DNA of 64,000 bases, taken from Oricola indica (lineage in GTDB: Bacteria > Pseudomonadota > Alphaproteobacteria > Rhizobiales > Rhizobiaceae). How positions within the stretch are numbered: position 1 is the first letter of the stretch; the number at the start of each line of letters is the position of its first letter. Shown here piece after piece: positions 1 to 64,000 of the stretch. The notes under the pieces are model-generated. The model saw nothing but the letters and a program-made list of their open reading frames with translations, was not told the DNA's origin and did no database searches. A program made the translations under genes and the position numbers. The DNA lies in assembly GCF_019966595.1 (NCBI RefSeq), contig NZ_JAINFJ010000010.1:62001-126000 (forward strand), written 5' to 3'.

Positions 1-1
1 G

Positions 2-2380
2 GTGCTGCTGGTGACCATTGTCGTCGCCGGCGCCTGCGCGCTTCCGACCCGAAACGACCGCGTCGCCATCCATGAATGGGCCATGGCGATCGCCGGCGGC
101 TTCTGTGCCGCATATATCTTCCTGTTCTATCGCGACCTCGCCGACCGCGTCGGCCAGCCGATCTTCATCGACTATGTGGTCTCGATCGCCGGTCTGCTGC
201 TGTTGCTGGAGGCCGCGCGACGTTCCCTCGGCCCGGCGCTTGTCATCGTCGCCTCGGTGTTCCTGCTCTACACGGTGCTCGGCCCGTCGATGCCCGAGAT
301 CATCGCGCACAAGGGCAACAATCTGCGCGAGATCATCAATCACCACTGGATCACAACGGAAGGTGTGTTCGGCATCGCGCTCGGCGTGTCGACCTCCTTT
401 GTCTTCCTGTTCGTCCTGTTCGGGGCGCTGCTCGACAAGGCGGGCGCGGGCAACTACTTCATCCAGGTCGCCTTCTCGCTGATGGGCCACATGAAGGGCG
501 GCCCGGCCAAGGCCGCCGTCGTGTCCTCGGCCATGACGGGGCTGATCTCCGGTTCCTCCATCGCCAACGTCGTGACAACCGGCACCTTCACAATTCCGCT
601 GATGAAGAAGGTTGGTTTCTCCTCGGAAAAGGCCGGCGCGGTCGAGGTTGCATCGTCCGTCAACGGACAGATCATGCCGCCGGTCATGGGCGCCGCGGCG
701 TTCCTGATGGTCGAATATGTCGGCATTCCCTATTTCGATGTGGTCAAGCACGCCTTCCTGCCGGCGCTGATCTCCTACATCGCGCTGGTCTATATTGTTC
801 ATCTGGAAGCCGCGAAGGCAGGCATGGAAGGCCTCCCCCGCGCCTATCAGCCCGGTCCGATCATGCGCCGGCTCGTCGGCTTCGTCTTCGGTGTGCTCGT
901 GCTGTGCGCAATCTCCTTTGCCGTCTATTACGGCATGGGCTGGATTCGGCCGACCTTCGGTGCCGGCGCGCCCTATGTCATCTTCGCCGTCCTGACCGCC
1001 GCTTATGTCGCGCTGGTCGCCTTCGGTTCGCGGTATCCCGAACCCAAGATGGACGACCCGAATGCACCGGTGACCTCGCTGCCGCTGCCCGGGCCGACGA
1101 TCAAGTCGGGCCTGCATTTCATCCTGCCGGTTATCGTTCTCGTCTGGGCGCTCATGGTCGAGCGCCTTTCGCCCGGCCTGTCCGCCTTCTGGGCGTCGGC
1201 ATTCATGATCTTCATCCTTTTGACCCAGCGGCCGCTCTTCGCGATTTTCCGCGGTGAAAGCGACATGGGCGCGGCTCTCAAGCGCGGCTGGGACGAACTG
1301 ATTGACGGCCTGATCTCGGGCGCCCGCAACATGATCGGCATCGGCATCGCGACCGCGACGGCCGGCATCATCGTCGGCGCGGTGTCGCAGACCGGCGTCG
1401 GCTCGGCGCTCGCCGATGTCGTCGAGGTGCTTTCCGGCGGCAACCTGCTGGCGATCCTGTTCCTGACGGCCATCCTGTCGCTGATCCTCGGAATGGGCCT
1501 GCCGACCACGGCGAACTACATCGTCGTTTCCGCGCTGCTGGCGCCGGTTATCGTGACGCTCGGCCAGGAGAACGGCCTGCTGGTGCCGCTGATCGCCGTG
1601 CACCTGTTCGTCTTCTATTTCGGCATCATGGCCGACGTGACACCGCCCGTGGGACTCGCCTCCTTCGCGGCGGCGGCCGTTTCGGGCGGCGACCCGATCA
1701 AGACAGGTTTCGTCGCCTTCTTCTATTCGCTGAGAACGGCGGCATTGCCCTTCCTGTTCATCTTCAACACCGACCTGCTGCTGATCGACGTCGACTGGAT
1801 CCACGGGATATTCGTCTTCATCATCGCGACGGTGGCCATGCTGCTGTTCGCGGCTGGAACCCAGGGCTGGTTCCTGGCGCGCAACAGGATCTGGGAGACC
1901 GCCGCGCTGCTGTTGCTCGCCTTCACCTTCTTCCGGCCCGGCTTCTGGATGGACATGGCCTTCCCGCCCTATGAGGAGGTGCCGCCTGCCGAGATCGCGG
2001 CTGCGGCCGGAGAGGTGCCGTCCGGCGAGAGCCTGCGGCTGCGCATATCCGGCATGGATGCGGTGGGCGACGTGCGCGAATGGGTGGTGCTCCTCGAGCT
2101 TCCGGACGGCGCAACAGGCGAGGAACGTCTGGAGGCCGCCGGCCTGACGCTGGTCGATCGCGACGGCAAGACGATCATCGACGATGTCGCGTTCGATTCC
2201 GCCGCCCAGAAAGTCGGACTCGACTGGGATCAGGAAATCATGCGCGTGCTCAAGCCGGCGAACCCGCCGACGAAATACCTGATCTACATTCCGGCCCTGC
2301 TGCTGCTGGCGCTTGTCGTGTGGGCGCAACGACGGCGGGCGCCCGCGCCGCCGAAGCGGGAACAGGAAGCGACGGCCTAG
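2..2380 (+). CDS. TRAP transporter fused permease (TAXI type), 5' truncated
   Basis: This is the membrane component of a TAXI-type TRAP transporter, with the small (4TM) and large (12TM) permease domains in one chain. The readable part is 792 residues and is open at the left edge, so the true start lies upstream. It is dominated by hydrophobic segments. The large-subunit core carries glycine-rich loops such as GMGLPTTANY and DVTPPVGLASFAA. After the last core helices, about residues 655-765 form a soluble stretch followed by one more TM helix and a basic tail, which matches the DUF3394 domain known from this family. These proteins import organic acids with a periplasmic TAXI binding protein using the ion gradient. 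The binding protein is presumably just outside the window. A universal stress protein follows 15 bp later. The substrate is unknown; the downstream aminotransferase and BKACE enzyme suggest an amino or keto acid. Confidence 0.88.
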   Translation: MLLVTIVVAGACALPTRNDRVAIHEWAMAIAGGFCAAYIFLFYRDLADRVGQPIFIDYVVSIAGLLLLLEAARRSLGPALVIVASVFLLYTVLGPSMPEIIAHKGNNLREIINHHWITTEGVFGIALGVSTSFVFLFVLFGALLDKAGAGNYFIQVAFSLMGHMKGGPAKAAVVSSAMTGLISGSSIANVVTTGTFTIPLMKKVGFSSEKAGAVEVASSVNGQIMPPVMGAAAFLMVEYVGIPYFDVVKHAFLPALISYIALVYIVHLEAAKAGMEGLPRAYQPGPIMRRLVGFVFGVLVLCAISFAVYYGMGWIRPTFGAGAPYVIFAVLTAAYVALVAFGSRYPEPKMDDPNAPVTSLPLPGPTIKSGLHFILPVIVLVWALMVERLSPGLSAFWASAFMIFILLTQRPLFAIFRGESDMGAALKRGWDELIDGLISGARNMIGIGIATATAGIIVGAVSQTGVGSALADVVEVLSGGNLLAILFLTAILSLILGMGLPTTANYIVVSALLAPVIVTLGQENGLLVPLIAVHLFVFYFGIMADVTPPVGLASFAAAAVSGGDPIKTGFVAFFYSLRTAALPFLFIFNTDLLLIDVDWIHGIFVFIIATVAMLLFAAGTQGWFLARNRIWETAALLLLAFTFFRPGFWMDMAFPPYEEVPPAEIAAAAGEVPSGESLRLRISGMDAVGDVREWVVLLELPDGATGEERLEAAGLTLVDRDGKTIIDDVAFDSAAQKVGLDWDQEIMRVLKPANPPTKYLIYIPALLLLALVVWAQRRRAPAPPKREQEATA

Positions 2381-2395
2381 AGAAGGAACACCGAG

Positions 2396-2821
2396 ATGTA
2401 CAAAGCAATCATGTTGCCGATCGACCTTTCCCATGAAAGCTCATGGAAAAAGGCCATTCCGGTCGCAGTGAAGATGGCCGAAACATTCGGCGCCAAACTG
2501 CACGTCATCACCGTCGTGCAGGACATTCGCGATGCGATGGTGGCGCAGTATTTCCCCGACGACTACGAAACGACGATGGCGCGCCAGGCCGCCGAAAAGC
2601 TCTCCAATCTGGTCGGGCGCGAACTGGCGGGCGTCGAGGTAACCGAGCATGTCGCCGCCGGTCAGGTCTATCGCGAGATTGTCCGCGCTGCGGAAGAGAA
2701 TGGATGCGATCTGATCGTCATGGCATCGCACCGGCCGGAGCTCGCCGACCTTCTGATCGGGCCGAATGCCGATCATGTCGCGCGCCACACGGCCGCATCG
2801 GTGATGATCGTCCGCGAGTAA
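2396..2821 (+). CDS. Universal stress protein (UspA family)
   Basis: A 141-residue single-domain Usp protein. It begins MYKAIMLPIDLS, the usual first strand and Asp-containing loop, and ends with a segment (LIVMASHRPELADLLIG followed by NADHVARHTAASVMIVR) that matches the C-terminal nucleotide-binding part of the family. It starts 15 bp after the TRAP permease with AAGGA upstream. Usp proteins are often cotranscribed with TRAP transporters; TeaD of the ectoine system TeaABC is the known example, where it damps transport. A regulatory role on the preceding permease is inferred by analogy only. Confidence 0.9.
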   Translation: MYKAIMLPIDLSHESSWKKAIPVAVKMAETFGAKLHVITVVQDIRDAMVAQYFPDDYETTMARQAAEKLSNLVGRELAGVEVTEHVAAGQVYREIVRAAEENGCDLIVMASHRPELADLLIGPNADHVARHTAASVMIVRE

Positions 2822-2931
2822 GCGGCAATGGCTTCTTCGCGCACGCATTTCGGCCGTAATTTCGGCGCATCCGCCGCCATGCATCTGATCGGCGGAACGG
2901 CCTGCCGGATCGGCCTCAGGGGATGGCCAAC

Positions 2932-4251
2932 ATGACATCGCATATTTTCGGCCGCTCGACCGCGGGTTCGCTACCCGTGGCCGCGCGGGGTGACGGCTGC
3001 TACATCGTCGACACGAACGGCAAACGCTATTTCGACGGATCCGGCGGCGCGGCGGTTTCCTGCCTCGGCCACTCCGACCCGGACGTCACCGCCGCCATCA
3101 AGCAGCAGGTCGATCGCATCGCCTTCGCCCATACCGGTTTCTTCACCTCCGAACCGGCCGAAGATCTCGCCGACCTTCTTGTGCAACACGCGCCGGAAGG
3201 GATCGACCGCGTCTACCTCGTCTCCGGCGGCTCCGAGGCCGTCGAGGCGGCAATCAAGCTGGCGCGGCAGTATTTCCTCGAGATCGGGCAGAACCGCTAC
3301 CGCGTCATCGCACGCAGGCAATCCTATCACGGCAACACGCTCGGCGCGCTCGCCGCCGGCGGCAATGAATGGCGCCGGCGTCAGTTCGCGCCGATGCTCG
3401 TCGAGACCTCGCATATCTCACCCTGCTACGAATATCGCGGCCGCGAGGACGGCGAGAGCGCGTTCGATTACGGCCAGCGCGTCGCCAATGAACTGGAAGC
3501 CGAGATCGAACGGCTCGGGCCGGAATCCGTGCTCGCCTTCATCGCGGAACCGGTTGTCGGCGCGACGGCCGGCGCGGTTCCGCCGGTCGAGGGCTATTTC
3601 AAGCGTATCCGCGAAATCTGCGACCGATACGGCATCCTCCTGATCCTCGACGAAGTCATGTGCGGCATGGGCCGCACGGGGACGCTGTTCGCCTGCGAGC
3701 AGGAGGGGATTGCACCGGATATCGTCACGATAGCCAAGGGACTCGGCGCAGGCTACCAGCCGATCGGTGCCATGCTGTGCACGGCGAAAATATATGATGC
3801 GATCGCCGCCGGCTCCGGTTTCTTCCAGCACGGCCACACCTATATGGGCCATCCCGTCGCGACCTCGGCGTCGCGCGCGGTGATCAAGGCGATCCTCGGC
3901 CGTGATCTCCTTTCGAAAGTACGCGACCAGGGCACCCGCCTGACGTCGGAGCTGCACAACGCCTTCGGTCAACATCCCAATGTCGGCGACATAAGGGGAC
4001 GCGGTCTTTTCCTCGGGCTCGAGTTCGTCGAGGACCGTGAGACCAAGGCGCCTTTCGATCCGAAACGCGGCATCGCGAAGGCCCTCAAGAAACACGCTTT
4101 CGAGGCCGGACTGATCTGCTACCCGATGAGCGGCACGATCGACGGCGCCAAGGGCGATCACGTTCTTCTCGCACCGCCATTCATCATCGAGGATGCGCAA
4201 ATCGACGAGGTCGTGGGCAAGCTCGATACCGCCATCCGCGCGGTGTTCTGA
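2932..4251 (+). CDS. Class III pyridoxal-phosphate aminotransferase
   Basis: A cytoplasmic PLP-dependent class III (omega) aminotransferase of about 439 residues, normal length. Visible signatures are SGGSEAVEAAIKLAR for phosphate binding, SYHGNTLGAL, the Asp motif LILDEVMCGMGRTG, and the Schiff-base lysine in TIAKGLGAGYQPIGA. The family moves an amino group between an amino acid or amine and a keto acid; the substrate cannot be read from sequence. I prefer the ATG at 2932 because AGGGG lies 9 bases upstream; the ATG at 2923 is in frame but abuts that same AGGGG. Only 2 bp separate its stop from the BKACE gene, so the two are cotranscribed. The pair suggests deamination of an amino acid to a keto acid that BKACE then cleaves with acetyl-CoA. 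Confidence 0.9.
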   Translation: MTSHIFGRSTAGSLPVAARGDGCYIVDTNGKRYFDGSGGAAVSCLGHSDPDVTAAIKQQVDRIAFAHTGFFTSEPAEDLADLLVQHAPEGIDRVYLVSGGSEAVEAAIKLARQYFLEIGQNRYRVIARRQSYHGNTLGALAAGGNEWRRRQFAPMLVETSHISPCYEYRGREDGESAFDYGQRVANELEAEIERLGPESVLAFIAEPVVGATAGAVPPVEGYFKRIREICDRYGILLILDEVMCGMGRTGTLFACEQEGIAPDIVTIAKGLGAGYQPIGAMLCTAKIYDAIAAGSGFFQHGHTYMGHPVATSASRAVIKAILGRDLLSKVRDQGTRLTSELHNAFGQHPNVGDIRGRGLFLGLEFVEDRETKAPFDPKRGIAKALKKHAFEAGLICYPMSGTIDGAKGDHVLLAPPFIIEDAQIDEVVGKLDTAIRAVF

Positions 4252-4253
4252 CG

Positions 4254-5033
4254 ATGGGCGTCCAACCGCTGCCGAGGATCATGGTCGCGCCCAACGGCGC
4301 GCGGCGCACCACCGCCGACCACCCGGCCCTGCCGGTCAAGATTCCCCAGATCATCGAGACGGCGAAGGCCTGTTTCGCGGCAGGAGCAGGCGGCATCCAC
4401 GCCCATGTTCGCAATGCCGGCCAGCACCATGTTCTCGACGCCGGTCTCTACAGGGAACTCGTCACGGAACTGGCGCGAGAGGTTCCAGAGATGGCGGTCC
4501 AGATCACCACCGAAGCGGTCGGCCGCTACACACCGGAGGAACAGCGCGCGGTCGTGCGCGCCGTGATGCCGGACATGGTCTCCGTCGCCCTGCGCGAAAT
4601 GATCCCCGATGCGGATACCGGCGAGGCAGCCCGTTTCTACGCCTGGGCGCATGAAGCGCAGATCGCCGTCCAGCACATTATCTACGGACCCGACGAACTG
4701 GACCGGCTCGCCGGCCTGATCGGGCAAGGCGTCGTGCCAGCCGAAAACCTGCAGTTGCTCTTCGTCCTCGGTCGCTATGCGAAGGACCAGGAAAGCGATC
4801 CTCGCGATCTCCAACCGTTCATCGACGCGCTTCGCGTGGCGGACCTTTCCGCCGACTGGGCGGCCTGCGCCTTTGGCCGCAACGAGACGGCATCGCTTGC
4901 CGCCGCCTTTGCCGCCGGCGGGAAAGCGCGGGTGGGATTCGAAAACAGCCTGTGGAACGCCGACGGCACGGTCGCGACCGACAATGCCAAGCGCGTACGC
5001 GAAATCGCCGCGTTGCAGGCGCGCTCCGGATAG
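4254..5033 (+). CDS. BKACE-family beta-keto acid cleavage enzyme (DUF849)
   Basis: A 259-residue member of the beta-keto acid cleavage enzyme family (formerly DUF849; the founder is 3-keto-5-aminohexanoate cleavage enzyme Kce). These TIM-barrel zinc enzymes condense a beta-keto acid with acetyl-CoA to give acetoacetate and a new CoA ester. The metal-binding motif appears as GGIHAHVRN near residue 45 (family form HxHxR), and the C-terminal VGFENSLWNADGTVATDN block is typical. It is slightly shorter than the usual 270-310 residues. It follows the class III aminotransferase by 2 bp. The specific keto acid is unknown. Confidence 0.85.
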   Translation: MGVQPLPRIMVAPNGARRTTADHPALPVKIPQIIETAKACFAAGAGGIHAHVRNAGQHHVLDAGLYRELVTELAREVPEMAVQITTEAVGRYTPEEQRAVVRAVMPDMVSVALREMIPDADTGEAARFYAWAHEAQIAVQHIIYGPDELDRLAGLIGQGVVPAENLQLLFVLGRYAKDQESDPRDLQPFIDALRVADLSADWAACAFGRNETASLAAAFAAGGKARVGFENSLWNADGTVATDNAKRVREIAALQARSG

Positions 5034-5132
5034 GCGGCTTCGGCGCGTCGCCTTTGGGGCCTCGAAGCGTCGCGCGAACGGCGACTATCATTCGCATCCA
5101 CCGCTCGAGGATTCGAGACAATTGGTTTGGCG

Positions 5133-5160
5133 CGAATACGCTCTGGTCGCGTATTCGTTT
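5133..5160 (+). terminator. Candidate terminator between convergent operons
   Basis: Perfect 8-bp arms CGAATACG and CGTATTCG are separated by 9 bases and followed by TTT on the plus strand. It lies about 100 bp after the BKACE stop and just before the 3' end of the convergent dctM. The T tract is short, so this is a moderate call. Confidence 0.45.
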
Positions 5161-5169
5161 GCCTACACG

Positions 5170-6456
5170 CTAGTAGCCAGCAGCCCTCGGAATGAACAGC
5201 ACCAGATCCGGGAAAAGGATGATCAGCAACAGCGCCACCAGAAGGGTGACGATAAAGCCCCATATTTCTCTGATTATTTCGGCAAGCGGGATCTTGGACA
5301 CGCCGCTGATCAGGAACAGCAGTTCCCCATAGGGCGGCGTGATCAGGCCAATCATCATGTTGACGATCACGACGACCCCGAAATGCACCGGGTCGATTCC
5401 CAAAGCATGGACCGAAGGCAACAGGATCGGCACCATGACCAACAGCATCAGCAGTGTATCGAACACCGCGCCGAGCAGCAGGAATAGCAGTGCTGTGACC
5501 AGCAGGAACGCCATCGGAGACAGCGACATGGAGGCGATCCATTCGGCCACCATTCCCGGAATGCGCTCACCGGCGACGACATAATTGAAGAAAAGCGCGC
5601 CCACGACGGTGATCGCGACAATGGCGGTGCCTCGCGCCGAAGCCAGCAGTGTTTGCCACATGGTGGAAAACGTCATGTCCCGGAACACGAACGCGAGAAT
5701 GATGGCATAAAGCGCCGCCACCGCGGCCGCCTCGGTCGGCGTCACTGCGCCCGAATAGATGCCACCCAACAGGATAACCGGCAGCATCAGAGGAGGCACG
5801 GCCCGGATCGAGGTCACCCGCGCCTCGGAAAACGTGAAACTCTCCTCGACAGGGAAGTTCTTGCGCCGCGCAACGAAGAAGGACTGCACGGCAAGCACCA
5901 ACCCCATAAGCAGGCCCGGTACGATGCCGGCCAGAAAGAGCGCTCCGATCGATGTCCCCGAAATGGCGCCGTAGATCACCATTGGAATGGACGGCGGAAT
6001 GATCGGACCGATCGTGGCCGACGCCGCCGTCAGCGCACCGGCGAAGGCCCGCGGATAGCGGTTGTCGCGGGTCATCATGTCGATCATCAGCTTGCCGGGA
6101 CCCGCGGCGTCGGCGAGCGCGCTGCCGCTCATGCCGGCAAAGATGATGCTGACGATGATGTTCACATAGGCCAGCCCGCCGCGCACCCGGCCGACGATCA
6201 GCACGACGAAATTGAGCAATCGCGTGGAGATGCTCGATACGGTCATGACTTCGGCCGCGAATATGAACAGCGGAACGGCAAGAAGAATGAACGAGGAAAA
6301 CAGGCCGTTTATCCCCTGGGCGGCCACCAGCCCGATATCCTTGCCTGTGACCAGAAGATAGGCGAATCCGCTGACGATCATGGCAAAGCCGATCGGCATG
6401 CCGATCGCGCCGGCGATCACGAAGAGGAGCAGCATGAATGCGGCGGCGACGCTCAT
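5170..6456 (-). CDS. dctM: TRAP transporter large permease DctM
   Basis: This is the 12-TM ion-coupled subunit of a C4-dicarboxylate-type TRAP transporter, 428 residues, normal length. Hydrophobic helices run throughout. Family landmarks include AGMSGSALADAAGPGKLMIDMM, IPPSIPMVIYGA and the late VIVNMMIGLITPPYGELLF. I chose the ATG at 6456, one base after the dctQ stop; an in-frame start 9 codons upstream would overlap dctQ. It is the last gene of the minus-strand operon gntR-dctP-dctQ-dctM. The substrate is unknown, but the operon is divergent from, and probably coregulated with, the hydantoinase genes. Confidence 0.93.
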   Translation of the reverse strand: MSVAAAFMLLLFVIAGAIGMPIGFAMIVSGFAYLLVTGKDIGLVAAQGINGLFSSFILLAVPLFIFAAEVMTVSSISTRLLNFVVLIVGRVRGGLAYVNIIVSIIFAGMSGSALADAAGPGKLMIDMMTRDNRYPRAFAGALTAASATIGPIIPPSIPMVIYGAISGTSIGALFLAGIVPGLLMGLVLAVQSFFVARRKNFPVEESFTFSEARVTSIRAVPPLMLPVILLGGIYSGAVTPTEAAAVAALYAIILAFVFRDMTFSTMWQTLLASARGTAIVAITVVGALFFNYVVAGERIPGMVAEWIASMSLSPMAFLLVTALLFLLLGAVFDTLLMLLVMVPILLPSVHALGIDPVHFGVVVIVNMMIGLITPPYGELLFLISGVSKIPLAEIIREIWGFIVTLLVALLLIILFPDLVLFIPRAAGY

Positions 6457-6457
6457 C

Positions 6458-6940
6458 TCAGGGCTCCTTGTCCCAGGTGTCACGTGCGAGGCGGATCATC
6501 CGGAAAGCGGAATTGAGGATCAGCAACACCAGAAAAACACCAAACGCGCTGAACACGACCGTCATGGGCAATCGCAGCGTCGGCGATGACTGACGTCCGG
6601 TGAAAACGATGTAGTCGTAGTTTCCGTAGAGCGAGAGGAGCAGAACGACGAGGATCAATCCCGTCCCCACCAGTGCGAGAACCCGTCGCACGGGCGGACG
6701 CGCCGCGTGGTACAAGAGATCAAAGGAGACGTGCTCGCGTTCCTTGACGATTGACGCCGCGCCGACGCAGACGATCCAGACATACAGGATGCCCGCAACT
6801 TCCTGTGTCCACGACAGCGGATCGTTCAGCACGTAGCGGAAGAAAACCTGCAACACGAAAACGATGAAAAGGGCGGCAAACCCCAGAACGCAGAATATCT
6901 CGCACAGCTTGGATATCAGTGCCCAGACCGTCTTTACCAC
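6458..6940 (-). CDS. dctQ: TRAP transporter small permease DctQ
   Basis: A 160-residue small TRAP subunit with four predicted TM segments (about residues 12-32, 48-65, 85-105 and 126-148). The typical FFRYVLNDPLSWTQEVAGILYVWIV core places the conserved Trp/Glu motif in helix 2. The start is GTG at 6940 with GGAG 8 bases upstream. It pairs with DctM in the inner membrane. It starts 79 bp after the dctP stop, and that gap holds a stem-loop. Confidence 0.9.
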   Translation of the reverse strand: MVKTVWALISKLCEIFCVLGFAALFIVFVLQVFFRYVLNDPLSWTQEVAGILYVWIVCVGAASIVKEREHVSFDLLYHAARPPVRRVLALVGTGLILVVLLLSLYGNYDYIVFTGRQSSPTLRLPMTVVFSAFGVFLVLLILNSAFRMIRLARDTWDKEP

Positions 6941-6964
6941 TCAGCCTGCTCCATTGCGAAGGTG

Positions 6965-6992
6965 AAGCCGCAGCCATCCTTGGCCGCGGCTT
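6965..6992 (-). other. Stem-loop between dctP and dctQ
   Basis: Arms of 11 bases, AAGCCGCAGCC and GGCCGCGGCTT on the plus strand, pair with a single mismatch (a G-U wobble in the minus-strand transcript) around a 6-base loop. It sits directly after the binding-protein gene. No T run follows, so it is more likely an mRNA 3'-end stabiliser or attenuator than a full terminator. Confidence 0.6.
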
Positions 6993-7019
6993 GTCCGAGT
7001 TTCCCCGAGTGTCGGTGAC

Positions 7020-8045
7020 TTAGAGAGCGTTGATCCGCTCGAGCAGGCCTTCCGGCCACTCCTTGGCGTAATCGCTTTCGAGATAAACGCCCTGAACATG
7101 GCTCCGGAATGCATCGAGGTCCGGCGTCGTCACTTTCAGCCCGTTCGATTCGAGCAGGCTCGTCCCGTCCGCTTCCGTGGCGAGCGTGCCCTCGTCGACG
7201 AAGACCGCCTGGGACTTGGCCGCATCGCTGACCACGGCCTTTTCGTCATCGCTCAGTTCGTTCCAGAACGAATTGGACATGGCGAAGAAGAGCGGCGCGA
7301 CCATGTGGCCGGTCAGCACGAGCTGTTCGCTGACTTCATAGAATTTGGCGGCGATCATGTCGCTGATCGGGTTTTCCAGGCCGTCGACCGTGCCGGTGGA
7401 GAGGGCAAGATAGACCTCGTCGAAAGCGATCGGCGTCGGGTTTGCGCCAAGCGCCTTGCCGAGGAACTGCCAGGTGTCGGAGCCCGGAACGCGCAGCTTG
7501 AGGCCGGCGAGATCCGCGGGCGTCTGCACGTCCTTCTCCTTGCGCAGGATGACATGGCGCGTGCCGAGATACTGAGAGCTGAGGATCGTGACATCCATTT
7601 CACTGGACACGCGGCCGCGATATTCCGTGGCGACATCGCTGTCGTCGAAGACCTTGTGCATGTGCTCGGCATCGCGAAGCAGATAGCCGGCCGTGAAGAT
7701 GGAGTATTCGGGGATGTAACCGGCGATATCCTGCGGCGAGATCATGCCGACTTCGAGATTGCCGCGTTGCATGGCGGGAATTTCGGTGCCCTGATCGAAA
7801 AGAGTGGCGTTGAGATGGATTTCCACGCCCAGTGTCGGTGCATTCGCCTCGACCGTTTCCTTGAATTTCATCAGACCTTTGGCCTGCCACTCCGCCTCAG
7901 GGCTGGGCGTCGAGATCCTGATCACCTTCTTGTCCTGAGCGAAGGCCGATCCGGACAGGAAGGCCGGCGCCGCGAGGGCCGCGCCCGATGCGGCGAGAAG
8001 CGTTCTGCGTGAAATGTTGGTCTTGCTGTGCTTGCTATGTTTCAC
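7020..8045 (-). CDS. dctP: TRAP transporter substrate-binding protein DctP
   Basis: The periplasmic binding protein of the DctPQM transporter, 341 residues. The N-terminus NISRRTLLAASGAALAAPAF is a twin-arginine-like export signal ending near AFA. The mature protein has the DctP fold, including LKLRVPGSDTWQFLGKALGANPTPIAFDEVYLALSTGTVDGLENP, where the conserved Arg binds the substrate carboxylate. The start is GTG at 8045 with GGGAG upstream. It lies 21 bp downstream of the gntR stop in the same operon. The ligand is probably an organic acid linked to the hydantoinase and sugar-acid genes next door; this is inference from context. Confidence 0.93.
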   Translation of the reverse strand: MKHSKHSKTNISRRTLLAASGAALAAPAFLSGSAFAQDKKVIRISTPSPEAEWQAKGLMKFKETVEANAPTLGVEIHLNATLFDQGTEIPAMQRGNLEVGMISPQDIAGYIPEYSIFTAGYLLRDAEHMHKVFDDSDVATEYRGRVSSEMDVTILSSQYLGTRHVILRKEKDVQTPADLAGLKLRVPGSDTWQFLGKALGANPTPIAFDEVYLALSTGTVDGLENPISDMIAAKFYEVSEQLVLTGHMVAPLFFAMSNSFWNELSDDEKAVVSDAAKSQAVFVDEGTLATEADGTSLLESNGLKVTTPDLDAFRSHVQGVYLESDYAKEWPEGLLERINAL

Positions 8046-8066
8046 CGTATTCTCCCTTGGTTGAAA

Positions 8067-8768
8067 CTAACCGGGACTATCCCGGCCTGCTGCTGCGGAT
8101 TTCTCCTTGACCGACTCGGCAAGCAGGCGCTCCACTTCGGCGCTGTTATGGGTTCGCGCGAGTTGCTCGGCCTTGTCGGCATCGCCGCTCGCGACGGCAT
8201 CCTTCAAAGCGCGATGGTCCTCCAGAAGATGATGGTAGTCGCGCGCCGTCAGCCCGATATGGGTCATCTGGAAACGGACCTGCTGGATCAGCCGCTCATG
8301 CTGCTGGATCAGCCTTCCATGGCCGGACATACCGATGACGGTCCGGTGCAGATTGAAATCCGCATCGACGATCGCCTCGCGGTTTCCCGCTTTTGCGGCC
8401 TTCTCGAGTTCGCTGAATGCTTTCGCGAGTTGGGTACGACTCGCCGGTGTGGCGCGTTCAGCAGCAAGACGCGCGCCAAGACCTTCCAGTACGGCGCGCA
8501 GCGTGTAGAGCTCCCACGCTTCATGGACCGATGCGGGCGCAACTTCCCATTTCGTGAAGGCTACCTGACAGACAAGGCCCTCCGAGGTCAGCTGCATCAG
8601 CGCGGAACGGATCGTGCCGCGGCTGACTTCGAGGTTCCGCGCCAATTCCGTCTCCAGAAGACGATGACCAGGGGGCATCATGCCGCTGACGATCTGTCGG
8701 CGGATACTGCTGGCCGCCTGGCGGTCCAGAAGCCTGTCCTGGGTTTTTAGACTTTCGAGAGCTACCAT
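8067..8768 (-). CDS. GntR-family transcriptional regulator (FCD/FadR subfamily)
   Basis: A 233-residue regulator. Residues 1-75 form a winged helix-turn-helix (SIRRQIVSGMMPPGHRLLE, then LARNLEVSRGTIRSALMQL). Residues 90-225 form an all-helical FCD ligand domain with metal ligands DFNLH, HHLLEDH and ARTH. The ATG at 8768 is preceded by AAAGGAGAGG; in-frame codons further upstream would run into the control region. It is divergent from hyuA, and the 342-bp space between them holds two ATTGTCARCAAT-type palindromes. One more copy lies before each of the two other promoter regions up to 20.3 kb. It is therefore the likely regulator of this whole block, possibly including itself. The inducer is unknown. 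Confidence 0.92.
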   Translation of the reverse strand: MVALESLKTQDRLLDRQAASSIRRQIVSGMMPPGHRLLETELARNLEVSRGTIRSALMQLTSEGLVCQVAFTKWEVAPASVHEAWELYTLRAVLEGLGARLAAERATPASRTQLAKAFSELEKAAKAGNREAIVDADFNLHRTVIGMSGHGRLIQQHERLIQQVRFQMTHIGLTARDYHHLLEDHRALKDAVASGDADKAEQLARTHNSAEVERLLAESVKEKSAAAGRDSPG

Positions 8769-8998
8769 TCTTGCGCCTCTCCTTTCTGGTGATTGCAAGC
8801 AAGCGCATCGTTCATACGACACATGCTCGCGATACCAAAGAGAGACCTCAGCCCCGGTCCGCGCAATCGGCATGCATTTCCGAACTGTCCTACCGGCTTC
8901 TCCGGTCGACCGCGGTTCGGCATGGCTGCATCCCCTTTATTGCACCGTCCGGCATCCGCTGATCGGAGCCGACGTGACAATGAGAAGACACATTCAGT

Positions 8999-9014
8999 CA
9001 ATTGTCAACAATTG
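8999..9014. promoter_or_regulatory. Operator palindrome, FCD-GntR type (site 1)
   Basis: CAATTGT-CA-ACAATTG has perfect 7-bp arms around a 2-bp centre. The core ATTGTCAACAAT recurs with at most one change at 9069, 15462 and 20229. Its TTGT..ACAA form resembles the TNGT..ACNA operators of FadR-type GntR regulators, and a gntR gene of that type starts 230 bp away. Confidence 0.65.
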
Positions 9015-9053
9015 ATTATAGATTGACATAGGTCGGCTGAAATCGCACGTCGA

Positions 9054-9082
9054 TTGACAAGATAGAAGATTGCTGACAATAA
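9054..9082 (+). promoter_or_regulatory. hyuA promoter with operator site 2
   Basis: TTGACA at 9054-9059 is followed after 17 bp by CAATAA at 9077-9082, a plausible sigma-70 promoter for hyuA. The second operator, ATTGCTGACAAT at 9069-9080, overlaps the end of the spacer and the -10 box. It is the exact reverse complement of the copy at 20229-20240. Binding there would block RNA polymerase, which suggests repression. Confidence 0.55.
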
Positions 9083-9110
9083 ACTATCACGTTTCAATGA
9101 AGTGAGAGAC

Positions 9111-11192
9111 ATGGCAGCCACTGCGCGAATAGGTGTCGATATCGGCGGCACGTTCACCGACCTTGTCCTTGTCGCCGATGACGGGCGACGTCTTGCCAAG
9201 AAGGTCGCATCGACACCGGATCACCCGGAGGCGGCAGTCTTGTCGGGCGTTTCCGCGCTTCTGGACGCCGCCGAATTGAAGCCGGGCGACATTACGGCCG
9301 TTCTGCATGGCACCACGGTCGGCTCCAACGCCATTCTCCAGAAGCGTGGGGGTCGCATCGGCCTGCTGACAACGCGGGGATTCCGCGATGTGCTGGAGAT
9401 CGGCAGGCTGCGCACGCCGGACATGTTCGACCTGACCTGGGACAAACCCGTGCCCCTGGTCCCGCGCCATTTGCGCTTCGAAGTGACCGAACGGATCGCG
9501 GCGGACGGGCAGGTCGTGACAGCCCTCGCCGAACAGGAACTGGAGGCGCTGTGCCACGAGTTCGCGCAGGCGCGGCTTGATACGCTGGCGCTGTGCTTTC
9601 TCAACTCATACTGCAATCCGGAGCATGAGTTGCGGGCCGAGGAAATCATCCGCGCGGCGGTGCCGGATCTGCCGGTGACCACCTCGGTCTCCATCCTTCC
9701 CGAACAGCGCGAGTATGAACGCACCTCCACGACCGCCGTGAATGCCTATGTGCTGCCGGTCATGCGAGACTATCTGATCGCGCTTCAGGAAGGCCTGCGG
9801 AAAGGCGGCGTGACCGCCCCCTTGTTCATCAGCAATTCGAACGGCGGGCTGGCCCCGGTACATGTCGCCCAGAAAAAGCCCGTCATGTTCATTTCGTCCG
9901 GCCGGGCCGCGGGTGTGGCCGGCGCCGGCCATGTCGGACGGCTCTCGGACATCGCGAATCTCGTCGCCTTCGACATGGGCGGCACCACCGCCTCGGCATC
10001 GCTCATCAAGGACGGCGAACTGACACGCACGACCGAGTACGAGTTTCGAGACGGTATCTCCACGCCAAGCCGATTCATCAAGGCGGGCGGCTATCTCATG
10101 CGCGTTCCCACGGTCGATGTCGCCGAAATCGGCAACGGCGCGGGATCCATCGCGCATGTGGATGATGGCGGCCTGATTCACGTCGGGCCGGTGTCGGCCG
10201 GCGCCAGCCCCGGACCGGCCTGCTACGGCGCGGGCGGCGACCGCCCCACACTCACCGACGCCAACCTCGTGCTGGGCTACCTGCCTGACAGGCTGGCCGG
10301 CGGAAGCATGGCGCTGTCACCCGAACTCGCGGCCGCCGCGATCGAGGAACATGTCGCGAAACCCGCCGGTCTGACCGTGATCCAGGCGGCGCTTGGCATG
10401 CGGGCAATCGCCAATTCGAACATGTCGCGCGCGATCAGGGCCGTGACCGTGGAGCGTGGGCAGGATCCGCGCGACTTCGTTCTTTTCGCCTTTGGCGGCG
10501 CCGGCCCCAACCATTCCTGCGATCTGGCCAGAAGCGTCGGCATCCGAAAGGTCGTGCTCCCGCCGGAACCCGGCGTGTTCACGGCGTCCGGCATGCTCGA
10601 GGCGGCTGTCGAATATTTCTTCATTCGCTCCTTCGCATGCGAACCCGGCGCGATAGACCTGGCCGGGCTTCGCGAAACGGCCCGGTCGCTCTCAGCGCAG
10701 GCCGAAGAGGAATTGCGGCAGGAAGGGTTCGATGCCGACGCGATCCATTTCGACTTCGAACTCGACATGCGTTTCGCCGGTCAGGATTCCGAACTTCAGG
10801 TGCCGGTCGATCCGTTCTCCGACGACCTGTCGGTCGAGGATCTGACGGCCCGCTTCCTTGCCATGTACGAAGACACCTTCGGCTACGTGTCGTCGGACGG
10901 CGTCGAAAGCGTCAACCTGCGCATGCGCGCTTTCTGGCCACTGCCCGGCACGGGCGAGCGCATGCCGGAAAAGCCCGGCGGAACCGCGCCGGAACCGGTG
11001 TCGCGGCGCGCCGTCCATTTCGAGGCCGACGCCGCGCCGGTCCTCACGCCGGTCTACGACCGCCACACGGTGACGGCTCTCGTCGAGGGGCCGGCGATCT
11101 TCGAAAGCGCGGATACGACCTTTACGATTCCGCCCGATGCCACGGCGGAACCCGACCCTTACGGCAATCTCGTGGTGACCTTCCGTGACTGA
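9111..11192 (+). CDS. hyuA: Hydantoinase/oxoprolinase subunit A
   Basis: A 693-residue protein of the ATP-dependent hydantoinase A / 5-oxoprolinase family. It has an actin-like ATPase fold with phosphate loops GVDIGGTFTDLVL near the N-terminus, FDMGGTTAS near residue 287 and FGGAGPNHSC near residue 462. With the B subunit these enzymes open cyclic amides (hydantoins, 5-oxoproline, related lactams) using ATP; acetone and acetophenone carboxylases are relatives. The ATG at 9111 is preceded by AGTGAGAG; a GTG three codons upstream is less likely. Its end overlaps hyuB by 8 bp, so the subunits are coupled. The substrate cannot be told from sequence. Confidence 0.93.
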   Translation: MAATARIGVDIGGTFTDLVLVADDGRRLAKKVASTPDHPEAAVLSGVSALLDAAELKPGDITAVLHGTTVGSNAILQKRGGRIGLLTTRGFRDVLEIGRLRTPDMFDLTWDKPVPLVPRHLRFEVTERIAADGQVVTALAEQELEALCHEFAQARLDTLALCFLNSYCNPEHELRAEEIIRAAVPDLPVTTSVSILPEQREYERTSTTAVNAYVLPVMRDYLIALQEGLRKGGVTAPLFISNSNGGLAPVHVAQKKPVMFISSGRAAGVAGAGHVGRLSDIANLVAFDMGGTTASASLIKDGELTRTTEYEFRDGISTPSRFIKAGGYLMRVPTVDVAEIGNGAGSIAHVDDGGLIHVGPVSAGASPGPACYGAGGDRPTLTDANLVLGYLPDRLAGGSMALSPELAAAAIEEHVAKPAGLTVIQAALGMRAIANSNMSRAIRAVTVERGQDPRDFVLFAFGGAGPNHSCDLARSVGIRKVVLPPEPGVFTASGMLEAAVEYFFIRSFACEPGAIDLAGLRETARSLSAQAEEELRQEGFDADAIHFDFELDMRFAGQDSELQVPVDPFSDDLSVEDLTARFLAMYEDTFGYVSSDGVESVNLRMRAFWPLPGTGERMPEKPGGTAPEPVSRRAVHFEADAAPVLTPVYDRHTVTALVEGPAIFESADTTFTIPPDATAEPDPYGNLVVTFRD

Positions 11193-12969
11193 CACTTCCC
11201 AAACGCCCCAGGCCGACGGCTTCACGCCCGATCCGGTCACATTCGCCGTCATCAAGTCGGCGCTCGATGCGATCGTGGACGAGATGGCCGGCACGGTCAT
11301 GCGTACCGCACGCTCGCCTATCGTGCGCGACGTGCTCGACTATTCCGCGACGCTTTGCGACAGCAAGGGCCAGATCCTCAGCCAGGCCAAGACCGTTGCC
11401 CTGCATCTCGGCGCGGTGCCGGACGCGATGGAAGTCATCGTCGGGAAGTTCGGCGAGACTGCAAAAGAGGGCGATGTCTACGTTCTTAACGATCCCTATG
11501 CCGGCGGCATGCACCTGCCAGATATCTTCATGGTCAAGCCGATCTTCTTCGAAGGCCGGCTGCAGGGCTTTTCCGTCGTCGTCGCCCATCACTGCGACGT
11601 GGGCGGACGCGTACCCGGGTCCAATGCCGCCGACTCTACCGAGATCTATCAGGAAGGCGTCCGCATACCGCCGATGCGACTCTACGATGCGGGAAAGCCC
11701 AACGAGACGTTGCTGGAACTGCTGCGTACCAATGTTCGCCTGCCGGCCCTGGTGCTCGGCGACCTCGACGCCCAATATGCCACATGCCGCACCGGCGAAC
11801 GCGAACTCATTCGCCTCATCGAGCGCTACGGCGAAACCGGGCTCAGGTCGTATTTCGAGGCGCTTCTCGACTATGGCGAGGTGTTGACGCGCAAATCCAT
11901 CGCGGCCTGGCCGGACGGGACCTACACCTTCGAGGACGCCATAGACGGCGACGGCTTCACCACCGAGCCCATTCCCATTCGCTGCGCAATCACTGTGGCA
12001 GGCGATTCTCTCGAGATCGATTTCGCGGGCTCGTCGTCCCAGGTCCGCGGCGCGATCAACGCCACCTTCTCCTTCACGAAGTCGGCATCCTATCTCGCGG
12101 TGCGCTGCGCATTGGAGCGCGACGTTCCGAACAATGCCGGTGTCTATCGCGCCATTACCGTCAAGGCGCCGGATCATTCCATCCTCAAGCCCGACATGCC
12201 TGCGCCGGTCGCCGCCCGCGCATTGACCGGATACAGGGTCGTGGACACGGTTCTCGGCGCATTGTCGAAGATCTCCCCTGCCCGCCTGATGGCCGCGGGG
12301 GAAGGCGGCAACACGGTTCTTTCCATGGGCGGCTACGACAAGGAGACAGGCGAACCCTTCGTTCTCGTGGACATGATCAACGGCGCATGGGGCGGCCGGG
12401 CCGACAAGGACGGGGTAGAAGCGATCACCAATCCGGCGCAGAACATGTCCAACCTGCCCATCGAGACCCTTGAGAAGCGTTATCCGTTGCGCATGGAGGA
12501 ATATTCCCTGCGTCCGGATTCATGCGGCGCGGGGCGCTTCCGCGGCGGGCTCGGCCTGACCCGGACCTACCGTATCCTCGTCGATGACACGATGCTGCAG
12601 GTTCGCGCCGACCGCATCGCCACCCCGCCCTATGGTATCGCCGGCGGGCTGCCCGGCAGCCTGTCGCGCAACATATTGAATCCGGACCGCGAGAACGCCG
12701 ACTTGCCCGGCAAGCTGACGCGCATCGTCGACAGGGACACCGTCATCCGGCATGAACAGGCCGGCGGCGGCGGCAATGGCGACCCGTTTGACCGCTCGCC
12801 GGACGCGATCGCCTTCGACATAAGGGAAGAAAAGATCACCCGCGACTACGCCGCGCGCTTTCATGGCGTCTGTTTTGCCGCCGACGGTTCGATAGACGAG
12901 CCGGAAACGCACGAGAACCGGGCGAAAATACGCGATGCACGCGACATGAAAAAGGAGAGCGTTCAATGA
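11185..12969 (+). CDS. hyuB: Hydantoinase/oxoprolinase subunit B
   Basis: A 594-residue partner of HyuA, full length. The family blocks DPVTFAVIKSALDAIVDEM at the start, NDPYAGGMHLPDIFMVKPIF, AHHCDVGGRVPGSNAADSTEIYQEG and the C-terminal GGGGNGDPFDRSP are all present; the His residues of the HHCDVGG block match the conserved metal-binding region. The start is GTG at 11185, inside the end of hyuA. The stop overlaps the SDR start as ATGA, so hyuA-hyuB-SDR form one translationally coupled operon. Confidence 0.93.
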   Translation: MTDTSQTPQADGFTPDPVTFAVIKSALDAIVDEMAGTVMRTARSPIVRDVLDYSATLCDSKGQILSQAKTVALHLGAVPDAMEVIVGKFGETAKEGDVYVLNDPYAGGMHLPDIFMVKPIFFEGRLQGFSVVVAHHCDVGGRVPGSNAADSTEIYQEGVRIPPMRLYDAGKPNETLLELLRTNVRLPALVLGDLDAQYATCRTGERELIRLIERYGETGLRSYFEALLDYGEVLTRKSIAAWPDGTYTFEDAIDGDGFTTEPIPIRCAITVAGDSLEIDFAGSSSQVRGAINATFSFTKSASYLAVRCALERDVPNNAGVYRAITVKAPDHSILKPDMPAPVAARALTGYRVVDTVLGALSKISPARLMAAGEGGNTVLSMGGYDKETGEPFVLVDMINGAWGGRADKDGVEAITNPAQNMSNLPIETLEKRYPLRMEEYSLRPDSCGAGRFRGGLGLTRTYRILVDDTMLQVRADRIATPPYGIAGGLPGSLSRNILNPDRENADLPGKLTRIVDRDTVIRHEQAGGGGNGDPFDRSPDAIAFDIREEKITRDYAARFHGVCFAADGSIDEPETHENRAKIRDARDMKKESVQ

Positions 12970-13751
12970 GCGGAAACAAGACCGCCGTCGTCACCGGTGG
13001 TGCGAGCGGGATCGGCGAAGCGACCGTCATGCGGTTCGCTGCCGCCGGATGGACCGTGGTGATCGGAGACATCAACGTCGAGCGCGCCGGGATTGTCGCG
13101 GAGGCCGCCCGTGAAGCCGGCGCGGCTGCTGTCCACGTCATTCCGCTCGACCTGGCCGACGAAACGAGCGTGGCGGCATTCGCCGAACGCACAGATGACG
13201 AATGCGGATCCGTGGATGCGGTGGTCAATTCAGGCGGCATTCTCCAGAACGGCATCCGTTTCAACGATATGCCGGTGGACGAATTCGACGCCGTCTGGCG
13301 GATCAATGTCCGCGGCACGCTTCTGATCAACCAGGCTTTCGGCAGACGGATGACTGTGGCCGGTTCCGGCAGCATCATCAACATGTGCTCGCTGACGACC
13401 TATCGACCGTCGCCGCAGCCCGCCTATGCGCCGGCAAAAGTCGCCTTGAAATCCATGACGGAGACAATGGCCGCGGACTTCGGGCCTTCCGGCGTCCGCG
13501 TCAACGCGGTCGCGCCAGGCTATACGCTGACGCCGGCGATGAAGGCACGCATCGACGAAGGCGCGCGCGATCCGCAGGCCATCCTCGACAAATCGGCCAT
13601 CAAGCGGCTCGTCGAACCCTCGGATGTCGCCGAGGCCGTGTTCTTTCTGTGCTCGGACGCCGCGTCGGCCATCACAGGCGTGGTACTGCCTGTCGATTGC
13701 GGCTGGCTCGCCTATTCGGCGTATACGTCTTACGCGTCGCAGCCGGGCTGA
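12966..13751 (+). CDS. SDR-family NAD(P)-dependent oxidoreductase
   Basis: A 261-residue classical short-chain dehydrogenase. It has the dinucleotide motif TGGASGIGEA at residues 10-19, a VNSGG block in place of NNAG, a Ser in the SIINMCSL strand, and the catalytic pair YAPAK. The C-terminus ends with SAITGVVLPVDCGW. It presumably oxidises or reduces an alcohol/ketone intermediate of the hydantoinase pathway. The ATG overlaps the hyuB stop as ATGA. A strong terminator follows 24 bp after its stop. Confidence 0.92.
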   Translation: MSGNKTAVVTGGASGIGEATVMRFAAAGWTVVIGDINVERAGIVAEAAREAGAAAVHVIPLDLADETSVAAFAERTDDECGSVDAVVNSGGILQNGIRFNDMPVDEFDAVWRINVRGTLLINQAFGRRMTVAGSGSIINMCSLTTYRPSPQPAYAPAKVALKSMTETMAADFGPSGVRVNAVAPGYTLTPAMKARIDEGARDPQAILDKSAIKRLVEPSDVAEAVFFLCSDAASAITGVVLPVDCGWLAYSAYTSYASQPG

Positions 13752-13774
13752 AACCCGAAAACCGATGCAAGAAC

Positions 13775-13806
13775 AACCGGCCGGAAGCTCCCGGCCGGTT
13801 TATTTG
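13775..13806. terminator. Bidirectional rho-independent terminator
   Basis: Perfect 10-bp arms AACCGGCCGG and CCGGCCGGTT flank a 6-base loop and are followed by TATTTGT on the plus strand. It lies between the convergent SDR and AldA-like genes and could serve both, though the T tract is better on the plus strand. Confidence 0.8.
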
Positions 13807-13808
13807 TA

Positions 13809-15269
13809 CTAGTTGAAGTTGAGATACATCGTCTTCTTCTGGAAATACCCTTCGAGACCGTATTTGCCGTCTTCGCCACCCAGGCCGCTGTCCCGCATGC
13901 CGGCATGGTGCGCCTGCACGACATCGCCCCCGGGCTTGTTGACGTAGATCTCCCCGAATCTCAGCTCGCGCGTGAGCCGCATGATGCGGCGCATGTCCTT
14001 CGTGAAGACATAGGCCGAAAGGCCGTAACGGCTTTCATTGGCCAAACGCATCGCTTCGTCGAAATCCGCGACCCGCATGATCGGCACCACCGGTCCGAAC
14101 ACTTCGTTCTGCATGATTTCCATGGCGTTGTTGTCGACACTCATGACGGTGGGCTGGAACCAGTGGCCCTTCGAGAACTCGCTTCCGTCCATCCGCTTGC
14201 CGCCGGTCAGGAGTTCCGCGCCCGCATCGGCGGCGGCGGCCACCATCGCCTCGACCTTTTCCAGTTCGCCGCGGCTGAACTTCGGGCCGACATCGACCAG
14301 TTGGCGCGGATCGCCGACCTTGAGCGCCTCCACCGCCTTGATGAACCGCTCGGTGAATTCGTCGGCTATCTTATCGTGGACATACATACGCTCGTTGCAG
14401 ATGCAGATCTGGCCGCAATTCTCGAAGCGCGAGAGCACCGCGGCGTTCACCGCCGACGCGATATCCGCATCCTCCGCGACGACGAATGGAGCCTTTCCGC
14501 CGAGCTCGAGCCGCAGGATCTTGAGATCGTCAGCGGCGGCCCGGAAGATCGCCTTGCCCGCGCGTACGCTTCCCGTCAGCGTTACGAGACGCGTATAGGG
14601 ATGCGCCACGAGCGACTGGCCGATCTCTTCGCCGAAGCCGGACACAACATTGATCACGCCCGCGGGAAAGCCGGCCTCCAGCGCCAGTTGCGCGATCTCG
14701 AAACTCGAAATCGGCGTGCCCTCATGCGACTTGACCACAACCGTGTTGCCGGCCAGAAGCGCCGGGCCGATCTTGCGACACATCAGCGCCGCCGGATAGT
14801 TCCATGCGGTCAGCGCGACCACCACGCCGTGGGCGACCTTCTGGATCCAGATCTGCTCGTTGGGATTGTCCGACGGGATGATGTCGCCGGTAACGCGGCG
14901 CGCTTCCTCGGCGGCATATGTCAAATAGAGAGCCGCACCCTCGATCTCGCCGCGTGCTTCCGCGAGCGGCTTTCCCTGCTCCGCGATGACGATCTGCGCC
15001 AGTCTTTCGCGGCTCTGGAGAATGAGGCGGGCAAGGCGCTTGAGCAGCTCCGCGCGCTCGATCGGCGGCAAGGCTTCCCAGTCGGGTTGCGCGTTCCACG
15101 CGGCCGTCAGCGCGCGATCGGCATCGGCCGCGCTGCCCCGCGGTACGGAAGCGATGATCTCCTCGGTGGCCGGGTTCTCTACCTCGATCCATTCCTTGAC
15201 GGTGGAATCGACCCACTCGCCGTCGATGAAATGACGATAGCGGTCAGAACCTTTGACCAGTTCCTTCAT
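13809..15269 (-). CDS. Aldehyde dehydrogenase, AldA (lactaldehyde/glycolaldehyde)-like
   Basis: A 486-residue NAD(P)-dependent aldehyde dehydrogenase. The catalytic Cys lies in ENCGQICICNERMYV, which resembles the GQVCNCAERVYV motif of E. coli AldA more than general ALDH. The catalytic Glu is in LELGGKAPFVV, and the cofactor loop in TLTGSVRAGKAIF. It converts an aldehyde to the acid, perhaps a lactaldehyde, glycolaldehyde or semialdehyde from the neighbouring lyases. Start choice is open: the ATG at 15269 has no well-placed Shine-Dalgarno, while a TTG at 15278 has AGGAG 8 bases upstream. It is divergent from a DHDPS-family gene across a region with a copy of the shared operator. Confidence 0.9.
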   Translation of the reverse strand: MKELVKGSDRYRHFIDGEWVDSTVKEWIEVENPATEEIIASVPRGSAADADRALTAAWNAQPDWEALPPIERAELLKRLARLILQSRERLAQIVIAEQGKPLAEARGEIEGAALYLTYAAEEARRVTGDIIPSDNPNEQIWIQKVAHGVVVALTAWNYPAALMCRKIGPALLAGNTVVVKSHEGTPISSFEIAQLALEAGFPAGVINVVSGFGEEIGQSLVAHPYTRLVTLTGSVRAGKAIFRAAADDLKILRLELGGKAPFVVAEDADIASAVNAAVLSRFENCGQICICNERMYVHDKIADEFTERFIKAVEALKVGDPRQLVDVGPKFSRGELEKVEAMVAAAADAGAELLTGGKRMDGSEFSKGHWFQPTVMSVDNNAMEIMQNEVFGPVVPIMRVADFDEAMRLANESRYGLSAYVFTKDMRRIMRLTRELRFGEIYVNKPGGDVVQAHHAGMRDSGLGGEDGKYGLEGYFQKKTMYLNFN

Positions 15270-15461
15270 AGCCTGCAAAACGTAAACTCCTGTATTCCGG
15301 TCGGCCCGATCCGGCGAGATACCACCGTCGGATGAAGTGCGGCATTCCAGGAAAGCTCCGGCGCCGATATGGCGCGACATGTCCCCTCCGGCGATAGCCG
15401 CTGGCCGTCCGCGCCTGTCTTCGCCAACACAATCGCCCGACCGCAGATTGCCGTCAAGAAG

Positions 15462-15473
15462 AATGTTGACAAT
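15462..15473. promoter_or_regulatory. Operator palindrome, FCD-GntR type (site 3)
   Basis: AATGTTGACAAT, reverse complement ATTGTCAACATT, differs at one base from the operator core at 8999-9014. It lies in the 264-bp space between the divergent AldA-like gene and the DHDPS-family gene, so it could control both. Confidence 0.55.
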
Positions 15474-15533
15474 TATCGATTAATCCTGTCACTTGCCCGC
15501 ACCACGAACATTGTTGGAGCACACACCCGCGCG

Positions 15534-16508
15534 ATGTCATTTCTGCCGTCATCCAGATACCTCTCGACTGCGATCGCGACGCCGGTCACACCGGCCCTGC
15601 GTCCGGATTCGGAACGCCTGATCGCCTTCGCGCGCCACCTGCTGGGCGAGGGCGTTGACGGCATCACCGTATTCGGAACGACGGGAGAAGGTCCGGAGTT
15701 TTCGGTTCGTGACCGGATGGCGACGCTGGATGCCCTGGTCTCGGCAGGCATAGCGCCCGAACGCATCACCGTCTCGGTCAGCGCGCTTGCCTTCGAGGAT
15801 GCGTTGACGCTCGCCCGCCACGCAACCGGGCACGGCGTACATGGCTGCCTGCTCATGACGCCTTGCATGTTTCGCGGCGGGATTTCCGACGACGGTGTGT
15901 TCGAGTTCTATCGCCAATTCATAGAGCGGACGGGACGCGACGACCTGCGCCTTCTGCTTTATAATTTCCCGGATATTTCCGGCGTCACCATTTCTCTGCG
16001 GGTCGTGCGCCGCCTGACCGAAAAATACCCCGGTATCGTGGCCGGCCTGAAGGATAGCGGCGGCGACGCTGACCTGACCCGGCAGTACATCCTCTCCTTT
16101 GCCGAGATGGAGATCTATACAGGCAACGAAGTCGACCTGCCGGGACTGAACCCGATAGGCATCGCAGGCACCATATGCGGCCTCGCCAATATCATGCCCG
16201 GCTTCATGCGCGCCCTCGTCGATACCCGAAACAGCTATGACGGGCGGCCGATGATCGAATCGCTTCGCAACGCCGATGCGATCTTGTCGCGTTTCGCTTT
16301 CATACCCTCGGCCAAAGCGATCATCGCCGACACGATGAACGACCCGAACTGGCTGCGGGTCATGCCGCCGATGTCGCAACCCCCCGCCGTACAGCGGTCG
16401 CAAATGCTGAGCGCCTACCGGGCCTGGCAGCAATCCGCCTCCGGGCTGGTGCGAACGTCAGACGACGAGGCTTCAACAAGCAACGTGACGCCGATCAGGA
16501 TCGCCTGA
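15534..16508 (+). CDS. DHDPS/NanA-family class I aldolase or dehydratase (copy 1)
   Basis: A 324-residue TIM-barrel enzyme of the dihydrodipicolinate synthase / N-acetylneuraminate lyase superfamily. GTTGEG lies near residue 48, the conserved Tyr in LLLYNFPD near 141, and the Schiff-base Lys in VAGLKDSGGD near 171. Members cleave or dehydrate 2-keto acids (4-hydroxy-2-oxoacids, 2-keto-3-deoxy sugar acids, sialic acid). The ATG at 15534 fits family alignment; the longer in-frame start would cross the operator. It heads the operon with the class II aldolase (42 bp gap) and a second DHDPS paralogue. The substrate is unknown; sialic acid is not supported because no NanE, NanK or NeuA is present. 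Confidence 0.88.
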   Translation: MSFLPSSRYLSTAIATPVTPALRPDSERLIAFARHLLGEGVDGITVFGTTGEGPEFSVRDRMATLDALVSAGIAPERITVSVSALAFEDALTLARHATGHGVHGCLLMTPCMFRGGISDDGVFEFYRQFIERTGRDDLRLLLYNFPDISGVTISLRVVRRLTEKYPGIVAGLKDSGGDADLTRQYILSFAEMEIYTGNEVDLPGLNPIGIAGTICGLANIMPGFMRALVDTRNSYDGRPMIESLRNADAILSRFAFIPSAKAIIADTMNDPNWLRVMPPMSQPPAVQRSQMLSAYRAWQQSASGLVRTSDDEASTSNVTPIRIA

Positions 16509-16550
16509 GCGGGCACGTTCGAGACCCACACAGAACGCGAGGATAACGCA

Positions 16551-17306
16551 ATGCCGGACAATGCGCCGAAACTCGACACGGCCGAGATCCAAAACGCACG
16601 CCGTGAACTGGCCGCCTGCTTCAGGATGGCTGCGCGCCTTGGAATGCATGAAGGCATCTGCAACCATTTTTCGGCAGTGGTGCCCGGATATAACGAGCTC
16701 TTTCTGGTCAACCCGTATGGCTACGCCTTTTCGGAAGTCACCGCGTCGAACCTTCTGATCTGCGATTTCGAGGGCAATGTGGTGTCCGGCGACGGCGTTC
16801 CGGAACCGACGGCTTTCCACATCCACGCGCAACTTCACAAACTGAAGCCAAGCGCGCGCGTCGCGTTCCATACGCATATGCCATATGCGACCGCGCTCGC
16901 CATGATCGACGCGGAACCGCTGAACTATGCCGGCCAGACCGCCGCGCGCTTCTACAACCGCGTTGTCGTGGACGACGATTACAACGGCCTTGCACTCGAC
17001 AACACCGAAGGCGCGCGGATCGCCAACGCCGTTGGCGACGCCGATATCGTCTTCATGCGCCACCACGGCGTCATGGTTCTGGCGAACAGCATCGCGGAAG
17101 CCTGGGACGATCTCTACTATCTCGAGCGCGCCTGCGAAGTGCAGGTTCTGGCCATGTCCACCGGCAAGAAGCTGATTCCGATCGACCACGATCTGGTCCG
17201 CAAGACAGGCGAGCAGATCATGAGCGAAGCGGCGGCGGGCGCCGACCTTCACCTCGCCAGCATCCAGCGCCAGCTCGATCGACTGGAGCCCGATTACCGC
17301 AATTAG
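16551..17306 (+). CDS. Class II aldolase/adducin family protein
   Basis: A 251-residue zinc-dependent class II aldolase of the fuculose-1-phosphate aldolase/adducin fold. Visible metal ligands are the His pair in VAFHTHMPYATAL and the later His in MRHHGVMVLANS; GICNHFSAVVPG and the Asn/Ser loop near residue 25-40 bind the substrate phosphate or carboxylate in relatives. Family reactions are retro-aldol cleavage of hydroxy-aldehyde or hydroxy-keto compounds, or decarboxylation. It is 46 bp upstream of the second DHDPS paralogue, which points to stepwise breakdown of a hydroxylated acid. The precise substrate is not known. Confidence 0.88.
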   Translation: MPDNAPKLDTAEIQNARRELAACFRMAARLGMHEGICNHFSAVVPGYNELFLVNPYGYAFSEVTASNLLICDFEGNVVSGDGVPEPTAFHIHAQLHKLKPSARVAFHTHMPYATALAMIDAEPLNYAGQTAARFYNRVVVDDDYNGLALDNTEGARIANAVGDADIVFMRHHGVMVLANSIAEAWDDLYYLERACEVQVLAMSTGKKLIPIDHDLVRKTGEQIMSEAAAGADLHLASIQRQLDRLEPDYRN

Positions 17307-17352
17307 TAGCGCGGCCGCAGGCCGAGAGCACACCCACATAAAGGAAGCAACC

Positions 17353-18246
17353 ATGGCCTGGACCGGCGTATTCCCCGCAGTGACCACGAAACTGAAAGCC
17401 GATGGCAGTTTCGATCCCGACGCAATGGCGCACAGCATAGAACGGCTGATCGAGAACGGCGTCTCCGGCATGATCGTGTTGCCGATGCTCGGCGAGAACG
17501 CTTCGCTGAGCCAGAAGGAGCGCGATGAAGTGCTCGACCTGTCGGTCTCCGTCGTCGCCGGGCGCGTGCCGCTGCTCTCCGGACTGGCCGCGATTTCCAC
17601 CGCCGATGCGACCTCCATGGCGAAGAACGCGGAACGGCGCGGCCTCAAGGGGCTGATGGTCTTCCCGAGCCTGGCTTACAAGACAGACAGGCGCGAAACC
17701 ATCGCATGGTACGAGGCCATCGCAGCGGCAAGCAGCCTTCCGATCATGATTTACAACAACCCGATCGCCTACAAGGTCGATGTCGACGTTCCGACGCTGG
17801 AAGGCCTGCGCGCGGTCGATACGATTACCTGCATCAAGGAAGAAACCGGCGATATCCGTCGCGTGACGGACCTCTACAATGCCTTCGGGGACCGTTTTTC
17901 GGTCTTTTGCGGGGTCGACGATCTCATTCTCGAAAGCCTGGCGCTTGGCGTGACCGGCTGGGTATCGGGCATGACGAATGCCTGGCCCAAGGAGTGCGTC
18001 GAAATCTTCAACGGCGGCCGCGACGGAAAGTTCGACGCCGTACGTCCCCTCTACAGACTGATGACTCCCGCCTTCCACCTCGATACCGACGTCAAGCTGG
18101 TGCAATACATCAAGCTGGCCGAGAACATCGTTTACGGAGCTCCGGCCGGCGTACGCCCACCGCGCCTGGAAATCGAGGGCGAGGAACTCGCCCGCGTCAC
18201 GGCCGTCATCGAAAAGACCGTAGCGGACCTGGCAAACTACCGGTAA
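17353..18246 (+). CDS. DHDPS/NanA-family class I aldolase or dehydratase (copy 2)
   Basis: A 297-residue second DHDPS-superfamily enzyme. The Schiff-base Lys is in CIKEETGD near residue 162 and the Tyr in MIYNNP near 134. The usual GTTGE loop is replaced by PMLGENASL, so substrate specificity differs from copy 1. Preceded by AAAGGAAGC before the ATG. It closes the plus-strand operon and converges with the tautomerase gene. Candidates from the family are 2-keto-3-deoxy acid aldolase or a dehydratase making alpha-ketoglutarate semialdehyde; the nearby aldehyde dehydrogenases fit the latter, but this is inference. Confidence 0.88.
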   Translation: MAWTGVFPAVTTKLKADGSFDPDAMAHSIERLIENGVSGMIVLPMLGENASLSQKERDEVLDLSVSVVAGRVPLLSGLAAISTADATSMAKNAERRGLKGLMVFPSLAYKTDRRETIAWYEAIAAASSLPIMIYNNPIAYKVDVDVPTLEGLRAVDTITCIKEETGDIRRVTDLYNAFGDRFSVFCGVDDLILESLALGVTGWVSGMTNAWPKECVEIFNGGRDGKFDAVRPLYRLMTPAFHLDTDVKLVQYIKLAENIVYGAPAGVRPPRLEIEGEELARVTAVIEKTVADLANYR

Positions 18247-18275
18247 CTCCGAAGCGGTTCCGACGGGTATACCCA

Positions 18276-18301
18276 CCGGCGCGGGCAACTCGCCCCGCCG
18301 G
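18276..18301. terminator. Weak candidate terminator between convergent genes
   Basis: An interrupted GC-rich hairpin (CCGGCG pairing with CGCCGG plus an inner GG/CC) lies between the convergent copy-2 lyase and tautomerase genes. No clear T run follows on either strand. Confidence 0.3.
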
Positions 18302-18325
18302 CATTCCCTAATACGCGCGGCGGCA

Positions 18326-18526
18326 TCAGGCCTCGTCGGACACTTTGTCCGATTCCAGCCGGCCGCCATTCGCCCAGTTTTCGGGCGCAATGTCGTCGAA
18401 GACCACGGCGACCGCAGCGGCGCCGCAGCCCAGAATCTCCGAAGCCGCCCTTGTGATCGCTTGAGCGAAGTCGCGCTTTTGCTCGACGGTGCGCCCGGAC
18501 AGAAGTTCCACACGTATCATCGGCAT
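18326..18526 (-). CDS. 4-oxalocrotonate tautomerase family protein
   Basis: A 66-residue tautomerase subunit. After Met removal the N-terminal Pro (MPMIRVELLSGR) is the family's catalytic base; the Arg at position 11 is also conserved. Members interconvert enol and keto forms of unsaturated 2-keto acids as hexamers or trimers. The C-terminal AVVFDDIAPENWANGG is typical of the 4-OT subgroup. It lies 74 bp downstream of the altronate-type dehydratase on the same strand, so it may ease tautomerisation of the enol product of that dehydration. Confidence 0.85.
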   Translation of the reverse strand: MPMIRVELLSGRTVEQKRDFAQAITRAASEILGCGAAAVAVVFDDIAPENWANGGRLESDKVSDEA

Positions 18527-18600
18527 GTTTCAGTCTCCGTATTCAGTATTTTGTCGATCGATTTGACGGCATTCGAAACAGGCATTCCTCGCGGTCCGCC

Positions 18601-20121
18601 CTATAGCCATGCATTGATATGCCAGGGAGCGAACTCGTCGTCGCCGTATCCGAGGTCTTCGCTGCGCGTGGCTTTGCCGGAGGCGCTTTCGAGCATCAGT
18701 TGGAAGATCCGCTCTCCCATCTCCTCGAGGCTTTCCTCGCCATCGAGAAGCGTACCGCAATTGAAATCCATGTCCTCGCGCATCCGATCGAACATCGGCG
18801 TATTGGATGCGAGCTTGACGGACGGCGTCGGGCGGCAGCCGAAGCATGATCCCCTGCCTGTCGTGAACATGATGAGGTTCGCGCCAGACGCAACCTGCCC
18901 GGTCGCGGAAATGGGATCGAAACCGGGCGAGTCCATGAAGATGAGCCCCTTCTTTTCTGCCGGCTCCGCATAGTGGATCACATCCACAAGATTGGTTGTT
19001 CCACCCTTGGCCACGGCTCCCAGCGACTTTTCCAGGATCGTCGTCAATCCGCCTTCCCTGTTGCCGGGCGATGCGTTGCCGTCGAAGCCCTGCGGCTCGC
19101 GCCTGGTATAGTCCTGCCACCAGTCGATCAGCGCGATCAGCCGCTCCCCAACCTCATGGCTGACGGCGCGTTCGAGCAACAGATTTTCGGCGCCGTGTAT
19201 CTCGGGCGTCTCGGCAAGGATCGCGGTGCCCCCGCATGCGACAAGGCGATCGACGGCCGCGCCAAGAGCCGGATTGGCCGTCAGGCCCGACATGCCGTCC
19301 GACCCGCCACATTGCAGGCCGACGACCAGCTCGGATGCCGGGATCGGTTCGCGTTCGGCCTTCGCCGCCTCGACCAGCATTTCCTCGACATCTGCGACAC
19401 CCGCCGAGATCGCCGCGCGGGTTCCGCCGGCATCCTGGATGGAAATCGTGCGCAGCATGGGCCCCGGCACGAAGTGCTGATCCTTGAGCAACGCGCTGAT
19501 CTGATTGTCTTCGCATCCAAGCCCCACCAGCAGGATACCGGCGAAGTTCGGGTGGCGCATATAGCCACCAATCGTACGACGCAGCATGTCCATGCTGGTC
19601 GAGCCGTTGGAGACACTGCAGCCGGATTTGTGGGTGAGCGGCACGACGCCATCGACGCCGGGATAAGGTTCCAGCGCTCCCGGCATGCTGAAGTGCTCCG
19701 CTATCTTCTTCGAGACCAGGCTGGAGCAGTTCACCGAGGCGATGACCCCGATGTAATTGCGGGTCCCGACCTTCCCGTTGGAGCGGCGATATCCCTGGAA
19801 GACCGGCACGCGGTCGGCATCGACAAACCGGGTGTTGCGCAGGCGTGCACCGATTTCCAGCGCGGCATGGGACGGTTCGTAACCAAGATTGTGTTCGTGC
19901 ACCCAGCTGCCCGGCAGTATGTCCATACGCGCGCGCCCGATGACCAGCCCCATCCGGCGAACCTCCTCACCCGCCTTGATCGGAGCGATGGCGATCTTGT
20001 GCCCTGCCGGCGCCGCTTCGATGGCGACGAGCCCGAATCCGTCCAGCGGGTCTCCAATATCGAGAGCGTCTATGGCGATGGCGACCTGGTCGTCATGCTG
20101 CATGTGTAGGAGTCTTTTCAA
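18601..20121 (-). CDS. UxaA-family altronate/galactarate-type dehydratase
   Basis: A full-length UxaA/GarD family dehydratase of about 506 residues. An N-terminal SAF-like domain (HDDQVAIAIDAL, then GHKIAIAPI) is followed by the catalytic domain with GVIASVNCSS, LTHKSGCSVSNGSTSMD and GLQCGGSDGMSGLTANPALG, and FTTGRGSCFGC near the end, the region binding the iron centre. The family removes water from sugar acids such as D-altronate or D-galactarate. I chose the TTG at 20121: GGAG lies 6 bases upstream, and the SAF domain normally begins at this point; the ATG at 20103 would trim it and the ATG at 20190 lacks a ribosome site. It has its own promoter region with an operator palindrome. Confidence 0.88.
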   Translation of the reverse strand: MKRLLHMQHDDQVAIAIDALDIGDPLDGFGLVAIEAAPAGHKIAIAPIKAGEEVRRMGLVIGRARMDILPGSWVHEHNLGYEPSHAALEIGARLRNTRFVDADRVPVFQGYRRSNGKVGTRNYIGVIASVNCSSLVSKKIAEHFSMPGALEPYPGVDGVVPLTHKSGCSVSNGSTSMDMLRRTIGGYMRHPNFAGILLVGLGCEDNQISALLKDQHFVPGPMLRTISIQDAGGTRAAISAGVADVEEMLVEAAKAEREPIPASELVVGLQCGGSDGMSGLTANPALGAAVDRLVACGGTAILAETPEIHGAENLLLERAVSHEVGERLIALIDWWQDYTRREPQGFDGNASPGNREGGLTTILEKSLGAVAKGGTTNLVDVIHYAEPAEKKGLIFMDSPGFDPISATGQVASGANLIMFTTGRGSCFGCRPTPSVKLASNTPMFDRMREDMDFNCGTLLDGEESLEEMGERIFQLMLESASGKATRSEDLGYGDDEFAPWHINAWL

Positions 20122-20224
20122 GGCGGTCTCCGGCTGAGTGAAAAAGGTGAGGAAACGACGACGTCTGCCCGCCGCATGCATAGTGGGCATCAGCCGTATC
20201 TAAGCACACATACCTAATGTTAAC

Positions 20225-20244
20225 AATGATTGTCAGCAATCATT
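20225..20244. promoter_or_regulatory. Operator palindrome, FCD-GntR type (site 4)
   Basis: AATGATTG-TCAG-CAATCATT has perfect 8-bp arms. Its core ATTGTCAGCAAT is the exact reverse complement of the site over the hyuA promoter at 9069-9080. It lies about 100 bp upstream of the dehydratase start. Confidence 0.6.
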
Positions 20245-20364
20245 CAAAGATTGTCGCTGAGCTTTTCACGGGCTACTTTATGAGCCGGGGCTGCGGATGC
20301 ATGGCGCCCAGATGATTTTGTTTTCGCGCGCGACGAAAGGGCGATATGGAACAGGAAAAGCAAC

Positions 20365-21021
20365 ATGCGCCAATGCCTTGACGGGTCTGCCATGCTCTTT
20401 GAAGGCATGAGGATCGAGACGCTCGACGGCCTGGCACAGAGACTGCCTCAACGTGACACAATTCTTTGCCTCGGCAACGGCCCATCATCGGAAGATCCGC
20501 GCCTTGCCAATTTCGAGGACCCGATCCTGTTCCGCGTGAACTGGATTTGGTCCGAACGCGACTGGCTGAACAAACCCGATCTGGTGCTGACGGGCGATCC
20601 GGATCTTGTTGCACTCGCGAAACAGCCGGTCGTCGTCTTTCCGACACTCGAAATCGGCCAGCCAATTCTTCGAGACCACGCGGAACGAGGCCATCTGCCG
20701 AATTCCGGCTATGTATTCCTCAGCCGCTTCTGCCCGATCCTGGCAGACCTTTCAGGACCGCAGATCCCTACCAACGGCGCTCTCATGATCGCGCTTTCCG
20801 TAGCCCTCCGACCGAAACGAATCGTCATCGCCGGCATTGATCTCTACCGCCACCCACAGGGCAAGTACCCGGGCGCACCGGACGAGGCCGAGGGATATAC
20901 CAGCCAGCACAGCGCTGAGATTGACCTCGCCTTGATCGACTACGCGCTTACCGATTTCTCCGGCGAAGTAACGATACTCAGTGAAAACCTGCGTAACGCT
21001 CTCGCTTCTCACCGGGACTGA
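20365..21021 (+). CDS. GT42 (CST-I/II) sialyltransferase-like protein
   Basis: A 218-residue protein that I align by eye with Campylobacter CstII-type sialyltransferases (GT42). GNGPS at 37-41 and the Asn in FRVNW (59) match AGNGPS and FRCNQ. PTNGALMIALSVAL then GIDLYR at 157-162 with Tyr168 match the TSG..ALGY..SGIDFYQ region with its two active-site Tyr. His182 in QHSAEID matches the catalytic His in GHSKNTD. The tail ILSENLRNAL matches the family end. It is shorter than CstII (about 290), mostly lacking the variable lid. Start chosen for AGGAAA 7 bases upstream. No signal or TM is seen. It stands alone between catabolic operons with no CMP-sialic acid genes in view. Alternatives are another sugar-nucleotide transferase of the DUF115-like type. 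Confidence 0.65.
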   Translation: MRQCLDGSAMLFEGMRIETLDGLAQRLPQRDTILCLGNGPSSEDPRLANFEDPILFRVNWIWSERDWLNKPDLVLTGDPDLVALAKQPVVVFPTLEIGQPILRDHAERGHLPNSGYVFLSRFCPILADLSGPQIPTNGALMIALSVALRPKRIVIAGIDLYRHPQGKYPGAPDEAEGYTSQHSAEIDLALIDYALTDFSGEVTILSENLRNALASHRD

Positions 21022-21199
21022 CAATACCGGTCTCAACGAAAGCAATGTGTAGATACATCGGCTGCGCGGTTCGACTGTTATCGACGGGCGAGGAAAACCT
21101 GCGTGAGACCAGAGCCTGCAAAGCAGCGAGCTTACGCATCAGAGCGAAGCACGATATTTTTCTCGTCGCTTCTGAAAGCACGCTTTGGATGAGAATCAC

Positions 21200-22633
21200 T
21201 CATCCCCAGCCCGAAACCGATTTGACGGCCAGGTATTCCTCGAGCCCCCATGTACCGCCTTCTCGGCCTCCGCCCGAATGGCGAACGCCTCCGAAGGGAG
21301 AGCCGGCGCCGCGCGGCTGGCCATTCATCTCCACCATGCCGGATCGCAAGCCCATCGCCATCCGGTTTCTCCGTTCGCCATCCGCGCTCTGCACGTAATT
21401 CGTCAGGCCGTATGGCGTATCGTTGGCGATTTGCAGCGCGTGTTCCTCGTCCTCGAAGGGGATGATGGAAAGCACGGGGCCGAAAATCTCCTCGCGGGCG
21501 ATCGTCATGTCGTTGGTGACGTCGGCGAATACTGTCGGCTGGACGAAGAAACCGCGGTTGAACCCAGCAGGCCGGCCGGGGCCGCCGGCCACCAGCCTCG
21601 CGCCTTCGTCCATGCCCTTTTCGATGAGTGCCTGGACGCGTTCATACTGCCGGCCGTTGACCACCGGCCCGATATGCGCGCCCTCCTCCCGCGACGGACC
21701 GACGGTCACGGTTTCTGCGACCCGGCGAGCCTTCTCGACCGCCTCTTCATAGAACGGGCGCTCCACCAGCATCCGCGTCGGCGCATTGCAGCTCTGGCCG
21801 CTGTTCATCATGCAGGCCCGAACACCGCGCTCCACCGCTTCGTCGTCCGCGTCGGCGAAGATCAGGTTGGCGCCCTTGCCGCCGAGTTCCAGCGCGACGC
21901 GCTTGAACGTGTCGGCAGCTCCCTTCAGGACGCTGGCGCCGGCACCCGTGGAACCGGTGAAGGATATCATCGTGACGTCAGGATGCTCGACGAGCCGGGC
22001 GCCCGCTGTCGCGCCGTCGCCCTGAATGAGATTGAAGACGCCTGCAGGTACTCCTGCCTCGTCGATGATCTCCGCGAGCAGCGCCGAAGACAGCGGAGCG
22101 AACTCCGACGGCTTGAGCACCATTGTGCAGCCGGCAAGCAGGGCCGGAATGACCTTGAGCGCGACCTGGCTCATCGGCCAATTCCATGGCGTGATCATGC
22201 CGACCACGCCAATCGGCTCCATCAGGATCCTGTCGTCGGGAGCATGCGGACCAAGCTGGCGGACGAACTCGAAATCCGTCATCGCGGCGAGGAAGTTTTT
22301 CATGTGCCGCAAAGCCGCAGGCGCCTGGCGCGTCCGCGCCAGATCGATCGGCGCACCCATTTCCTCGCTGATCGCCAGCGCCATCTCCTCGCTTCGCCGC
22401 GCGTAAACCTCTTGAATGCGCTCAACGACGGCGATGCGCTCTGCGGGTGCAGTCGCTGACCAGGCAGGAAAGGCCGCGTTCGCCGCAGCCACAGCGGCAT
22501 CGACATCCGACGCATTCGCAAGGGAAATCGATCCCGTTGTCTGTTCGGTCGAGGGATCGACCATGACATGTTCGGCATTCGAACTCGCGGCAACCCAGCG
22601 GCCGCCGATATAGAATTCACGCAGATCGCGCAC
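21200..22633 (-). CDS. Aldehyde dehydrogenase family protein
   Basis: A 477-residue NAD(P)-dependent aldehyde dehydrogenase. The catalytic Cys lies in MMNSGQSCNAPTRMLV, the Glu in ALELGGKGANLIF, and the cofactor loop in SFTGSTGAGASVL; the MITPWNWPM block is standard. I place the start at GTG 22633, with GGAG 9 bases upstream and a conserved LREFYIGGRWV beginning; a longer reading would overlap the ABC ATPase gene. It is the last gene of the minus-strand ABC/GMC/dehydratase operon and probably oxidises an aldehyde formed in that pathway. Confidence 0.9.
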   Translation of the reverse strand: MRDLREFYIGGRWVAASSNAEHVMVDPSTEQTTGSISLANASDVDAAVAAANAAFPAWSATAPAERIAVVERIQEVYARRSEEMALAISEEMGAPIDLARTRQAPAALRHMKNFLAAMTDFEFVRQLGPHAPDDRILMEPIGVVGMITPWNWPMSQVALKVIPALLAGCTMVLKPSEFAPLSSALLAEIIDEAGVPAGVFNLIQGDGATAGARLVEHPDVTMISFTGSTGAGASVLKGAADTFKRVALELGGKGANLIFADADDEAVERGVRACMMNSGQSCNAPTRMLVERPFYEEAVEKARRVAETVTVGPSREEGAHIGPVVNGRQYERVQALIEKGMDEGARLVAGGPGRPAGFNRGFFVQPTVFADVTNDMTIAREEIFGPVLSIIPFEDEEHALQIANDTPYGLTNYVQSADGERRNRMAMGLRSGMVEMNGQPRGAGSPFGGVRHSGGGREGGTWGLEEYLAVKSVSGWG

Positions 22634-22676
22634 GTTACTGATCTCCTTGATGTTCGCTCGGCTTAGTTGCCCGAAT

Positions 22677-23750
22677 TCAGGCGACGTCTTCCATTTCGGC
22701 CACCTCCGGCACAGGTGCCGCGTCGAAGATATGAATGAGGTCCGGCGCGGCACTCAGATGGATTGTCTCTCCGGGCCTGACCGCCGTTCGTCCACGGACC
22801 AGAACGCGCACGACATTGCCGGCAAGGCGAGCGGTTATCTGGGTTTCTGACCCGGTTGGCTCGACAACAGACACGGTTGCGGGCCAGCCGTTTTCGCTCA
22901 ATTCGAAATGCTCGGGGCGCACGCCGACGGTGATGCGCGACCTGCCCTTGGGATCGCCCGCAGGAAGCTCGAGCCGTGTTCCATCCGAGAGGACGAGACA
23001 GGTGTTGTCGACGAGATCACCCTCCAGGAAATTCATGGGCGGTGAGCCGATGAAAGCCGCGACAAAGAGGCTCGCGGGATTGTCGTACAGTTCGAGCGGC
23101 GGGCCCTCCTGCTCGATTACCCCGCCATTCAGGACAACGACCCGATCGGCGAGCGTCATCGCCTCGATCTGATCGTGGGTCACGTAAATCGTCGTCGTCT
23201 TCAGGCGCTGGTGAAGTTCCTTGATTTCGGATCGCATCTGGACGCGCAACTTCGCGTCGAGATTGGACAAGGGCTCGTCGAACAGAAAGACGTTCGGGTC
23301 GCGAACGATCGCCCGACCCATGGCGACGCGCTGGCGCTGACCGCCGGAAAGTTGCCGCGGCTTGCGGTCGAGCAGGTGTTCCAGTCCGAGAATGCGCGCC
23401 GCTTCGGTCACGCGTTGTTCGATATCGGCGCGCGGCACCCTGCGCTGCCGCAGCGCAAAGCCCATGTTTTCGCGGACATTCTTGTGCGGATAAAGCGCGT
23501 AGTTCTGAAACACCATGGCGATATCGCGATCCTTCGGCGCGACATCGTTGACCACGCGGTCCCCGATATGGATCTCGCCGCCGGTGATGTCTTCCAGGCC
23601 AGCGATCATACGAAGAAGGGTCGACTTGCCGCATCCGGACGGGCCGACCAACGCGACGAACTCCCCGTCCTCGATATCGATGGAAACGCCGTGAAGCACC
23701 TCCACCGAACCATAGGATTTGCGTGCGTCGCGAATGTTTACGGTACCCAT
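22677..23750 (-). CDS. ABC transporter ATP-binding protein, UgpC/MalK type
   Basis: A 357-residue carbohydrate-importer ATPase. It shows Walker [10 protein letters not shown], signature [14 protein letters not shown], Walker [13 protein letters not shown] and switch His in YVTHDQ within the first 220 residues, followed by the TOBE regulatory domain (GVRPEHFEL). The ATG at 23750 has GGAGGAG upstream. It powers the two permeases encoded upstream in the same operon, although the gntR gene lies between; such single-ATPase CUT1 systems use a homodimer. Confidence 0.93.
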
Positions 23751-23800
23751 TGGGATCTCCTCCTTCGAAGGCCGCCGATACAAGGCGGCGGCCGGCAGGT

Positions 23801-24484
23801 TCAGGCCTGCCTGCGTTTGTCGATTGCCGGTATCTCGCTGATCATGCGGATCAGGAAATCGCCGGTGTTCTTTTCGTGTTGCTTGACCATTTCGGCGGCG
23901 CCCTTGAAATCGCCGGCGCGCAGCATGTCGCGAATGCTCTTATGCTCCGTCAGCGCGTCGCAGAGCCGGTGATGCTGGGGCGGAATGCCGTGCCGTTGCG
24001 CCGACATCTGGCCGTGCATGTTCTCGATCAGCTTGTGGCACCATGGCGACTGCGGGTTGTCGCAAAGAAGCTCGTGAAACTCATAGTTCTTCTGTGCAAC
24101 GAGGTCGTAGTCCTTCCGGTCGAGAGCCTCCGCATAGGCCTCGATGTTCTCGTCGATCGTCGCGAGGCGCTCGGCGTCGAAATTCGGCGCTCCGAGTTCG
24201 ATCGCGAGGCCGCAGACCCGACCGCGCAACGCGCTGATTTCCCGGATCTGATCGGCCCTCAACCCCTGGACGACGGCGCCAATGTGGCTCTGGATATCGA
24301 GCCACCCCTCTGAAGCGAGCCCGCGGATCGCTTCGCGGATCGGGGTTTCGCTTATTCCCAGTGCCGTCGAAACCTCGCGCGTGGTGATCCTGTCCCCCGG
24401 GCCGACGGCTCCGCTCAGGATCATGGACTGGATGTGGCGCCGGGCCATTTCCGCCTTGGTCATGTAGGTTTTCGGGTTTTCCAT
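23801..24484 (-). CDS. GntR-family transcriptional regulator (FCD subfamily)
   Basis: A 227-residue regulator. It has a winged HTH ([44 protein letters not shown] in short pieces around residues 8-50) and an FCD ligand domain with [20 protein letters not shown] and VKQHE metal ligands. It sits inside the ABC operon, between permease and ATPase genes, so it is cotranscribed with its probable targets. The 16-bp palindrome before the binding-protein gene is the obvious candidate operator. The inducer is presumably the imported sugar acid or a catabolite. Confidence 0.9.
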
Positions 24485-24523
24485 GGTTCGATCCAGTTCC
24501 GGTAAGAAAGGCCGATGCGGCGA

Positions 24524-25384
24524 CTATCCCTTGGTCGCTCCATCGGCCAGACCCTTAATCAGCCACTTCTGGACCAAAAGCGCAAAGATGACGACCGGCA
24601 CCACGGTGATCGTGCCGACCGCGGTGAGCGCCGCCCAATTGGCGCCGTTGACCGTATCGCCAGCGATCCCGGCGATGGCCACCGGAATGGTGGAGGCGTG
24701 CCGGTTGGTGAGAACCAGCGCGAAAAGCAGTTCCTCCCATGCGAGAATCATCGAGAAGATCAGTGTCGACAACAGGCCGGGAATGGATATCGGTACGATG
24801 ATCTTGAAAAAGGCTCCGTAACGCGAACAGCCATCGATCATCGCCGATTCCTCCAATTCGCGCGGCAACGAGAGGAAGAAGCTGCGCATCAGCCACATCA
24901 CATAGGGAACCAGAAACGTGCTGTAGGCGAGGATGAGGGTGATGTGCTTGTCGGTCAGACCGAGATTGCGGGCGACGAGGAACATCGGCACGGCAAGCGC
25001 GATCGGCGGAACGCCGCGCGACAGGAGAATGAGAACGCCGATGGTGGCCGCGCCGCGCAGCCTGATGCGGGCAAGCGCGTAGCCGGCCATCGTTCCCACG
25101 ACGATGGATAGCAGACCGGAGCCTGTCGCCACGATGATCGTGTTGATCAGGCGCGGCACGATGTCGGCGCGCGTCATGTACTCGATATAGGCGTCGAGCG
25201 TCGGCTTGAAGAAGAATGTCGGCGGGCTGGTGAAGATATCGACCTGATCCTTGAAGGAGGTCAGGACCATCCAGTAGATCGGAAACAGGAAGACGATGCT
25301 GACGATCACGCCGCCCGCAATGCGAAGATTGTGTCCAAGCGAGCGGCGCAGACGCTTCGGTGCCGGAGTGACGATCGCGCTCAA
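24524..25384 (-). CDS. Carbohydrate ABC transporter permease, MalG type
   Basis: A 286-residue inner-membrane permease with six predicted TM helices. The EAA loop that docks the ATPase reads EESAMIDGCSRYGAFFKIIVPISIPGL in part (around residues 195-220). The TTG start at 25384 overlaps the stop of the MalF-type gene as TTGA, with GGAGG 8 bases upstream. It works with the MalF-type permease, the UgpC-type ATPase and the binding protein at 31.2 kb. Confidence 0.9.
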   Translation of the reverse strand: MSAIVTPAPKRLRRSLGHNLRIAGGVIVSIVFLFPIYWMVLTSFKDQVDIFTSPPTFFFKPTLDAYIEYMTRADIVPRLINTIIVATGSGLLSIVVGTMAGYALARIRLRGAATIGVLILLSRGVPPIALAVPMFLVARNLGLTDKHITLILAYSTFLVPYVMWLMRSFFLSLPRELEESAMIDGCSRYGAFFKIIVPISIPGLLSTLIFSMILAWEELLFALVLTNRHASTIPVAIAGIAGDTVNGANWAALTAVGTITVVPVVIFALLVQKWLIKGLADGATKG

Positions 25385-26307
25385 AACAGTTCCTCCAGCT
25401 TGCGGCTGCCGCGCAGGAACAGGCCAGTCAGCACCATGGTCAAAATCAGGACAATCACGGCCATTGCCGCCGATTCGGCGAAACGCAGAGAGCGAAAAGC
25501 TTCCTCGTAAATGAACAAATTGACCACGTTGGTCGCCTTGCCCGGCCCGCCATAGGTGGCCGCCAGAACGATATCGAACATCTTCACCGCGCCGAGCCAG
25601 CGGATCACGAATGTCGCGGCGATGACCGGCACCAGCAGCGGCACCGCGACCGACCAGAGTGTCGACCACCAGTTCGCGCCATCGATCCTTGCCGCCTCGA
25701 ACACATCCTTGGGAAGCGCCAGCAAGGCGGCGGTGGCGATGAGGACAATGAAGGGCGTCCACCGCCATGTGTCGATGATGATGATCGACGCCATCGCCAG
25801 CGTCGGATCGCCGAACCAGTCCAGCGGACCGATCCCGATAAAGCCCAGCCAATAGTTCATGATGCCCCAGAGCGGATCGAGGATCATCCGCCACATGCCG
25901 CCCGCCACCACCGGCGCGACGACCATGGGGATGATGAAAAGCGCCCGGACCAGGCCTCTTCCCTTCCACTCGGCGTTGATGAGAAAGGCGATGCCGAAGC
26001 CAAGGACAACCTGTAGAGGAAGGGCGATCACCAGATAGATCAGCGTCACCTCGAGGGAATCCCAGAAACGATAATCGCTCATCACCTCGCGGTAATTTTC
26101 CCAGCCGACCCATTCACCAGCGCCGAAGGTTGCGATGTCAAAGCGCGAGAAGCTGATGTCGATCGTGTAGAAGATCGGATAGGCCAGAAGGGCGATAAGG
26201 AGTACGATCGACGGCGCCATGAAGGACCAGCGCACGAAAAGGTCGCCGATCCGTCTCCGACGGCGCGGGGCGGCATTCGGTCCGGCCTGTGCTTTTTCGG
26301 ATGTCAT
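25381..26307 (-). CDS. Carbohydrate ABC transporter permease, MalF type
   Basis: A 308-residue permease with a basic N-terminus (PRRRRRIGDLF) and six predicted TM helices from about residue 27. The EAA motif FEAARIDGANWWSTLWSVAVPLL is visible. I chose the ATG at 26307 with GGGAGAAAG just upstream. It overlaps the MalG-type gene by 4 bp and follows the GMC small-subunit gene by 16 bp. Confidence 0.9.
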   Translation of the reverse strand: MTSEKAQAGPNAAPRRRRRIGDLFVRWSFMAPSIVLLIALLAYPIFYTIDISFSRFDIATFGAGEWVGWENYREVMSDYRFWDSLEVTLIYLVIALPLQVVLGFGIAFLINAEWKGRGLVRALFIIPMVVAPVVAGGMWRMILDPLWGIMNYWLGFIGIGPLDWFGDPTLAMASIIIIDTWRWTPFIVLIATAALLALPKDVFEAARIDGANWWSTLWSVAVPLLVPVIAATFVIRWLGAVKMFDIVLAATYGGPGKATNVVNLFIYEEAFRSLRFAESAAMAVIVLILTMVLTGLFLRGSRKLEELF

Positions 26308-26323
26308 CTCTCTTTCTCCCTGC

Positions 26324-26791
26324 CTATCCGGCATCGCGATAGATCCTGCCGCGCGCCCGAACGGGGTCGAGCAGCGACAAGTCGCCCTGCTCCACCTTGT
26401 AGCCCTTCGGAAATGCGGGGCGCGCTTCCATTCCGATGGAAGCCATGACCCGATCGTCGCGATAGTAACAACGAGCGACCACTGACTCGATCACGCCCGC
26501 AAGATCCGCATGCCGGGTGCGAAATTCGGCAAGCCGTTTGGCCTGCTCGGCTCTCGACAGCGCCAAGATCATCCCGTCCGAAAGGTCGTTCACGACCTGC
26601 AGCGCCTTTCCCAACGCCTCCCTGTCACGATCGATGGAGCGGGTGATGTCCGCAAAAATACGCAGATCGTCTGCCCCGGGTACGCCGTACTCCACGCTCG
26701 CCGGGATCATGTGTCCCGCGACGCACAGCAGCGTCACCCTTTCGATGTCGGTCAGCGGCGCCGGAGGCTGTTTGTCGCTCATCGTCGTCAT
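26324..26791 (-). CDS. Gluconate 2-dehydrogenase subunit 3-like small subunit
   Basis: A 155-residue protein resembling the small (gamma) subunit of membrane gluconate/glucose dehydrogenases: LTDIERVTLLCVAGHMIPAS followed by GVPGADDLRIFADI is the family's N-terminal pattern. In characterised systems this subunit carries a Tat signal and helps export the GMC subunit. Here no twin-arginine or hydrophobic leader is seen whether translation starts at 26791 or 26782. GAGG lies 5 bases before the ATG at 26791, and the GMC gene ends 7 bp upstream, so the pair is surely cotranscribed. Confidence 0.75.
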   Translation of the reverse strand: MTTMSDKQPPAPLTDIERVTLLCVAGHMIPASVEYGVPGADDLRIFADITRSIDRDREALGKALQVVNDLSDGMILALSRAEQAKRLAEFRTRHADLAGVIESVVARCYYRDDRVMASIGMEARPAFPKGYKVEQGDLSLLDPVRARGRIYRDAG

Positions 26792-26798
26792 TGATGCC

Positions 26799-28406
26799 TC
26801 AATCGAAGAGTTCGTATATGCGCGACTTGATCTGGTCGGCGACGTAGAGCGCAACCGCCTGGATCGTGGATGTGGGATTCACGCCGCCGGACGTGACGAA
26901 AACACTCCCGTCGACGATGAAGAGGTTCTTCACGTCATGGCTCCGACCCCATTCATTCACGACGGACCGTTCCGGATCCCGTCCCATGCGCGCCGTTCCC
27001 AGAAGATGCCAGCCCGCATATGGCACCGGCGCTTTCGTTGTGATGTCGTGCGCGCCGGCTGCCTGGAGGATTTCCACACCCCGCGCGACGGAATGCTCAA
27101 GCATTTTCCTCGTGTTGTCGGACAACCGGTAGGTAATCCGCGGTGCCGGGATTCCATTGCCATCCTTCAGGTCGGGATCGAGCGTGACGCGGTTCGTCTC
27201 TTCGGGAAGGTCCTCGCATACCGACACCATTCCTGCGCTGCGCTCGAAGAGGCGCCGGAACGCGGCATGATGGCCTTCACCCCACGGCACCATTCCGTCG
27301 GCAAAGCCGTTGATCGCCGTGCGCGCCGGTCCGATACCCCGGGAAAACTGGTATGAATAGCCGCGCAGGAAATCCCGTGCCGGATCGGTCTCGTAGAACT
27401 CCATGCTCCAGACGCAAATCGGCGGGCCGCGATAACCGTCCAACCGTTCATCGAAATGGCCGCGTATCTGGGCATAGGGGTGCAGCATGAGGTTCTTGCC
27501 CACCAACCCGCTGGAATTGGCGAGCCCGTCCGGGAAGCGGCTGGAAGCGGAATTGAGCAGGATGCGCGGCGTACCGATCCCGTTGCACGCCATGATGACG
27601 ATCTCGGCCGGCTGGAAGACCTCTTTGCCATCAGCGTCGAAATAATGGACCCCGGTCGCCATGTCCGCGTCATTGGTCTCGATGCGGCTGACACGGCATT
27701 TCGTGCGCACCTCGATCCGCGAGCGGATCGCCTCCGGCCAGTAGGTCACGTCGGTGCTCGCCTTGGCGCCCTGGGCGCAACCCGATCCGCATTGGCCGAG
27801 ATTGATGCATGGCGCGCGGCCTTCATACTCCTCGGTGGCGATGGCGGCGTCCGACGGCCACCAATGCCAGCCGAGGCGGTTCATGGCGGTTCCGAGCACT
27901 TCGCCTGTCCGGCCCATCGCGATGGGTGGCATCACCGCTTCCTTTTGCGGATAGGCCGGATCGCCGGCCAGCCCGGAGACGCCCATCATACGGTCATTGA
28001 GCGCATAGAAAGGTTCAAGCGTGCCGTAATCCAGCGGCCAGTCTTCCGCGACGCCGTCCAGGCTTTTCACGCGGAAGTCAGACGGATGCAGCCGCGGGAA
28101 ATGCGCCGCGTAGAACACGGTCCCGCCGCCGACGCCGTTGTAGTTGGCGATCTTGATCGGCGAATCGTCGTCATTGACCGGATAGTCCGCTTCCAGCGCT
28201 CGCCGGTTCGGACTGATCGCGTAGTCTTCCAGGGCCCTGGCTTCCCAGTCCGTTCCCGTGCTCGGGAAATCGTTACTCTTCGGCCAGTCGCCCTGCTCCA
28301 GGCAGACGATGCGCATGCGCGTCTCTGCGAGGCTCCAGGCCACCGCCGCGCCGGATGCTCCGGCTCCGATGATGAGAACGTCGACAGGCTCGTTCATGAC
28401 ACTCAT
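26799..28406 (-). CDS. GMC-family FAD-dependent oxidoreductase
   Basis: A 535-residue glucose-methanol-choline family flavoprotein. The FAD dinucleotide motif VLIIGAGASGAAVAWSLAE begins at residue 10, NYNGVGGGTVFYAAHFPR is the GMC signature region, and the C-terminal DGSVFVTSGGVNPTSTIQAVAL contains the region that closes the active site; the catalytic His is likely in YAGWHLLGTARMG. Such enzymes oxidise a sugar or sugar-acid hydroxyl to a keto group. It is paired with a small subunit but no cytochrome c gene is present, and it has no export signal, so the electron acceptor and location are unclear. It lies between the dehydratase and permease genes. Confidence 0.9.
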   Translation of the reverse strand: MSVMNEPVDVLIIGAGASGAAVAWSLAETRMRIVCLEQGDWPKSNDFPSTGTDWEARALEDYAISPNRRALEADYPVNDDDSPIKIANYNGVGGGTVFYAAHFPRLHPSDFRVKSLDGVAEDWPLDYGTLEPFYALNDRMMGVSGLAGDPAYPQKEAVMPPIAMGRTGEVLGTAMNRLGWHWWPSDAAIATEEYEGRAPCINLGQCGSGCAQGAKASTDVTYWPEAIRSRIEVRTKCRVSRIETNDADMATGVHYFDADGKEVFQPAEIVIMACNGIGTPRILLNSASSRFPDGLANSSGLVGKNLMLHPYAQIRGHFDERLDGYRGPPICVWSMEFYETDPARDFLRGYSYQFSRGIGPARTAINGFADGMVPWGEGHHAAFRRLFERSAGMVSVCEDLPEETNRVTLDPDLKDGNGIPAPRITYRLSDNTRKMLEHSVARGVEILQAAGAHDITTKAPVPYAGWHLLGTARMGRDPERSVVNEWGRSHDVKNLFIVDGSVFVTSGGVNPTSTIQAVALYVADQIKSRIYELFD

Positions 28407-28440
28407 GCAAGCTTGGGGTGACCAGATACGTCAGACATCG

Positions 28441-29667
28441 TCACACAGACAGACGCGGCACCGAAACACGTTTCGGCATACCGACATCCGGCAAGGGCGG
28501 GTATTTCGCAAGCGCCGCCTCGATCGGCTCCGTCCCCCAACCAGGCCGGTCGGGCACGACCATGTAGCCGTCCTTAATTTCAGGCACGTGGGTGAAAAGC
28601 TCACTGTCCCATGCGATCCGATCGATATCGGTTTCCATGATCCGCATGTTGGGTACGACGGCGCTGAAATGCGCGTTCATCATCGTGCACAAGTGACCGT
28701 AGAAATTGTGGCTCGCCACGTTGATTTCATGCGCCTCCGCGGCCGCAGCAATCTTGAGCGACTGCCAGACGCCGTTCCAGGGTGTGTCGATAATCGCAAC
28801 ATCGATTGCCTGTTCGCGGAAGAACGGCAGAAACTGCTGCAGGCCAATCAGCGTTTCGCATGACGAGATCGGGTGCCTGCTCTTGGACCGGATATAGGCC
28901 AGCGCCCTGGGATCGAGCGTGTCGATCTCAATCCAGAAGAGGTCGAGATCCTCGATCTCGCGGATCATCGAAAGGAAGCCCTCGGTCTTGCCGTTGAAAT
29001 TCAGATCGAGAAGGATATCGATATCCGGACCGGCTTCCTCCCGCATGATCTGGAGGTGCTTGCGCAGATCCTTGCGCGTCTTGCGCTCGACATTGCGCCC
29101 CGGCTCGTGCGGACGGCTGAAGCCCGGCGACCAGCCTTCGATCCGGCCTTCGTCGTCATAATGGAAGATGTTCGTCTTGAGCGCCGTGAAACCCTTTTCG
29201 CCGACCTCGCGGGCGATCTGGCGGACGCCGCTTTCGTCTGTGATACCGGGCGGGAAATGTTCCGTCCGCGTGCGGTAGGATACGCAATGCGACCAGTAGA
29301 CCCTGATCCTGTCGCGCACCTTGCCGCCGAGCAGGACGTGACACGGCACATCCAGCGCCTTGGCCTTGACGTCGAGGAGGGCGTTCTCGATCGCACCCAG
29401 CGCCTGACCGACCACGCCGCCCGATCCCGGCCGCGTCACGTTGCGCAGGTCTTCCCTGACATGCTCGTGATGCATCGCGCTCTGCCCGATCAGGCGATGC
29501 GCAAGTTCACCGATGACGGCGGAAACGCCGGGCGACCCGAAGTTCTCGTCATATTCGCTCCAGCCGACGATGCCATCCTCGGTGACGATCTTCAGGAAGT
29601 GGTAGTTTCGCCAGGAGTTGCTGCAAGAGAATGTCTTGACTTCGCTGACAATCGCTTTCGTCGGCAT
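28441..29667 (-). CDS. Enolase-superfamily acid-sugar dehydratase (mandelate racemase/muconate lactonizing family)
   Basis: A 408-residue TIM-barrel enzyme with an N-terminal capping domain. Metal ligands appear as Asp221 (LLDLNFN), Glu247 (WIEID) and Glu271 (SCETL). Lys164 (LKTN) and His320 (ASHNFYGH) are candidate acid/base residues, a pattern seen in acid-sugar dehydratases such as those acting on galactonate, gluconate or fuconate. It abstracts a proton alpha to a carboxylate and expels the beta hydroxyl. It lies next to the GMC oxidoreductase and the ABC transporter, which implies that a sugar acid is imported or formed. The exact substrate is not readable. Confidence 0.88.
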   Translation of the reverse strand: MPTKAIVSEVKTFSCSNSWRNYHFLKIVTEDGIVGWSEYDENFGSPGVSAVIGELAHRLIGQSAMHHEHVREDLRNVTRPGSGGVVGQALGAIENALLDVKAKALDVPCHVLLGGKVRDRIRVYWSHCVSYRTRTEHFPPGITDESGVRQIAREVGEKGFTALKTNIFHYDDEGRIEGWSPGFSRPHEPGRNVERKTRKDLRKHLQIMREEAGPDIDILLDLNFNGKTEGFLSMIREIEDLDLFWIEIDTLDPRALAYIRSKSRHPISSCETLIGLQQFLPFFREQAIDVAIIDTPWNGVWQSLKIAAAAEAHEINVASHNFYGHLCTMMNAHFSAVVPNMRIMETDIDRIAWDSELFTHVPEIKDGYMVVPDRPGWGTEPIEAALAKYPPLPDVGMPKRVSVPRLSV

Positions 29668-29783
29668 CGGGTTCCCCAGTCAAAATCGGGCACGGGCAAT
29701 CCGTCCCGCAAGCGCGATGCGCGGTGCATCGCCAGGTTGGCGCCGCATTGCGTGATGCGGCCGTAAATCTGTCGGTTGAAGAG

Positions 29784-29834
29784 CCATCCGGCGCCTCGCC
29801 CGGATGGGGCATGGGCGCGCGGGACGCCCATGCC
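29784..29834 (-). other. Tandem stem-loops after the ABC binding-protein gene
   Basis: Two perfect inverted repeats lie back to back. CCATCCGG/CCGGATGG (29784-29807, 8-base loop) is followed directly by GGCATGGGCG/CGCCCATGCC (29808-29834, 7-base loop). They fill the gap between the binding-protein stop and the dehydratase gene. No T run follows on the minus strand, so mRNA stabilisation is more likely than full termination. Confidence 0.65.
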
Positions 29835-29851
29835 AGTTATGCAGCAGCCGG

Positions 29852-31207
29852 TTATTTCAACGCTTTTTCGATTTTTCCGGCGGCCGTATCCAATGCCTCT
29901 TCGGCACTGGCCTGTCCGGCAAGACCGCGTGCGATCTCGTCCGCCAGGATCTGCTGAGCGGCATCGGATTTCGGGCTGCGGATGCGCCACATTTTACCCT
30001 TGGCGGCCACATCGTAAGCCTGCTGCAGCGTCTCATAGACGGGTCCGAGCCAAGGTTCGGCCGGCTCGCCATTGAGCGTCGACTTGCGTGCCGGGAAAGA
30101 CCCCACCAGCGAAGCGTTGATGCTCTCGCCCTCTTTGGAGGTCAGCCATTCCAGGAACGCCCAGGACGCTTCAAGCTCTTCGGTCTTCGAGCTGACGCCG
30201 GCAATCCAGATACCGCGGTGCGCGCCGGCCTGGACGTCTCCAACGGGGAGCACCTGGATACCGACCTCATCCACCGTAAGCGTCGTGGACTTCGGGTCGA
30301 CAGCGGTGGACTTGTACACACTGCCCCAGTTGAACATGTTGGCGACCAAGCCCTGGCGGAAAGCCTGAAGCGATTCCGAAAAGCCATGGCCGAGCGCGCC
30401 GGGCGGCGCATAATCCAGCAGGCGCTTGTGGGTTTCCAGAGACTTCACGCCGGTCTCGTTGGCGAATGCCGGTGAACCGGACTCATCAAGCAGGCTGCCG
30501 CCATTCGCGTTGAGGATCGATTGCCAGATCGTCGGCGTCAGCGGCTCGCGAACGAAATAGGTGTCGATTGCCCAGCGGTCGTCCTTGCCGTCGCCATCAG
30601 CGTCGCGCACCAGTTTTTCGGCATCGGCGAAGAACTCGTCCCAGGTCTGCTCCGGTGTCGGCTCGGGCAATCCGGCTTCCTCGTAGAGCGTCCTGTTATA
30701 GAAGCGCAGAAGCATGTTCGAGCGCACGGGGACGGCGTACTGGACGCCCTGCCACTCGCCCGCCGCCAAAGGCGCGGCGTTGAAATCGTCCCAGTCGTAA
30801 TCGTCGCCGGTCAGCGCGGCCACCTTCTCGCCCTTCAGGTCCACGAGCGCGCCGATTTCGGCAAGCTGCGGAACCCACGGATCGTCAACCAGAAGCACAT
30901 CGTATTCCGGATTCGGGCTAGTGGCATCCAGCATCATCTTGGCCAGAAGCTCCGTATAGGGCACGCCGTCGAAGACAACGCGCACGTTCGGATAGGCCTT
31001 GTTGAACTCCGGGACGAGCAGCGTCTGCCAGGTGTTGGCAAAGGCCTCGTTGGCCATGATCCTGACTTCCACGGGATTGTCCGCGGTACCAAGCCCTTCC
31101 TGCGCATGCACAGAGGCCGCCGGCCCTGCCGCCAGCACCAGAGAGCCGGCCAAACCGGCCAGCATGCTCCGGCGACTCGTCAATTTTCCGATCTGCGTCT
31201 TTTTCAC
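29852..31207 (-). CDS. ABC transporter extracellular solute-binding protein (sugar type)
   Basis: A 451-residue family 1 periplasmic binding protein. The leader KLTSRRSMLAGLAGSLVLAAG has the twin-arginine pattern and ends near VHAQEG. The mature part has the usual EVRIMANEAFANTWQTLLVPEFNKAYPNVRVVFDG start and AFLEWLTSKEGESINASLVGSFPARKS near the end. The start is GTG at 31207 with GAGGAGG upstream. It is the first gene of the minus-strand operon that continues through the dehydratase, GMC pair, permeases, gntR, ATPase and aldehyde dehydrogenase. The ligand is probably a sugar or sugar acid. Confidence 0.92.
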   Translation of the reverse strand: MKKTQIGKLTSRRSMLAGLAGSLVLAAGPAASVHAQEGLGTADNPVEVRIMANEAFANTWQTLLVPEFNKAYPNVRVVFDGVPYTELLAKMMLDATSPNPEYDVLLVDDPWVPQLAEIGALVDLKGEKVAALTGDDYDWDDFNAAPLAAGEWQGVQYAVPVRSNMLLRFYNRTLYEEAGLPEPTPEQTWDEFFADAEKLVRDADGDGKDDRWAIDTYFVREPLTPTIWQSILNANGGSLLDESGSPAFANETGVKSLETHKRLLDYAPPGALGHGFSESLQAFRQGLVANMFNWGSVYKSTAVDPKSTTLTVDEVGIQVLPVGDVQAGAHRGIWIAGVSSKTEELEASWAFLEWLTSKEGESINASLVGSFPARKSTLNGEPAEPWLGPVYETLQQAYDVAAKGKMWRIRSPKSDAAQQILADEIARGLAGQASAEEALDTAAGKIEKALK

Positions 31208-31245
31208 GATTTCCTCCTCGTTGGTCGCGATGAAATGCGATTTCT

Positions 31246-31261
31246 ATATTCTATAGAATAT
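31246..31261. promoter_or_regulatory. 16-bp perfect palindrome, probable GntR operator
   Basis: ATATTCTATAGAATAT is a perfect palindrome 39 bp upstream of the binding-protein start codon, in an AT-rich patch of otherwise GC-rich DNA. The operon it precedes encodes an FCD-type GntR regulator (23801-24484), the likely binder. Confidence 0.65.
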
Positions 31262-31762
31262 GGAATCGCTCGCGCTGTCAAGAACGGGCTTCGGCGTCTC
31301 GGGGCGCGAAATCATGAGGCTTCATGGGCAACCAATTGTCGGGGCCGCATTCCCGGCAAGGTTTGGAGTCTCGATTTTCGAGTGATCCAGACTCGGTAAT
31401 CTGTCCGGCTTCAGCGCCAGTGAGACAGTTTCGTCCTGACGAACGGAGGAGGATTCCGGAAAAGGTTATCTGTGGCTTACAGAATCAAAGATTGGATAAA
31501 AATGCGGGTTCTCTTAATGCCGGCACACTCGAAGGGCTGAGAGGATAGCCAAGACGAGCAGGATTTCCCTGTTATCGATTTTGCATCGTTTCACGACGTC
31601 ATGAATGTGGAGCAAACCGTCATCCAAGCGCCATACCGAGAGCAATCATTCGTTCAATCGGGATGAGGGGCCATCGCCTGTTTCCCGTCGAAGGGAACAT
31701 GATCGGTCCAAGTGCGCGATCTCAACCAAGGTTCGACAACCGTAGTCCCGCCTTGAAGGACC
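31262..31762. other. Gene-poor spacer between two minus-strand operons
   Basis: About 500 bp between the operon promoter at 31.25 kb and the end of the dehydratase fusion gene. Short open frames occur, but none has a ribosome site, family match or codon usage I can support. A small inverted repeat (TTCGTC CT GACGAA near 31430) is present. No clear terminator or promoter is seen. Confidence 0.5.
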
Positions 31763-33655
31763 CTACACTCTCGGCATGCCCTTCGGGCGCATTTGACGTT
31801 TCTGGGCGGCGGTCCGGAATTGGGCGTTGGCCGCGCCGTAGCCGCGATAGCCGTTTCGGCGCTCGACAATCTCGAAGAAGAAGCCCTCGCCGTAATTCGG
31901 GCTGTAGAGCTGGAAATATTCGCCGTTGCCGTCGCGGTCGTACAGGATGTTGTTATCGCGCAGCCGGCTCAGGAAATCCTCCTCCAGGCCGAAACGGGCG
32001 TCGAGATCGTCATAGTAATTGGGCGAGATGACGAGCGGCTGGAAACCTTTGGCGCGCAAGGCGGTCGCGGTCGCGAAAATGTCGTCGGTCGCAAGGGCCA
32101 GATGCTGCACCGAAGAACCGAAGCTTTCGGCCAGGAAATGCCCGGCCAGCGTGCGCCTGTTCTCCACGCCGTTCAGGGTGATGCGGAGCGAGCCGTCCTC
32201 GCTCTCGATCACCTGGCTGCGCACCAGCCCCGCCGGGTCGACCACATCAACCATCGGCGACTTCTCGGTTGTGAAGATCGAGGTGTAGAAAAGCACCCAG
32301 GTCAGCATCTCTTCGTAGTTCATCGTCTGCGCGACATGATCGATCCGGGTCAGGCCGGCATCGGCGGGCTTGTCATCATCTGTGGCCGGCTCGAACTCGA
32401 TCTCCCACACCCGCGCCAGATCGCTCTTTTCGTCGATGAAATGCACGATGCCGCCACCAACGCCGCGGATCGCCGGTATCTTCAGTTCGCCCGGTCCCGC
32501 CGGCTGGTCGAAGAAATTCGCGCCAAGCGCCCGCGCCCGCTCCACCGTCGCCGACGCATCCTCCACCTTCAGTCCAATATCGCAGACATTGGCGCCGTGC
32601 ACGACATAGGACGAATGGGCGAAGCCCTCCCGCTCGGTGTTGATGACGATGTTGATCGCGCCCTGGCGCCACAGTTCGACATCCTTGGCGATATGACGGC
32701 CGGCACGCCGAAAACCGAGCGTGTGGAGCAGCCCGCCCAGTTCCGCTCCCTCCGTCTCGTCAGCGGCAAACTCGGCGAACTCGACGCCGTGCACGGGAAT
32801 ACGGTCCGGCATGTCGGGCACCGGGATTCGAATGTCCGGCTCGGCGCGGCGCACCTGATCCATCAGGTAGACCAGCGAGCGGTGGCCATCGACGGAGATC
32901 GCCTTGGGCGAACCGCCGCGGAACTGATCGTTGAAAATCTCCAGCGACAGCACACCGTCATAGCCGGTGGCGGCGACGGCGCGCATGAAGCCGGCGACGT
33001 CGAGATCGCCTTCGCCCGGCATGTTGCGGAAATGCCGGCTCCAGTAGAGCAGGTCCATGTCGATCTTCGGTGCGTCGGCGAGTTGGATGAAGAAGATGCG
33101 GTCGCCGGGGATGGAGCGGATTGTCTCGGGGTCGATCTTCTTTGCCAGGGTGTGGAAGGAATCGAGAATCAGCCCGACATTCGGATGGTCGGCGCGGCGC
33201 ACGATCTCCCACGCATCGCGGTGATCGGACACATGCTTCCCCCAGGCGAGCGCCTCGTAACCGACGCGAATGCCGCGTTTCGCAGCCCGCTCGCCCAGCT
33301 CACGGAAGTCATCGGCCGCGCGGTCGATGCCGCCAAGCGAGATCGGCGAGACGTTGGAGCAGACCAGCACGAGGTCGGTGCCCAACTCTCCCATCAGGTC
33401 GAACTTGCGCTCGGCACGATCGAAGGCGCGGGCGCGTTGCGGCTCCGGCATGCCTTCGAAGTCGCGGAACGGCTGGAACAATGCGATTTCCAACCCGTGA
33501 TCGCGCACCATCTGGCCAACCTCGCGCGGACCGCCGTCGAAGGCGAGGAAATCGTTCTCGAAGATCTCGATGCCGTCGAAACCGGCGGCGGCGATGGCCG
33601 CGAGTTTTTCTCGCAGGTCACCGGAGATCGAAACGGTCGCGATGGCGGTTTTCAC
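31763..33655 (-). CDS. quiC: 3-dehydroshikimate dehydratase-type TIM barrel fused to HPPD-like domain (QuiC1 type)
   Basis: A 630-residue two-domain protein. Residues 1-270 form a xylose-isomerase-like TIM barrel; probable metal ligands are Glu in GYEALAWG, Asp/His in LILDSFHT, Gln in IQLAD and Glu in LSLEIFND. Residues 290-610 form a tandem vicinal-oxygen-chelate domain like 4-hydroxyphenylpyruvate dioxygenase, with a His-His-Glu set visible as IDHVAQ, SVQHLAL and FFFEIVER. This matches QuiC1-class dehydroshikimate dehydratases, which make protocatechuate from quinate/shikimate intermediates. No other quinate or protocatechuate gene is in the window, so the substrate could differ here. The GTG start overlaps the upstream lyase stop as GTGA; it ends the seven-gene tct operon. 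Confidence 0.85.
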   Translation of the reverse strand: MKTAIATVSISGDLREKLAAIAAAGFDGIEIFENDFLAFDGGPREVGQMVRDHGLEIALFQPFRDFEGMPEPQRARAFDRAERKFDLMGELGTDLVLVCSNVSPISLGGIDRAADDFRELGERAAKRGIRVGYEALAWGKHVSDHRDAWEIVRRADHPNVGLILDSFHTLAKKIDPETIRSIPGDRIFFIQLADAPKIDMDLLYWSRHFRNMPGEGDLDVAGFMRAVAATGYDGVLSLEIFNDQFRGGSPKAISVDGHRSLVYLMDQVRRAEPDIRIPVPDMPDRIPVHGVEFAEFAADETEGAELGGLLHTLGFRRAGRHIAKDVELWRQGAINIVINTEREGFAHSSYVVHGANVCDIGLKVEDASATVERARALGANFFDQPAGPGELKIPAIRGVGGGIVHFIDEKSDLARVWEIEFEPATDDDKPADAGLTRIDHVAQTMNYEEMLTWVLFYTSIFTTEKSPMVDVVDPAGLVRSQVIESEDGSLRITLNGVENRRTLAGHFLAESFGSSVQHLALATDDIFATATALRAKGFQPLVISPNYYDDLDARFGLEEDFLSRLRDNNILYDRDGNGEYFQLYSPNYGEGFFFEIVERRNGYRGYGAANAQFRTAAQKRQMRPKGMPRV

Positions 33656-34554
33656 GGCTGATCTTCGGTTTCATGGGTTTTTGCAAAAGCCTGAAATCGG
33701 CCGAGATCGACAACATCGCAGAATTCCGCGTAGCTCATTTGCCCGACGAGACCGTGGGGCGTCCCCGCGTCGGACAAATGCGCCAGCGCTTCGCGGATCG
33801 CCGCTCCGGCGGCGAACAGGGTGGTGACGGCGTAAAGGACGATCGAGAACCCCATTTCGGCCAATTCGGCGCGGGTCAATTGCGCCGCGTCGGTTCCATC
33901 GACCAGCGATACGACCTTGGGGCCATCGAGCCCCGCCGCTATCCCCTCGACCTCGCCGCGCGTCTTCACGCCATCGACAAAAGCGAGGTCCGCGCCAAGA
34001 TCCCGGTAACGCCGAGCGCGATCGATCGCCGATTCGATACCTTCGGACTGGAGCGCGTCGGTGCGGCCGATGATGATCATGTCGGCGCCGATTTCGGCAC
34101 GGGCGGCAACGGCCGCGGCGATACGCAGTTCGGCATCGCGCCGGGGGACTATGCGCACGCCCGCCAGTTGACCGCACCGTTTCGGGCTTTCCTGATCTTC
34201 CAGATGCAGCGCCGCCACACCGGCCTGCGCGTATTCCTCGACTGTCCGGCGCACATTGAGCGGCCCGCCGTAGCCGGTATCCGCATCCGCGATCACCGGA
34301 ATTTGCACGGCGCGCACCATGGCGCGGGCGTGGTCCGCCATCTCGGTCTGCGTCATCAGCCCGAGGTCCGGCTGGCCCAACCGCATGGCCGTCGCGCCCA
34401 GGCCAGTCATATAAACCGCTCCGAAACCGGCCTGTTGAACCATTCGCGCGGTCATGCAATCGGGCGCGCCCGGTGCCGCCACCAGCTCGCCCCGCGCCAG
34501 CAGGTCTTTCAGGCGGCGCGCGCCGCCCATAAGCGTCGGTGCATTCGCGGTCAT
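33652..34554 (-). CDS. Isocitrate lyase/PEP mutase family lyase
   Basis: A 300-residue TIM-barrel enzyme of the PrpB/PEP-mutase group. Mg-binding Asp residues lie in IADADTGYGGPLN, and the flexible catalytic loop reads EDQESPKRCGQ. PrpB and isocitrate lyase have KRCGH, so the Cys is retained but the His is Gln, which argues against a plain 2-methylisocitrate lyase. Oxaloacetate decarboxylase, dimethylmalate lyase and related C-C bond cleavage are possible. It overlaps both neighbours as ATGA/GTGA junctions inside the tct operon. Confidence 0.88.
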   Translation of the reverse strand: MTANAPTLMGGARRLKDLLARGELVAAPGAPDCMTARMVQQAGFGAVYMTGLGATAMRLGQPDLGLMTQTEMADHARAMVRAVQIPVIADADTGYGGPLNVRRTVEEYAQAGVAALHLEDQESPKRCGQLAGVRIVPRRDAELRIAAAVAARAEIGADMIIIGRTDALQSEGIESAIDRARRYRDLGADLAFVDGVKTRGEVEGIAAGLDGPKVVSLVDGTDAAQLTRAELAEMGFSIVLYAVTTLFAAGAAIREALAHLSDAGTPHGLVGQMSYAEFCDVVDLGRFQAFAKTHETEDQP

Positions 34555-35258
34555 CGGGCCACCTTCTCGGATGCTTTTCGGTCGGGCCCCAGATGGCCGT
34601 CGGCCAGCGCCTTCTGATAGACGTCGGCCGTGCGTTGCACATGCGCCGCAAGCGCGGCGTCAAAGGCAGCGAAGTCCTCGCGCGCGAGCATGTCGAGCAT
34701 GCTCCTGTGCTCGTTCATCGATTCCTCTCGCCGCGCCTCGTAAGGCGCGGTGATGTTGGCCCTCAAGGTGGCGATACGTCCGGCGACGAGAGCATAAGAG
34801 TCGCGCAAATAGGAATTGCCGCAATGATCGAAGGCGGCCTGATGGAAGGCGCTGTCGAGCTGGCCGTATTCGACGATTTCGCCATTCGCCAGCGCGGCCG
34901 CCATTTTTTCGACCACTGCGCTGAGCGTTTCGAGAAAACCGGTTCGATCCGTCCGCATCGCGGCGCGCGCGCCCTGCGCCTCAAGCATCTGGCGGTAGTC
35001 GCAGATCGCGGCAAGATCCTCCAGTGAGGTCTCGAAAACGAACGATCCGCGTTTGGGACGCACATTCACCAGGCCTTCACGCGAGAGAATCGCCATTGCG
35101 TCTCGTATCGGCGTCCGGGAGATCCCCATCTGCGCCACCAGACGGTCTTCCGAAATGTTCTCTCCGAGCTTGAAAGCGCCGGTCAGGATCGCGTCGCGGA
35201 TCTCTTTCGCGGCGATCTCCGCCAGTGTTTTTTGTGGAGCGATCCTGCGCACATTCAT
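34551..35258 (-). CDS. GntR-family transcriptional regulator (FCD subfamily)
   Basis: A 235-residue regulator. The winged HTH (EIRDAILTGAFKLGENISE, LVAQMGISRTPIRDAMAIL) covers residues 15-70, and the FCD domain has DSAFHQAAFDH, MNEHRSMLDML and LAAHVQRT. The ATG at 35258 overlaps the tctA stop as ATGA. It is embedded in the tct operon. The near-perfect 25-bp palindrome before the first gene of the operon, at 39750-39774, is its likely operator. Confidence 0.9.
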   Translation of the reverse strand: MNVRRIAPQKTLAEIAAKEIRDAILTGAFKLGENISEDRLVAQMGISRTPIRDAMAILSREGLVNVRPKRGSFVFETSLEDLAAICDYRQMLEAQGARAAMRTDRTGFLETLSAVVEKMAAALANGEIVEYGQLDSAFHQAAFDHCGNSYLRDSYALVAGRIATLRANITAPYEARREESMNEHRSMLDMLAREDFAAFDAALAAHVQRTADVYQKALADGHLGPDRKASEKVAR

Positions 35259-36766
35259 ACAAACGTCTCCCCTGACCTTTTCTTCCGCCGTCTGACCCAT
35301 AGCACGACCGGCACGATCCAGATTATCGCGACCGTGAGGGCGAGGCCGGCCGCGATGGGGCGTTCGAAAAAACCGAGCGGCGATCCGTCGGACTTGATCA
35401 GCGACGTGACCAGATTCCGTTCGACGAGGAGCCCCATGACGATACCGAGAATGGTCGGAGCGACGGGAAAGCCATTCTCCTCCATCAAGTAAGCCAGAAC
35501 GCCGAGAACGACCATGATGACGACACCGGAAGCGCTAGCGTCGATCGAATAGGAGCCGACAATGCAGAAGCCGAGGATCATCGGCGCAAGGACGAGTTTG
35601 GGAACTCGCAGAATCTGCGCCGCAAATCCAATCGCCAGCAGGCCGAGGGGAACGATGAGTATATTCGCCAGCAGGAACACCAGAAAGATGGCGGCGATCG
35701 TATCGGCGCTGGTCAGGAAGACCATGGGTCCCGGATTGAGGCCCTTGATATACAGAACACCGATGACGATCGCGGTAATGCTGTCACCCGGGATGCCGAA
35801 CACCATGGCCGGCACATAGGCGCCCGACAGCGCCGAATTGTTCGCGGCGCAGGCATCGACAAGCCCTTCCTCGCTGCCGTCGCCATAGACCTCAGGTTTT
35901 TTCGAGAACTTCTTGGAGACTGCATAAGAAATCCATGACGCAATATCGGATCCCGCGCCTGGCAGGATTCCGATGATCGTCCCAATGGTGGAACTGCGCG
36001 CGAGGTTGGTCTTGTGCCGCCACAGCACACCGCCGAGGCCTCGAAACAGCGAGAACGGATTGCCGATCGGCGCGGCGGGGGGCGGAAGATCCCGATGCAC
36101 GAAAGTACGGATCAATTCGGGAATGGCGAACATGCCGATAAGCGCCGGAACGAAGGCAACGCCATCAAGGAGCGAGGTCAGCCCGAAAGTGAAACGCGGC
36201 AGGCCGGAGGTCGTGTCCATGCCGACGCTGGCGATCATGAGGCCGATGCAGAGCGCGATCAGGCTCTTGAGAATCGACGCCGAGCCCAACATCACGGCGG
36301 CCGTTAGACCCAGAAGGGCCAGCCAGAAATACTCGAACGAGGTGAAATTCAGCGATACGAGAGCCAGTTCAGGTGCGGCGAAGATCAGGACGAGCGAGCC
36401 GAAAATACCGCCGATGGCCGAGGCTGTGACCGAAATGCCGAGCGCCCGGCCGACTTTGCCTGCGCGCGTCAACGCGTTGAGGTCGCTCACATAGGCAGCA
36501 GAGGCGGCGGTTCCGGGAATGCGGATCAGAGCCGCCGGAATATCCGACGCGAAGATCGCCATCGCCGCGGTAGTCACAATTGCAGCGATTGCCGGCACGG
36601 GATCCATGAAGAAGGTCAGCGGTACGAGCATCGCCGTCGCCATGGTTGCCGAAAGGCCCGGGACTGAGCCAACGAACAGGCCAAACAGGGCGCAGGAAAA
36701 CATGATGAGGAACATGTTCCATGTCAGAACGAGTTCGAATGCAGCGCCGAGATGCTGGAAGATCAT
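35255..36766 (-). CDS. tctA: Tripartite tricarboxylate transporter large permease TctA
   Basis: A 503-residue, roughly 12-TM permease of the TTT family. Landmarks are FVGSVPGLSATMATAMLVPLTF near the N-terminus, GIIPGAGSDIASW-like IGILPGAGSDIASWISYA mid-protein, and FGIPGDSITAIVIGVLYIKGLNPGP. The ATG at 36766 shares a base with the tctB stop (TAATG). TctA carries the transport path and works with TctB and periplasmic TctC. Citrate is the classic substrate, but homologues take many carboxylates. Confidence 0.93.
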   Translation of the reverse strand: MIFQHLGAAFELVLTWNMFLIMFSCALFGLFVGSVPGLSATMATAMLVPLTFFMDPVPAIAAIVTTAAMAIFASDIPAALIRIPGTAASAAYVSDLNALTRAGKVGRALGISVTASAIGGIFGSLVLIFAAPELALVSLNFTSFEYFWLALLGLTAAVMLGSASILKSLIALCIGLMIASVGMDTTSGLPRFTFGLTSLLDGVAFVPALIGMFAIPELIRTFVHRDLPPPAAPIGNPFSLFRGLGGVLWRHKTNLARSSTIGTIIGILPGAGSDIASWISYAVSKKFSKKPEVYGDGSEEGLVDACAANNSALSGAYVPAMVFGIPGDSITAIVIGVLYIKGLNPGPMVFLTSADTIAAIFLVFLLANILIVPLGLLAIGFAAQILRVPKLVLAPMILGFCIVGSYSIDASASGVVIMVVLGVLAYLMEENGFPVAPTILGIVMGLLVERNLVTSLIKSDGSPLGFFERPIAAGLALTVAIIWIVPVVLWVRRRKKRSGETFV

Positions 36767-37233
36767 TACAAGATGCCTTTCAACAGCCCGGCCGGCAGAG
36801 GCACGTAGAGGAGACGCGTCATCGTCAGGTGCACCGCAAGAACGAAGACAGCAGAGGCCGCGATCCAGGTCGGGCTTCTGTACCCCGACAAGATGAACAG
36901 CGCGGTCAGAAGGACGAAACCTCCGATGGGAAAACCGACTGTTTCGAACACCATCGCGAAAGCAACCACGCCGGCGGTCGCGAGAATCGCAGCGGCAAAC
37001 CGGGCCGGAAATCGCCAGCCAGGATCGATCATGACAAGTCCCATGCCGCGCTCGCGCAATCCCGTGATTGCCAGCAGGACACCGCCGGCCATGAACAGGG
37101 CACCCAGCACGCTGGGAAAGGTTCCCGGCCCGATGCTCTGACCGGGCATTTCCGGATAACTCCACGCCGTCGCCAGCACCCAAAGGCCGAAGGCGAACAA
37201 AAGCGCACCGATCACGCTGTCATGAACCTTCAT
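36766..37233 (-). CDS. tctB: Tripartite tricarboxylate transporter small subunit TctB
   Basis: A 155-residue, four-TM protein. MKVHDSVIGALLFAFGLWVLATAW, then SIGPGTFPSVLGALFMAGGVLL and a late VFETVGFPIGGFVLLTALFILSGY are typical TctB. I chose the ATG at 37233, with GGGAGGG about 10 bases upstream. It overlaps tctA by one base and is separated from tctC by a 67-bp gap that contains a stem-loop. Confidence 0.88.
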   Translation of the reverse strand: MKVHDSVIGALLFAFGLWVLATAWSYPEMPGQSIGPGTFPSVLGALFMAGGVLLAITGLRERGMGLVMIDPGWRFPARFAAAILATAGVVAFAMVFETVGFPIGGFVLLTALFILSGYRSPTWIAASAVFVLAVHLTMTRLLYVPLPAGLLKGIL

Positions 37234-37268
37234 GGCTATCAAACCCTCCCTAGCAACGAACGACGGCA

Positions 37269-37290
37269 GGGGAGGACGTGAGACCTCCCC
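37269..37290 (-). other. Stem-loop between tctC and tctB
   Basis: GGGGAGG and CCTCCCC form a perfect 7-bp stem with an 8-base loop, directly after the tctC stop in the operon. No T run follows. Confidence 0.5.
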
Positions 37291-37300
37291 CGCGCCTTCT

Positions 37301-38281
37301 TTACTGCTTGGCCAGTCCGACGGCCGCGAGGCTCTGCGCCAGCGCCTTGTCCGACGTCTCCATGAACGACTCGAACTCACCGGACGGCGTCCATTGTGTC
37401 GCGTAACCCCGATCCTTCATGAAGGCCAGATATTCGGGATCGTGGACCACCTTGTCGACAGCCTCCACCAGCTTGGCCGCAACCTCATCGGAAACGCCGG
37501 CGGGCGCAACAACCCCGCGCCAGGATCCGAGAGAGAAATCGTTGCCCGTCGCCTCCTTGAATGTCGGCAGGTCCTTTGCATCGTCGAGGCGCGCATCCGC
37601 AAAGACGGCGAGCGGCTTGATCAGCCCGGCCGACATCAGAGCAGCGGCTTCGGGCAGCGACGCCGTTGCGATCTGGACGCCTCCGGCAGCAAGGTCCTGC
37701 AAGCCGGGAGCGGCACCTTCCGAGGGAACCCATGCGACGCGCTCGACGGGCAGACCCGCCGCAAGAAGCATACCAGCCAGCGCCAGATGGTTCACACCGC
37801 CCTGCGCCGAACCGGAGGCCTTGAATTCACGATCCGGCGCCGCTTCCAGAGCTGTCAGCAGGCCCGCCATATCGTCATAAGGGGCATCGGCGCGCACGAA
37901 AATCGCGGCGGGATCGGAATTATAAAGACCGATGGGTGTGTAGGCCTTGTAGGTGAGGTCGGTCAGACCGAGCGTGTGCATCGACCCGATCTCAAGGGTG
38001 GCCACGCCGATCGTCTGGCCATCGGGAGCGGCATCCGCAATGGCCGAATGACCGATAACGCCGGACCCGCCCGTGCGATTGACCACCGGAACAGGAACTC
38101 CGAGTTCTTTTTCGAGCAGCGTGCCGATCATGCGCGCCGTGGCATCGGTGCCGCCGCCCGCGCTCCACGGCACGATCAGTGTGACCGGACCGTTCGGCCA
38201 GTCCTGCGCAACGGCCGGAGCGGCCACGCCAAGCACCACGGTTGCCGCGAGTGCCAGAATATTTCGTCTGTTGAAGCTCAT
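37301..38281 (-). CDS. tctC: Tripartite tricarboxylate transporter substrate-binding protein TctC (Bug family)
   Basis: A 326-residue Bug-type periplasmic binding protein. The leader MSFNRRNILALAATVVLGVAA ends at AVAQ|DWPNGP. The mature start VTLIVPWSAGGGTDATARMI is the family's carboxylate-binding loop, and GSAQGGVNHLALAGML follows mid-protein. GGGAGGAAAG precedes the ATG. It is the second gene of the operon, 46 bp after the FAD oxidase, an association that suggests a hydroxy-carboxylate ligand. Confidence 0.92.
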   Translation of the reverse strand: MSFNRRNILALAATVVLGVAAPAVAQDWPNGPVTLIVPWSAGGGTDATARMIGTLLEKELGVPVPVVNRTGGSGVIGHSAIADAAPDGQTIGVATLEIGSMHTLGLTDLTYKAYTPIGLYNSDPAAIFVRADAPYDDMAGLLTALEAAPDREFKASGSAQGGVNHLALAGMLLAAGLPVERVAWVPSEGAAPGLQDLAAGGVQIATASLPEAAALMSAGLIKPLAVFADARLDDAKDLPTFKEATGNDFSLGSWRGVVAPAGVSDEVAAKLVEAVDKVVHDPEYLAFMKDRGYATQWTPSGEFESFMETSDKALAQSLAAVGLAKQ

Positions 38282-38327
38282 GCTTTCCTCCCAGGGTTAG
38301 CCCTTCGCGACACATGTCACGACAGGG

Positions 38328-39734
38328 TCAGTCGAAAATCTTAGTCGGGTTGAGGGTCAGGGACGGGTCGATGCAGCGCTTGATGCGCCGCATCAACTCG
38401 ATTTGGGCCTGATCGCGCGTGTGTTCGAGATAGGGCTTCTTGAGGAGCCCTATTCCGTGTTCGGCTGAAACCGTGCCGCCGAGATCGCCGACGATTTCGT
38501 AAACGATACGGCTGGCGTTCGCCAAAGGCTGGATCTTTGCGCCGGGAACCCACGCCACGATGTGGATGTTGCCGTCGCCGACATGACCGTAATGCACCGA
38601 ATGGCATCCAAGCTCGTCCATCAGCGCCAGCTTGGACCGGTTCACGAATTCCTCGATCCTGCGGATCGGCAGCCCGATATCGAAGGATATGTGCGGGCCG
38701 ATCACATCCGGATTGGCGAACTCGGCCGCGGCGTCGCGCGTGCCCCAGAAATCGGCCATGTCGGAGAGGTTTTGCGCGATGGCGCCGTCACCGATCACGC
38801 CACTCTCGAACATCTGCTCCAGCCATGCGCTGAAACGCGCGCCGTCGATCCCGTCGTCCAGACCCTGCATCTCGACGAGAACGACATGCGTCCCCTCGCC
38901 AATCTTTACAGGCGCCTTTGCGTTGGGCACCCGCTCGGTCGCCTGGGTCCAGTAATCGGCCCACATGACCTCGAAGGCCGAAAGGAAGGGGCCGAGATTA
39001 CGGCGAGCGGTGCCGAGCAATTCGAGCACTTTGTCATAGCCAGTCACCACACACATCGCGGCGCATACGCATCCAGGTTTGGGATGCAAGCGCAGCACCG
39101 CGCGCGTAATGACGCCGAGCGTGCCTTCGGCTCCGACGAATAGCTGCTTGAGGTCGTAACCGGCGTTGTTCTTCAGCATCCGGTTGAGCATTGGCAGGAC
39201 GGTTCCGTCGGGAAGTACAACTTCCAGCCCGAGCACGAGATCACGGGCCATTCCGTAGCGAATGACGCGATTTCCACCCGCGTTGGTGGAGAGATTGCCG
39301 CCGATCGCGCAGGAGCCGCGCGCGCCCAGATCTAGCGCGAAGAAGAGGCCGGCGTCATCCGCGGCCTTCTGAATGGTTTCGAGCGGCGTGCCGGCGCGCA
39401 CGATCATCGTCATGCCGTCGCTATCGATACTGTCGATGCCGACCATCCTTTCCATCGAAAGACCGACACCGCCGTCAAGCGGCCGCGCCCCGCCGCACAG
39501 ACCGGTCATGCCACCCTGCGGGGTCACGGCAATGCCGGCCTCATTGCAGGACCGCAGGATCAAAGCGACTTCTTCGGTTGAGGACGGCCGGAACACCGCG
39601 AAGGGCGCGGTTGCGGGAAGGAAGCTCCAGTCGGTCCGGGCGCGATCCGGAATGTCTGCTCCGGCGAGAACGGCGCCGGGACCGAGCTTCGATGCGAGAC
39701 CCTCGACAAGCTTGCCGCGCGCCTGGACCTCCAT
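38328..39734 (-). CDS. FAD-linked D-2-hydroxyacid dehydrogenase (D-lactate/GlcD type)
   Basis: A 468-residue VAO-family flavoprotein. The PCMH FAD domain shows PQGGMTGLCGGARPL and GGNLSTNAGGNRVIRYGMARDLVLG. The C-terminal cap has HSVHYGHVGDGNIHIVAW and EHGIGLLKKPYLEHT, the metal/substrate pattern of D-lactate, D-2-hydroxyglutarate and glycolate dehydrogenases. It ends LTLNPTKIFD. I chose the ATG at 39734 with GGGAG upstream; a longer frame would cross the operator palindrome. As first gene of the tct operon it probably oxidises the imported D-hydroxy acid to a keto acid. Confidence 0.92.
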   Translation of the reverse strand: MEVQARGKLVEGLASKLGPGAVLAGADIPDRARTDWSFLPATAPFAVFRPSSTEEVALILRSCNEAGIAVTPQGGMTGLCGGARPLDGGVGLSMERMVGIDSIDSDGMTMIVRAGTPLETIQKAADDAGLFFALDLGARGSCAIGGNLSTNAGGNRVIRYGMARDLVLGLEVVLPDGTVLPMLNRMLKNNAGYDLKQLFVGAEGTLGVITRAVLRLHPKPGCVCAAMCVVTGYDKVLELLGTARRNLGPFLSAFEVMWADYWTQATERVPNAKAPVKIGEGTHVVLVEMQGLDDGIDGARFSAWLEQMFESGVIGDGAIAQNLSDMADFWGTRDAAAEFANPDVIGPHISFDIGLPIRRIEEFVNRSKLALMDELGCHSVHYGHVGDGNIHIVAWVPGAKIQPLANASRIVYEIVGDLGGTVSAEHGIGLLKKPYLEHTRDQAQIELMRRIKRCIDPSLTLNPTKIFD

Positions 39735-39749
39735 CTTTTTCTCCCAATC

Positions 39750-39774
39750 TCTGTTATATGTAACACATAACAGA
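39750..39774. promoter_or_regulatory. 25-bp near-perfect palindrome, probable GntR operator
   Basis: Arms TCTGTTAT and ATAACAGA bracket an inner ATGT-AAC-ACAT dyad; 11 of 12 base pairs match about the central A. It lies 16 bp upstream of the hydroxyacid dehydrogenase start, inside its probable promoter, and the operon encodes an FCD GntR regulator. Confidence 0.65.
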
Positions 39775-40138
39775 ATTGAAGCGACATGCAAGACGGTGCA
39801 TTGACTCGTGTGTCGGTTCGCGGATCGACGCAGGACATGAAGGAAAATTCTTGGACGAATGCGCTGACGGTGTTGAGCCGGCACGTCCGCGACGAGGTGT
39901 CAGAGATCGAGGGGATTGTTAGGCTGAGCGGGCCGGTCGTCAGGAAGCCGACGCGACGCTGAACCCACACGACGAAATGGGGCCAGCATTATGTTTAGAA
40001 AGACGGAGGATCGAGGATGCCCAAAAAGCGGCACAAGCCGTAAGAAACAGTCACCAAGCCAAGGCAGGTTAAGGCGTTTGTCGGCCGCCGGTGATCGTTT
40101 CGTCACAGTGCTCCAGCGACCATAACGGCTCGCGACAG
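39775..40138. other. Spacer with no convincing gene
   Basis: About 360 bp upstream of the tct operon. A 58-codon frame from 39786 to 39962 on the plus strand has no ribosome site or recognisable family. I see no terminator or further operator. Confidence 0.45.
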
Positions 40139-40606
40139 CTATCCAATTGCATAGAGGGTGACGACGACCTTCTCCGCAAACCGGGCCCCTGAACCCACGA
40201 ACAGTGTGCGGTTTACCCAGTCATAGCGGGAATCGCCGGTTTCAAGCCGCGCATGCGTTCGCATGTAGTAGTCGTCGGTCGCGACAGCCTCACCTCTTGC
40301 GAGCGCAGAAATCACTTCTGGCGGACCATGGCGATAGCCGTAATTGACGATCTCTATCGTCGCACCGTCGTTGGTTTCGATCGCGTAGCGGGTATCGAGC
40401 TCAGCGAGACCGTCGGCGAATATCGTTTGCCAGTCCGCGCCGAGGTTAAGAATGCGACCATTCAGACGCGGCCCCTGGACCGTTCCGCCGACGATCGGGA
40501 TAATACGGCGCCTGCCAGCGCGCCCCATGCCCATTTCGCAGATTGGATCGAGCTCAACGGTGAGATCGCATATGTGCTCGAGTTTCGGTTCCGGGGGTTT
40601 GTTCAT
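40139..40606 (-). CDS. DUF3237 domain-containing protein
   Basis: A 155-residue soluble protein. LEHICDLTVELDPICEMGMGRAGRRRIIPIVGGTVQGPRLNGRI (read here in outline) with GADWQTI and DTRYAIETNDGATIEI are DUF3237 hallmarks; this beta-barrel family has no established function. Its C-terminus WVNRTLFVGSGAR is also typical. It stands alone between two operons with spacers on both sides. No clear Shine-Dalgarno precedes the ATG. Confidence 0.85.
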   Translation of the reverse strand: MNKPPEPKLEHICDLTVELDPICEMGMGRAGRRRIIPIVGGTVQGPRLNGRILNLGADWQTIFADGLAELDTRYAIETNDGATIEIVNYGYRHGPPEVISALARGEAVATDDYYMRTHARLETGDSRYDWVNRTLFVGSGARFAEKVVVTLYAIG

Positions 40607-41026
40607 GAAACAGCGGCTCCATGTCGATGGTTGGCTCTATTTGCGTCTATCAATCCAACATCAGGCGTAACAACTGCAAGTATCTCGCTCTGCAGGAAAG
40701 CCGGCCAGGACATAGCCGAGACGAGCGTCAATGTTTGAGTCGTGTTCAGCGCGATTTCCTCACCGCCAGTTGTCCGGGCGCGGGACCTGGAGCACCTCCG
40801 GAACGTTCGCCGTCGGAATTTTGCCCGCTGCACTGCATCTTGTCCATCCAAAGGGCGCGCTATCTCGTGCAAACCGGGTTCGTAAGTATGCATGGAAGGC
40901 CTAAGGCATAGACAAACATGCCCATACCATGGCTAATTGCATACAGAGAGAGTCAACGGAGTGATCGTGCCAAGGCACGGCACCCCGGCTGGAGGATTGC
41001 CTCTCTCGATTGACAGGGAGGAAAAC
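40607..41026. other. Spacer upstream of the second TRAP operon
   Basis: 420 bp between the divergent DUF3237 and dctP genes. It must hold both promoters, but I cannot name hexamers or an operator with confidence. A minus-strand open frame (about 40603-40893) lacks a recognisable family and could be a decayed gene. Confidence 0.4.
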
Positions 41027-42046
41027 ATGAAAATCAGTCAATTCATTACCGGTGTGGCAGCATTTGCGCTTTCGGCGGGCATGGCGCAGGCCCAGGAGGT
41101 CACGTTTCGTCTCGCCCACTGGGTGCCGCCTACGCATCCGATCCAGACACTCGGTATCGAGCCGTGGGTCGAGTCGATCAAGGAAGCCTCGAACGGCCGC
41201 ATCGACATCACGATATTTCCGGCTCAGCAGCTCGGCGCAGCACCGGACCATTACGACATGGCCCGCGACGGTATCGCGGATATCAGCTACGTGAACCCCG
41301 GGTACCAGGCCGGCCGTTTCCCGATGTACAGCCTGATCGAAATCCCGTTCCACATGAACGACTCAATCGCCGGTGCGCAGGCCATGCATGAATGGTACGC
41401 GCCGATTGCCGAAACGGAGATGTCGGACGTCAAGTTCTGTATCGCCAATCCGCATGACCCCGGCACCATCCACTCCAGGGACCCGATCATGGTCCCGAGC
41501 GACGTCAAGGGCAAGAATGTGCGGCCGGCGCACGCGACGATGTCGCGCTTCATCAGCATGCTCGGCGGCGGCCCCGTCCAGGTGCCGGCGCCGGAAGCAC
41601 GCGAGGCGATCGCCAACGGTACAGCCGATGCCATCACCTTCCCGTGGAACTCGATCTACATCTTCGGCATCGACTCGGAAACGAAGCAGCATCTCGACAT
41701 GCCGTTCTACGTGTCGGCGCAGCTCCTGCTGATCAACAAGGCGAAATACGAGGGCTTGCCGGACGACCTGAAACAGGTGATCGACGACCACTGTACGCCT
41801 GAATGGTCGAAGAAGTTTTCAGCCGGATGGGCCGAGAACGAGGCGTCCGGCCGGCAGAAGATGCTCGACTCGGACGACCACACTGTGAATGTCCCGACCG
41901 CGGAGCAGGTGCAGATGTGGCGCGACGCCGCAGCACCGCTGATCGACCAGTGGAAGGAAGACGTGAAGGCTGCCGGCGGTGATCCAGACGCGATCTACCA
42001 GAGCTATCTGGACGCGCTCGACCGTCACAACGCCCGTTTCGACTAA
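41027..42046 (+). CDS. dctP: TRAP transporter substrate-binding protein DctP (second system)
   Basis: A 339-residue periplasmic protein. The Sec leader MKISQFITGVAAFALSAGMAQAQ is followed by EVTFRLAHWVPPTHPIQ. The conserved block DVKGKNVRPAHATMSRFISMLGGGPVQVPAPEAREAI includes the Arg that binds a carboxylate. The ATG at 41027 has GGGAGGAAAAC upstream. It heads dctPQM-ilvD/edd-SnoaL. Three cysteines (FCIANP, DHCTPEW region) are visible but not a family signature. The ligand is probably a sugar acid, given the downstream dehydratase. Confidence 0.92.
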   Translation: MKISQFITGVAAFALSAGMAQAQEVTFRLAHWVPPTHPIQTLGIEPWVESIKEASNGRIDITIFPAQQLGAAPDHYDMARDGIADISYVNPGYQAGRFPMYSLIEIPFHMNDSIAGAQAMHEWYAPIAETEMSDVKFCIANPHDPGTIHSRDPIMVPSDVKGKNVRPAHATMSRFISMLGGGPVQVPAPEAREAIANGTADAITFPWNSIYIFGIDSETKQHLDMPFYVSAQLLLINKAKYEGLPDDLKQVIDDHCTPEWSKKFSAGWAENEASGRQKMLDSDDHTVNVPTAEQVQMWRDAAAPLIDQWKEDVKAAGGDPDAIYQSYLDALDRHNARFD

Positions 42047-42056
42047 CACAGGAAAG

Positions 42057-42083
42057 GCCGGGGCGGCGCCAAGCCGCCCCGGC
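42057..42083 (+). other. Stem-loop between dctP and dctQ (second system)
   Basis: Perfect 11-bp arms GCCGGGGCGGC and GCCGCCCCGGC with a 5-base loop start 10 bases after the dctP stop. No T run follows, so read-through into the permease genes is expected. Confidence 0.7.
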
Positions 42084-42092
42084 TCCGTCATC

Positions 42093-42647
42093 TTGTCCAG
42101 TTTACAGAATTTCCTCGAGTGGTTTTCTCTGGCCATCGAGAAGGTCGCGGGGGTGCTGATGGCCCTGATCACGGTCGTCGTCGTGGTCTCGGCGGTCAGC
42201 CGCTATATGTTCTCATTTCCGATACCCGACGCTTTCGACCTGTCGCGGCTGCTGCTTGGCGCGGCCATCATGTGGGGCTTTGCCAGCGTCGGCTACCGCG
42301 GCTCGCACATCAAGGTCGATATCATTGCGGAGTTCCTGCCGAAGAGTGTGCGCCGATGGATCGACACCTTCGCCTGGACGGTCCTGCTTATCTTCACATG
42401 CCTGCTGACGTGGAAGCTGCTCGACCGCGTGCTCAGCGCCAGCCGTAGCGGCGAGGCGACGATGGATTTGCGCATTCCGGCCTGGTGGCTGATGGCGCTG
42501 ATCTGGGCGGGCGTCGCCGTCAGCATCCTGACGATTCTCGCACGCCTGATCCTGGTTGCCACCGGGCGCGGCACGCTTGACCATTTCGACGCCGTCGATA
42601 CCGAAGAGAACGTCGCCGCCGAAACAGGGAAAGTCAGTCATGATTGA
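42093..42647 (+). CDS. dctQ: TRAP transporter small permease DctQ (second system)
   Basis: A four-TM small permease of about 184 residues. WFSLAIEKVAGVLMALITVVVVVSAVSRYMF is helix 1 with the conserved Arg-Tyr, and LSRLLLGAAIMWGFASVGYRG is helix 2. The start is uncertain: I propose TTG at 42093, just past the stem-loop, because upstream ATGs lie inside dctP or the stem. The absence of a clear Shine-Dalgarno suggests weak or stem-modulated initiation. The end overlaps dctM by 8 bp. Confidence 0.82.
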   Translation: MSSLQNFLEWFSLAIEKVAGVLMALITVVVVVSAVSRYMFSFPIPDAFDLSRLLLGAAIMWGFASVGYRGSHIKVDIIAEFLPKSVRRWIDTFAWTVLLIFTCLLTWKLLDRVLSASRSGEATMDLRIPAWWLMALIWAGVAVSILTILARLILVATGRGTLDHFDAVDTEENVAAETGKVSHD

Positions 42648-43935
42648 TGGCGACCTTATCGCGGTAGCGGGTTTCCTCGCACTCTTCGCCATGATGATTC
42701 TGCGCGTGCCGATCGGCATTGCAATGGGCCTGGTCGGTATCGGCGGCTTCGCGGCCGTTGCCGGTTGGGGCCCGGCGTTGAACCTGCTGGCGCAGTCGCC
42801 GATCCGCACGGTCACAGACTTCAACCTGACGCTGATCCCGTTCTTCGTTCTGATGGGCGTGCTGGCAACAAATTCCGGCATGTCCGCAGAGCTGTTCCGG
42901 ACGGGACAGTCCTGGTTCGGGGTGTTCCGCGGCGGCATGGCCCTGTCGACCATCGGTGCCTGCGCAGGTTTCGCGGCGATCTGCGGCTCTTCGGTCGCGA
43001 CCGCGGCCACCATGACCAAGATCGCGTTGCCGGAAATGAAACGGGTCGGCTATCGCGACGACATCTCGACCGGCGTGATCGCTGCCGGAGGCACGCTCGG
43101 CATCCTGATTCCGCCGTCGGTCGTGCTCGCCGTCTATGGCTTCATCACAGAGCAGGATGTCGGCAAGCTCTTCATTGCCGGCATATTGCCCGGCATGCTG
43201 GCCATCATCATGTACATGCTGGCCCTTCGCATCGCCTATGCGCGCAGCCTTCCGGAAGGCACTCGGTTCGACCTTGGCGAAGCGCTTCGTTCGCTGGGCG
43301 GCGTCTGGGCCGTCATGCTGCTGTTTATCGCGATCATCGGCAGCATCTATTTTGGCGTCGCCACCGCGACCGAGGCTGCGGCGGTCGGGTCTTTCCTGAC
43401 CGCCTTGATCGGCATCCTGCGCGGACGGCTGAACGCGCGGAAACTCATGGACAGCCTCGTCGAGGCGCTGCGGACATCCGTCTCGATCTACACGATCCTG
43501 ATCGGCGCGATCCTGTTCGGCTATTTTCTTGCGGTGACGCAGACACCGCAGAAGATCACCAAACTTCTGACCAGCCTCGATCTCGGTGCGCACGGTACGC
43601 TTGCGCTGATCCTCGTCTTCTTCGTGCTGATGGGATGTATCCTGGACGCCATGGCGATGATCATCCTGCTCGTGCCGATCGTATATCCGGTGATCGTGCA
43701 GCTTGGCTTCGACCCGATCTGGTTCGGCGTCATCATCGTCATGACCGTCGAACTGGGACTGATCACGCCGCCGGTGGGCATGAATGTCTTCGTCATCAAC
43801 TCGATCGCGCGCGATATCAGCCTGCCGACGATTTTCCGCGGTGTGCTGCCATTCGTCGGTGCGGACCTTATCCGGCTCGTGCTGTTGATCATGTTTCCCT
43901 GGATCGTTCTGTACCTGCCGACAACAATGCGATGA
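42640..43935 (+). CDS. dctM: TRAP transporter large permease DctM (second system)
   Basis: A 431-residue, 12-TM large subunit. RVPIGIAMGLVGIGGFAAVAG begins helix 1, AAGGTLGILIPPSVVLAVYG and MTVELGLITPPVGMNVFVIN are core family motifs, and CGSSVATAATMTKIALPEMKR is the substrate/ion loop. The ATG at 42640 overlaps dctQ; the stop overlaps the dehydratase start as ATGA. It forms the import channel of this DctPQM system. Confidence 0.93.
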   Translation: MIDGDLIAVAGFLALFAMMILRVPIGIAMGLVGIGGFAAVAGWGPALNLLAQSPIRTVTDFNLTLIPFFVLMGVLATNSGMSAELFRTGQSWFGVFRGGMALSTIGACAGFAAICGSSVATAATMTKIALPEMKRVGYRDDISTGVIAAGGTLGILIPPSVVLAVYGFITEQDVGKLFIAGILPGMLAIIMYMLALRIAYARSLPEGTRFDLGEALRSLGGVWAVMLLFIAIIGSIYFGVATATEAAAVGSFLTALIGILRGRLNARKLMDSLVEALRTSVSIYTILIGAILFGYFLAVTQTPQKITKLLTSLDLGAHGTLALILVFFVLMGCILDAMAMIILLVPIVYPVIVQLGFDPIWFGVIIVMTVELGLITPPVGMNVFVINSIARDISLPTIFRGVLPFVGADLIRLVLLIMFPWIVLYLPTTMR

Positions 43936-45653
43936 GGGAGGACATGAGCCGCCAACGCCGCCGATTTCCGACGATCTATTCGACCCTGATGCGGGAGAAC
44001 TCCAAGGCCTTCCTGAAAGGCATGGGGCTGACGGACGAGGAGATAGAGCGCCCGCATATCGCCGTCGTGCATACGGGCGGGGACATGAGCCCATGCAACA
44101 TGAACCTGCGCGACCAGGCTCAGCACATCAAGACGGGGATCTATGGCGCCGGCGGTTTTCCGCACGAGACCCCCGTCGTCTCCGTCTCCGACGGTTTGAC
44201 AATGGCGCATCCGGGCATGCGGTTCTCGCTGGTGTCGCGCGAACTCATCGCCGACAGTCTCGAGACGACGATGCGCGCGCACTGCTTTGACGGCGTGATC
44301 GCCATTGGCGGTTGCGACAAGAACCTGCCCGGCCTGATGATGGGAATGCTGCGCGTCAATGCGCCGGGCGCATTCGTTTTTGGCGGGGCCGCCATGCCCG
44401 GCCGCGTCGGCGGCAAGGACGTTACGGTTCTCGACGCATTCGAAACCGTGGGCCGGATGATTGCCGGGGACGCGACCAGGGACGAACTGGAAGACTTTCA
44501 GTGCCGCAGCATCCCGACGGCCGGCTCCTGCGCAGGGCAATTCACGGCAAACACCATGGCGATGGTGGCCGAGGCATTGGGACTTTCCCCTGTTGGCCTG
44601 TCCATGATGCCGGCCGTCTATACGGACCGGCAGGGGCGGCTGCGCCAGATCGGCAAACTGGTGATGTCGGCGATTGCGGGGGATACGCCACTCCCGCGGG
44701 AGATTGTCACCCGCACCGCACTCGAAAACGCCTGCGCGCTGGTTGCCGCGACGGGCGGGTCGACAAATGCGGCGCTGCACATTCCGGCCATCGCGCATGA
44801 AGCGGGAATAGATTTCGGACTGGATGATGCGGCAAGGGTCTTTGCGAGAACCCCGCTGATCGGAAACCTGTCGCCAGGCGGCCGGTATCTCGCGCGCGAC
44901 GTCTACGAGATCGGCGGTACCGGTGTGATCATCGCCGAGCTTATCCGAAGCGGCCATATCGACGGGTCCGCCTTGACGCTGACCGGCCGGACGCTCGAGG
45001 AGGAAGTTTCCGGCTCAGCTGCGCCGGATGGCGAGGTCGTGCGCGGCACCGACAATGCGATCGCACCCAATGGCGGGGTCATTGTGCTGAAAGGCAATCT
45101 CTGCCCCGAGGGTTCGCTGATCAAGGTCGCGGGCCTGAAGAAACTCCGCCACCGCGGCCCGGCCCGCGTTTTCGACGGCGAGGATGCCTGCCAGAGCGCG
45201 ATCGAGAACCGGAACTACGAGCGCAGAGACGTTATCGTCGTACGCAATGAGGGGCCGAAGGGGTCTCCGGGCATGAAAGAGATGCTCGGCATCACCGCGC
45301 TTCTCTACGGCCAGGGCATGGGCGAAGAGGTCGCGCTTCTGACGGACGGACGCTTTTCAGGTGCGTCGCGCGGGCTGTGCATCGGTTATGCATGTCCGGA
45401 GGCGGCCATCGGCGGGCCTATCGCGCTTGTACGTGACGGAGACATGATCACCATCGATGCGTCTCCCGATGCCGCATCCATAACGCTGGAAGTGGACGAA
45501 GAGACGCTGGAAAGGCGACGTGCAGAACTGCCTGAACCAGATTTTCGGCGCCTGGGCGGCGTCCTGGAGAAATATGCGGCTGTCGTCGGCGGCGCCAACA
45601 GGGGCGCGGTCACACATTCCGGCGCAGTCGATACGAGCGGAGACATCGATTGA
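43932..45653 (+). CDS. IlvD/Edd-family dehydratase (dihydroxy-acid or sugar-acid)
   Basis: A 573-residue Fe-S dehydratase. Cluster cysteines appear as Cys55 (SPCNMN), Cys128 (GGCDKNLPG) and Cys200 (GSCAGQFTANTM). Lys130 is the family's carbamylated lysine, and LLTDGRFSGASRGLCIGYACPEA closes the active site. The family includes dihydroxy-acid dehydratase and sugar-acid (arabonate, xylonate, gluconate) dehydratases. Placement inside a TRAP operon rather than with ilv genes favours a catabolic sugar-acid role; this is inference. The ATG at 43932 overlaps the dctM stop; an ATG at 43944 with GGGAGG just upstream is equally possible. Confidence 0.88.
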   Translation: MREDMSRQRRRFPTIYSTLMRENSKAFLKGMGLTDEEIERPHIAVVHTGGDMSPCNMNLRDQAQHIKTGIYGAGGFPHETPVVSVSDGLTMAHPGMRFSLVSRELIADSLETTMRAHCFDGVIAIGGCDKNLPGLMMGMLRVNAPGAFVFGGAAMPGRVGGKDVTVLDAFETVGRMIAGDATRDELEDFQCRSIPTAGSCAGQFTANTMAMVAEALGLSPVGLSMMPAVYTDRQGRLRQIGKLVMSAIAGDTPLPREIVTRTALENACALVAATGGSTNAALHIPAIAHEAGIDFGLDDAARVFARTPLIGNLSPGGRYLARDVYEIGGTGVIIAELIRSGHIDGSALTLTGRTLEEEVSGSAAPDGEVVRGTDNAIAPNGGVIVLKGNLCPEGSLIKVAGLKKLRHRGPARVFDGEDACQSAIENRNYERRDVIVVRNEGPKGSPGMKEMLGITALLYGQGMGEEVALLTDGRFSGASRGLCIGYACPEAAIGGPIALVRDGDMITIDASPDAASITLEVDEETLERRRAELPEPDFRRLGGVLEKYAAVVGGANRGAVTHSGAVDTSGDID

Positions 45654-46105
45654 CCGAACCGAACCCCTATGATCCGTGGCAAAGGACCGACCTGACGGCA
45701 AATGAACGGACCTTGCTGACCTTCATGCGCGACTGCATGCACGGCGAAGATCTTTCGCTGATCGACACGCTTGTGGCCGAGGATTACATCCAGCACACAC
45801 CCGGTATCGCACAGGGCCGCGAAGGCCTGCGGCGCTACATCATGGAGGTGGCGCGCAAGAGGCCGAACCGCACGCAATGGCGCGCGGTTCAGATCTTTGC
45901 CTCCGGTGACATGGTGATCCTGCACAAACTGATCTCCAGCCACGCGATCGCCGATTTCGTCCGCTTCAACGCGGCCGGCCAAATGGCGGAGCACTGGGAC
46001 GTCGTCGCGCCGCTGCCAGAGCCGGACTATGACCCCATGCGTACCTCCAAAGAAGATCTTTCAAGGTTTAGCGCCGTGTTCGATTTCGATTCCGGACGTG
46101 ACTAA
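45650..46105 (+). CDS. SnoaL/NTF2-like protein
   Basis: A 151-residue small alpha-beta barrel protein of the SnoaL-like group. LTFMRDCMHGEDLSLIDTLVAEDYIQHTPGIAQGREGLRRYI and HWDVVAPLP are its hallmarks; the His residues line the pocket in relatives. Functions range from cyclases and hydratases to no known activity. It starts with TTG overlapping the dehydratase stop as TTGA, so it is translated with it. It might act on the dehydration product. Confidence 0.82.
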   Translation: MTEPNPYDPWQRTDLTANERTLLTFMRDCMHGEDLSLIDTLVAEDYIQHTPGIAQGREGLRRYIMEVARKRPNRTQWRAVQIFASGDMVILHKLISSHAIADFVRFNAAGQMAEHWDVVAPLPEPDYDPMRTSKEDLSRFSAVFDFDSGRD

Positions 46106-46116
46106 AAAAGAGGTGA

Positions 46117-46138
46117 CGCGGCAAATCACTGCGCCGCG
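46117..46138 (+). terminator. Weak candidate terminator after the TRAP operon
   Basis: CGCGGC and GCCGCG form a 6-bp stem with a 10-base loop shortly after the SnoaL-like stop; a TTTTT tract follows 13 bases later, too far for a canonical terminator. Confidence 0.3.
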
Positions 46139-46320
46139 AAACGTTCGCTTTTTAAACCCAAGCGGACATTTTTCCGATGAACAGGTCTGAGATGCGAAAC
46201 GATGGCCGATCAGCCTTCACGCATCTCGATGGGCGGTGCCGCGAGCATTCATGATGAGCACGCATGGCGCGTTTCAACTCAAAACGCCCTCATGCGGTTT
46301 GACGGTGAACTCTCCGAATA

Positions 46321-46354
46321 CTGATTGACGTACCTCAGAAGCTTTCCCTATCTA
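46321..46354 (+). promoter_or_regulatory. lacI-type gene promoter with probable operator
   Basis: TTGACG (46325-46330) and TATCTA (46349-46354) with 18-bp spacing form a likely promoter. The right half GTACCTCA at 46330-46337 matches the perfect operator at 47448-47465 exactly, and the left half matches in part (TGA..AC). The dyad overlaps the -35 box, which fits autorepression by the encoded regulator. Confidence 0.5.
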
Positions 46355-46370
46355 AGGGCAGGAGGAAGGT

Positions 46371-47399
46371 ATGTCACGCCCGACCGTCAATGACCTGGCG
46401 AAAGCGGCCGGTGTAAGTCTTGCAACAATCGATCGGGTGCTCAACTCTCGGCCGGGCGTTCGCGAGCAGACAATCAGGCGCGTGAATGAGGCGATCGAAC
46501 GCATAGGATTCGTGCGCGATGTCACGGCGGCCAATCTTGCCCGCCAACGTCGCTACAAGTTCGCATTCGTGCTACCGGACGCGCCGGGCGAATTCGTGAC
46601 GCTACTGCGCTCTGCGGTGAACGAGGCTGCCGCGGGCCCGATCGTCGACAGGATGGATCTGACCGTTGCGACGGTGCCGCCCAACGATCCCCATTTCCTC
46701 GTGAAGACCCTCCGGCGGTTGGGCGCCTCGCAGATCGACGGTATCGCGATTTTCGCGCCGGAGACCCCGCATGTGCGCGACGAGATCGCACATTTGAAGG
46801 AGAGCGGCGTCGCGGTCGTCGCGCTGGTGTCCGATCTGCCGAACACGGGCCGCGATCATTTTGTTGGCATCGACAACATCGCTGCCGGCCGCACGGCCGG
46901 GGTCCTTATGGGCCGATTCATGCGAGAAATCAGGGGATCCGTCCTTGTGCTGGCAAGCTCCATGCAGGCGCGGGCCAACGCGGAGCGGCGACTCGGTTTC
47001 GATCAGGTGATGGCGACGCAGTTTGGTGCGATCGAGGTGCTGCCATCGCTTGAAGGGCATAACGATCCGGAAACAATCAGGAGGATCATTTCCGCCGTTC
47101 TGGATAGCAGGAAAGACATCGCCGGCATCTACTCGGTGGGAACGGGAAATGGCGTGCTGGTCGATCTGCTCAAGGAAATGGGCCGCGACCAGGATCTCGT
47201 CGTTATCGGACACGAACTGACCCGGAACACACGGCGCGCGCTTGAGGACGGCGTACTCGATGCGGTGATCAACCAGGATACCGGCCACATTGCGCGCAGT
47301 GCGTTGCGGGTGTTGCGCGCGAAGACTGACGGCATAGACATCTTGTCGTCACAGGAGCGCATCCGCATAGAAATCATCATTCGCGAAAACCTCTACTGA
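46371..47399 (+). CDS. LacI-family transcriptional regulator
   Basis: A 342-residue regulator. The N-terminal HTH and hinge read RPTVNDLAKAAGVSLATIDRVLNSRPGV and AIERIGFVRDVTAANLAR. The rest is a periplasmic-binding-protein-like sugar-sensing domain (FAFVLPDAPGEF, IDGIAIFAPETPHV, FVGIDNIAAGRTAGVLMGRFM, VVIGHELTRNTRRAL). GGAGGAAG precedes the ATG. It sits just upstream of the ABC/dihydroxyacetone-kinase operon on the same strand, whose promoter has an 18-bp palindrome with the CG centre usual for LacI sites. Its inducer is probably the transported polyol or ketose. Confidence 0.93.
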   Translation: MSRPTVNDLAKAAGVSLATIDRVLNSRPGVREQTIRRVNEAIERIGFVRDVTAANLARQRRYKFAFVLPDAPGEFVTLLRSAVNEAAAGPIVDRMDLTVATVPPNDPHFLVKTLRRLGASQIDGIAIFAPETPHVRDEIAHLKESGVAVVALVSDLPNTGRDHFVGIDNIAAGRTAGVLMGRFMREIRGSVLVLASSMQARANAERRLGFDQVMATQFGAIEVLPSLEGHNDPETIRRIISAVLDSRKDIAGIYSVGTGNGVLVDLLKEMGRDQDLVVIGHELTRNTRRALEDGVLDAVINQDTGHIARSALRVLRAKTDGIDILSSQERIRIEIIIRENLY

Positions 47400-47442
47400 C
47401 GACCGGATTTCCAACGGATCCCGTTTTCAAACTCCGCCATGA

Positions 47443-47472
47443 TTGACATGAGGTACGTACCTCATTTAGGAT
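47443..47472 (+). promoter_or_regulatory. ABC/dhaK operon promoter with LacI operator in the spacer
   Basis: TTGACA at 47443-47448 and TAGGAT at 47467-47472 form the promoter. The perfect 18-bp palindrome ATGAGGTAC-GTACCTCAT (47448-47465) fills the space between the two boxes. A repressor bound there would exclude polymerase completely. Confidence 0.7.
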
Positions 47473-47517
47473 CGCATCCGGATCGAACGATCCCGCTATC
47501 GATTTGGGAGGAATAAG

Positions 47518-48840
47518 ATGAAATCCATTGGATTGGCGTCCGTCGCCGCTGCATCCCTTGCCGTCGCCTTTTCGGGCTCCGCCAAGGCAGAAGACCTCAC
47601 CCTGTGCTGGGCATCCTGGGACCCGGCGAACGCGCTTGTCGAACTCTCCAAGGATTTCGAAGCCGAATCCGGCCACTCGATGAGCTTCGAGTTCGTGCCG
47701 TGGCCGAATTTCGCCGACCGCATGCTCAACGAGCTGAACTCGGGCGGCAAGCTCTGCGACCTGATGATCGGCGACAGCCAGTGGATCGGCGGATCGGCGG
47801 AGAACGGCCATTACGTGAAGCTCAACGATTTCTTCGATGCCGAGGGCATCAAGATGGACGACTTCATCGATGCGACCGTGACCGGCTATTCCGAGTGGCC
47901 GAAGAACACGCCGAATTACTGGGCCCTGCCCGCTTTCGGTGACGTGGTAGGCTGGACCTACCGCAAGGACTGGTTCGAACGCCCCGAGCTGCAGGCCGAG
48001 TTCAAGGAAAAATACGGTCGCGATCTCGGCGTTCCGGCGACCTTCGCCGAACTGAAGGACATCACGGAGTTCTTCCAGGAGCGCGAGATCGACGGCAATA
48101 CGGTCTACGGCGCCTCGATCTACACGGAACGCGGTTCCGAGGGCATCACGATGGGTGCGATGGACGTGCTCTACTCCTTCGGCTTCAAGTATGAGAACCC
48201 CGAGAAAGCCTATGACATGGAAGGCTTTGTCAACGGCCCCGGCGCGGTCGCCGGGTTGGAATACTACAAGGAACTGTATGAGTGCTGCACGCCGCCCGGC
48301 TCCTCGAACGGCTACATGTCGGAGGGCATCGACGCCTTCAAGTCGGGTCAGGTCGCGCTGCAGATGAACTTCGCCTTCACATGGCCGGGCTTTGAAAGCG
48401 ACGCCAATGTCGGCAACGGCAAGACCGGCTACTTCGTCAACCCGGCGGGACCGGACGGCGAACAGTTCGCGCAGCTTGGCGGCCAGGGCATTTCGGTCGT
48501 ATCATATTCCGACAAGCAGGACGCGGCGCTGGAGTACATCAAGTGGTTCGCGCAACCGGACGTACAGGCCAAGTGGTGGGAAATGGGCGGGTTCTCCTGC
48601 CTCAAGGCAGTGACGCTCGCGCCCGATTTCCCGCAGAGCCAGCCCTATGCGCAGACCTTCCTCGACTCCATGGCGATCGTGAAGGACTTCTGGGCCGAGC
48701 CGAGCTATGCGACGCTGCTGCAGGATACCCAGAAGCGCTTCCACGACTATGTCGTTGCCGGCAACGGCACCGCACAAGAGGCGCTGGACGGCCTTGTTCG
48801 CGACTGGACCGAAACATTCGAGGATGACGGCAAGCTTTAG
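47518..48840 (+). CDS. ABC transporter extracellular solute-binding protein (polyol/sugar type)
   Basis: A 440-residue family 1 binding protein. The Sec leader MKSIGLASVAAASLAVAFSGSAKA is cleaved before EDLTLCWASWDPANALVELSKDFEAESGH. PWPNFADRMLNELNSGGKLCDLMIGDSQW and FAFTWPGFESDANVGNGKTGYF are ligand-site regions rich in Trp, Phe and Asp. GGGAGGAATAAG precedes the ATG. It is the first gene of the operon: binding protein, two permeases, small membrane protein, two ATPases, dihydroxyacetone kinase. A strong stem-loop follows. Confidence 0.92.
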   Translation: MKSIGLASVAAASLAVAFSGSAKAEDLTLCWASWDPANALVELSKDFEAESGHSMSFEFVPWPNFADRMLNELNSGGKLCDLMIGDSQWIGGSAENGHYVKLNDFFDAEGIKMDDFIDATVTGYSEWPKNTPNYWALPAFGDVVGWTYRKDWFERPELQAEFKEKYGRDLGVPATFAELKDITEFFQEREIDGNTVYGASIYTERGSEGITMGAMDVLYSFGFKYENPEKAYDMEGFVNGPGAVAGLEYYKELYECCTPPGSSNGYMSEGIDAFKSGQVALQMNFAFTWPGFESDANVGNGKTGYFVNPAGPDGEQFAQLGGQGISVVSYSDKQDAALEYIKWFAQPDVQAKWWEMGGFSCLKAVTLAPDFPQSQPYAQTFLDSMAIVKDFWAEPSYATLLQDTQKRFHDYVVAGNGTAQEALDGLVRDWTETFEDDGKL

Positions 48841-48859
48841 CAGCCTGGCCGCACTCTCC

Positions 48860-48884
48860 CGGCGGGGCCGCCACGGCCCCGCCG
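48860..48884 (+). other. Stem-loop between binding-protein and permease genes
   Basis: Perfect 10-bp arms CGGCGGGGCC and GGCCCCGCCG with a 5-base loop begin 20 bases after the binding-protein stop. No T run follows. Confidence 0.7.
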
Positions 48885-48918
48885 CTACGACCGAACACCC
48901 TTCAGCGGAATTGGCAAC

Positions 48919-49866
48919 ATGACAGACGAAACGACCAGCCGTTCTCCGGCGGTGGCGCCGGCTGGCTTTGCGCGGAAATACAGAGGGCTTTCTGACCGGG
49001 CCGTGGCCTGGTTGTTCATCGGCCCGTCGATCTTCCTGCTGCTTGCGATCAACATCTTTCCGCTGATCTGGACGATCCGTCTCAGCCTGACGAACTACCG
49101 GGCCAACCGCACGAACGCGGATGTCGACTGGGTCGGGCTGCGCAATTACGAGCGCATCCTCACCGATCCGGATATCTGGAACTCGATGCAGGCGACAGCG
49201 CATTTCCTGATCTGGACGCTTGTCCTGCAGGTCCTGATCGGCTTCGGCCTCGCCTACCTGATCAACAAAAAGTTCAAGGGTAACGATCTCTGGACGACGA
49301 TCATCGTGCTGCCGATGATGCTGAGCCCCGCCGTCGTGGGTAACTTCTGGACATTTCTCTACCAGCCCCAAATCGGCCTGTTCAATTACGTGGTCGCCTT
49401 TCTGTCGGGCGTCGATCCGTCGTCCTTCTCGATGATCGGCGACGTCAATCTCGCCCCTTGGGCGATCGTGATCGTCGACACCTGGATGTGGACGCCTTTC
49501 GTGATGCTTATCTGTCTCGCCGGACTGCGCTCGATCCCCGATTCGATCTACGAGGCAGCCGAGTGCGACCGCGCCAGCAGATGGCGGCAATTCTGGACGA
49601 TCACCGTCCCCATGACGCTCCCCTTTCTCATGCTGGCCGTGCTCTTCCGCGGCATCGAGAATTTCAAGATGTTCGATCTCGTGGTGCAGCTCACCGGTGG
49701 CGGCCCGGGCAGCATCACCGAGCTGACCTCGATCAACCTGAAACGCGAAGCCTTCGAGAAATGGCGTACCGGCTATGCCAGCGCCTACGCGGTGATCCTT
49801 TTCGTCACCGTCTTCGGACTGGCGTCGATCTATGTGAAGGCCCTGAACAAGGTGAAGGAACGATGA
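48919..49866 (+). CDS. ABC transporter permease (MalF/GlpP type)
   Basis: A 315-residue permease with six predicted TM helices starting near residue 28 (AVAWLFIGPSIFLLLAINIF). The EAA loop reads YEAAECDRASRWRQFWTITVPMTLPF. The TAGGGPG-like element is LTGGGPGSITE. It pairs with the next permease, whose start overlaps its stop as ATGA. By operon order it corresponds to GlpP of rhizobial glycerol transporters; this correspondence is inference. Confidence 0.9.
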   Translation: MTDETTSRSPAVAPAGFARKYRGLSDRAVAWLFIGPSIFLLLAINIFPLIWTIRLSLTNYRANRTNADVDWVGLRNYERILTDPDIWNSMQATAHFLIWTLVLQVLIGFGLAYLINKKFKGNDLWTTIIVLPMMLSPAVVGNFWTFLYQPQIGLFNYVVAFLSGVDPSSFSMIGDVNLAPWAIVIVDTWMWTPFVMLICLAGLRSIPDSIYEAAECDRASRWRQFWTITVPMTLPFLMLAVLFRGIENFKMFDLVVQLTGGGPGSITELTSINLKREAFEKWRTGYASAYAVILFVTVFGLASIYVKALNKVKER

Positions 49867-50798
49867 GCTTTTCGGTCACCGAACCCTCCCGGCTTCAGAA
49901 GTCGGTGGCAGGCGCGCTGGTCGTCATCTACGCGCTGGTGACGATCATGCCGCTGGCATGGATCATCGCCACGGGCTTCAAGTCGCCCAACGACGCCATC
50001 GCCTATCCGCCCAAGGTGGTCTTCGAGCCAACGCTCGAAGGTTATGTGAACCTGTTCACCACGCGGACACGCATGTCTCCCGACGCACTGGAGGAAATCG
50101 GCCAGCCGGAAACATGGTACGACAAGATCGTGCGCCAGTACGACATGGTGATCTCCGGCCCGAGCCGCTACGGCGAACGGTTCCTGAATTCCGTCATCAT
50201 CGGGTTCGGTTCGACCTTCCTGTCGGTGTTCCTCGGTACCCTGGCGGCCTATGCCTTCTCGCGCTTCAAGGTACCGCTGAAGGACGATCTGATGTTCTTC
50301 ATCCTGTCGACGCGCATGATGCCGCCGATCGCGGTGGCAATTCCCATCTTCCTGATGTTCCGCCAACTCGGCCTTTCGGACACGCATCTGGGCATGATCC
50401 TGCTCTACACGGCGGTGAACCTGTCGTTGTCTGTCTGGCTGCTGAAGGGATTCATCGACGAGATCCCGGTCGAATACGAGGAAGCTGCGCTGATCGATGG
50501 CTACACGCGGTTCCAGGCATTCTACAAGGTCGTATTGCCCCAGGCGACGACGGGCATCGCATCGACGGCGATCTTCTGCCTGATCTTTGCGTGGAACGAA
50601 TACGCCTTCGCGGTGCTGCTCACCTCCGGTACGGCGCAGACTGCGCCGCCCTTCATCCCGACCATCATCGGCGTCGGAAAGGACTGGCCGGCGGTCGCCG
50701 CCGGCACCACGCTCTTTCTCGTCCCCGTAATGGTTTTCACCATCCTGTTGCGCAAGCATCTGTTGCGCGGGATCACATTCGGAGCCGTTCGCAAATGA
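49863..50798 (+). CDS. ABC transporter permease (MalG/GlpQ type)
   Basis: A 311-residue second permease. TM1 spans about 14-33 (ALVVIYALVTIMPLAWIIAT), the periplasmic loop is long, and the EAA loop is YEEAALIDGYTRFQAFYKVVLPQATTG. Its start overlaps the preceding permease and its stop overlaps the small membrane-protein gene, both as ATGA. It corresponds in position to GlpQ of the glycerol system. Confidence 0.9.
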   Translation: MSFSVTEPSRLQKSVAGALVVIYALVTIMPLAWIIATGFKSPNDAIAYPPKVVFEPTLEGYVNLFTTRTRMSPDALEEIGQPETWYDKIVRQYDMVISGPSRYGERFLNSVIIGFGSTFLSVFLGTLAAYAFSRFKVPLKDDLMFFILSTRMMPPIAVAIPIFLMFRQLGLSDTHLGMILLYTAVNLSLSVWLLKGFIDEIPVEYEEAALIDGYTRFQAFYKVVLPQATTGIASTAIFCLIFAWNEYAFAVLLTSGTAQTAPPFIPTIIGVGKDWPAVAAGTTLFLVPVMVFTILLRKHLLRGITFGAVRK

Positions 50799-50983
50799 CC
50801 GATTTTCTCTCCGGCCTCGCTCGCCTGCGCCGCGGCCCCTGGGAAATGCTCGCCACCGTGCTCATCGCCCTGGGCGTTGTCATGCTCATGCAGCCATTCG
50901 CGATGTGGGCCTACACATGGTCCTTCATCGTCACGCTCATCGGCACCGTGATGTTCATCATCGTCAGCCATTTCCCGGAGTAA
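50795..50983 (+). CDS. Small two-TM membrane protein in ABC operon (GlpU-like position)
   Basis: A 62-residue protein with two predicted TM helices (about 18-36 and 40-58, the second WSFIVTLIGTVMFIIVSHF). The N-terminal 15 residues are polar with several Arg. Its ATG overlaps the permease stop as ATGA and the next ATPase starts 4 bp after its stop, so it is tightly embedded in the operon. Rhizobial glycerol ABC operons (glpSTPQUV) encode a small membrane protein of unknown role, GlpU, in an equivalent place; homology is not established here. A helper or stability factor for the permease is a guess. Confidence 0.75.
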   Translation: MTDFLSGLARLRRGPWEMLATVLIALGVVMLMQPFAMWAYTWSFIVTLIGTVMFIIVSHFPE

Positions 50984-50987
50984 CCAG

Positions 50988-52103
50988 TTGGCCGAGATCG
51001 TCATACGAAATCTCCGCAAGGAATTCGGCGCGTTCGTCGCGGTGCAGGAGTCGACCTTCACCGTCGCCGACGGAGAGTTCTTCATGCTGCTCGGGCCCTC
51101 CGGCTGCGGCAAGACGACGACGTTGCGCATGATCGCCGGGCTGGAACTGCCGACCTCCGGCCAGATCCTGCTCGACGGCAAGGACGTCGCCCAGATGCGC
51201 GCCAGCGCTCGTGACATCGCCTTCGTCTTCCAGATGTTCGCGCTCTATCCGCACATGAACGTGCGCAAGAACATCTCCTATCCGCTGCTCAGCCAGGGCA
51301 TGTCGCGCCGCGATGTCCGCAGCAAGGTCGAGGAGGTGGCAAGGATCCTCGATATCGAAAGCATCCTCGATCGTCCGGTGGGCGGCCTGTCGAGCGGCGA
51401 CCGCCAGCGCGTGGCCCTCGGCCGCGCCATCGTCCGCCAACCGAAGGCCTTCCTCATGGACGAGCCGCTCGGCGCGCTCGATGCCGAGTTCCGCGAGCGC
51501 ATGGCCGAGGAGCTTCGTGCGCTCCATGACCGCATGGGCGCGACCACCGTCTACGTCACCCACGACCAGCTCGAAGCCATGCAGATGGGCGACAAGATCG
51601 TCGTGATGAACCACGGCGTCGTCGAGCAGTGGGGCACGCCGCAGGAAATCTACGACCGGCCGGCCACCATGTTCGTGGCCAACTTCATCGGGTCGCCGCC
51701 GATGAACTTCCTGCGCTTCGAGGCAACGCTCGAACCGGGCGCCGCCACCGCCCGCCTGTCAGGCGTGGACATTCCGATCCCGCCTCTCGAATCCGGCGTG
51801 TCCGGCCGCGAACTCGTCCTCGGCGTGCGACCGGAACACGTGCGTCTCGGCACCGACGGCGCCTACCGTGGGGAAGTGATCGCCACCGAATATCTTGGAA
51901 CGACGCAGATCGTGACGCTGAAATCTCCGAACGGAACCTTGCGAGTGCGCGCGCCATCGGGCCAGCCGGTTCATGTCGGCGAAAGGGTCTCGCTCGACTT
52001 CAACACCGCAACGCTTTCCCTTTTCGATGCCGGCTCGGGGCAGGCGATGAAGGTCGATCGGGCGGCCGTGCGCGCTGCGATGAAGGAGCAATCCCATGGC
52101 TGA
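50988..52103 (+). CDS. ABC transporter ATP-binding protein 1 (degenerate signature)
   Basis: A 371-residue MalK-type ATPase. Walker A is GPSGCGKTT, Walker B AFLMDEPLGALD and switch YVTHDQ; a TOBE domain follows (GVRPEHVRL). The signature motif reads LSSGDRQRVALGRA in place of LSGGQ, with Ser for the first Gly and Asp for Gln. The TTG start at 50988 has CGGAG 7 bases upstream. It overlaps the second ATPase gene by 8 bp. The two probably form a heterodimer on the permease pair, as GlpS/GlpT are thought to do. Confidence 0.92.
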   Translation: MAEIVIRNLRKEFGAFVAVQESTFTVADGEFFMLLGPSGCGKTTTLRMIAGLELPTSGQILLDGKDVAQMRASARDIAFVFQMFALYPHMNVRKNISYPLLSQGMSRRDVRSKVEEVARILDIESILDRPVGGLSSGDRQRVALGRAIVRQPKAFLMDEPLGALDAEFRERMAEELRALHDRMGATTVYVTHDQLEAMQMGDKIVVMNHGVVEQWGTPQEIYDRPATMFVANFIGSPPMNFLRFEATLEPGAATARLSGVDIPIPPLESGVSGRELVLGVRPEHVRLGTDGAYRGEVIATEYLGTTQIVTLKSPNGTLRVRAPSGQPVHVGERVSLDFNTATLSLFDAGSGQAMKVDRAAVRAAMKEQSHG

Positions 52104-53100
52104 AGTCGTTCTGTCCGGCCTTTCCAAACGCTTCGGCATGACCACCGCCGTAGACGATGTATCGATGACGATCCCCGATGGCGCCTTCGTCGTCCTGCTC
52201 GGGCCGACGGGCGCCGGCAAGACCACGACGCTTCGTCTCATCGCCGGACTTGAAAGGCCGGATGCTGGAAGCGTGTCCATAGGCAAAAACGATGTCGGCG
52301 AATATTCGCCGGCCCAGCGCAATGTTGCGATGGTCTTCCAGCAATATTCGCTCTACCCGCACATGACAGTGCGCGAGAACCTCGCCTTCCCCCTCAAATC
52401 GCCACTGATCAATGCGCCCGAGGACGAAATCGAGCGCCGTGTCAGCGAGGTCTCCTCGGCTCTCCAGATCGCGCACAAGCTCGACAACAAGGCAACCGCG
52501 CTTTCGGGCGGCGAGATGCAGCGCGTCTCGATCGGCCGGGCGCTGGTGCGCCGGCCCGACATTTTCCTGATGGACGAGCCGCTGAGTTCGCTCGACGCCA
52601 AGCTGCGCGCGGATCTCCGGCTGGAACTGAAGCGCATCCAGGCCGATCTCGGCGCGACACTTCTCTACGTCACCCACGACCAGATCGAGGCCATGACGAT
52701 GGCGACCCATATCGGCGTGCTCGAGGAAGGCAGGCTGGTGCAGTTCGGTTCGCCGCGAGAGATCTACGAAAATCCGTCCAGTATCTATGTTGCCACGCGT
52801 CTCGGGCAGCCGCGCATCAACACCCTCCCCGCTGCCTTGTTCGGGGGGGCGCCGGCAGGCGCCGAATTGATCGGACTGCGCCCGGAACACATCCGCCAGG
52901 GCGAAGGCCGCGACGCCAAGGTCGTTCGCGTCGAGCACCTGGGCGACCAGACCCGCCTGCACCTTTCGCTCGAGGGCCATGCGCTGATCACGCTCACCGA
53001 CCCGCACACCCCGCTCGCGTCCGGCGACACGATCGCCATTCGGCCGGACAATCCGCTTTATTTCGCCGCCGATGGCGCGCGCATACTACAAGGAGCCTGA
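52096..53100 (+). CDS. ABC transporter ATP-binding protein 2
   Basis: A 334-residue MalK-type ATPase. Walker A GPTGAGKTT, signature LSGGEMQRVSIGRA, Walker B IFLMDEPLSSLD and switch YVTHDQ are all canonical. The C-terminal TOBE domain is short (GLRPEHIRQG, VEHLGDQTRLHLSL). The ATG at 52096 overlaps the first ATPase gene. The kinase gene follows after 1 bp. Confidence 0.92.
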   Translation: MAEVVLSGLSKRFGMTTAVDDVSMTIPDGAFVVLLGPTGAGKTTTLRLIAGLERPDAGSVSIGKNDVGEYSPAQRNVAMVFQQYSLYPHMTVRENLAFPLKSPLINAPEDEIERRVSEVSSALQIAHKLDNKATALSGGEMQRVSIGRALVRRPDIFLMDEPLSSLDAKLRADLRLELKRIQADLGATLLYVTHDQIEAMTMATHIGVLEEGRLVQFGSPREIYENPSSIYVATRLGQPRINTLPAALFGGAPAGAELIGLRPEHIRQGEGRDAKVVRVEHLGDQTRLHLSLEGHALITLTDPHTPLASGDTIAIRPDNPLYFAADGARILQGA

Positions 53101-53101
53101 C

Positions 53102-54715
53102 ATGCCCCAGTTCGTGAATTCGAGGGAAACGGTCGTCACCGAGGCGATCGACGGTGTCTTGCGCGGCGCCGGTGGGCGGCTGGCGCGGCTCGACGGATAT
53201 CCGCATATCAAGGTCGTCGTACGCACCGACTGGGACAAGTCGAAGGTCGCGCTCGTCTCGGGTGGCGGCTCCGGCCATGAACCGGCGCATGTCGGCTTCG
53301 TCGGACAGGGTATGCTGACGGCCGCGGTCTGCGGCGATGTCTTTGCCTCTCCGTCGGTGGACGCGGTACTGGCCGCGATCCTGACGGTCACGGGCAAGGC
53401 CGGCTGCCTGCTGATCGTCAAGAACTATACCGGCGACAGGCTGAATTTCGGCCTGGCGGCCGAGCGTGCCCGGACCTTCGGTCTCAACGTCAACATGGTG
53501 ATCGTCGATGACGATGTCGCGCTGCCGGAACTCCCGCAGGCGCGCGGCGTCGCGGGCACGCTTTTCGTTCACAAGATCGCCGGAGCGCTGGCCGATGCGG
53601 GCGACGACCTCGACACGGTAACGGCCGCCGCGCAGAAGGTTATCGACGGCGTCGTGTCGCTCGGCATGTCTCTCGACACCTGCACGATTCCCGGATCGCC
53701 GAAAGAAAACCGCATCCTTGAGGGCCACGCCGAACTCGGCCTGGGGATCCATGGGGAATCCGGTGTGGAACAGGTGAGTTTCGAGGGCGCCCGCAAGGCG
53801 GTCGAGACCGTCGTCGGCCGTCTCGCCTCCAATATCAAGCCCGGCCCCCACGCGCTTCTTCTCAACAATCTCGGTGGAACCACGCAGCTCGAAATGGCGA
53901 TCCTCGCGGAGGAACTGGCAAAGTCCGAGATCGCGGATCAATTGCGCTGGATTGTCGGTCCCGCCGCCATGATGACCTCTCTCGACATGCAGGGATTCTC
54001 GGTCTCGCTGATGCCAATGACGAAGGATGCGGAACGCGCCCTGCTTGCTCCCGCCGCGCCCACGGCCTGGCCGGGGCTCGATCCGTTCGGCGCCATCGAG
54101 ATACATCCCCTGCCTGACGGGCTGACACCGATTCAGGCCATGCCCTCGGCCAACCCGGCGCGGCGCGACCTTATCGAACGCTGCTGCGACATCCTGATTG
54201 CCGCCGAGGCGGATCTCAACGCGCTCGACGCGAGATCGGGAGACGGCGACACCGGCACCACGCTCGCAACCGCTGCGAACGCCCTCAAATCGGCGCTTGA
54301 CCGGCTTCCCCTTGCCGACACGACCCAACTCTACCGCGCGATCGGCATGGAGCTGTCGCAGACGATGGGCGGCTCGTCTGGCGTCCTGCTGGCGATCTTC
54401 TTCGCGGCGGCGGGCGATGCATCGGCCGGCGGAAAAGACTGGATCGACGGACTGGCGGCCGGCCTGGAACGCATCCGTCAGGTTGGTGGAGCCAATCCGG
54501 GCGACAGAACGATGATCGACGCACTCGCCCCCGCCCTCGGCAGCCTGAAGGACGGCGTTGGCGCCGCCGCCAGATCGGCGCGCGAGGGAGCCGACTACAC
54601 AGCAACCATTGCGAAGGCCAAGGCCGGCCGCGCGAGCTACATCTCCGAGGAAAAAATCCTCGGGCACAACGACCCCGGCGCTGAAGCTGTGGCGCGCTTG
54701 TTCGAGAGATTGTAG
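53102..54715 (+). CDS. dhaK: ATP-dependent dihydroxyacetone kinase (fused DhaK-DhaL)
   Basis: A 537-residue single-chain kinase. The DhaK half (1-330) has SGGGSGHEPAHVGFVG and LGIHGESGVEQ, whose His binds the ketose covalently in DhaK. The DhaL half (about 350-537) has DARSGDGDTGTTL, the Asp cluster that holds Mg-ATP, and SQTMGGSSGVLLAIFF. It resembles Citrobacter-type ATP-dependent kinases, not PTS-linked ones. It phosphorylates dihydroxyacetone, but relatives act on erythrulose and other short ketoses. Start ATG 53102 with AGGAG upstream. It is the last gene of the operon, so the imported compound is probably a polyol or ketose. Confidence 0.93.
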   Translation: MPQFVNSRETVVTEAIDGVLRGAGGRLARLDGYPHIKVVVRTDWDKSKVALVSGGGSGHEPAHVGFVGQGMLTAAVCGDVFASPSVDAVLAAILTVTGKAGCLLIVKNYTGDRLNFGLAAERARTFGLNVNMVIVDDDVALPELPQARGVAGTLFVHKIAGALADAGDDLDTVTAAAQKVIDGVVSLGMSLDTCTIPGSPKENRILEGHAELGLGIHGESGVEQVSFEGARKAVETVVGRLASNIKPGPHALLLNNLGGTTQLEMAILAEELAKSEIADQLRWIVGPAAMMTSLDMQGFSVSLMPMTKDAERALLAPAAPTAWPGLDPFGAIEIHPLPDGLTPIQAMPSANPARRDLIERCCDILIAAEADLNALDARSGDGDTGTTLATAANALKSALDRLPLADTTQLYRAIGMELSQTMGGSSGVLLAIFFAAAGDASAGGKDWIDGLAAGLERIRQVGGANPGDRTMIDALAPALGSLKDGVGAAARSAREGADYTATIAKAKAGRASYISEEKILGHNDPGAEAVARLFERL

Positions 54716-54923
54716 GAACCGGACGGGATGGCCTCGGGGTCGGAATTGCCAAAAAAAAAATTCAGAGCCAGATTGGCGGTTCGTCACCGGCCCACCAGTT
54801 CGGTGAGGTACGAGCTATGGCGCGGCTGTGTTGGTGCACAGGCGCTGGAGCGGTCATCAAGGCTTCTTCCAGCGATCGACCGGCCTTGAGCGGAAAGCGA
54901 GCGTTTGCAGACGCTGCGCTCGA

Positions 54924-55919
54924 TTACCGGCCGGCGAAATCCTGCAGCACACGGATGTAGTTCGCCCGTTCATAGGCTTCGGGATTGGCGATGTTGCGGT
55001 GGCTCATTCTGCCACGAATATCGGCAAGCGAGGATAGATCGCGGGAGACGAGCCAGTCGCCAAGCCCATCGACCAGCGTTCGCATGTGATCGACGCCATG
55101 GCGCAGCAGTGCCGATGTGGTCATGACCACGTCGGCCCCGGCAAGCAGGTATTTTATCACGTCCTCGGCGCTCTCCACCCCGGTGGTCGCCGCCAGCGAC
55201 GCCTTGGTCTGACCGGAAAGTACGCCGATCCACAACAGCGGCAGCCGCATCTCGTAGCCGCTCGACAATTCGATGCTGGGTGTGACTGTCAGCGTCGCCG
55301 GGTCGATGTCCGGCTCATAGAAGCGGTTGAACAGCACCAGCCCCTTCGCCCCTGCCTTGACCAGTTCGCCCGCCATGTGGCCTGGCGACGAGAAATAGGG
55401 TCCGATCTTGACCGCCACCGGGATATCGACTGCCGAACTGACCGACTGGACAACGTCCACATAGCGGGCTTCGACATCGCGGCCGCTCAACGCGAGATCG
55501 GAAGGCACGAAGAAGACGTTGAGTTCGATCGCCTTCGCGCCGGCTTCCTCGATGTCGCGGGCATAGTCGACCCAGCCGCTGTCTGTGACGCCATTGAGGC
55601 TGGCGATCACCGGCACGCTCAGCGCTTGCGTCGCCTCCTCGATCAGGGCGAGATGAGCGGATGTGTCGAAGGCGAAGGCCGTCTGTGAGGGAAAATAGCT
55701 CAGTGCCTCACCGAAGCTCTCCGCCCCCCTGTCGATCAATGCGTCGATGATCTCCTGTTCGTGCTCGATCTGCTCCTCAAAGACCGAGGGCAGGACGACC
55801 GCGCCCGCACCGCATTCTTCGAGGCGCTTCAGATTGTCGATGTCACGGTTGAGCGGGCTGGCGCTCGCCACGATGGGGCTGGGCAGTCCGATGCCGAGAT
55901 AGCTGGTGGTCAGATCCAT
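54924..55919 (-). CDS. Dihydroorotate dehydrogenase-like protein
   Basis: A 331-residue flavin-type TIM barrel resembling PyrD (DLTTSYLGIGLPSPIVASASPLNRD, VIASLNGVTDSGWVDYARDIEEAGAKAIELN, PVAVKIGPYFSS, KGLVLFNRFY). The catalytic base position of true DHODs is not obvious, and the gene lies 10 bp after nifJ rather than with pyr genes. Such DHOD-like proteins commonly accompany pyruvate:ferredoxin oxidoreductase and a GltD-like flavoprotein; their reaction is unknown. Confidence 0.88.
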   Translation of the reverse strand: MDLTTSYLGIGLPSPIVASASPLNRDIDNLKRLEECGAGAVVLPSVFEEQIEHEQEIIDALIDRGAESFGEALSYFPSQTAFAFDTSAHLALIEEATQALSVPVIASLNGVTDSGWVDYARDIEEAGAKAIELNVFFVPSDLALSGRDVEARYVDVVQSVSSAVDIPVAVKIGPYFSSPGHMAGELVKAGAKGLVLFNRFYEPDIDPATLTVTPSIELSSGYEMRLPLLWIGVLSGQTKASLAATTGVESAEDVIKYLLAGADVVMTTSALLRHGVDHMRTLVDGLGDWLVSRDLSSLADIRGRMSHRNIANPEAYERANYIRVLQDFAGR

Positions 55920-55929
55920 GTCCGGCTCC

Positions 55930-58900
55930 TCACAATTTGCGCGCCGCGCCCATGGCTTCGGACGGGTCAGGGCCTGTTTTCATCTGCGCGAATTCCTCGT
56001 AGGAGCGGTATTTGTCGCGGATCGCCTCCTGCGCTTGCGTCATCAGCATAGCGGCGTCTTCCGGCCGGCTCGCGGCCAAGGCGCTGTAGCGCAGTTCGTT
56101 ATAGGCGTAGTCCTTGAACGGAAGCGTCGGCCGAGGCGAATCGAGCCGGAACGGTGCCTCGCCGACATCGCGCATCGCAGGATCGTAGCGCAGCAGCGGC
56201 CAGTAGCCGCTCGCCACCGCCTTGTCCTGTTGCGAAAGACCTTTGCGCAGATCGTAGCCATGCGCGATGCAATGGCTGTAGGCGAGAATCAGCGACGGCC
56301 CCTCCCAGGCTTCCGCCTCGCGGAACGCCTGCAGGGTCTGTTGCGGATTGGCGCCCATCGCCACCTGCGCGACATAGACATTGCCATAGGCGATCGCCTG
56401 TAGCGCGAGATCCTTGCGCGCGGTGCGCTTGCCCGCCGCGGCGAACTTGGCGATGGCGCCGAGCGGCGTCGCCTTGGATGCCTGGCCGCCCGTGTTGGAA
56501 TAGACTTCGGTGTCCATCACCAGAATGTTGACGTTGCGCCCGCTTGCGAGCACGTGGTCGAGCCCGCCATAGCCGATATCGTAGGCCCAGCCGTCGCCGC
56601 CGACGATCCAGATCGACCGCCGGACCAGATGATCGACGACCGACAGCAGGTGCCCGGCCGCCATGTTGCCCTTCAGCGCCAACAGCTTCGTCTTCAACAC
56701 CGCCACACGCTCGCGCTGCACGCGGATTTCCGATTCCCTGATCTGCGGCGCGTATAGAATGGCGTCCGCCAGTTCCTCGCCGATCTCCGGCGCCAACTGG
56801 CGCAGCAGGTCGTGCGCGAGCCCCAGATGCTTGTCGGCCGCGAGACGGAAGCCGAGCCCGAACTCGGCATTGTCCTCGAACAGCGAATTCGACCAGGCCG
56901 GCCCGCGCCCCTCGGCGTTTTTCGTCCATGGCGTCACAGGCAGGTTGCCGCCATAGATGGACGAACAGCCGGTGGCGTTGGCGACCATCAGCCGGTCGCC
57001 GAACAGTTGCGAGAGCAGCTTGACGTAAGGCGTTTCGCCGCAGCCGGCGCAGGCGCCGGAGAACTCGAACAGCGGCTCCAGGAACTGGACGCCACGGACA
57101 TTGGCGAAATCGACGCGGGAGCGGTCGTTGATCGGCAGGCCCTCGAAGAAGGCGATGTTCTCGCGCTCCCTGTCCACAAGCCCGGCCTTGTCTTCCATGT
57201 TGATCGCCTTGACCCCCGGCTCGGCAGGGCTTTGTGCCGGGCAGGTCTCGACGCACAACCCGCATCCCGTGCAATCCTCGACATAGAATTGCAGCGAGAA
57301 CTGCGCGCCGGGATAGCCGCGCGCATTGACCGGCGCCGACTTGAACGATTCCGGAGCGCCGTCCAGTTGCGCTTCGTCATAGTACTTCGCCCGGATCACG
57401 CCGTGCGGGCAGACAAAGCCGCACTGGCCGCACTGGATGCAGAGATCCTCACGCCAGACCGGCACCTCCTCGGCGACGTTGCGTTTTTCCCACGCCGCCG
57501 TGCCGGACGGAAACGTGCCGTCGACCGGCATCGCCGACACCGCGATCTCGTCGCCCAGACCCTCCATCATCCGCGCCGTGACCCGGCGCACGAAATCCGG
57601 TGCGGACGGGGGAACGATCGGCGGGCGCTCGAAATCGCTGGTCGCGCTCGCCGGCACGGTGACCTCGTGCAGACGCGCCAGCGCCCCGTCGACGGCGGCC
57701 CAGTTCTGCTCGACGATCCGCTTGCCCTTGCGGCCATAGCTCTTGGCGATGGCCTGCTTGATGGCGTCGATCGCCTCGTCGCGCGGCAGAACGCCGGAAA
57801 GCGCGAAGAAACAGGTTTGCAGAATTGTGTTGGTGCGGTTCTTCAGCCCCACCTCGCGCGCCGCCGTCGTGGCGTCGATGACATGGAACTTCAGCTTCCG
57901 CGAAATGATCTCTTGCTGCACGCTGCGCGGCAGATGGTCCCAGACCTCGTGCGGCCCGTAGGGAGAATTCAACAGGAACGTCGCACCCGGCGCGGCGAGC
58001 CGCAGTACGTCGGTCTTCTCCAGGAAGTGGAACTGGTGGCATGCGACGAAATTCGCGGAGCGGATAAGGTAGGGCGAACGGATCGGGTTCGGCCCGAACC
58101 GCAGATGCGAGACCGTCTGTGCACCGGACTTGTGAGAATCATAGACGAAATAGCCCTGGGCGTAGCGCCCGGCGTCTTCCGCGATGATCTTGACGCTGTT
58201 CTTGTTGGCGCCGACCGTGCCATCCGCGCCGAGGCCGTAGAAGACGGCGCGCACGACGTCATCCGGCTCGGTTGTGTAATTCGCATCGACCTCGAGGCTG
58301 GTGAAGGTGACGTCGTCATTGATGCCGACAGTGAAGCCGTTGCGCGGTTCCGCCTTGTCGAGTTCGTCGAACACCGCCTTGACCTGGGCCGGATCGAAAT
58401 CCTTGGACGACAGGCCGTACCGCCCGCCGACAATCCTCGGCATGGACGCCCGCGCGCCCCGTGCGACTGCGTCGGCCACACCCGAGACCACATCGAGATA
58501 GAGCGGTTCGCCGCTCGCGCCCGGCTCCTTGGTGCGGTCGAGCACGGCGACAGCCTTGCAACTCGCGGGCAGCGCCGCGAGAAGGTGTTCTGCGGAAAAC
58601 GGCCGGAACAGCCGGACGGCAACGAGGCCGACCTTCTCCCCATGCGCGTTGAGATCCTCTACCGTCTGGCGCACGACTTCGACGCCAGATCCCATCGCGA
58701 CGATGACACGATCGGCATCGGCGGCGCCGAAATAGTCGAACAGCCGGTATTGGCGTCCGGTGAGACCGGCGAATGTCTCCATCGCTTCGGCGACGATACC
58801 GGGCGTTGCCGCGTGAAAGCGGTTGGCGGCCTCGCGCCCCTGGAAGAACACGTCCGGATTCTGCGCCGTTCCGCGCACGAACGGATGCTCGGGATCGAGC

Positions 58901-59529
58901 GCTCGCCCGCGATGCGCGATGACGTCATCGTCGTCGATCATCGCGCGGATCGTGGCATCCGGCACGAGCGTCACCGTGTTGACCTCGTGCGAGGTTCTGA
59001 ACCCGTCGAAGAAATGCACGAACGGCACGCGTGCCTTCAGCGTTGCCGCCTGTGCGATCAGCGCCATGTCATGGGCTTCCTGCACCGAGTTCGAGGCCAG
59101 CATGGCGAAGCCAGTCGGCCGGATCGCCATCACGTCGGAATGATCGCCGAAGATCGACAGCGCCTGCGTCGCCACCGAGCGCGCCGCGACATGGAACACC
59201 GCCGGCGTCAGTTCACCGGCGATCTTGAACATGTTCGGCAGCATCAGCAGCAGGCCCTGCGACGCCGTGAAGGTCGTCGTCAGTGCGCCCGCCTGCAGCG
59301 AACCGTGCAGCGCGCCCGCGGCGCCGCCTTCGCTCTGCATTTCCTGGATGACCGGGATGTTGCCCCAGATGTTGGTAATGCCCTTCGCCGTCCACTCGTC
59401 GGCAAGCTCCGCCATCGGCGAGGACGGCGTGATCGGATAGATCGCGCAGACCTCGTTGACCCGGTAGGCGATGTGGGCGACGGCGGCGTTTCCGTCGATC
59501 GTCGCCTGTACGGCAGAGGCGTCAGCCAT
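55930..59529 (-). CDS. nifJ: Pyruvate:ferredoxin (flavodoxin) oxidoreductase
   Basis: A 1199-residue single-chain PFOR with all domains. It begins with the pyrimidine-binding YPITPSSPMAELADEW. Two 4Fe-4S ferredoxin motifs follow near residue 690-760 (CIQCGQCGFVCPHG and CTGCGLCVETCPAQSP). The C-terminal TPP domain has ACAGCGETPYVKLL, NATGCSSIYGG and GGDGWAYDIGYGGLDHVLASG, and a late Cys in YSHCIAHGYDL for the proximal cluster. It oxidises pyruvate plus CoA to acetyl-CoA and CO2 with reduced ferredoxin. The ATG at 59529 overlaps the flavoprotein gene by 8 bp. The enzyme class is oxygen-sensitive, which fits the FNR-type site upstream of the operon. Confidence 0.95.
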   Translation of the reverse strand: MADASAVQATIDGNAAVAHIAYRVNEVCAIYPITPSSPMAELADEWTAKGITNIWGNIPVIQEMQSEGGAAGALHGSLQAGALTTTFTASQGLLLMLPNMFKIAGELTPAVFHVAARSVATQALSIFGDHSDVMAIRPTGFAMLASNSVQEAHDMALIAQAATLKARVPFVHFFDGFRTSHEVNTVTLVPDATIRAMIDDDDVIAHRGRALDPEHPFVRGTAQNPDVFFQGREAANRFHAATPGIVAEAMETFAGLTGRQYRLFDYFGAADADRVIVAMGSGVEVVRQTVEDLNAHGEKVGLVAVRLFRPFSAEHLLAALPASCKAVAVLDRTKEPGASGEPLYLDVVSGVADAVARGARASMPRIVGGRYGLSSKDFDPAQVKAVFDELDKAEPRNGFTVGINDDVTFTSLEVDANYTTEPDDVVRAVFYGLGADGTVGANKNSVKIIAEDAGRYAQGYFVYDSHKSGAQTVSHLRFGPNPIRSPYLIRSANFVACHQFHFLEKTDVLRLAAPGATFLLNSPYGPHEVWDHLPRSVQQEIISRKLKFHVIDATTAAREVGLKNRTNTILQTCFFALSGVLPRDEAIDAIKQAIAKSYGRKGKRIVEQNWAAVDGALARLHEVTVPASATSDFERPPIVPPSAPDFVRRVTARMMEGLGDEIAVSAMPVDGTFPSGTAAWEKRNVAEEVPVWREDLCIQCGQCGFVCPHGVIRAKYYDEAQLDGAPESFKSAPVNARGYPGAQFSLQFYVEDCTGCGLCVETCPAQSPAEPGVKAINMEDKAGLVDRERENIAFFEGLPINDRSRVDFANVRGVQFLEPLFEFSGACAGCGETPYVKLLSQLFGDRLMVANATGCSSIYGGNLPVTPWTKNAEGRGPAWSNSLFEDNAEFGLGFRLAADKHLGLAHDLLRQLAPEIGEELADAILYAPQIRESEIRVQRERVAVLKTKLLALKGNMAAGHLLSVVDHLVRRSIWIVGGDGWAYDIGYGGLDHVLASGRNVNILVMDTEVYSNTGGQASKATPLGAIAKFAAAGKRTARKDLALQAIAYGNVYVAQVAMGANPQQTLQAFREAEAWEGPSLILAYSHCIAHGYDLRKGLSQQDKAVASGYWPLLRYDPAMRDVGEAPFRLDSPRPTLPFKDYAYNELRYSALAASRPEDAAMLMTQAQEAIRDKYRSYEEFAQMKTGPDPSEAMGAARKL

Positions 59530-61186
59530 GGGTCGAAACCTCCGGGACCATCTCGATGGCATGGCACGGGCACTGCTCGAAGCAGGCCGCGCAGCCGGTG
59601 CATTTCGCGTAATCGTATTCATAGCGCTTGCCGGGCCCGAGCTTGATGATCGCATCTTCCGGGCACGCGGCATAGCAATTGTCGCATTCATAGCAATCGC
59701 CGCAGGAATAGCAGCGCTGTGCCTCGAACCGCGCTTCCTTGTCGCTGAAGCCAGAGACAATTTCGGCGAAACCATCGAGCCGTCCGGCAGCGTCGAGTTT
59801 CTTCTGCTTGCCCGGCTCGGCATCGGAATAAACCGGCAGATGCAGCATGTCGAAGGAGACCAGATCGGCGGCGGCCGGCTCAGCATATTTGCTGCCGCTC
59901 AGCCAGGCGTCGATATGGCGCGCCGCTCGCTTGCCGTGGCCGACCGCGATCGTCACCGATTGCTGGCTCGGCACCATGTCGCCGCCGGCGAAGACTCCGT
60001 CCGCGCCAGTCATCAGGTCGGGGCCGATCTCCACGGCGCCGTCGGGCGTGAAGCGGATTCCCGGCACGTTGGCGAGGAACCGGCTGTCGCTCTGCTGACC
60101 CAGCGCGAGCACGACCGCATCGGCGCTCAGCGTCTCGAATTCGCCGGTCGGCTGCGGCCGGCCATTCTCATCGAGCGTCATGCGCTCCACCGTCAAGTCC
60201 GCCCCCGAGATCTCCTTGATCGTGGTCAGCCATTGAATCTTGACGCCTTCCTCGATCGCTTCGTCGGCCTCGAACGCATGCGCCGGCATGTGTTCGCGAT
60301 CGCGCCGGTAGACGATCAGCGCTTCTGTCGCTCCCAGCCGCTTGGCGGTCCGGGCGGCATCCATCGCCGTGTTGCCGCCGCCATACACGACGACCCGACG
60401 TCCGAGCAGTGGCGGATTGTCTGCGCTCGTCTCATGCAGCACGTCGACAGCATCGAGCACCCTCGTGGCGTCGCGCGCTGGAATCTCCACATGTTTGCCG
60501 CGGCCCGCTCCGATCGCCAGGAACACCGCATCGAATCCGCCTTCGCGCTTTTCGGACAGAAGATCGGTCACCTTGTGGTTGGTGACGATCTTCACGCCGA
60601 GCGCCACGATGCGCGCCACTTCATGCGCCAGTTCGGCGCGCGGCAGCCGATAGGCCGGAATGCCGAAATGCATCATGCCGCCGGCGACCGGGCCGGCCTC
60701 GCGAATCTCGACCGAGTGACCGAGCCTTGCGAGATGATAGGCGGCCGACAGGCCTGCCGGCCCCGCGCCGACGACCATAACCTTTTTCCCGCTCGGCGGG
60801 CGGACGGGTTCGAAAGCCCAGCCTTCTGTGGCGGCCATGTCGCCGAGGAACCGTTCGACGGCATGGATCGACACCGGCGCATCGACTTCGCCGCGGTTGC
60901 AGTTGCTTTCGCAGGGGTGGTAGCAGACCCGGCCGTGCACGGCCGGCATCGGATTCTGCGCGGTCAAGATGTCCCACGCCTCCCGGTACCGGCCGGCTTG
61001 CGCTTCAGCCAACCAGCCCCGAATGTCCTCGCCAGCCGGGCAGGCATGGCTGCACGGCGGCGTCAGAGTCACATAGTTCGGTTTTCGATTGCGCACAGGA
61101 CCTGCGCCGCGCGCAAAGGTCAGATCGACTGATGGCGTGAAATCTGGTAGCTTGGTGTTCAAGTTTCCTCGCCCCTCTTCCGTCAT
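59522..61186 (-). CDS. GltD-like NAD(P)/FAD oxidoreductase with ferredoxin domain
   Basis: A 554-residue flavoprotein. The N-terminus has Fe-S cysteines (CSHACPAGEDIRGWL; VCYHPCESNCNRG). FAD and NAD(P) loops are VMVVGAGPAGLSAAYHLARLG and VVVYGGGNTAMDAARTAKRLG, and C-terminal 4Fe-4S motifs are CYECDNCYAACPEDAI and CTGCAACFEQCPCHAI. It probably passes electrons between NAD(P)H and the ferredoxin of PFOR. The ATG at 61186 has no Shine-Dalgarno; a TTG at 61162 with GAGG upstream is a plausible true start and fits the position of the FNR box. It heads the three-gene operon. Confidence 0.9.
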   Translation of the reverse strand: MTEEGRGNLNTKLPDFTPSVDLTFARGAGPVRNRKPNYVTLTPPCSHACPAGEDIRGWLAEAQAGRYREAWDILTAQNPMPAVHGRVCYHPCESNCNRGEVDAPVSIHAVERFLGDMAATEGWAFEPVRPPSGKKVMVVGAGPAGLSAAYHLARLGHSVEIREAGPVAGGMMHFGIPAYRLPRAELAHEVARIVALGVKIVTNHKVTDLLSEKREGGFDAVFLAIGAGRGKHVEIPARDATRVLDAVDVLHETSADNPPLLGRRVVVYGGGNTAMDAARTAKRLGATEALIVYRRDREHMPAHAFEADEAIEEGVKIQWLTTIKEISGADLTVERMTLDENGRPQPTGEFETLSADAVVLALGQQSDSRFLANVPGIRFTPDGAVEIGPDLMTGADGVFAGGDMVPSQQSVTIAVGHGKRAARHIDAWLSGSKYAEPAAADLVSFDMLHLPVYSDAEPGKQKKLDAAGRLDGFAEIVSGFSDKEARFEAQRCYSCGDCYECDNCYAACPEDAIIKLGPGKRYEYDYAKCTGCAACFEQCPCHAIEMVPEVSTHG

Positions 61187-61223
61187 GTGCGACCCAGTCT
61201 CGCTCGCGTCGCCCCGTTACGCG

Positions 61224-61237
61224 TTGATCAGCGTCAA
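61224..61237 (-). promoter_or_regulatory. FNR/FixK-type box
   Basis: TTGAT-CAGC-GTCAA matches the consensus TTGAT-N4-ATCAA in 9 of 10 fixed bases. Its centre is about 44 bases before the ATG at 61186. If it acts at -41.5, transcription would begin near 61189, leaving a leader only for the TTG start at 61162. It would make the PFOR operon respond to low oxygen. Confidence 0.6.
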
Positions 61238-61471
61238 GACCGACACGAATATATGACGGAAAGACGCGGGCGATCCGGCGCGTAGCGGCGTTGGCCAGCT
61301 GTGCCTGCGGCACAGATCGGCGCACGCCGGCGACATCCAAGGGCTACTTCATTGCCTGCGTTCACAGTCCAATTGAAGCCATACGCTTGAATCCCGTGGC
61401 CACTATTTGAACGGTGCCAAGTGCGATAATCATCTAGGACATTGAAAAAGCTGGCGCGCCTTGATGGCGAG

Positions 61472-61494
61472 ACTTCGAACGAATTGTTCGAGGT
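61472..61494. repeat. Inverted repeat upstream of mobC, possible oriT part
   Basis: ACTTCGAAC and GTTCGAGGT pair with one mismatch around a 5-base GAATT loop. It lies 60 bp upstream of the mobilisation genes, a usual place for oriT. Confidence 0.4.
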
Positions 61495-61521
61495 TCTGGC
61501 CGATTGGGAACACCAACTAAA

Positions 61522-61550
61522 GCACCTGAGATCAAATGATTCTCAGGTGC
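61522..61550. repeat. Perfect inverted repeat adjoining mobC start
   Basis: GCACCTGAGA and TCTCAGGTGC are perfect 10-bp arms around a 9-base loop. The repeat ends 4 bases before the mobC start codon, so it overlaps the leader and could be an operator for the relaxosome protein, an oriT arm, or a translation-control hairpin. Confidence 0.55.
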
Positions 61551-61554
61551 CGCC

Positions 61555-61965
61555 ATGTCCATAAGGCGCACCTTCAACCGAAAATCCGCTGCGACCGGCA
61601 AGAAGCGGCCCGCGCCTTTCAGCATACGGCTGAGCGACGAGGAACGCGCCCGCCTGGCTGTTGAGGCCGCAGGCGCGCCCCTCGGCGCATACATTAAGGC
61701 CAAGGCGCTAGGATCTGCCCCGCTGCGCATGCGGCGATCAGGCCTTTCCGTTCAGGACCGGAAGGCACTTGCGCAGGCACTCGCTTTGCTGGGCCGCTCG
61801 CGTCTTTCCAATAACCTCAACCAACTCGCCTATCTCGGAAATATCGGCTCGCTGCCGATGACTCCCGAAACCGAAGCTGAACTGCAAACCGCCCTGCATG
61901 ATGTACGGGACATTCGCCGCCTGCTGATCAGGGCACTGGGCCTGAAAGCGGAGCCGGGCCAATGA
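61555..61965 (+). CDS. mobC: MobC-like relaxosome accessory protein
   Basis: A 136-residue basic protein. FSIRLSDEERARLAVEAAGAPLGAYIKAKALG is a ribbon-helix-helix-like DNA-binding region, and RSRLSNNLNQLAYLGNIG is the MobC hallmark. MobC proteins bind oriT and help the relaxase melt and nick it. It overlaps the relaxase gene as ATGA. It begins right after a perfect inverted repeat. Confidence 0.85.
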   Translation: MSIRRTFNRKSAATGKKRPAPFSIRLSDEERARLAVEAAGAPLGAYIKAKALGSAPLRMRRSGLSVQDRKALAQALALLGRSRLSNNLNQLAYLGNIGSLPMTPETEAELQTALHDVRDIRRLLIRALGLKAEPGQ

Positions 61966-63239
61966 TTCTCAAGGGCTCCCAGCGCGGCAGCGGCCAGGAT
62001 TTGGCGGCGCATCTGATGCGCGTTGACGATAATGAACATGTCAGCTTGCATGAACTGCGCGGCTTCGATTCCGATGATCTACGAGGCGCTTTCAAGGAAG
62101 CCGAAGCAATCAGCCGGGGCACAAACTGCCGCCAGTACCTTTTCTCTCTCAGTCTCAGCCCACCTGAAGGTGAGGTCGTCCCTGCCGAAGCTTTCGAATC
62201 CGCCATCGACCAGGTTGAAAAACGGCTCGGGCTGGAAGACCAGCCGCGCGCCATCGTCATTCATGAGAAGGAAGGACGGCGGCACGCGCACGCTGCGTGG
62301 AGCCGCATCGACGCGCAGACAATGACAGCGCGCCACCTCTCCTATTTCAAGACCAGGCTGACCGGCCTTTCACGAGAGCTGTATCTTGAACACGGCTGGC
62401 GTCTGCCGGACGGTCTTCGCAACTCAGCCGAGCGCAACCCATCGAACTTCACACTGGCCGAGTGGCAGCAAGCCAAGCGGCAAGACATCGATCCGCGCTG
62501 GCTCAAACAGACGCTTCAGGAATGCTGGGCAAGCTCGGACAGCAAGCGCGCCTTCGTAAGCAGCCTTCAAGAGAACGGCTTCCTTCTCGCACGCGGCGAC
62601 CGGCGCGGCCATGTCGTTCTCGACCATCAGGGTGAGGTCTGGTCCCTCTCCCGTGTGCTCGACATCAAGGCGAAAGATGTGCGCGCCCGTCTGGGGACGG
62701 GCGAAGACCTGCCCGATGTTCAGGCGGCGCAGCGCATGATCGGCGAACGTATGACACCTGCCATTCGCCGCCATGTCACCGAAGCGCGCAAGGGTTTTGA
62801 GGACCGCGCTTCCAAGCTTGCCGAATACAAGCAGGAAATGACAACGCTGCACCGTAGGGCGCGTACTGCCCTTAGAGATCGCCAGCGTACCGAATGGGAG
62901 ACCGAAACCCGCGAACGTGCGGCCCGTCTCCCAAAAGGCCTGCGCGGCCTGTGGCACCGCCTCACCGGCAAGTACCGCACAGTCAAAAAACGGAATGAAA
63001 CCGAAGCCCAAGCCACTCGTGACCGGTTCGCATACGAGCGCCAGCAACTGATCGAAAAGCAACTTCAGCAGCGCCAGGTGCTCAGAGAGCGCGAACGCGA
63101 ACTGCGCAAACAGCAGGCTGACCAACTCCGCGAATTGCGGCGCGATATCGGCCGCTTTCTCAAACTCACGAAATACGCACCCGACCAAGCACCATCACGC
63201 CAGCGAACGCGAGGCCACGGCCTGAGTCTGAAAAGGTAA
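61962..63239 (+). CDS. Relaxase/mobilisation nuclease (MobA/VirD2-like)
   Basis: A 425-residue relaxase. The N-terminus MILKGSQRGSGQDLAAHLMRVDDNEHVSLHELRGF and the metal-binding His motif IHEKEGRRHAHAAWSRID are characteristic of a MOB family found on alphaproteobacterial plasmids and integrative elements. The catalytic Tyr is not certain; the Tyr in RHLSYFKTRLTG or nearby is possible. Residues 280-425 are very basic and coiled-coil-like (KQQADQLRELRRDIGRF). It nicks oriT for conjugative transfer but depends on a mating apparatus elsewhere. It is coupled to mobC by ATGA. Confidence 0.88.
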   Translation: MILKGSQRGSGQDLAAHLMRVDDNEHVSLHELRGFDSDDLRGAFKEAEAISRGTNCRQYLFSLSLSPPEGEVVPAEAFESAIDQVEKRLGLEDQPRAIVIHEKEGRRHAHAAWSRIDAQTMTARHLSYFKTRLTGLSRELYLEHGWRLPDGLRNSAERNPSNFTLAEWQQAKRQDIDPRWLKQTLQECWASSDSKRAFVSSLQENGFLLARGDRRGHVVLDHQGEVWSLSRVLDIKAKDVRARLGTGEDLPDVQAAQRMIGERMTPAIRRHVTEARKGFEDRASKLAEYKQEMTTLHRRARTALRDRQRTEWETETRERAARLPKGLRGLWHRLTGKYRTVKKRNETEAQATRDRFAYERQQLIEKQLQQRQVLRERERELRKQQADQLRELRRDIGRFLKLTKYAPDQAPSRQRTRGHGLSLKR

Positions 63240-63245
63240 AAAGCG

Positions 63246-63776
63246 ATGAAGAAAGACAGCACAAATGAAATCGGAATGGGGGGCGGCATCATCGGAGGCG
63301 TATTCACGCTTTTCCTTGCCGTAACTATGGCACTGGCCATGTTGGTGTTTGCCGTTCTGAGCTTGTTAGCGGGAGTGCTCACGATGCTCTCACTGCTAGC
63401 GTGGAACGATGATCTAGAGGTCTTCGGCTACACCATAGATCGGGATGGAGCACGCTTGTTTATCGGGCGCGGAGTTATCGGCATGATCGCTCTTCCCGGA
63501 TTCATCGCGTTTTGCGGCTTGCTCTATGGATTCTCGATGCCTGAAGGTTGGCCTGCCTTAATGCTCATTGGTTATGTGCTGGGGTCGGCGGGCATCGAGG
63601 TCTTTCTCCATTGCACTGGCGGATCTTCAACTCCGCTTGTCTACCAAGACCACTACGCAAATGTGTTACCACCGCCCGCGTCGCCGCCGCCCGTGCACCA
63701 GCAAGCGCTACTTCCCGCGCCACGCGGCGAACCCTTTCGCTATGCAAGCTGGGATGATGAGGAGGCGCGGCAATGA
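63246..63776 (+). CDS. Uncharacterised membrane protein in mobilisation operon
   Basis: A 176-residue protein, not recognised. It has about four predicted TM segments (14-34, 36-52, 76-94 and 102-121) and a Pro-rich cytoplasmic or periplasmic tail (VLPPPASPPPVHQQALLP). It starts 6 bp after the relaxase stop and overlaps the next gene as ATGA, so it belongs to the mobilisation operon and may link relaxosome and membrane. This is inference from position only. Confidence 0.7.
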   Translation: MKKDSTNEIGMGGGIIGGVFTLFLAVTMALAMLVFAVLSLLAGVLTMLSLLAWNDDLEVFGYTIDRDGARLFIGRGVIGMIALPGFIAFCGLLYGFSMPEGWPALMLIGYVLGSAGIEVFLHCTGGSSTPLVYQDHYANVLPPPASPPPVHQQALLPAPRGEPFRYASWDDEEARQ

Positions 63777-64000
63777 AGTTCCAGCACCTCATCGACCTTT
63801 ATCAACTCTATTGGATGTTCAGATCCCATGCTCACCAGCGCCTCGCGTGGGAGGATGCGGCAGAAGCCAGAGTCGCCCGGCAACGGGCGGAAGCACAAGC
63901 CGCCGAACAGCTCAAAATGATGCTCGATGCCAATCCGAGCGGCTCCCTCGGCCATGCAAAACTCGACGATGAAGAACCCCTCAAATCGTCGGGGCTGCTG
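63773..64000 (+). CDS. Uncharacterised protein, cut by right window edge
   Basis: At least 76 residues remain open at the window end. It begins MKFQHLIDLYQLYWMFRSHAH and continues as an Ala/Glu/Arg-rich helix (DAAEARVARQRAEAQAAEQL), a likely coiled coil. The ATG overlaps the preceding stop as ATGA, which supports a real gene. No family is recognised. Type IV coupling-protein genes often follow in such operons, beyond the window. Confidence 0.65.
   Translation, partial: MKFQHLIDLYQLYWMFRSHAHQRLAWEDAAEARVARQRAEAQAAEQLKMMLDANPSGSLGHAKLDDEEPLKSSGLL

Follow-up and report, generated by a model that had tools for sequence, protein, structure and literature searches.

Several described systems resemble parts of the locus that we analyzed. 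One is PrpR (PA0797), the GntR-family repressor of the 2-methylcitrate operon in Pseudomonas aeruginosa. In the passages of PMC9765439 that deal with its operator, the predicted site is the 12-nt palindrome ATTGTCGACAAT, the protein combines a GntR winged helix-turn-helix with an FCD domain, the regulator gene is under its own site, and a gel shift was performed on the prpR upstream region. PrpR is in turn an example of the FadR-subfamily groups, along with HypR, MdcY, and UxuR, whose palindromes have two nucleotides between GT and AC and which regulate oxidised substrates; the passages on these groups do not mention the gene content described below (PMC4494728). On the enzyme side, Herbaspirillum and Paraburkholderia have a non-phosphorylative D-arabinose pathway that uses a UxaA/GarD-superfamily D-arabinonate dehydratase; in one species, its gene forms a cluster with the gene of a D-KDP dehydratase. 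The sections of PMC6336799 on this pathway mention neither a TRAP transporter nor a hydantoinase nor a second lyase, all of which are in the block described here.

The window (the whole 64-kb stretch of Oricola indica DNA that we analyzed) contains a block that, like PrpR, has the 12-nt palindrome, both protein domains, and a regulator gene with its own site. The regulator gene (8067–8768, minus strand, 233 amino acids) is followed on the same strand by the three genes of a TRAP transporter, dctM, dctQ, and dctP (5170–8045; dctP matches Pfam PF03480 at 4.9e-58). On the plus strand are hyuA and hyuB, for hydantoinase/oxoprolinase A and B (9111–11192, PF01968 at 2.1e-87, and 11185–12969, PF02538 at 2.2e-177), and a short-chain dehydrogenase or SDR (12966–13751, PF13561 at 1.3e-56). 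The best NCBIfam models for hyuA and hyuB are those of the caprolactamase CapAB, and the scores (516.7 and 313.3 bits) are both far below the cut-offs of 1000 bits. The aldehyde dehydrogenase or ALDH gene (13809–15269, minus strand; PF00171 at 1.2e-158) passes NCBIfam NF007497 (507.6 versus 500 bits). It is divergent from plus-strand genes for a DHDPS-family lyase (lyase 1; 15534–16508, PF00701 at 1.1e-30), a class II aldolase-family protein that passes NCBIfam NF005068 (16551–17306; 413.9 versus 269 bits), and a second DHDPS-family lyase or dehydratase (17353–18246, PF00701 at 1.5e-49). On the minus strand, uxaA (18601–20190) encodes a UxaA/GarD-type dehydratase (PF20629 at 1.2e-99), which is shared with the D-arabinose pathway at the level of the superfamily; its product scores under the cut-off of the NCBIfam galactarate dehydratase model (366.6 of 730.85 bits).

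Two genes at this end of the block were not in the initial annotation. Behind uxaA is a minus-strand gene for a 66-aa protein that resembles 4-oxalocrotonate tautomerase (18326–18526, PF01361 at 2.8e-14). Divergent from uxaA, with the sites O4 and O5 described below lying between the two genes, is a plus-strand ORF (20365–21021) with a faint likeness to GT42 sialyltransferases (Pfam CST-I at 0.021, which is below the cut-off, and a best E of 0.0054 in a PDB profile search). Of six relatives that we searched, G397 alone has an orthologue of this ORF, whose membership in the regulon is uncertain. At the start of the window is a neighboring plus-strand cluster (2–5033) that encodes a TRAP DctM fused to DUF3394, a universal stress protein, a class III aminotransferase, and a BKACE enzyme; neither the mismatch scan nor the matrix scan gave an operator match in it.

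The candidate operators of the block lie in three promoter regions. O1 (ATTGTCAACAAT, 9001–9012, plus strand) and O2 (ATTGTCAGCAAT on the minus strand, 9069–9080) are in the gap between the regulator gene and hyuA, O3 (15462–15473, minus strand; AATGTTGACAAT as read on the plus strand) is between the divergent ALDH and lyase 1 genes, and O4 (an exact ATTGTCAGCAAT, 20229–20240, plus strand) is 5' of uxaA. The initial annotation had listed four related stretches, and all are present: CAATTGTCAACAATTG at 8999–9014, ATTGCTGACAAT at 9069–9080, AATGTTGACAAT at 15462–15473, and the dyad AATGATTG-TCAG-CAATCATT at 20225–20244, which has O4 inside it. Three of the cores are exact ATTGTCARCAAT, and the fourth, O3, has one mismatch. 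Adjoining O4 is a partial site that the initial annotation lacked (O5, AATGTTAACAAT, 20216–20227, plus strand), with two mismatches.

Exact ATTGTCARCAAT is found three times in the genome (5,093,531 bp), every time within the block. Allowing one mismatch gives 32 matches in the whole genome, four of them within the block; for 26 of the 28 that are outside, we fetched the locus, and 22 are genic and 4 are intergenic. The symmetric class ATTGYYRRCAAT occurs at nine places in 5.09 Mb: three in the block, all intergenic, and six elsewhere, all within predicted genes. (These genic and intergenic calls come from a simple gene caller based on codon composition, which makes errors: it missed genes in L073 that were seen by tblastn, and it placed O3 inside an over-extended ORF in L004.) At the density of ATTGYYRRCAAT outside the block, the Poisson probability of three in 11.2 kb is 4e-7, which is a post hoc value because the pattern was derived from these very sites. 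In the 64-kb window, there were 11 matches with up to two mismatches, as compared to 4.57 expected, and 0 of 100 shuffles reached 11 (the maximum was 10); near-symmetric sites score on both strands in this count. Some of the remaining genomic matches are close to other FCD-type GntR genes: C42:122975 and C42:124266 are near L135, and C22:548157 is roughly 1 kb away from L140. Such neighbors would be anticipated if related regulators recognize similar sites.

We also scanned the 64-kb window with a matrix. The matrix was built from 22 sites in relatives, none of them from the window or from G397; these training sites were found with the consensus, some are orthologous to the window's sites, and one was supplied by L097, whose annotated GntR gene was unmatched in our search for the regulator. 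The five block sites took the top five ranks (O4, 21.8; O3, 21.3; O2, 21.1; O1, 20.6; and O5, 17.1), and the next position in the window scored 13.6. In a control set of 60 first-order Markov sequences, each 64 kb long, positions that scored at least 17.1 averaged 0.1 per sequence, and the single largest chance score was 21.5. Because of the genome counts, this relatives-only matrix, and the conservation across species described next, we reject the explanation that AT-rich promoters, in a genome that is otherwise GC-rich, resemble the sites by chance, which is very improbable even though the cores overlap TTGACA and hence should be partly common near promoters.

We searched for the regulator in 397 genomes of the order (20 matched at E up to 1e-30, including the genome itself), in the GTDB contig collection (where a single close relative has 86% identity and the remaining 19 loci do not exceed 31%), in 385 genomes of the class (four matched at E up to 1e-40, again including the genome itself), and in 28 genomes of one family (five matched at E up to 1e-50). 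All six of the relatives found with a regulator that is 52–86% identical have a site beside it (G397, with locus L051; G307; G015; G778; G780; and G261). We fetched the block from four of these (G397, G307, G015, and G261), and in every one a further site lies 5' of lyase 1, where it is common to the ALDH gene or, in the rearranged G261 block, to dctP. O1 has an aligned site in G397, G307, and G015; O2 is invariant in four aligned sequences; and the 12 bases of O3 are identical across five aligned species, the window included. In G261, where the gene order is altered, there are sites 5' of the regulator gene, between dctP and lyase 1, and 5' of uxaA. The site 5' of uxaA is ATTGCTGACAAT in G397 and AATGTCGACATT in G261, the latter spotted by eye after the scan missed it. 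In G015, uxaA is in a different operon with no site 5' of it. In G307 there is nothing closer than a homologue with 51% identity, which also lacks a site.

All four of these related blocks have the regulator, the TRAP transporter, hyuA, hyuB, ALDH, both DHDPS-family enzymes, and the class II aldolase. Two of the blocks, those of G397 and G261, also have uxaA and the tautomerase gene (the tautomerase homologue is 67% identical in G397 and 51% in G261), whereas the G307 and G015 blocks have neither gene. The G261 stretch that we fetched showed no SDR. In G780, at L167, the regulator homologue (66%) has an in-frame TAG in a fragmented assembly, and both adjoining sites are kept.

More distant regulators often have the same kind of site. 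Among 14 regulators with 38–44% identity (L074–L081, L096, L098, L163–L165, and L169), 10 have an exact ATTGYYRRCAAT, mostly ATTGTCGACAAT, in the fetched flank, which varied from 3.6 to 30 kb. The fetched flanks of L076, L098, L164, and L169 have no exact match; in L098 and L169 there is a one-mismatch form 80–90 bp upstream. The L170 regulator (34%) has an exact site directly downstream of its gene, and eight more regulators (L082–L089) have no exact site in their fetched flanks. We also counted all 4096 possible 12-bp palindromes, without a seed, in 340 bp at 19 distant regulators (L097 is counted as one of these although, as mentioned above, its GntR gene was unmatched). With up to one mismatch, ATTGTCGACAAT came first, at 6 of the 19, versus 3 of 19 for the runner-up and at most 2 in 20 shuffles; with up to two mismatches, the separation was poor (8 of 19 versus 7). 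In L077 and L078 (G363 and G215), a class II aldolase gene, 67–68% identical to the window's, is 5' of the regulator homologue, and ATTGTCGACAAT precedes the aldolase gene; we predict that this pair is a small regulon of the same type.

Which regulator owns the sites? The initial annotation had described a FadR-type GntR gene beside the first pair of sites, and Pfam confirms both domains, the GntR winged helix-turn-helix (6e-12; 45.5 bits, cut-off 27) and FCD (2.8e-25; 89.6 bits, cut-off 24.3), which place the regulator in the FadR subfamily. It does not pass the cut-off of any NCBIfam equivalog model (the best is TIGR03338, with 105.6 of 271.5 bits). Its recognition helix is SRGTIRSAL, and it has D137, H141, H185, and H207 in the FCD domain, which we take to be the residues that bind a metal and a carboxylate effector. 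Its best sequence match in the PDB is 7xp0 (8.7e-22), presumably PrpR. PrpR controls prp genes, whereas this regulator adjoins other genes, and there is no prpB, prpC, or prpD among the block genes that we scanned. O1 and O2, which are beside the regulator gene and are kept in relatives, are palindromic GT-N2-AC sites. The core, TTGT-N2-ACAA, fits the GT-N2-AC groups of the FadR subfamily as they are described in the relevant passages of PMC4494728.

We considered whether the sites might belong to another FCD-type GntR regulator, such as the second one in the window (23801–24484) or a paralogue elsewhere in the genome. The type of operator is common within the subfamily, according to the same passages of PMC4494728, and searching the genome with the block's regulator gave 19 matches at E up to 0.001, itself included. 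Nevertheless, we think that this is quite improbable. The nearest paralogue is only 33% identical. Every aligned site-bearing regulator has an arginine at position 50, in the recognition helix, and five of the eight L082–L089 regulators, all of which are without an exact site, have glutamine instead. (Arg50 is not sufficient, as L076, L087–L089, and L098 have the arginine yet have no exact site.) The regulator at 23801–24484 has glutamate at this position, and it has no homologue in L051 or L071–L073 (at E up to 1e-15 and half coverage), both of which disfavor it as the owner. Together, the pattern at Arg50, the glutamate in the second regulator, and the distance to the nearest paralogue indicate the gene at 8067–8768, and the adjacent FCD-type GntR regulator is the likely owner of the sites.

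The initial annotation had proposed a single regulon under this regulator. Since a site is beside the regulator in six relatives and sites recur at the lyase promoter (ALDH/lyase or dctP/lyase) in four, this part of the proposal is well supported. Overall, from the computed sites, their conservation, their co-occurrence with the regulator, and the gene families, we predict with considerable confidence that the sites at the three promoter regions are operators and that, with the regulator, they define one regulon of about a dozen neighboring genes. As the predicted operator of PrpR is the same palindrome, this class of operator is already known, and what is new is this regulon as a further member.

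The placement of the sites is informative about how they might act. A TTGACA at 9054–9059 (plus strand), nine bases before O2, is a candidate -35 element for hyuA; this would put O2 in the spacer/-10 region, and both O2 and the TTGACA are invariant in four species. O3 itself includes TTGACA and is near an invariant CGTCAAG (TTGACG on the opposite strand). A generic promoter scan found no consensus sigma-70 promoter in the three regulatory regions, so the -35 assignments are based on the conserved TTGACA alone. Judging by these positions, O2 and O3 would suit repression. O1 and O2 are 68 bp apart in the window, 65 bp in G397, and 123 bp in G307 and G015. Because this distance varies, it is improbable that the two sites form a fixed DNA loop; more probably, each of them controls a separate operon.

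From these data we infer how the regulator might bind and what it might respond to. A dimer of the regulator would bind the palindrome ATTGTYRACAAT (ideal form ATTGTCGACAAT) at the three promoter regions and would most likely be a repressor of the whole block, by blocking RNA polymerase. The regulator would come off its operators once a carboxylate intermediate occupies the metal-binding FCD domain.

The substrate of the block is less clear, and two readings are about equally likely. The first is based on the transporter. A structural model of the dctP product (from 26 sequences, with a pLDDT of 88.7; an earlier model from 5 sequences, with a pLDDT of 46, was not used) has as its best structure match 4pf6, the TRAP solute-binding protein RD1_0742 of Roseobacter denitrificans, with 45% identity. 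We take 4pf6 to be a complex with KDO; the order contains many dctP relatives with a comparable degree of similarity, so the transfer of the ligand from RD1_0742 is uncertain. By their titles, 28 of the 29 structures ranked 2–30 are SiaP-type binders of sialic acid, with many entries for the same few proteins and about 27–30% identity to dctP. Furthermore, a homologue of lyase 1 is within 1.5 kb of the dctP relative in 19 of 30 loci (L099–L128, the best 30 of more matches in the order, several of which are members of the block); with this selection and 1.5-kb flanks, the absence of other genes says little. In five further dctP loci, Pfam scans of selected neighbors identified FCD-type GntR genes in three (L171, L172, and L174), one of which (L172) also has a DHDPS gene; the L173 genes that were scanned are unrelated. 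Both the structure matches and the proximity of lyase 1 fit an acid that is split directly by a DHDPS-type lyase, for example a ulosonic acid.

KDO is a sugar of bacterial lipopolysaccharide and some algal cell walls, and its cleavage would yield pyruvate and D-arabinose. Under the ulosonic acid reading, the TRAP transporter would import a hydroxylated 3-deoxy-2-keto acid (a ulosonic acid, with KDO as the favored example), and lyase 1 would split off pyruvate. The resulting aldose would be oxidised and then, where uxaA is present, dehydrated, and the second DHDPS-family enzyme and ALDH would finish the route. This order of steps, like the substrate itself, is inferred. However, all four related blocks contain hyuAB and the class II aldolase, which are left unexplained by this scheme, while uxaA, which it uses, is in two of the four. 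Because of the absence of uxaA from two blocks, and of SDR from one, we lowered our confidence in this reading: a 3-deoxy-2-ulosonic acid is a tentative proposal for the substrate, and KDO itself is doubtful. Relatives of UxaA also occur in hexuronate-type gene sets, which counts against this reading as well. Even less likely is the most specific version, a dedicated alphaproteobacterial KDO or ulosonic-acid regulon with TRAP uptake, a DHDPS-family KDO aldolase that forms pyruvate and D-arabinose, a UxaA-type D-arabinonate dehydratase, ATP-dependent HyuAB and the tautomerase acting on a modified or lactam form of the sugar acid, and one GntR repressor. The plasmid contexts in which relatives of UxaA and DHDPS occur did not point to one substrate; GntR contexts in the named plasmids pointed to other pathways, with hyuAB in one context. 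Judging by titles and abstracts, our literature search found no paper on a KDO catabolic gene cluster or about the block's gene set.

The second reading starts from hyuAB. The initial annotation had proposed a cyclic amide as the substrate, and this is possible: the regulon may be real and may degrade a lactam or hydantoin of a hydroxylated amino acid, with ring opening by HyuAB first and the lyases acting later. We hold this as tentatively as the ulosonic acid. In its favor, hyuAB is kept in every one of the four related blocks, the products match models of caprolactamase subunits, although below the cut-off, and Rhizobium plasmid contexts put related hyuAB genes with amino-acid ABC transporters. 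G015 has a second cluster (L156, 6698–17980, on contig C17) with hyuAB (37–38%), an aminotransferase-like gene, uxaA (60%), the second DHDPS-family enzyme (66%), and an ABC transporter; the sole near-operator that we found in this stretch is inside hyuB. On the other hand, the TRAP binding protein groups with binders of ulosonic acids, and relatives of dctP adjoin DHDPS-family lyases, with no hyuA matches in the fetched 1.5-kb flanks. Also, no aminotransferase is inside the block, and the one at 2923–4251 has no operator nearby. Since uxaA is less constant across the blocks than hyuAB and the class II aldolase, the cyclic amide is still a candidate, and it is because of the transporter that we narrowly prefer the ulosonic acid.

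In the predicted regulon, the three genes of the transporter and nine enzyme genes form one testable unit, and the regulator is assigned a precise predicted operator. If the ulosonic acid reading is true, the block would provide candidate genes for the uptake and cleavage of ulosonic acids such as KDO.
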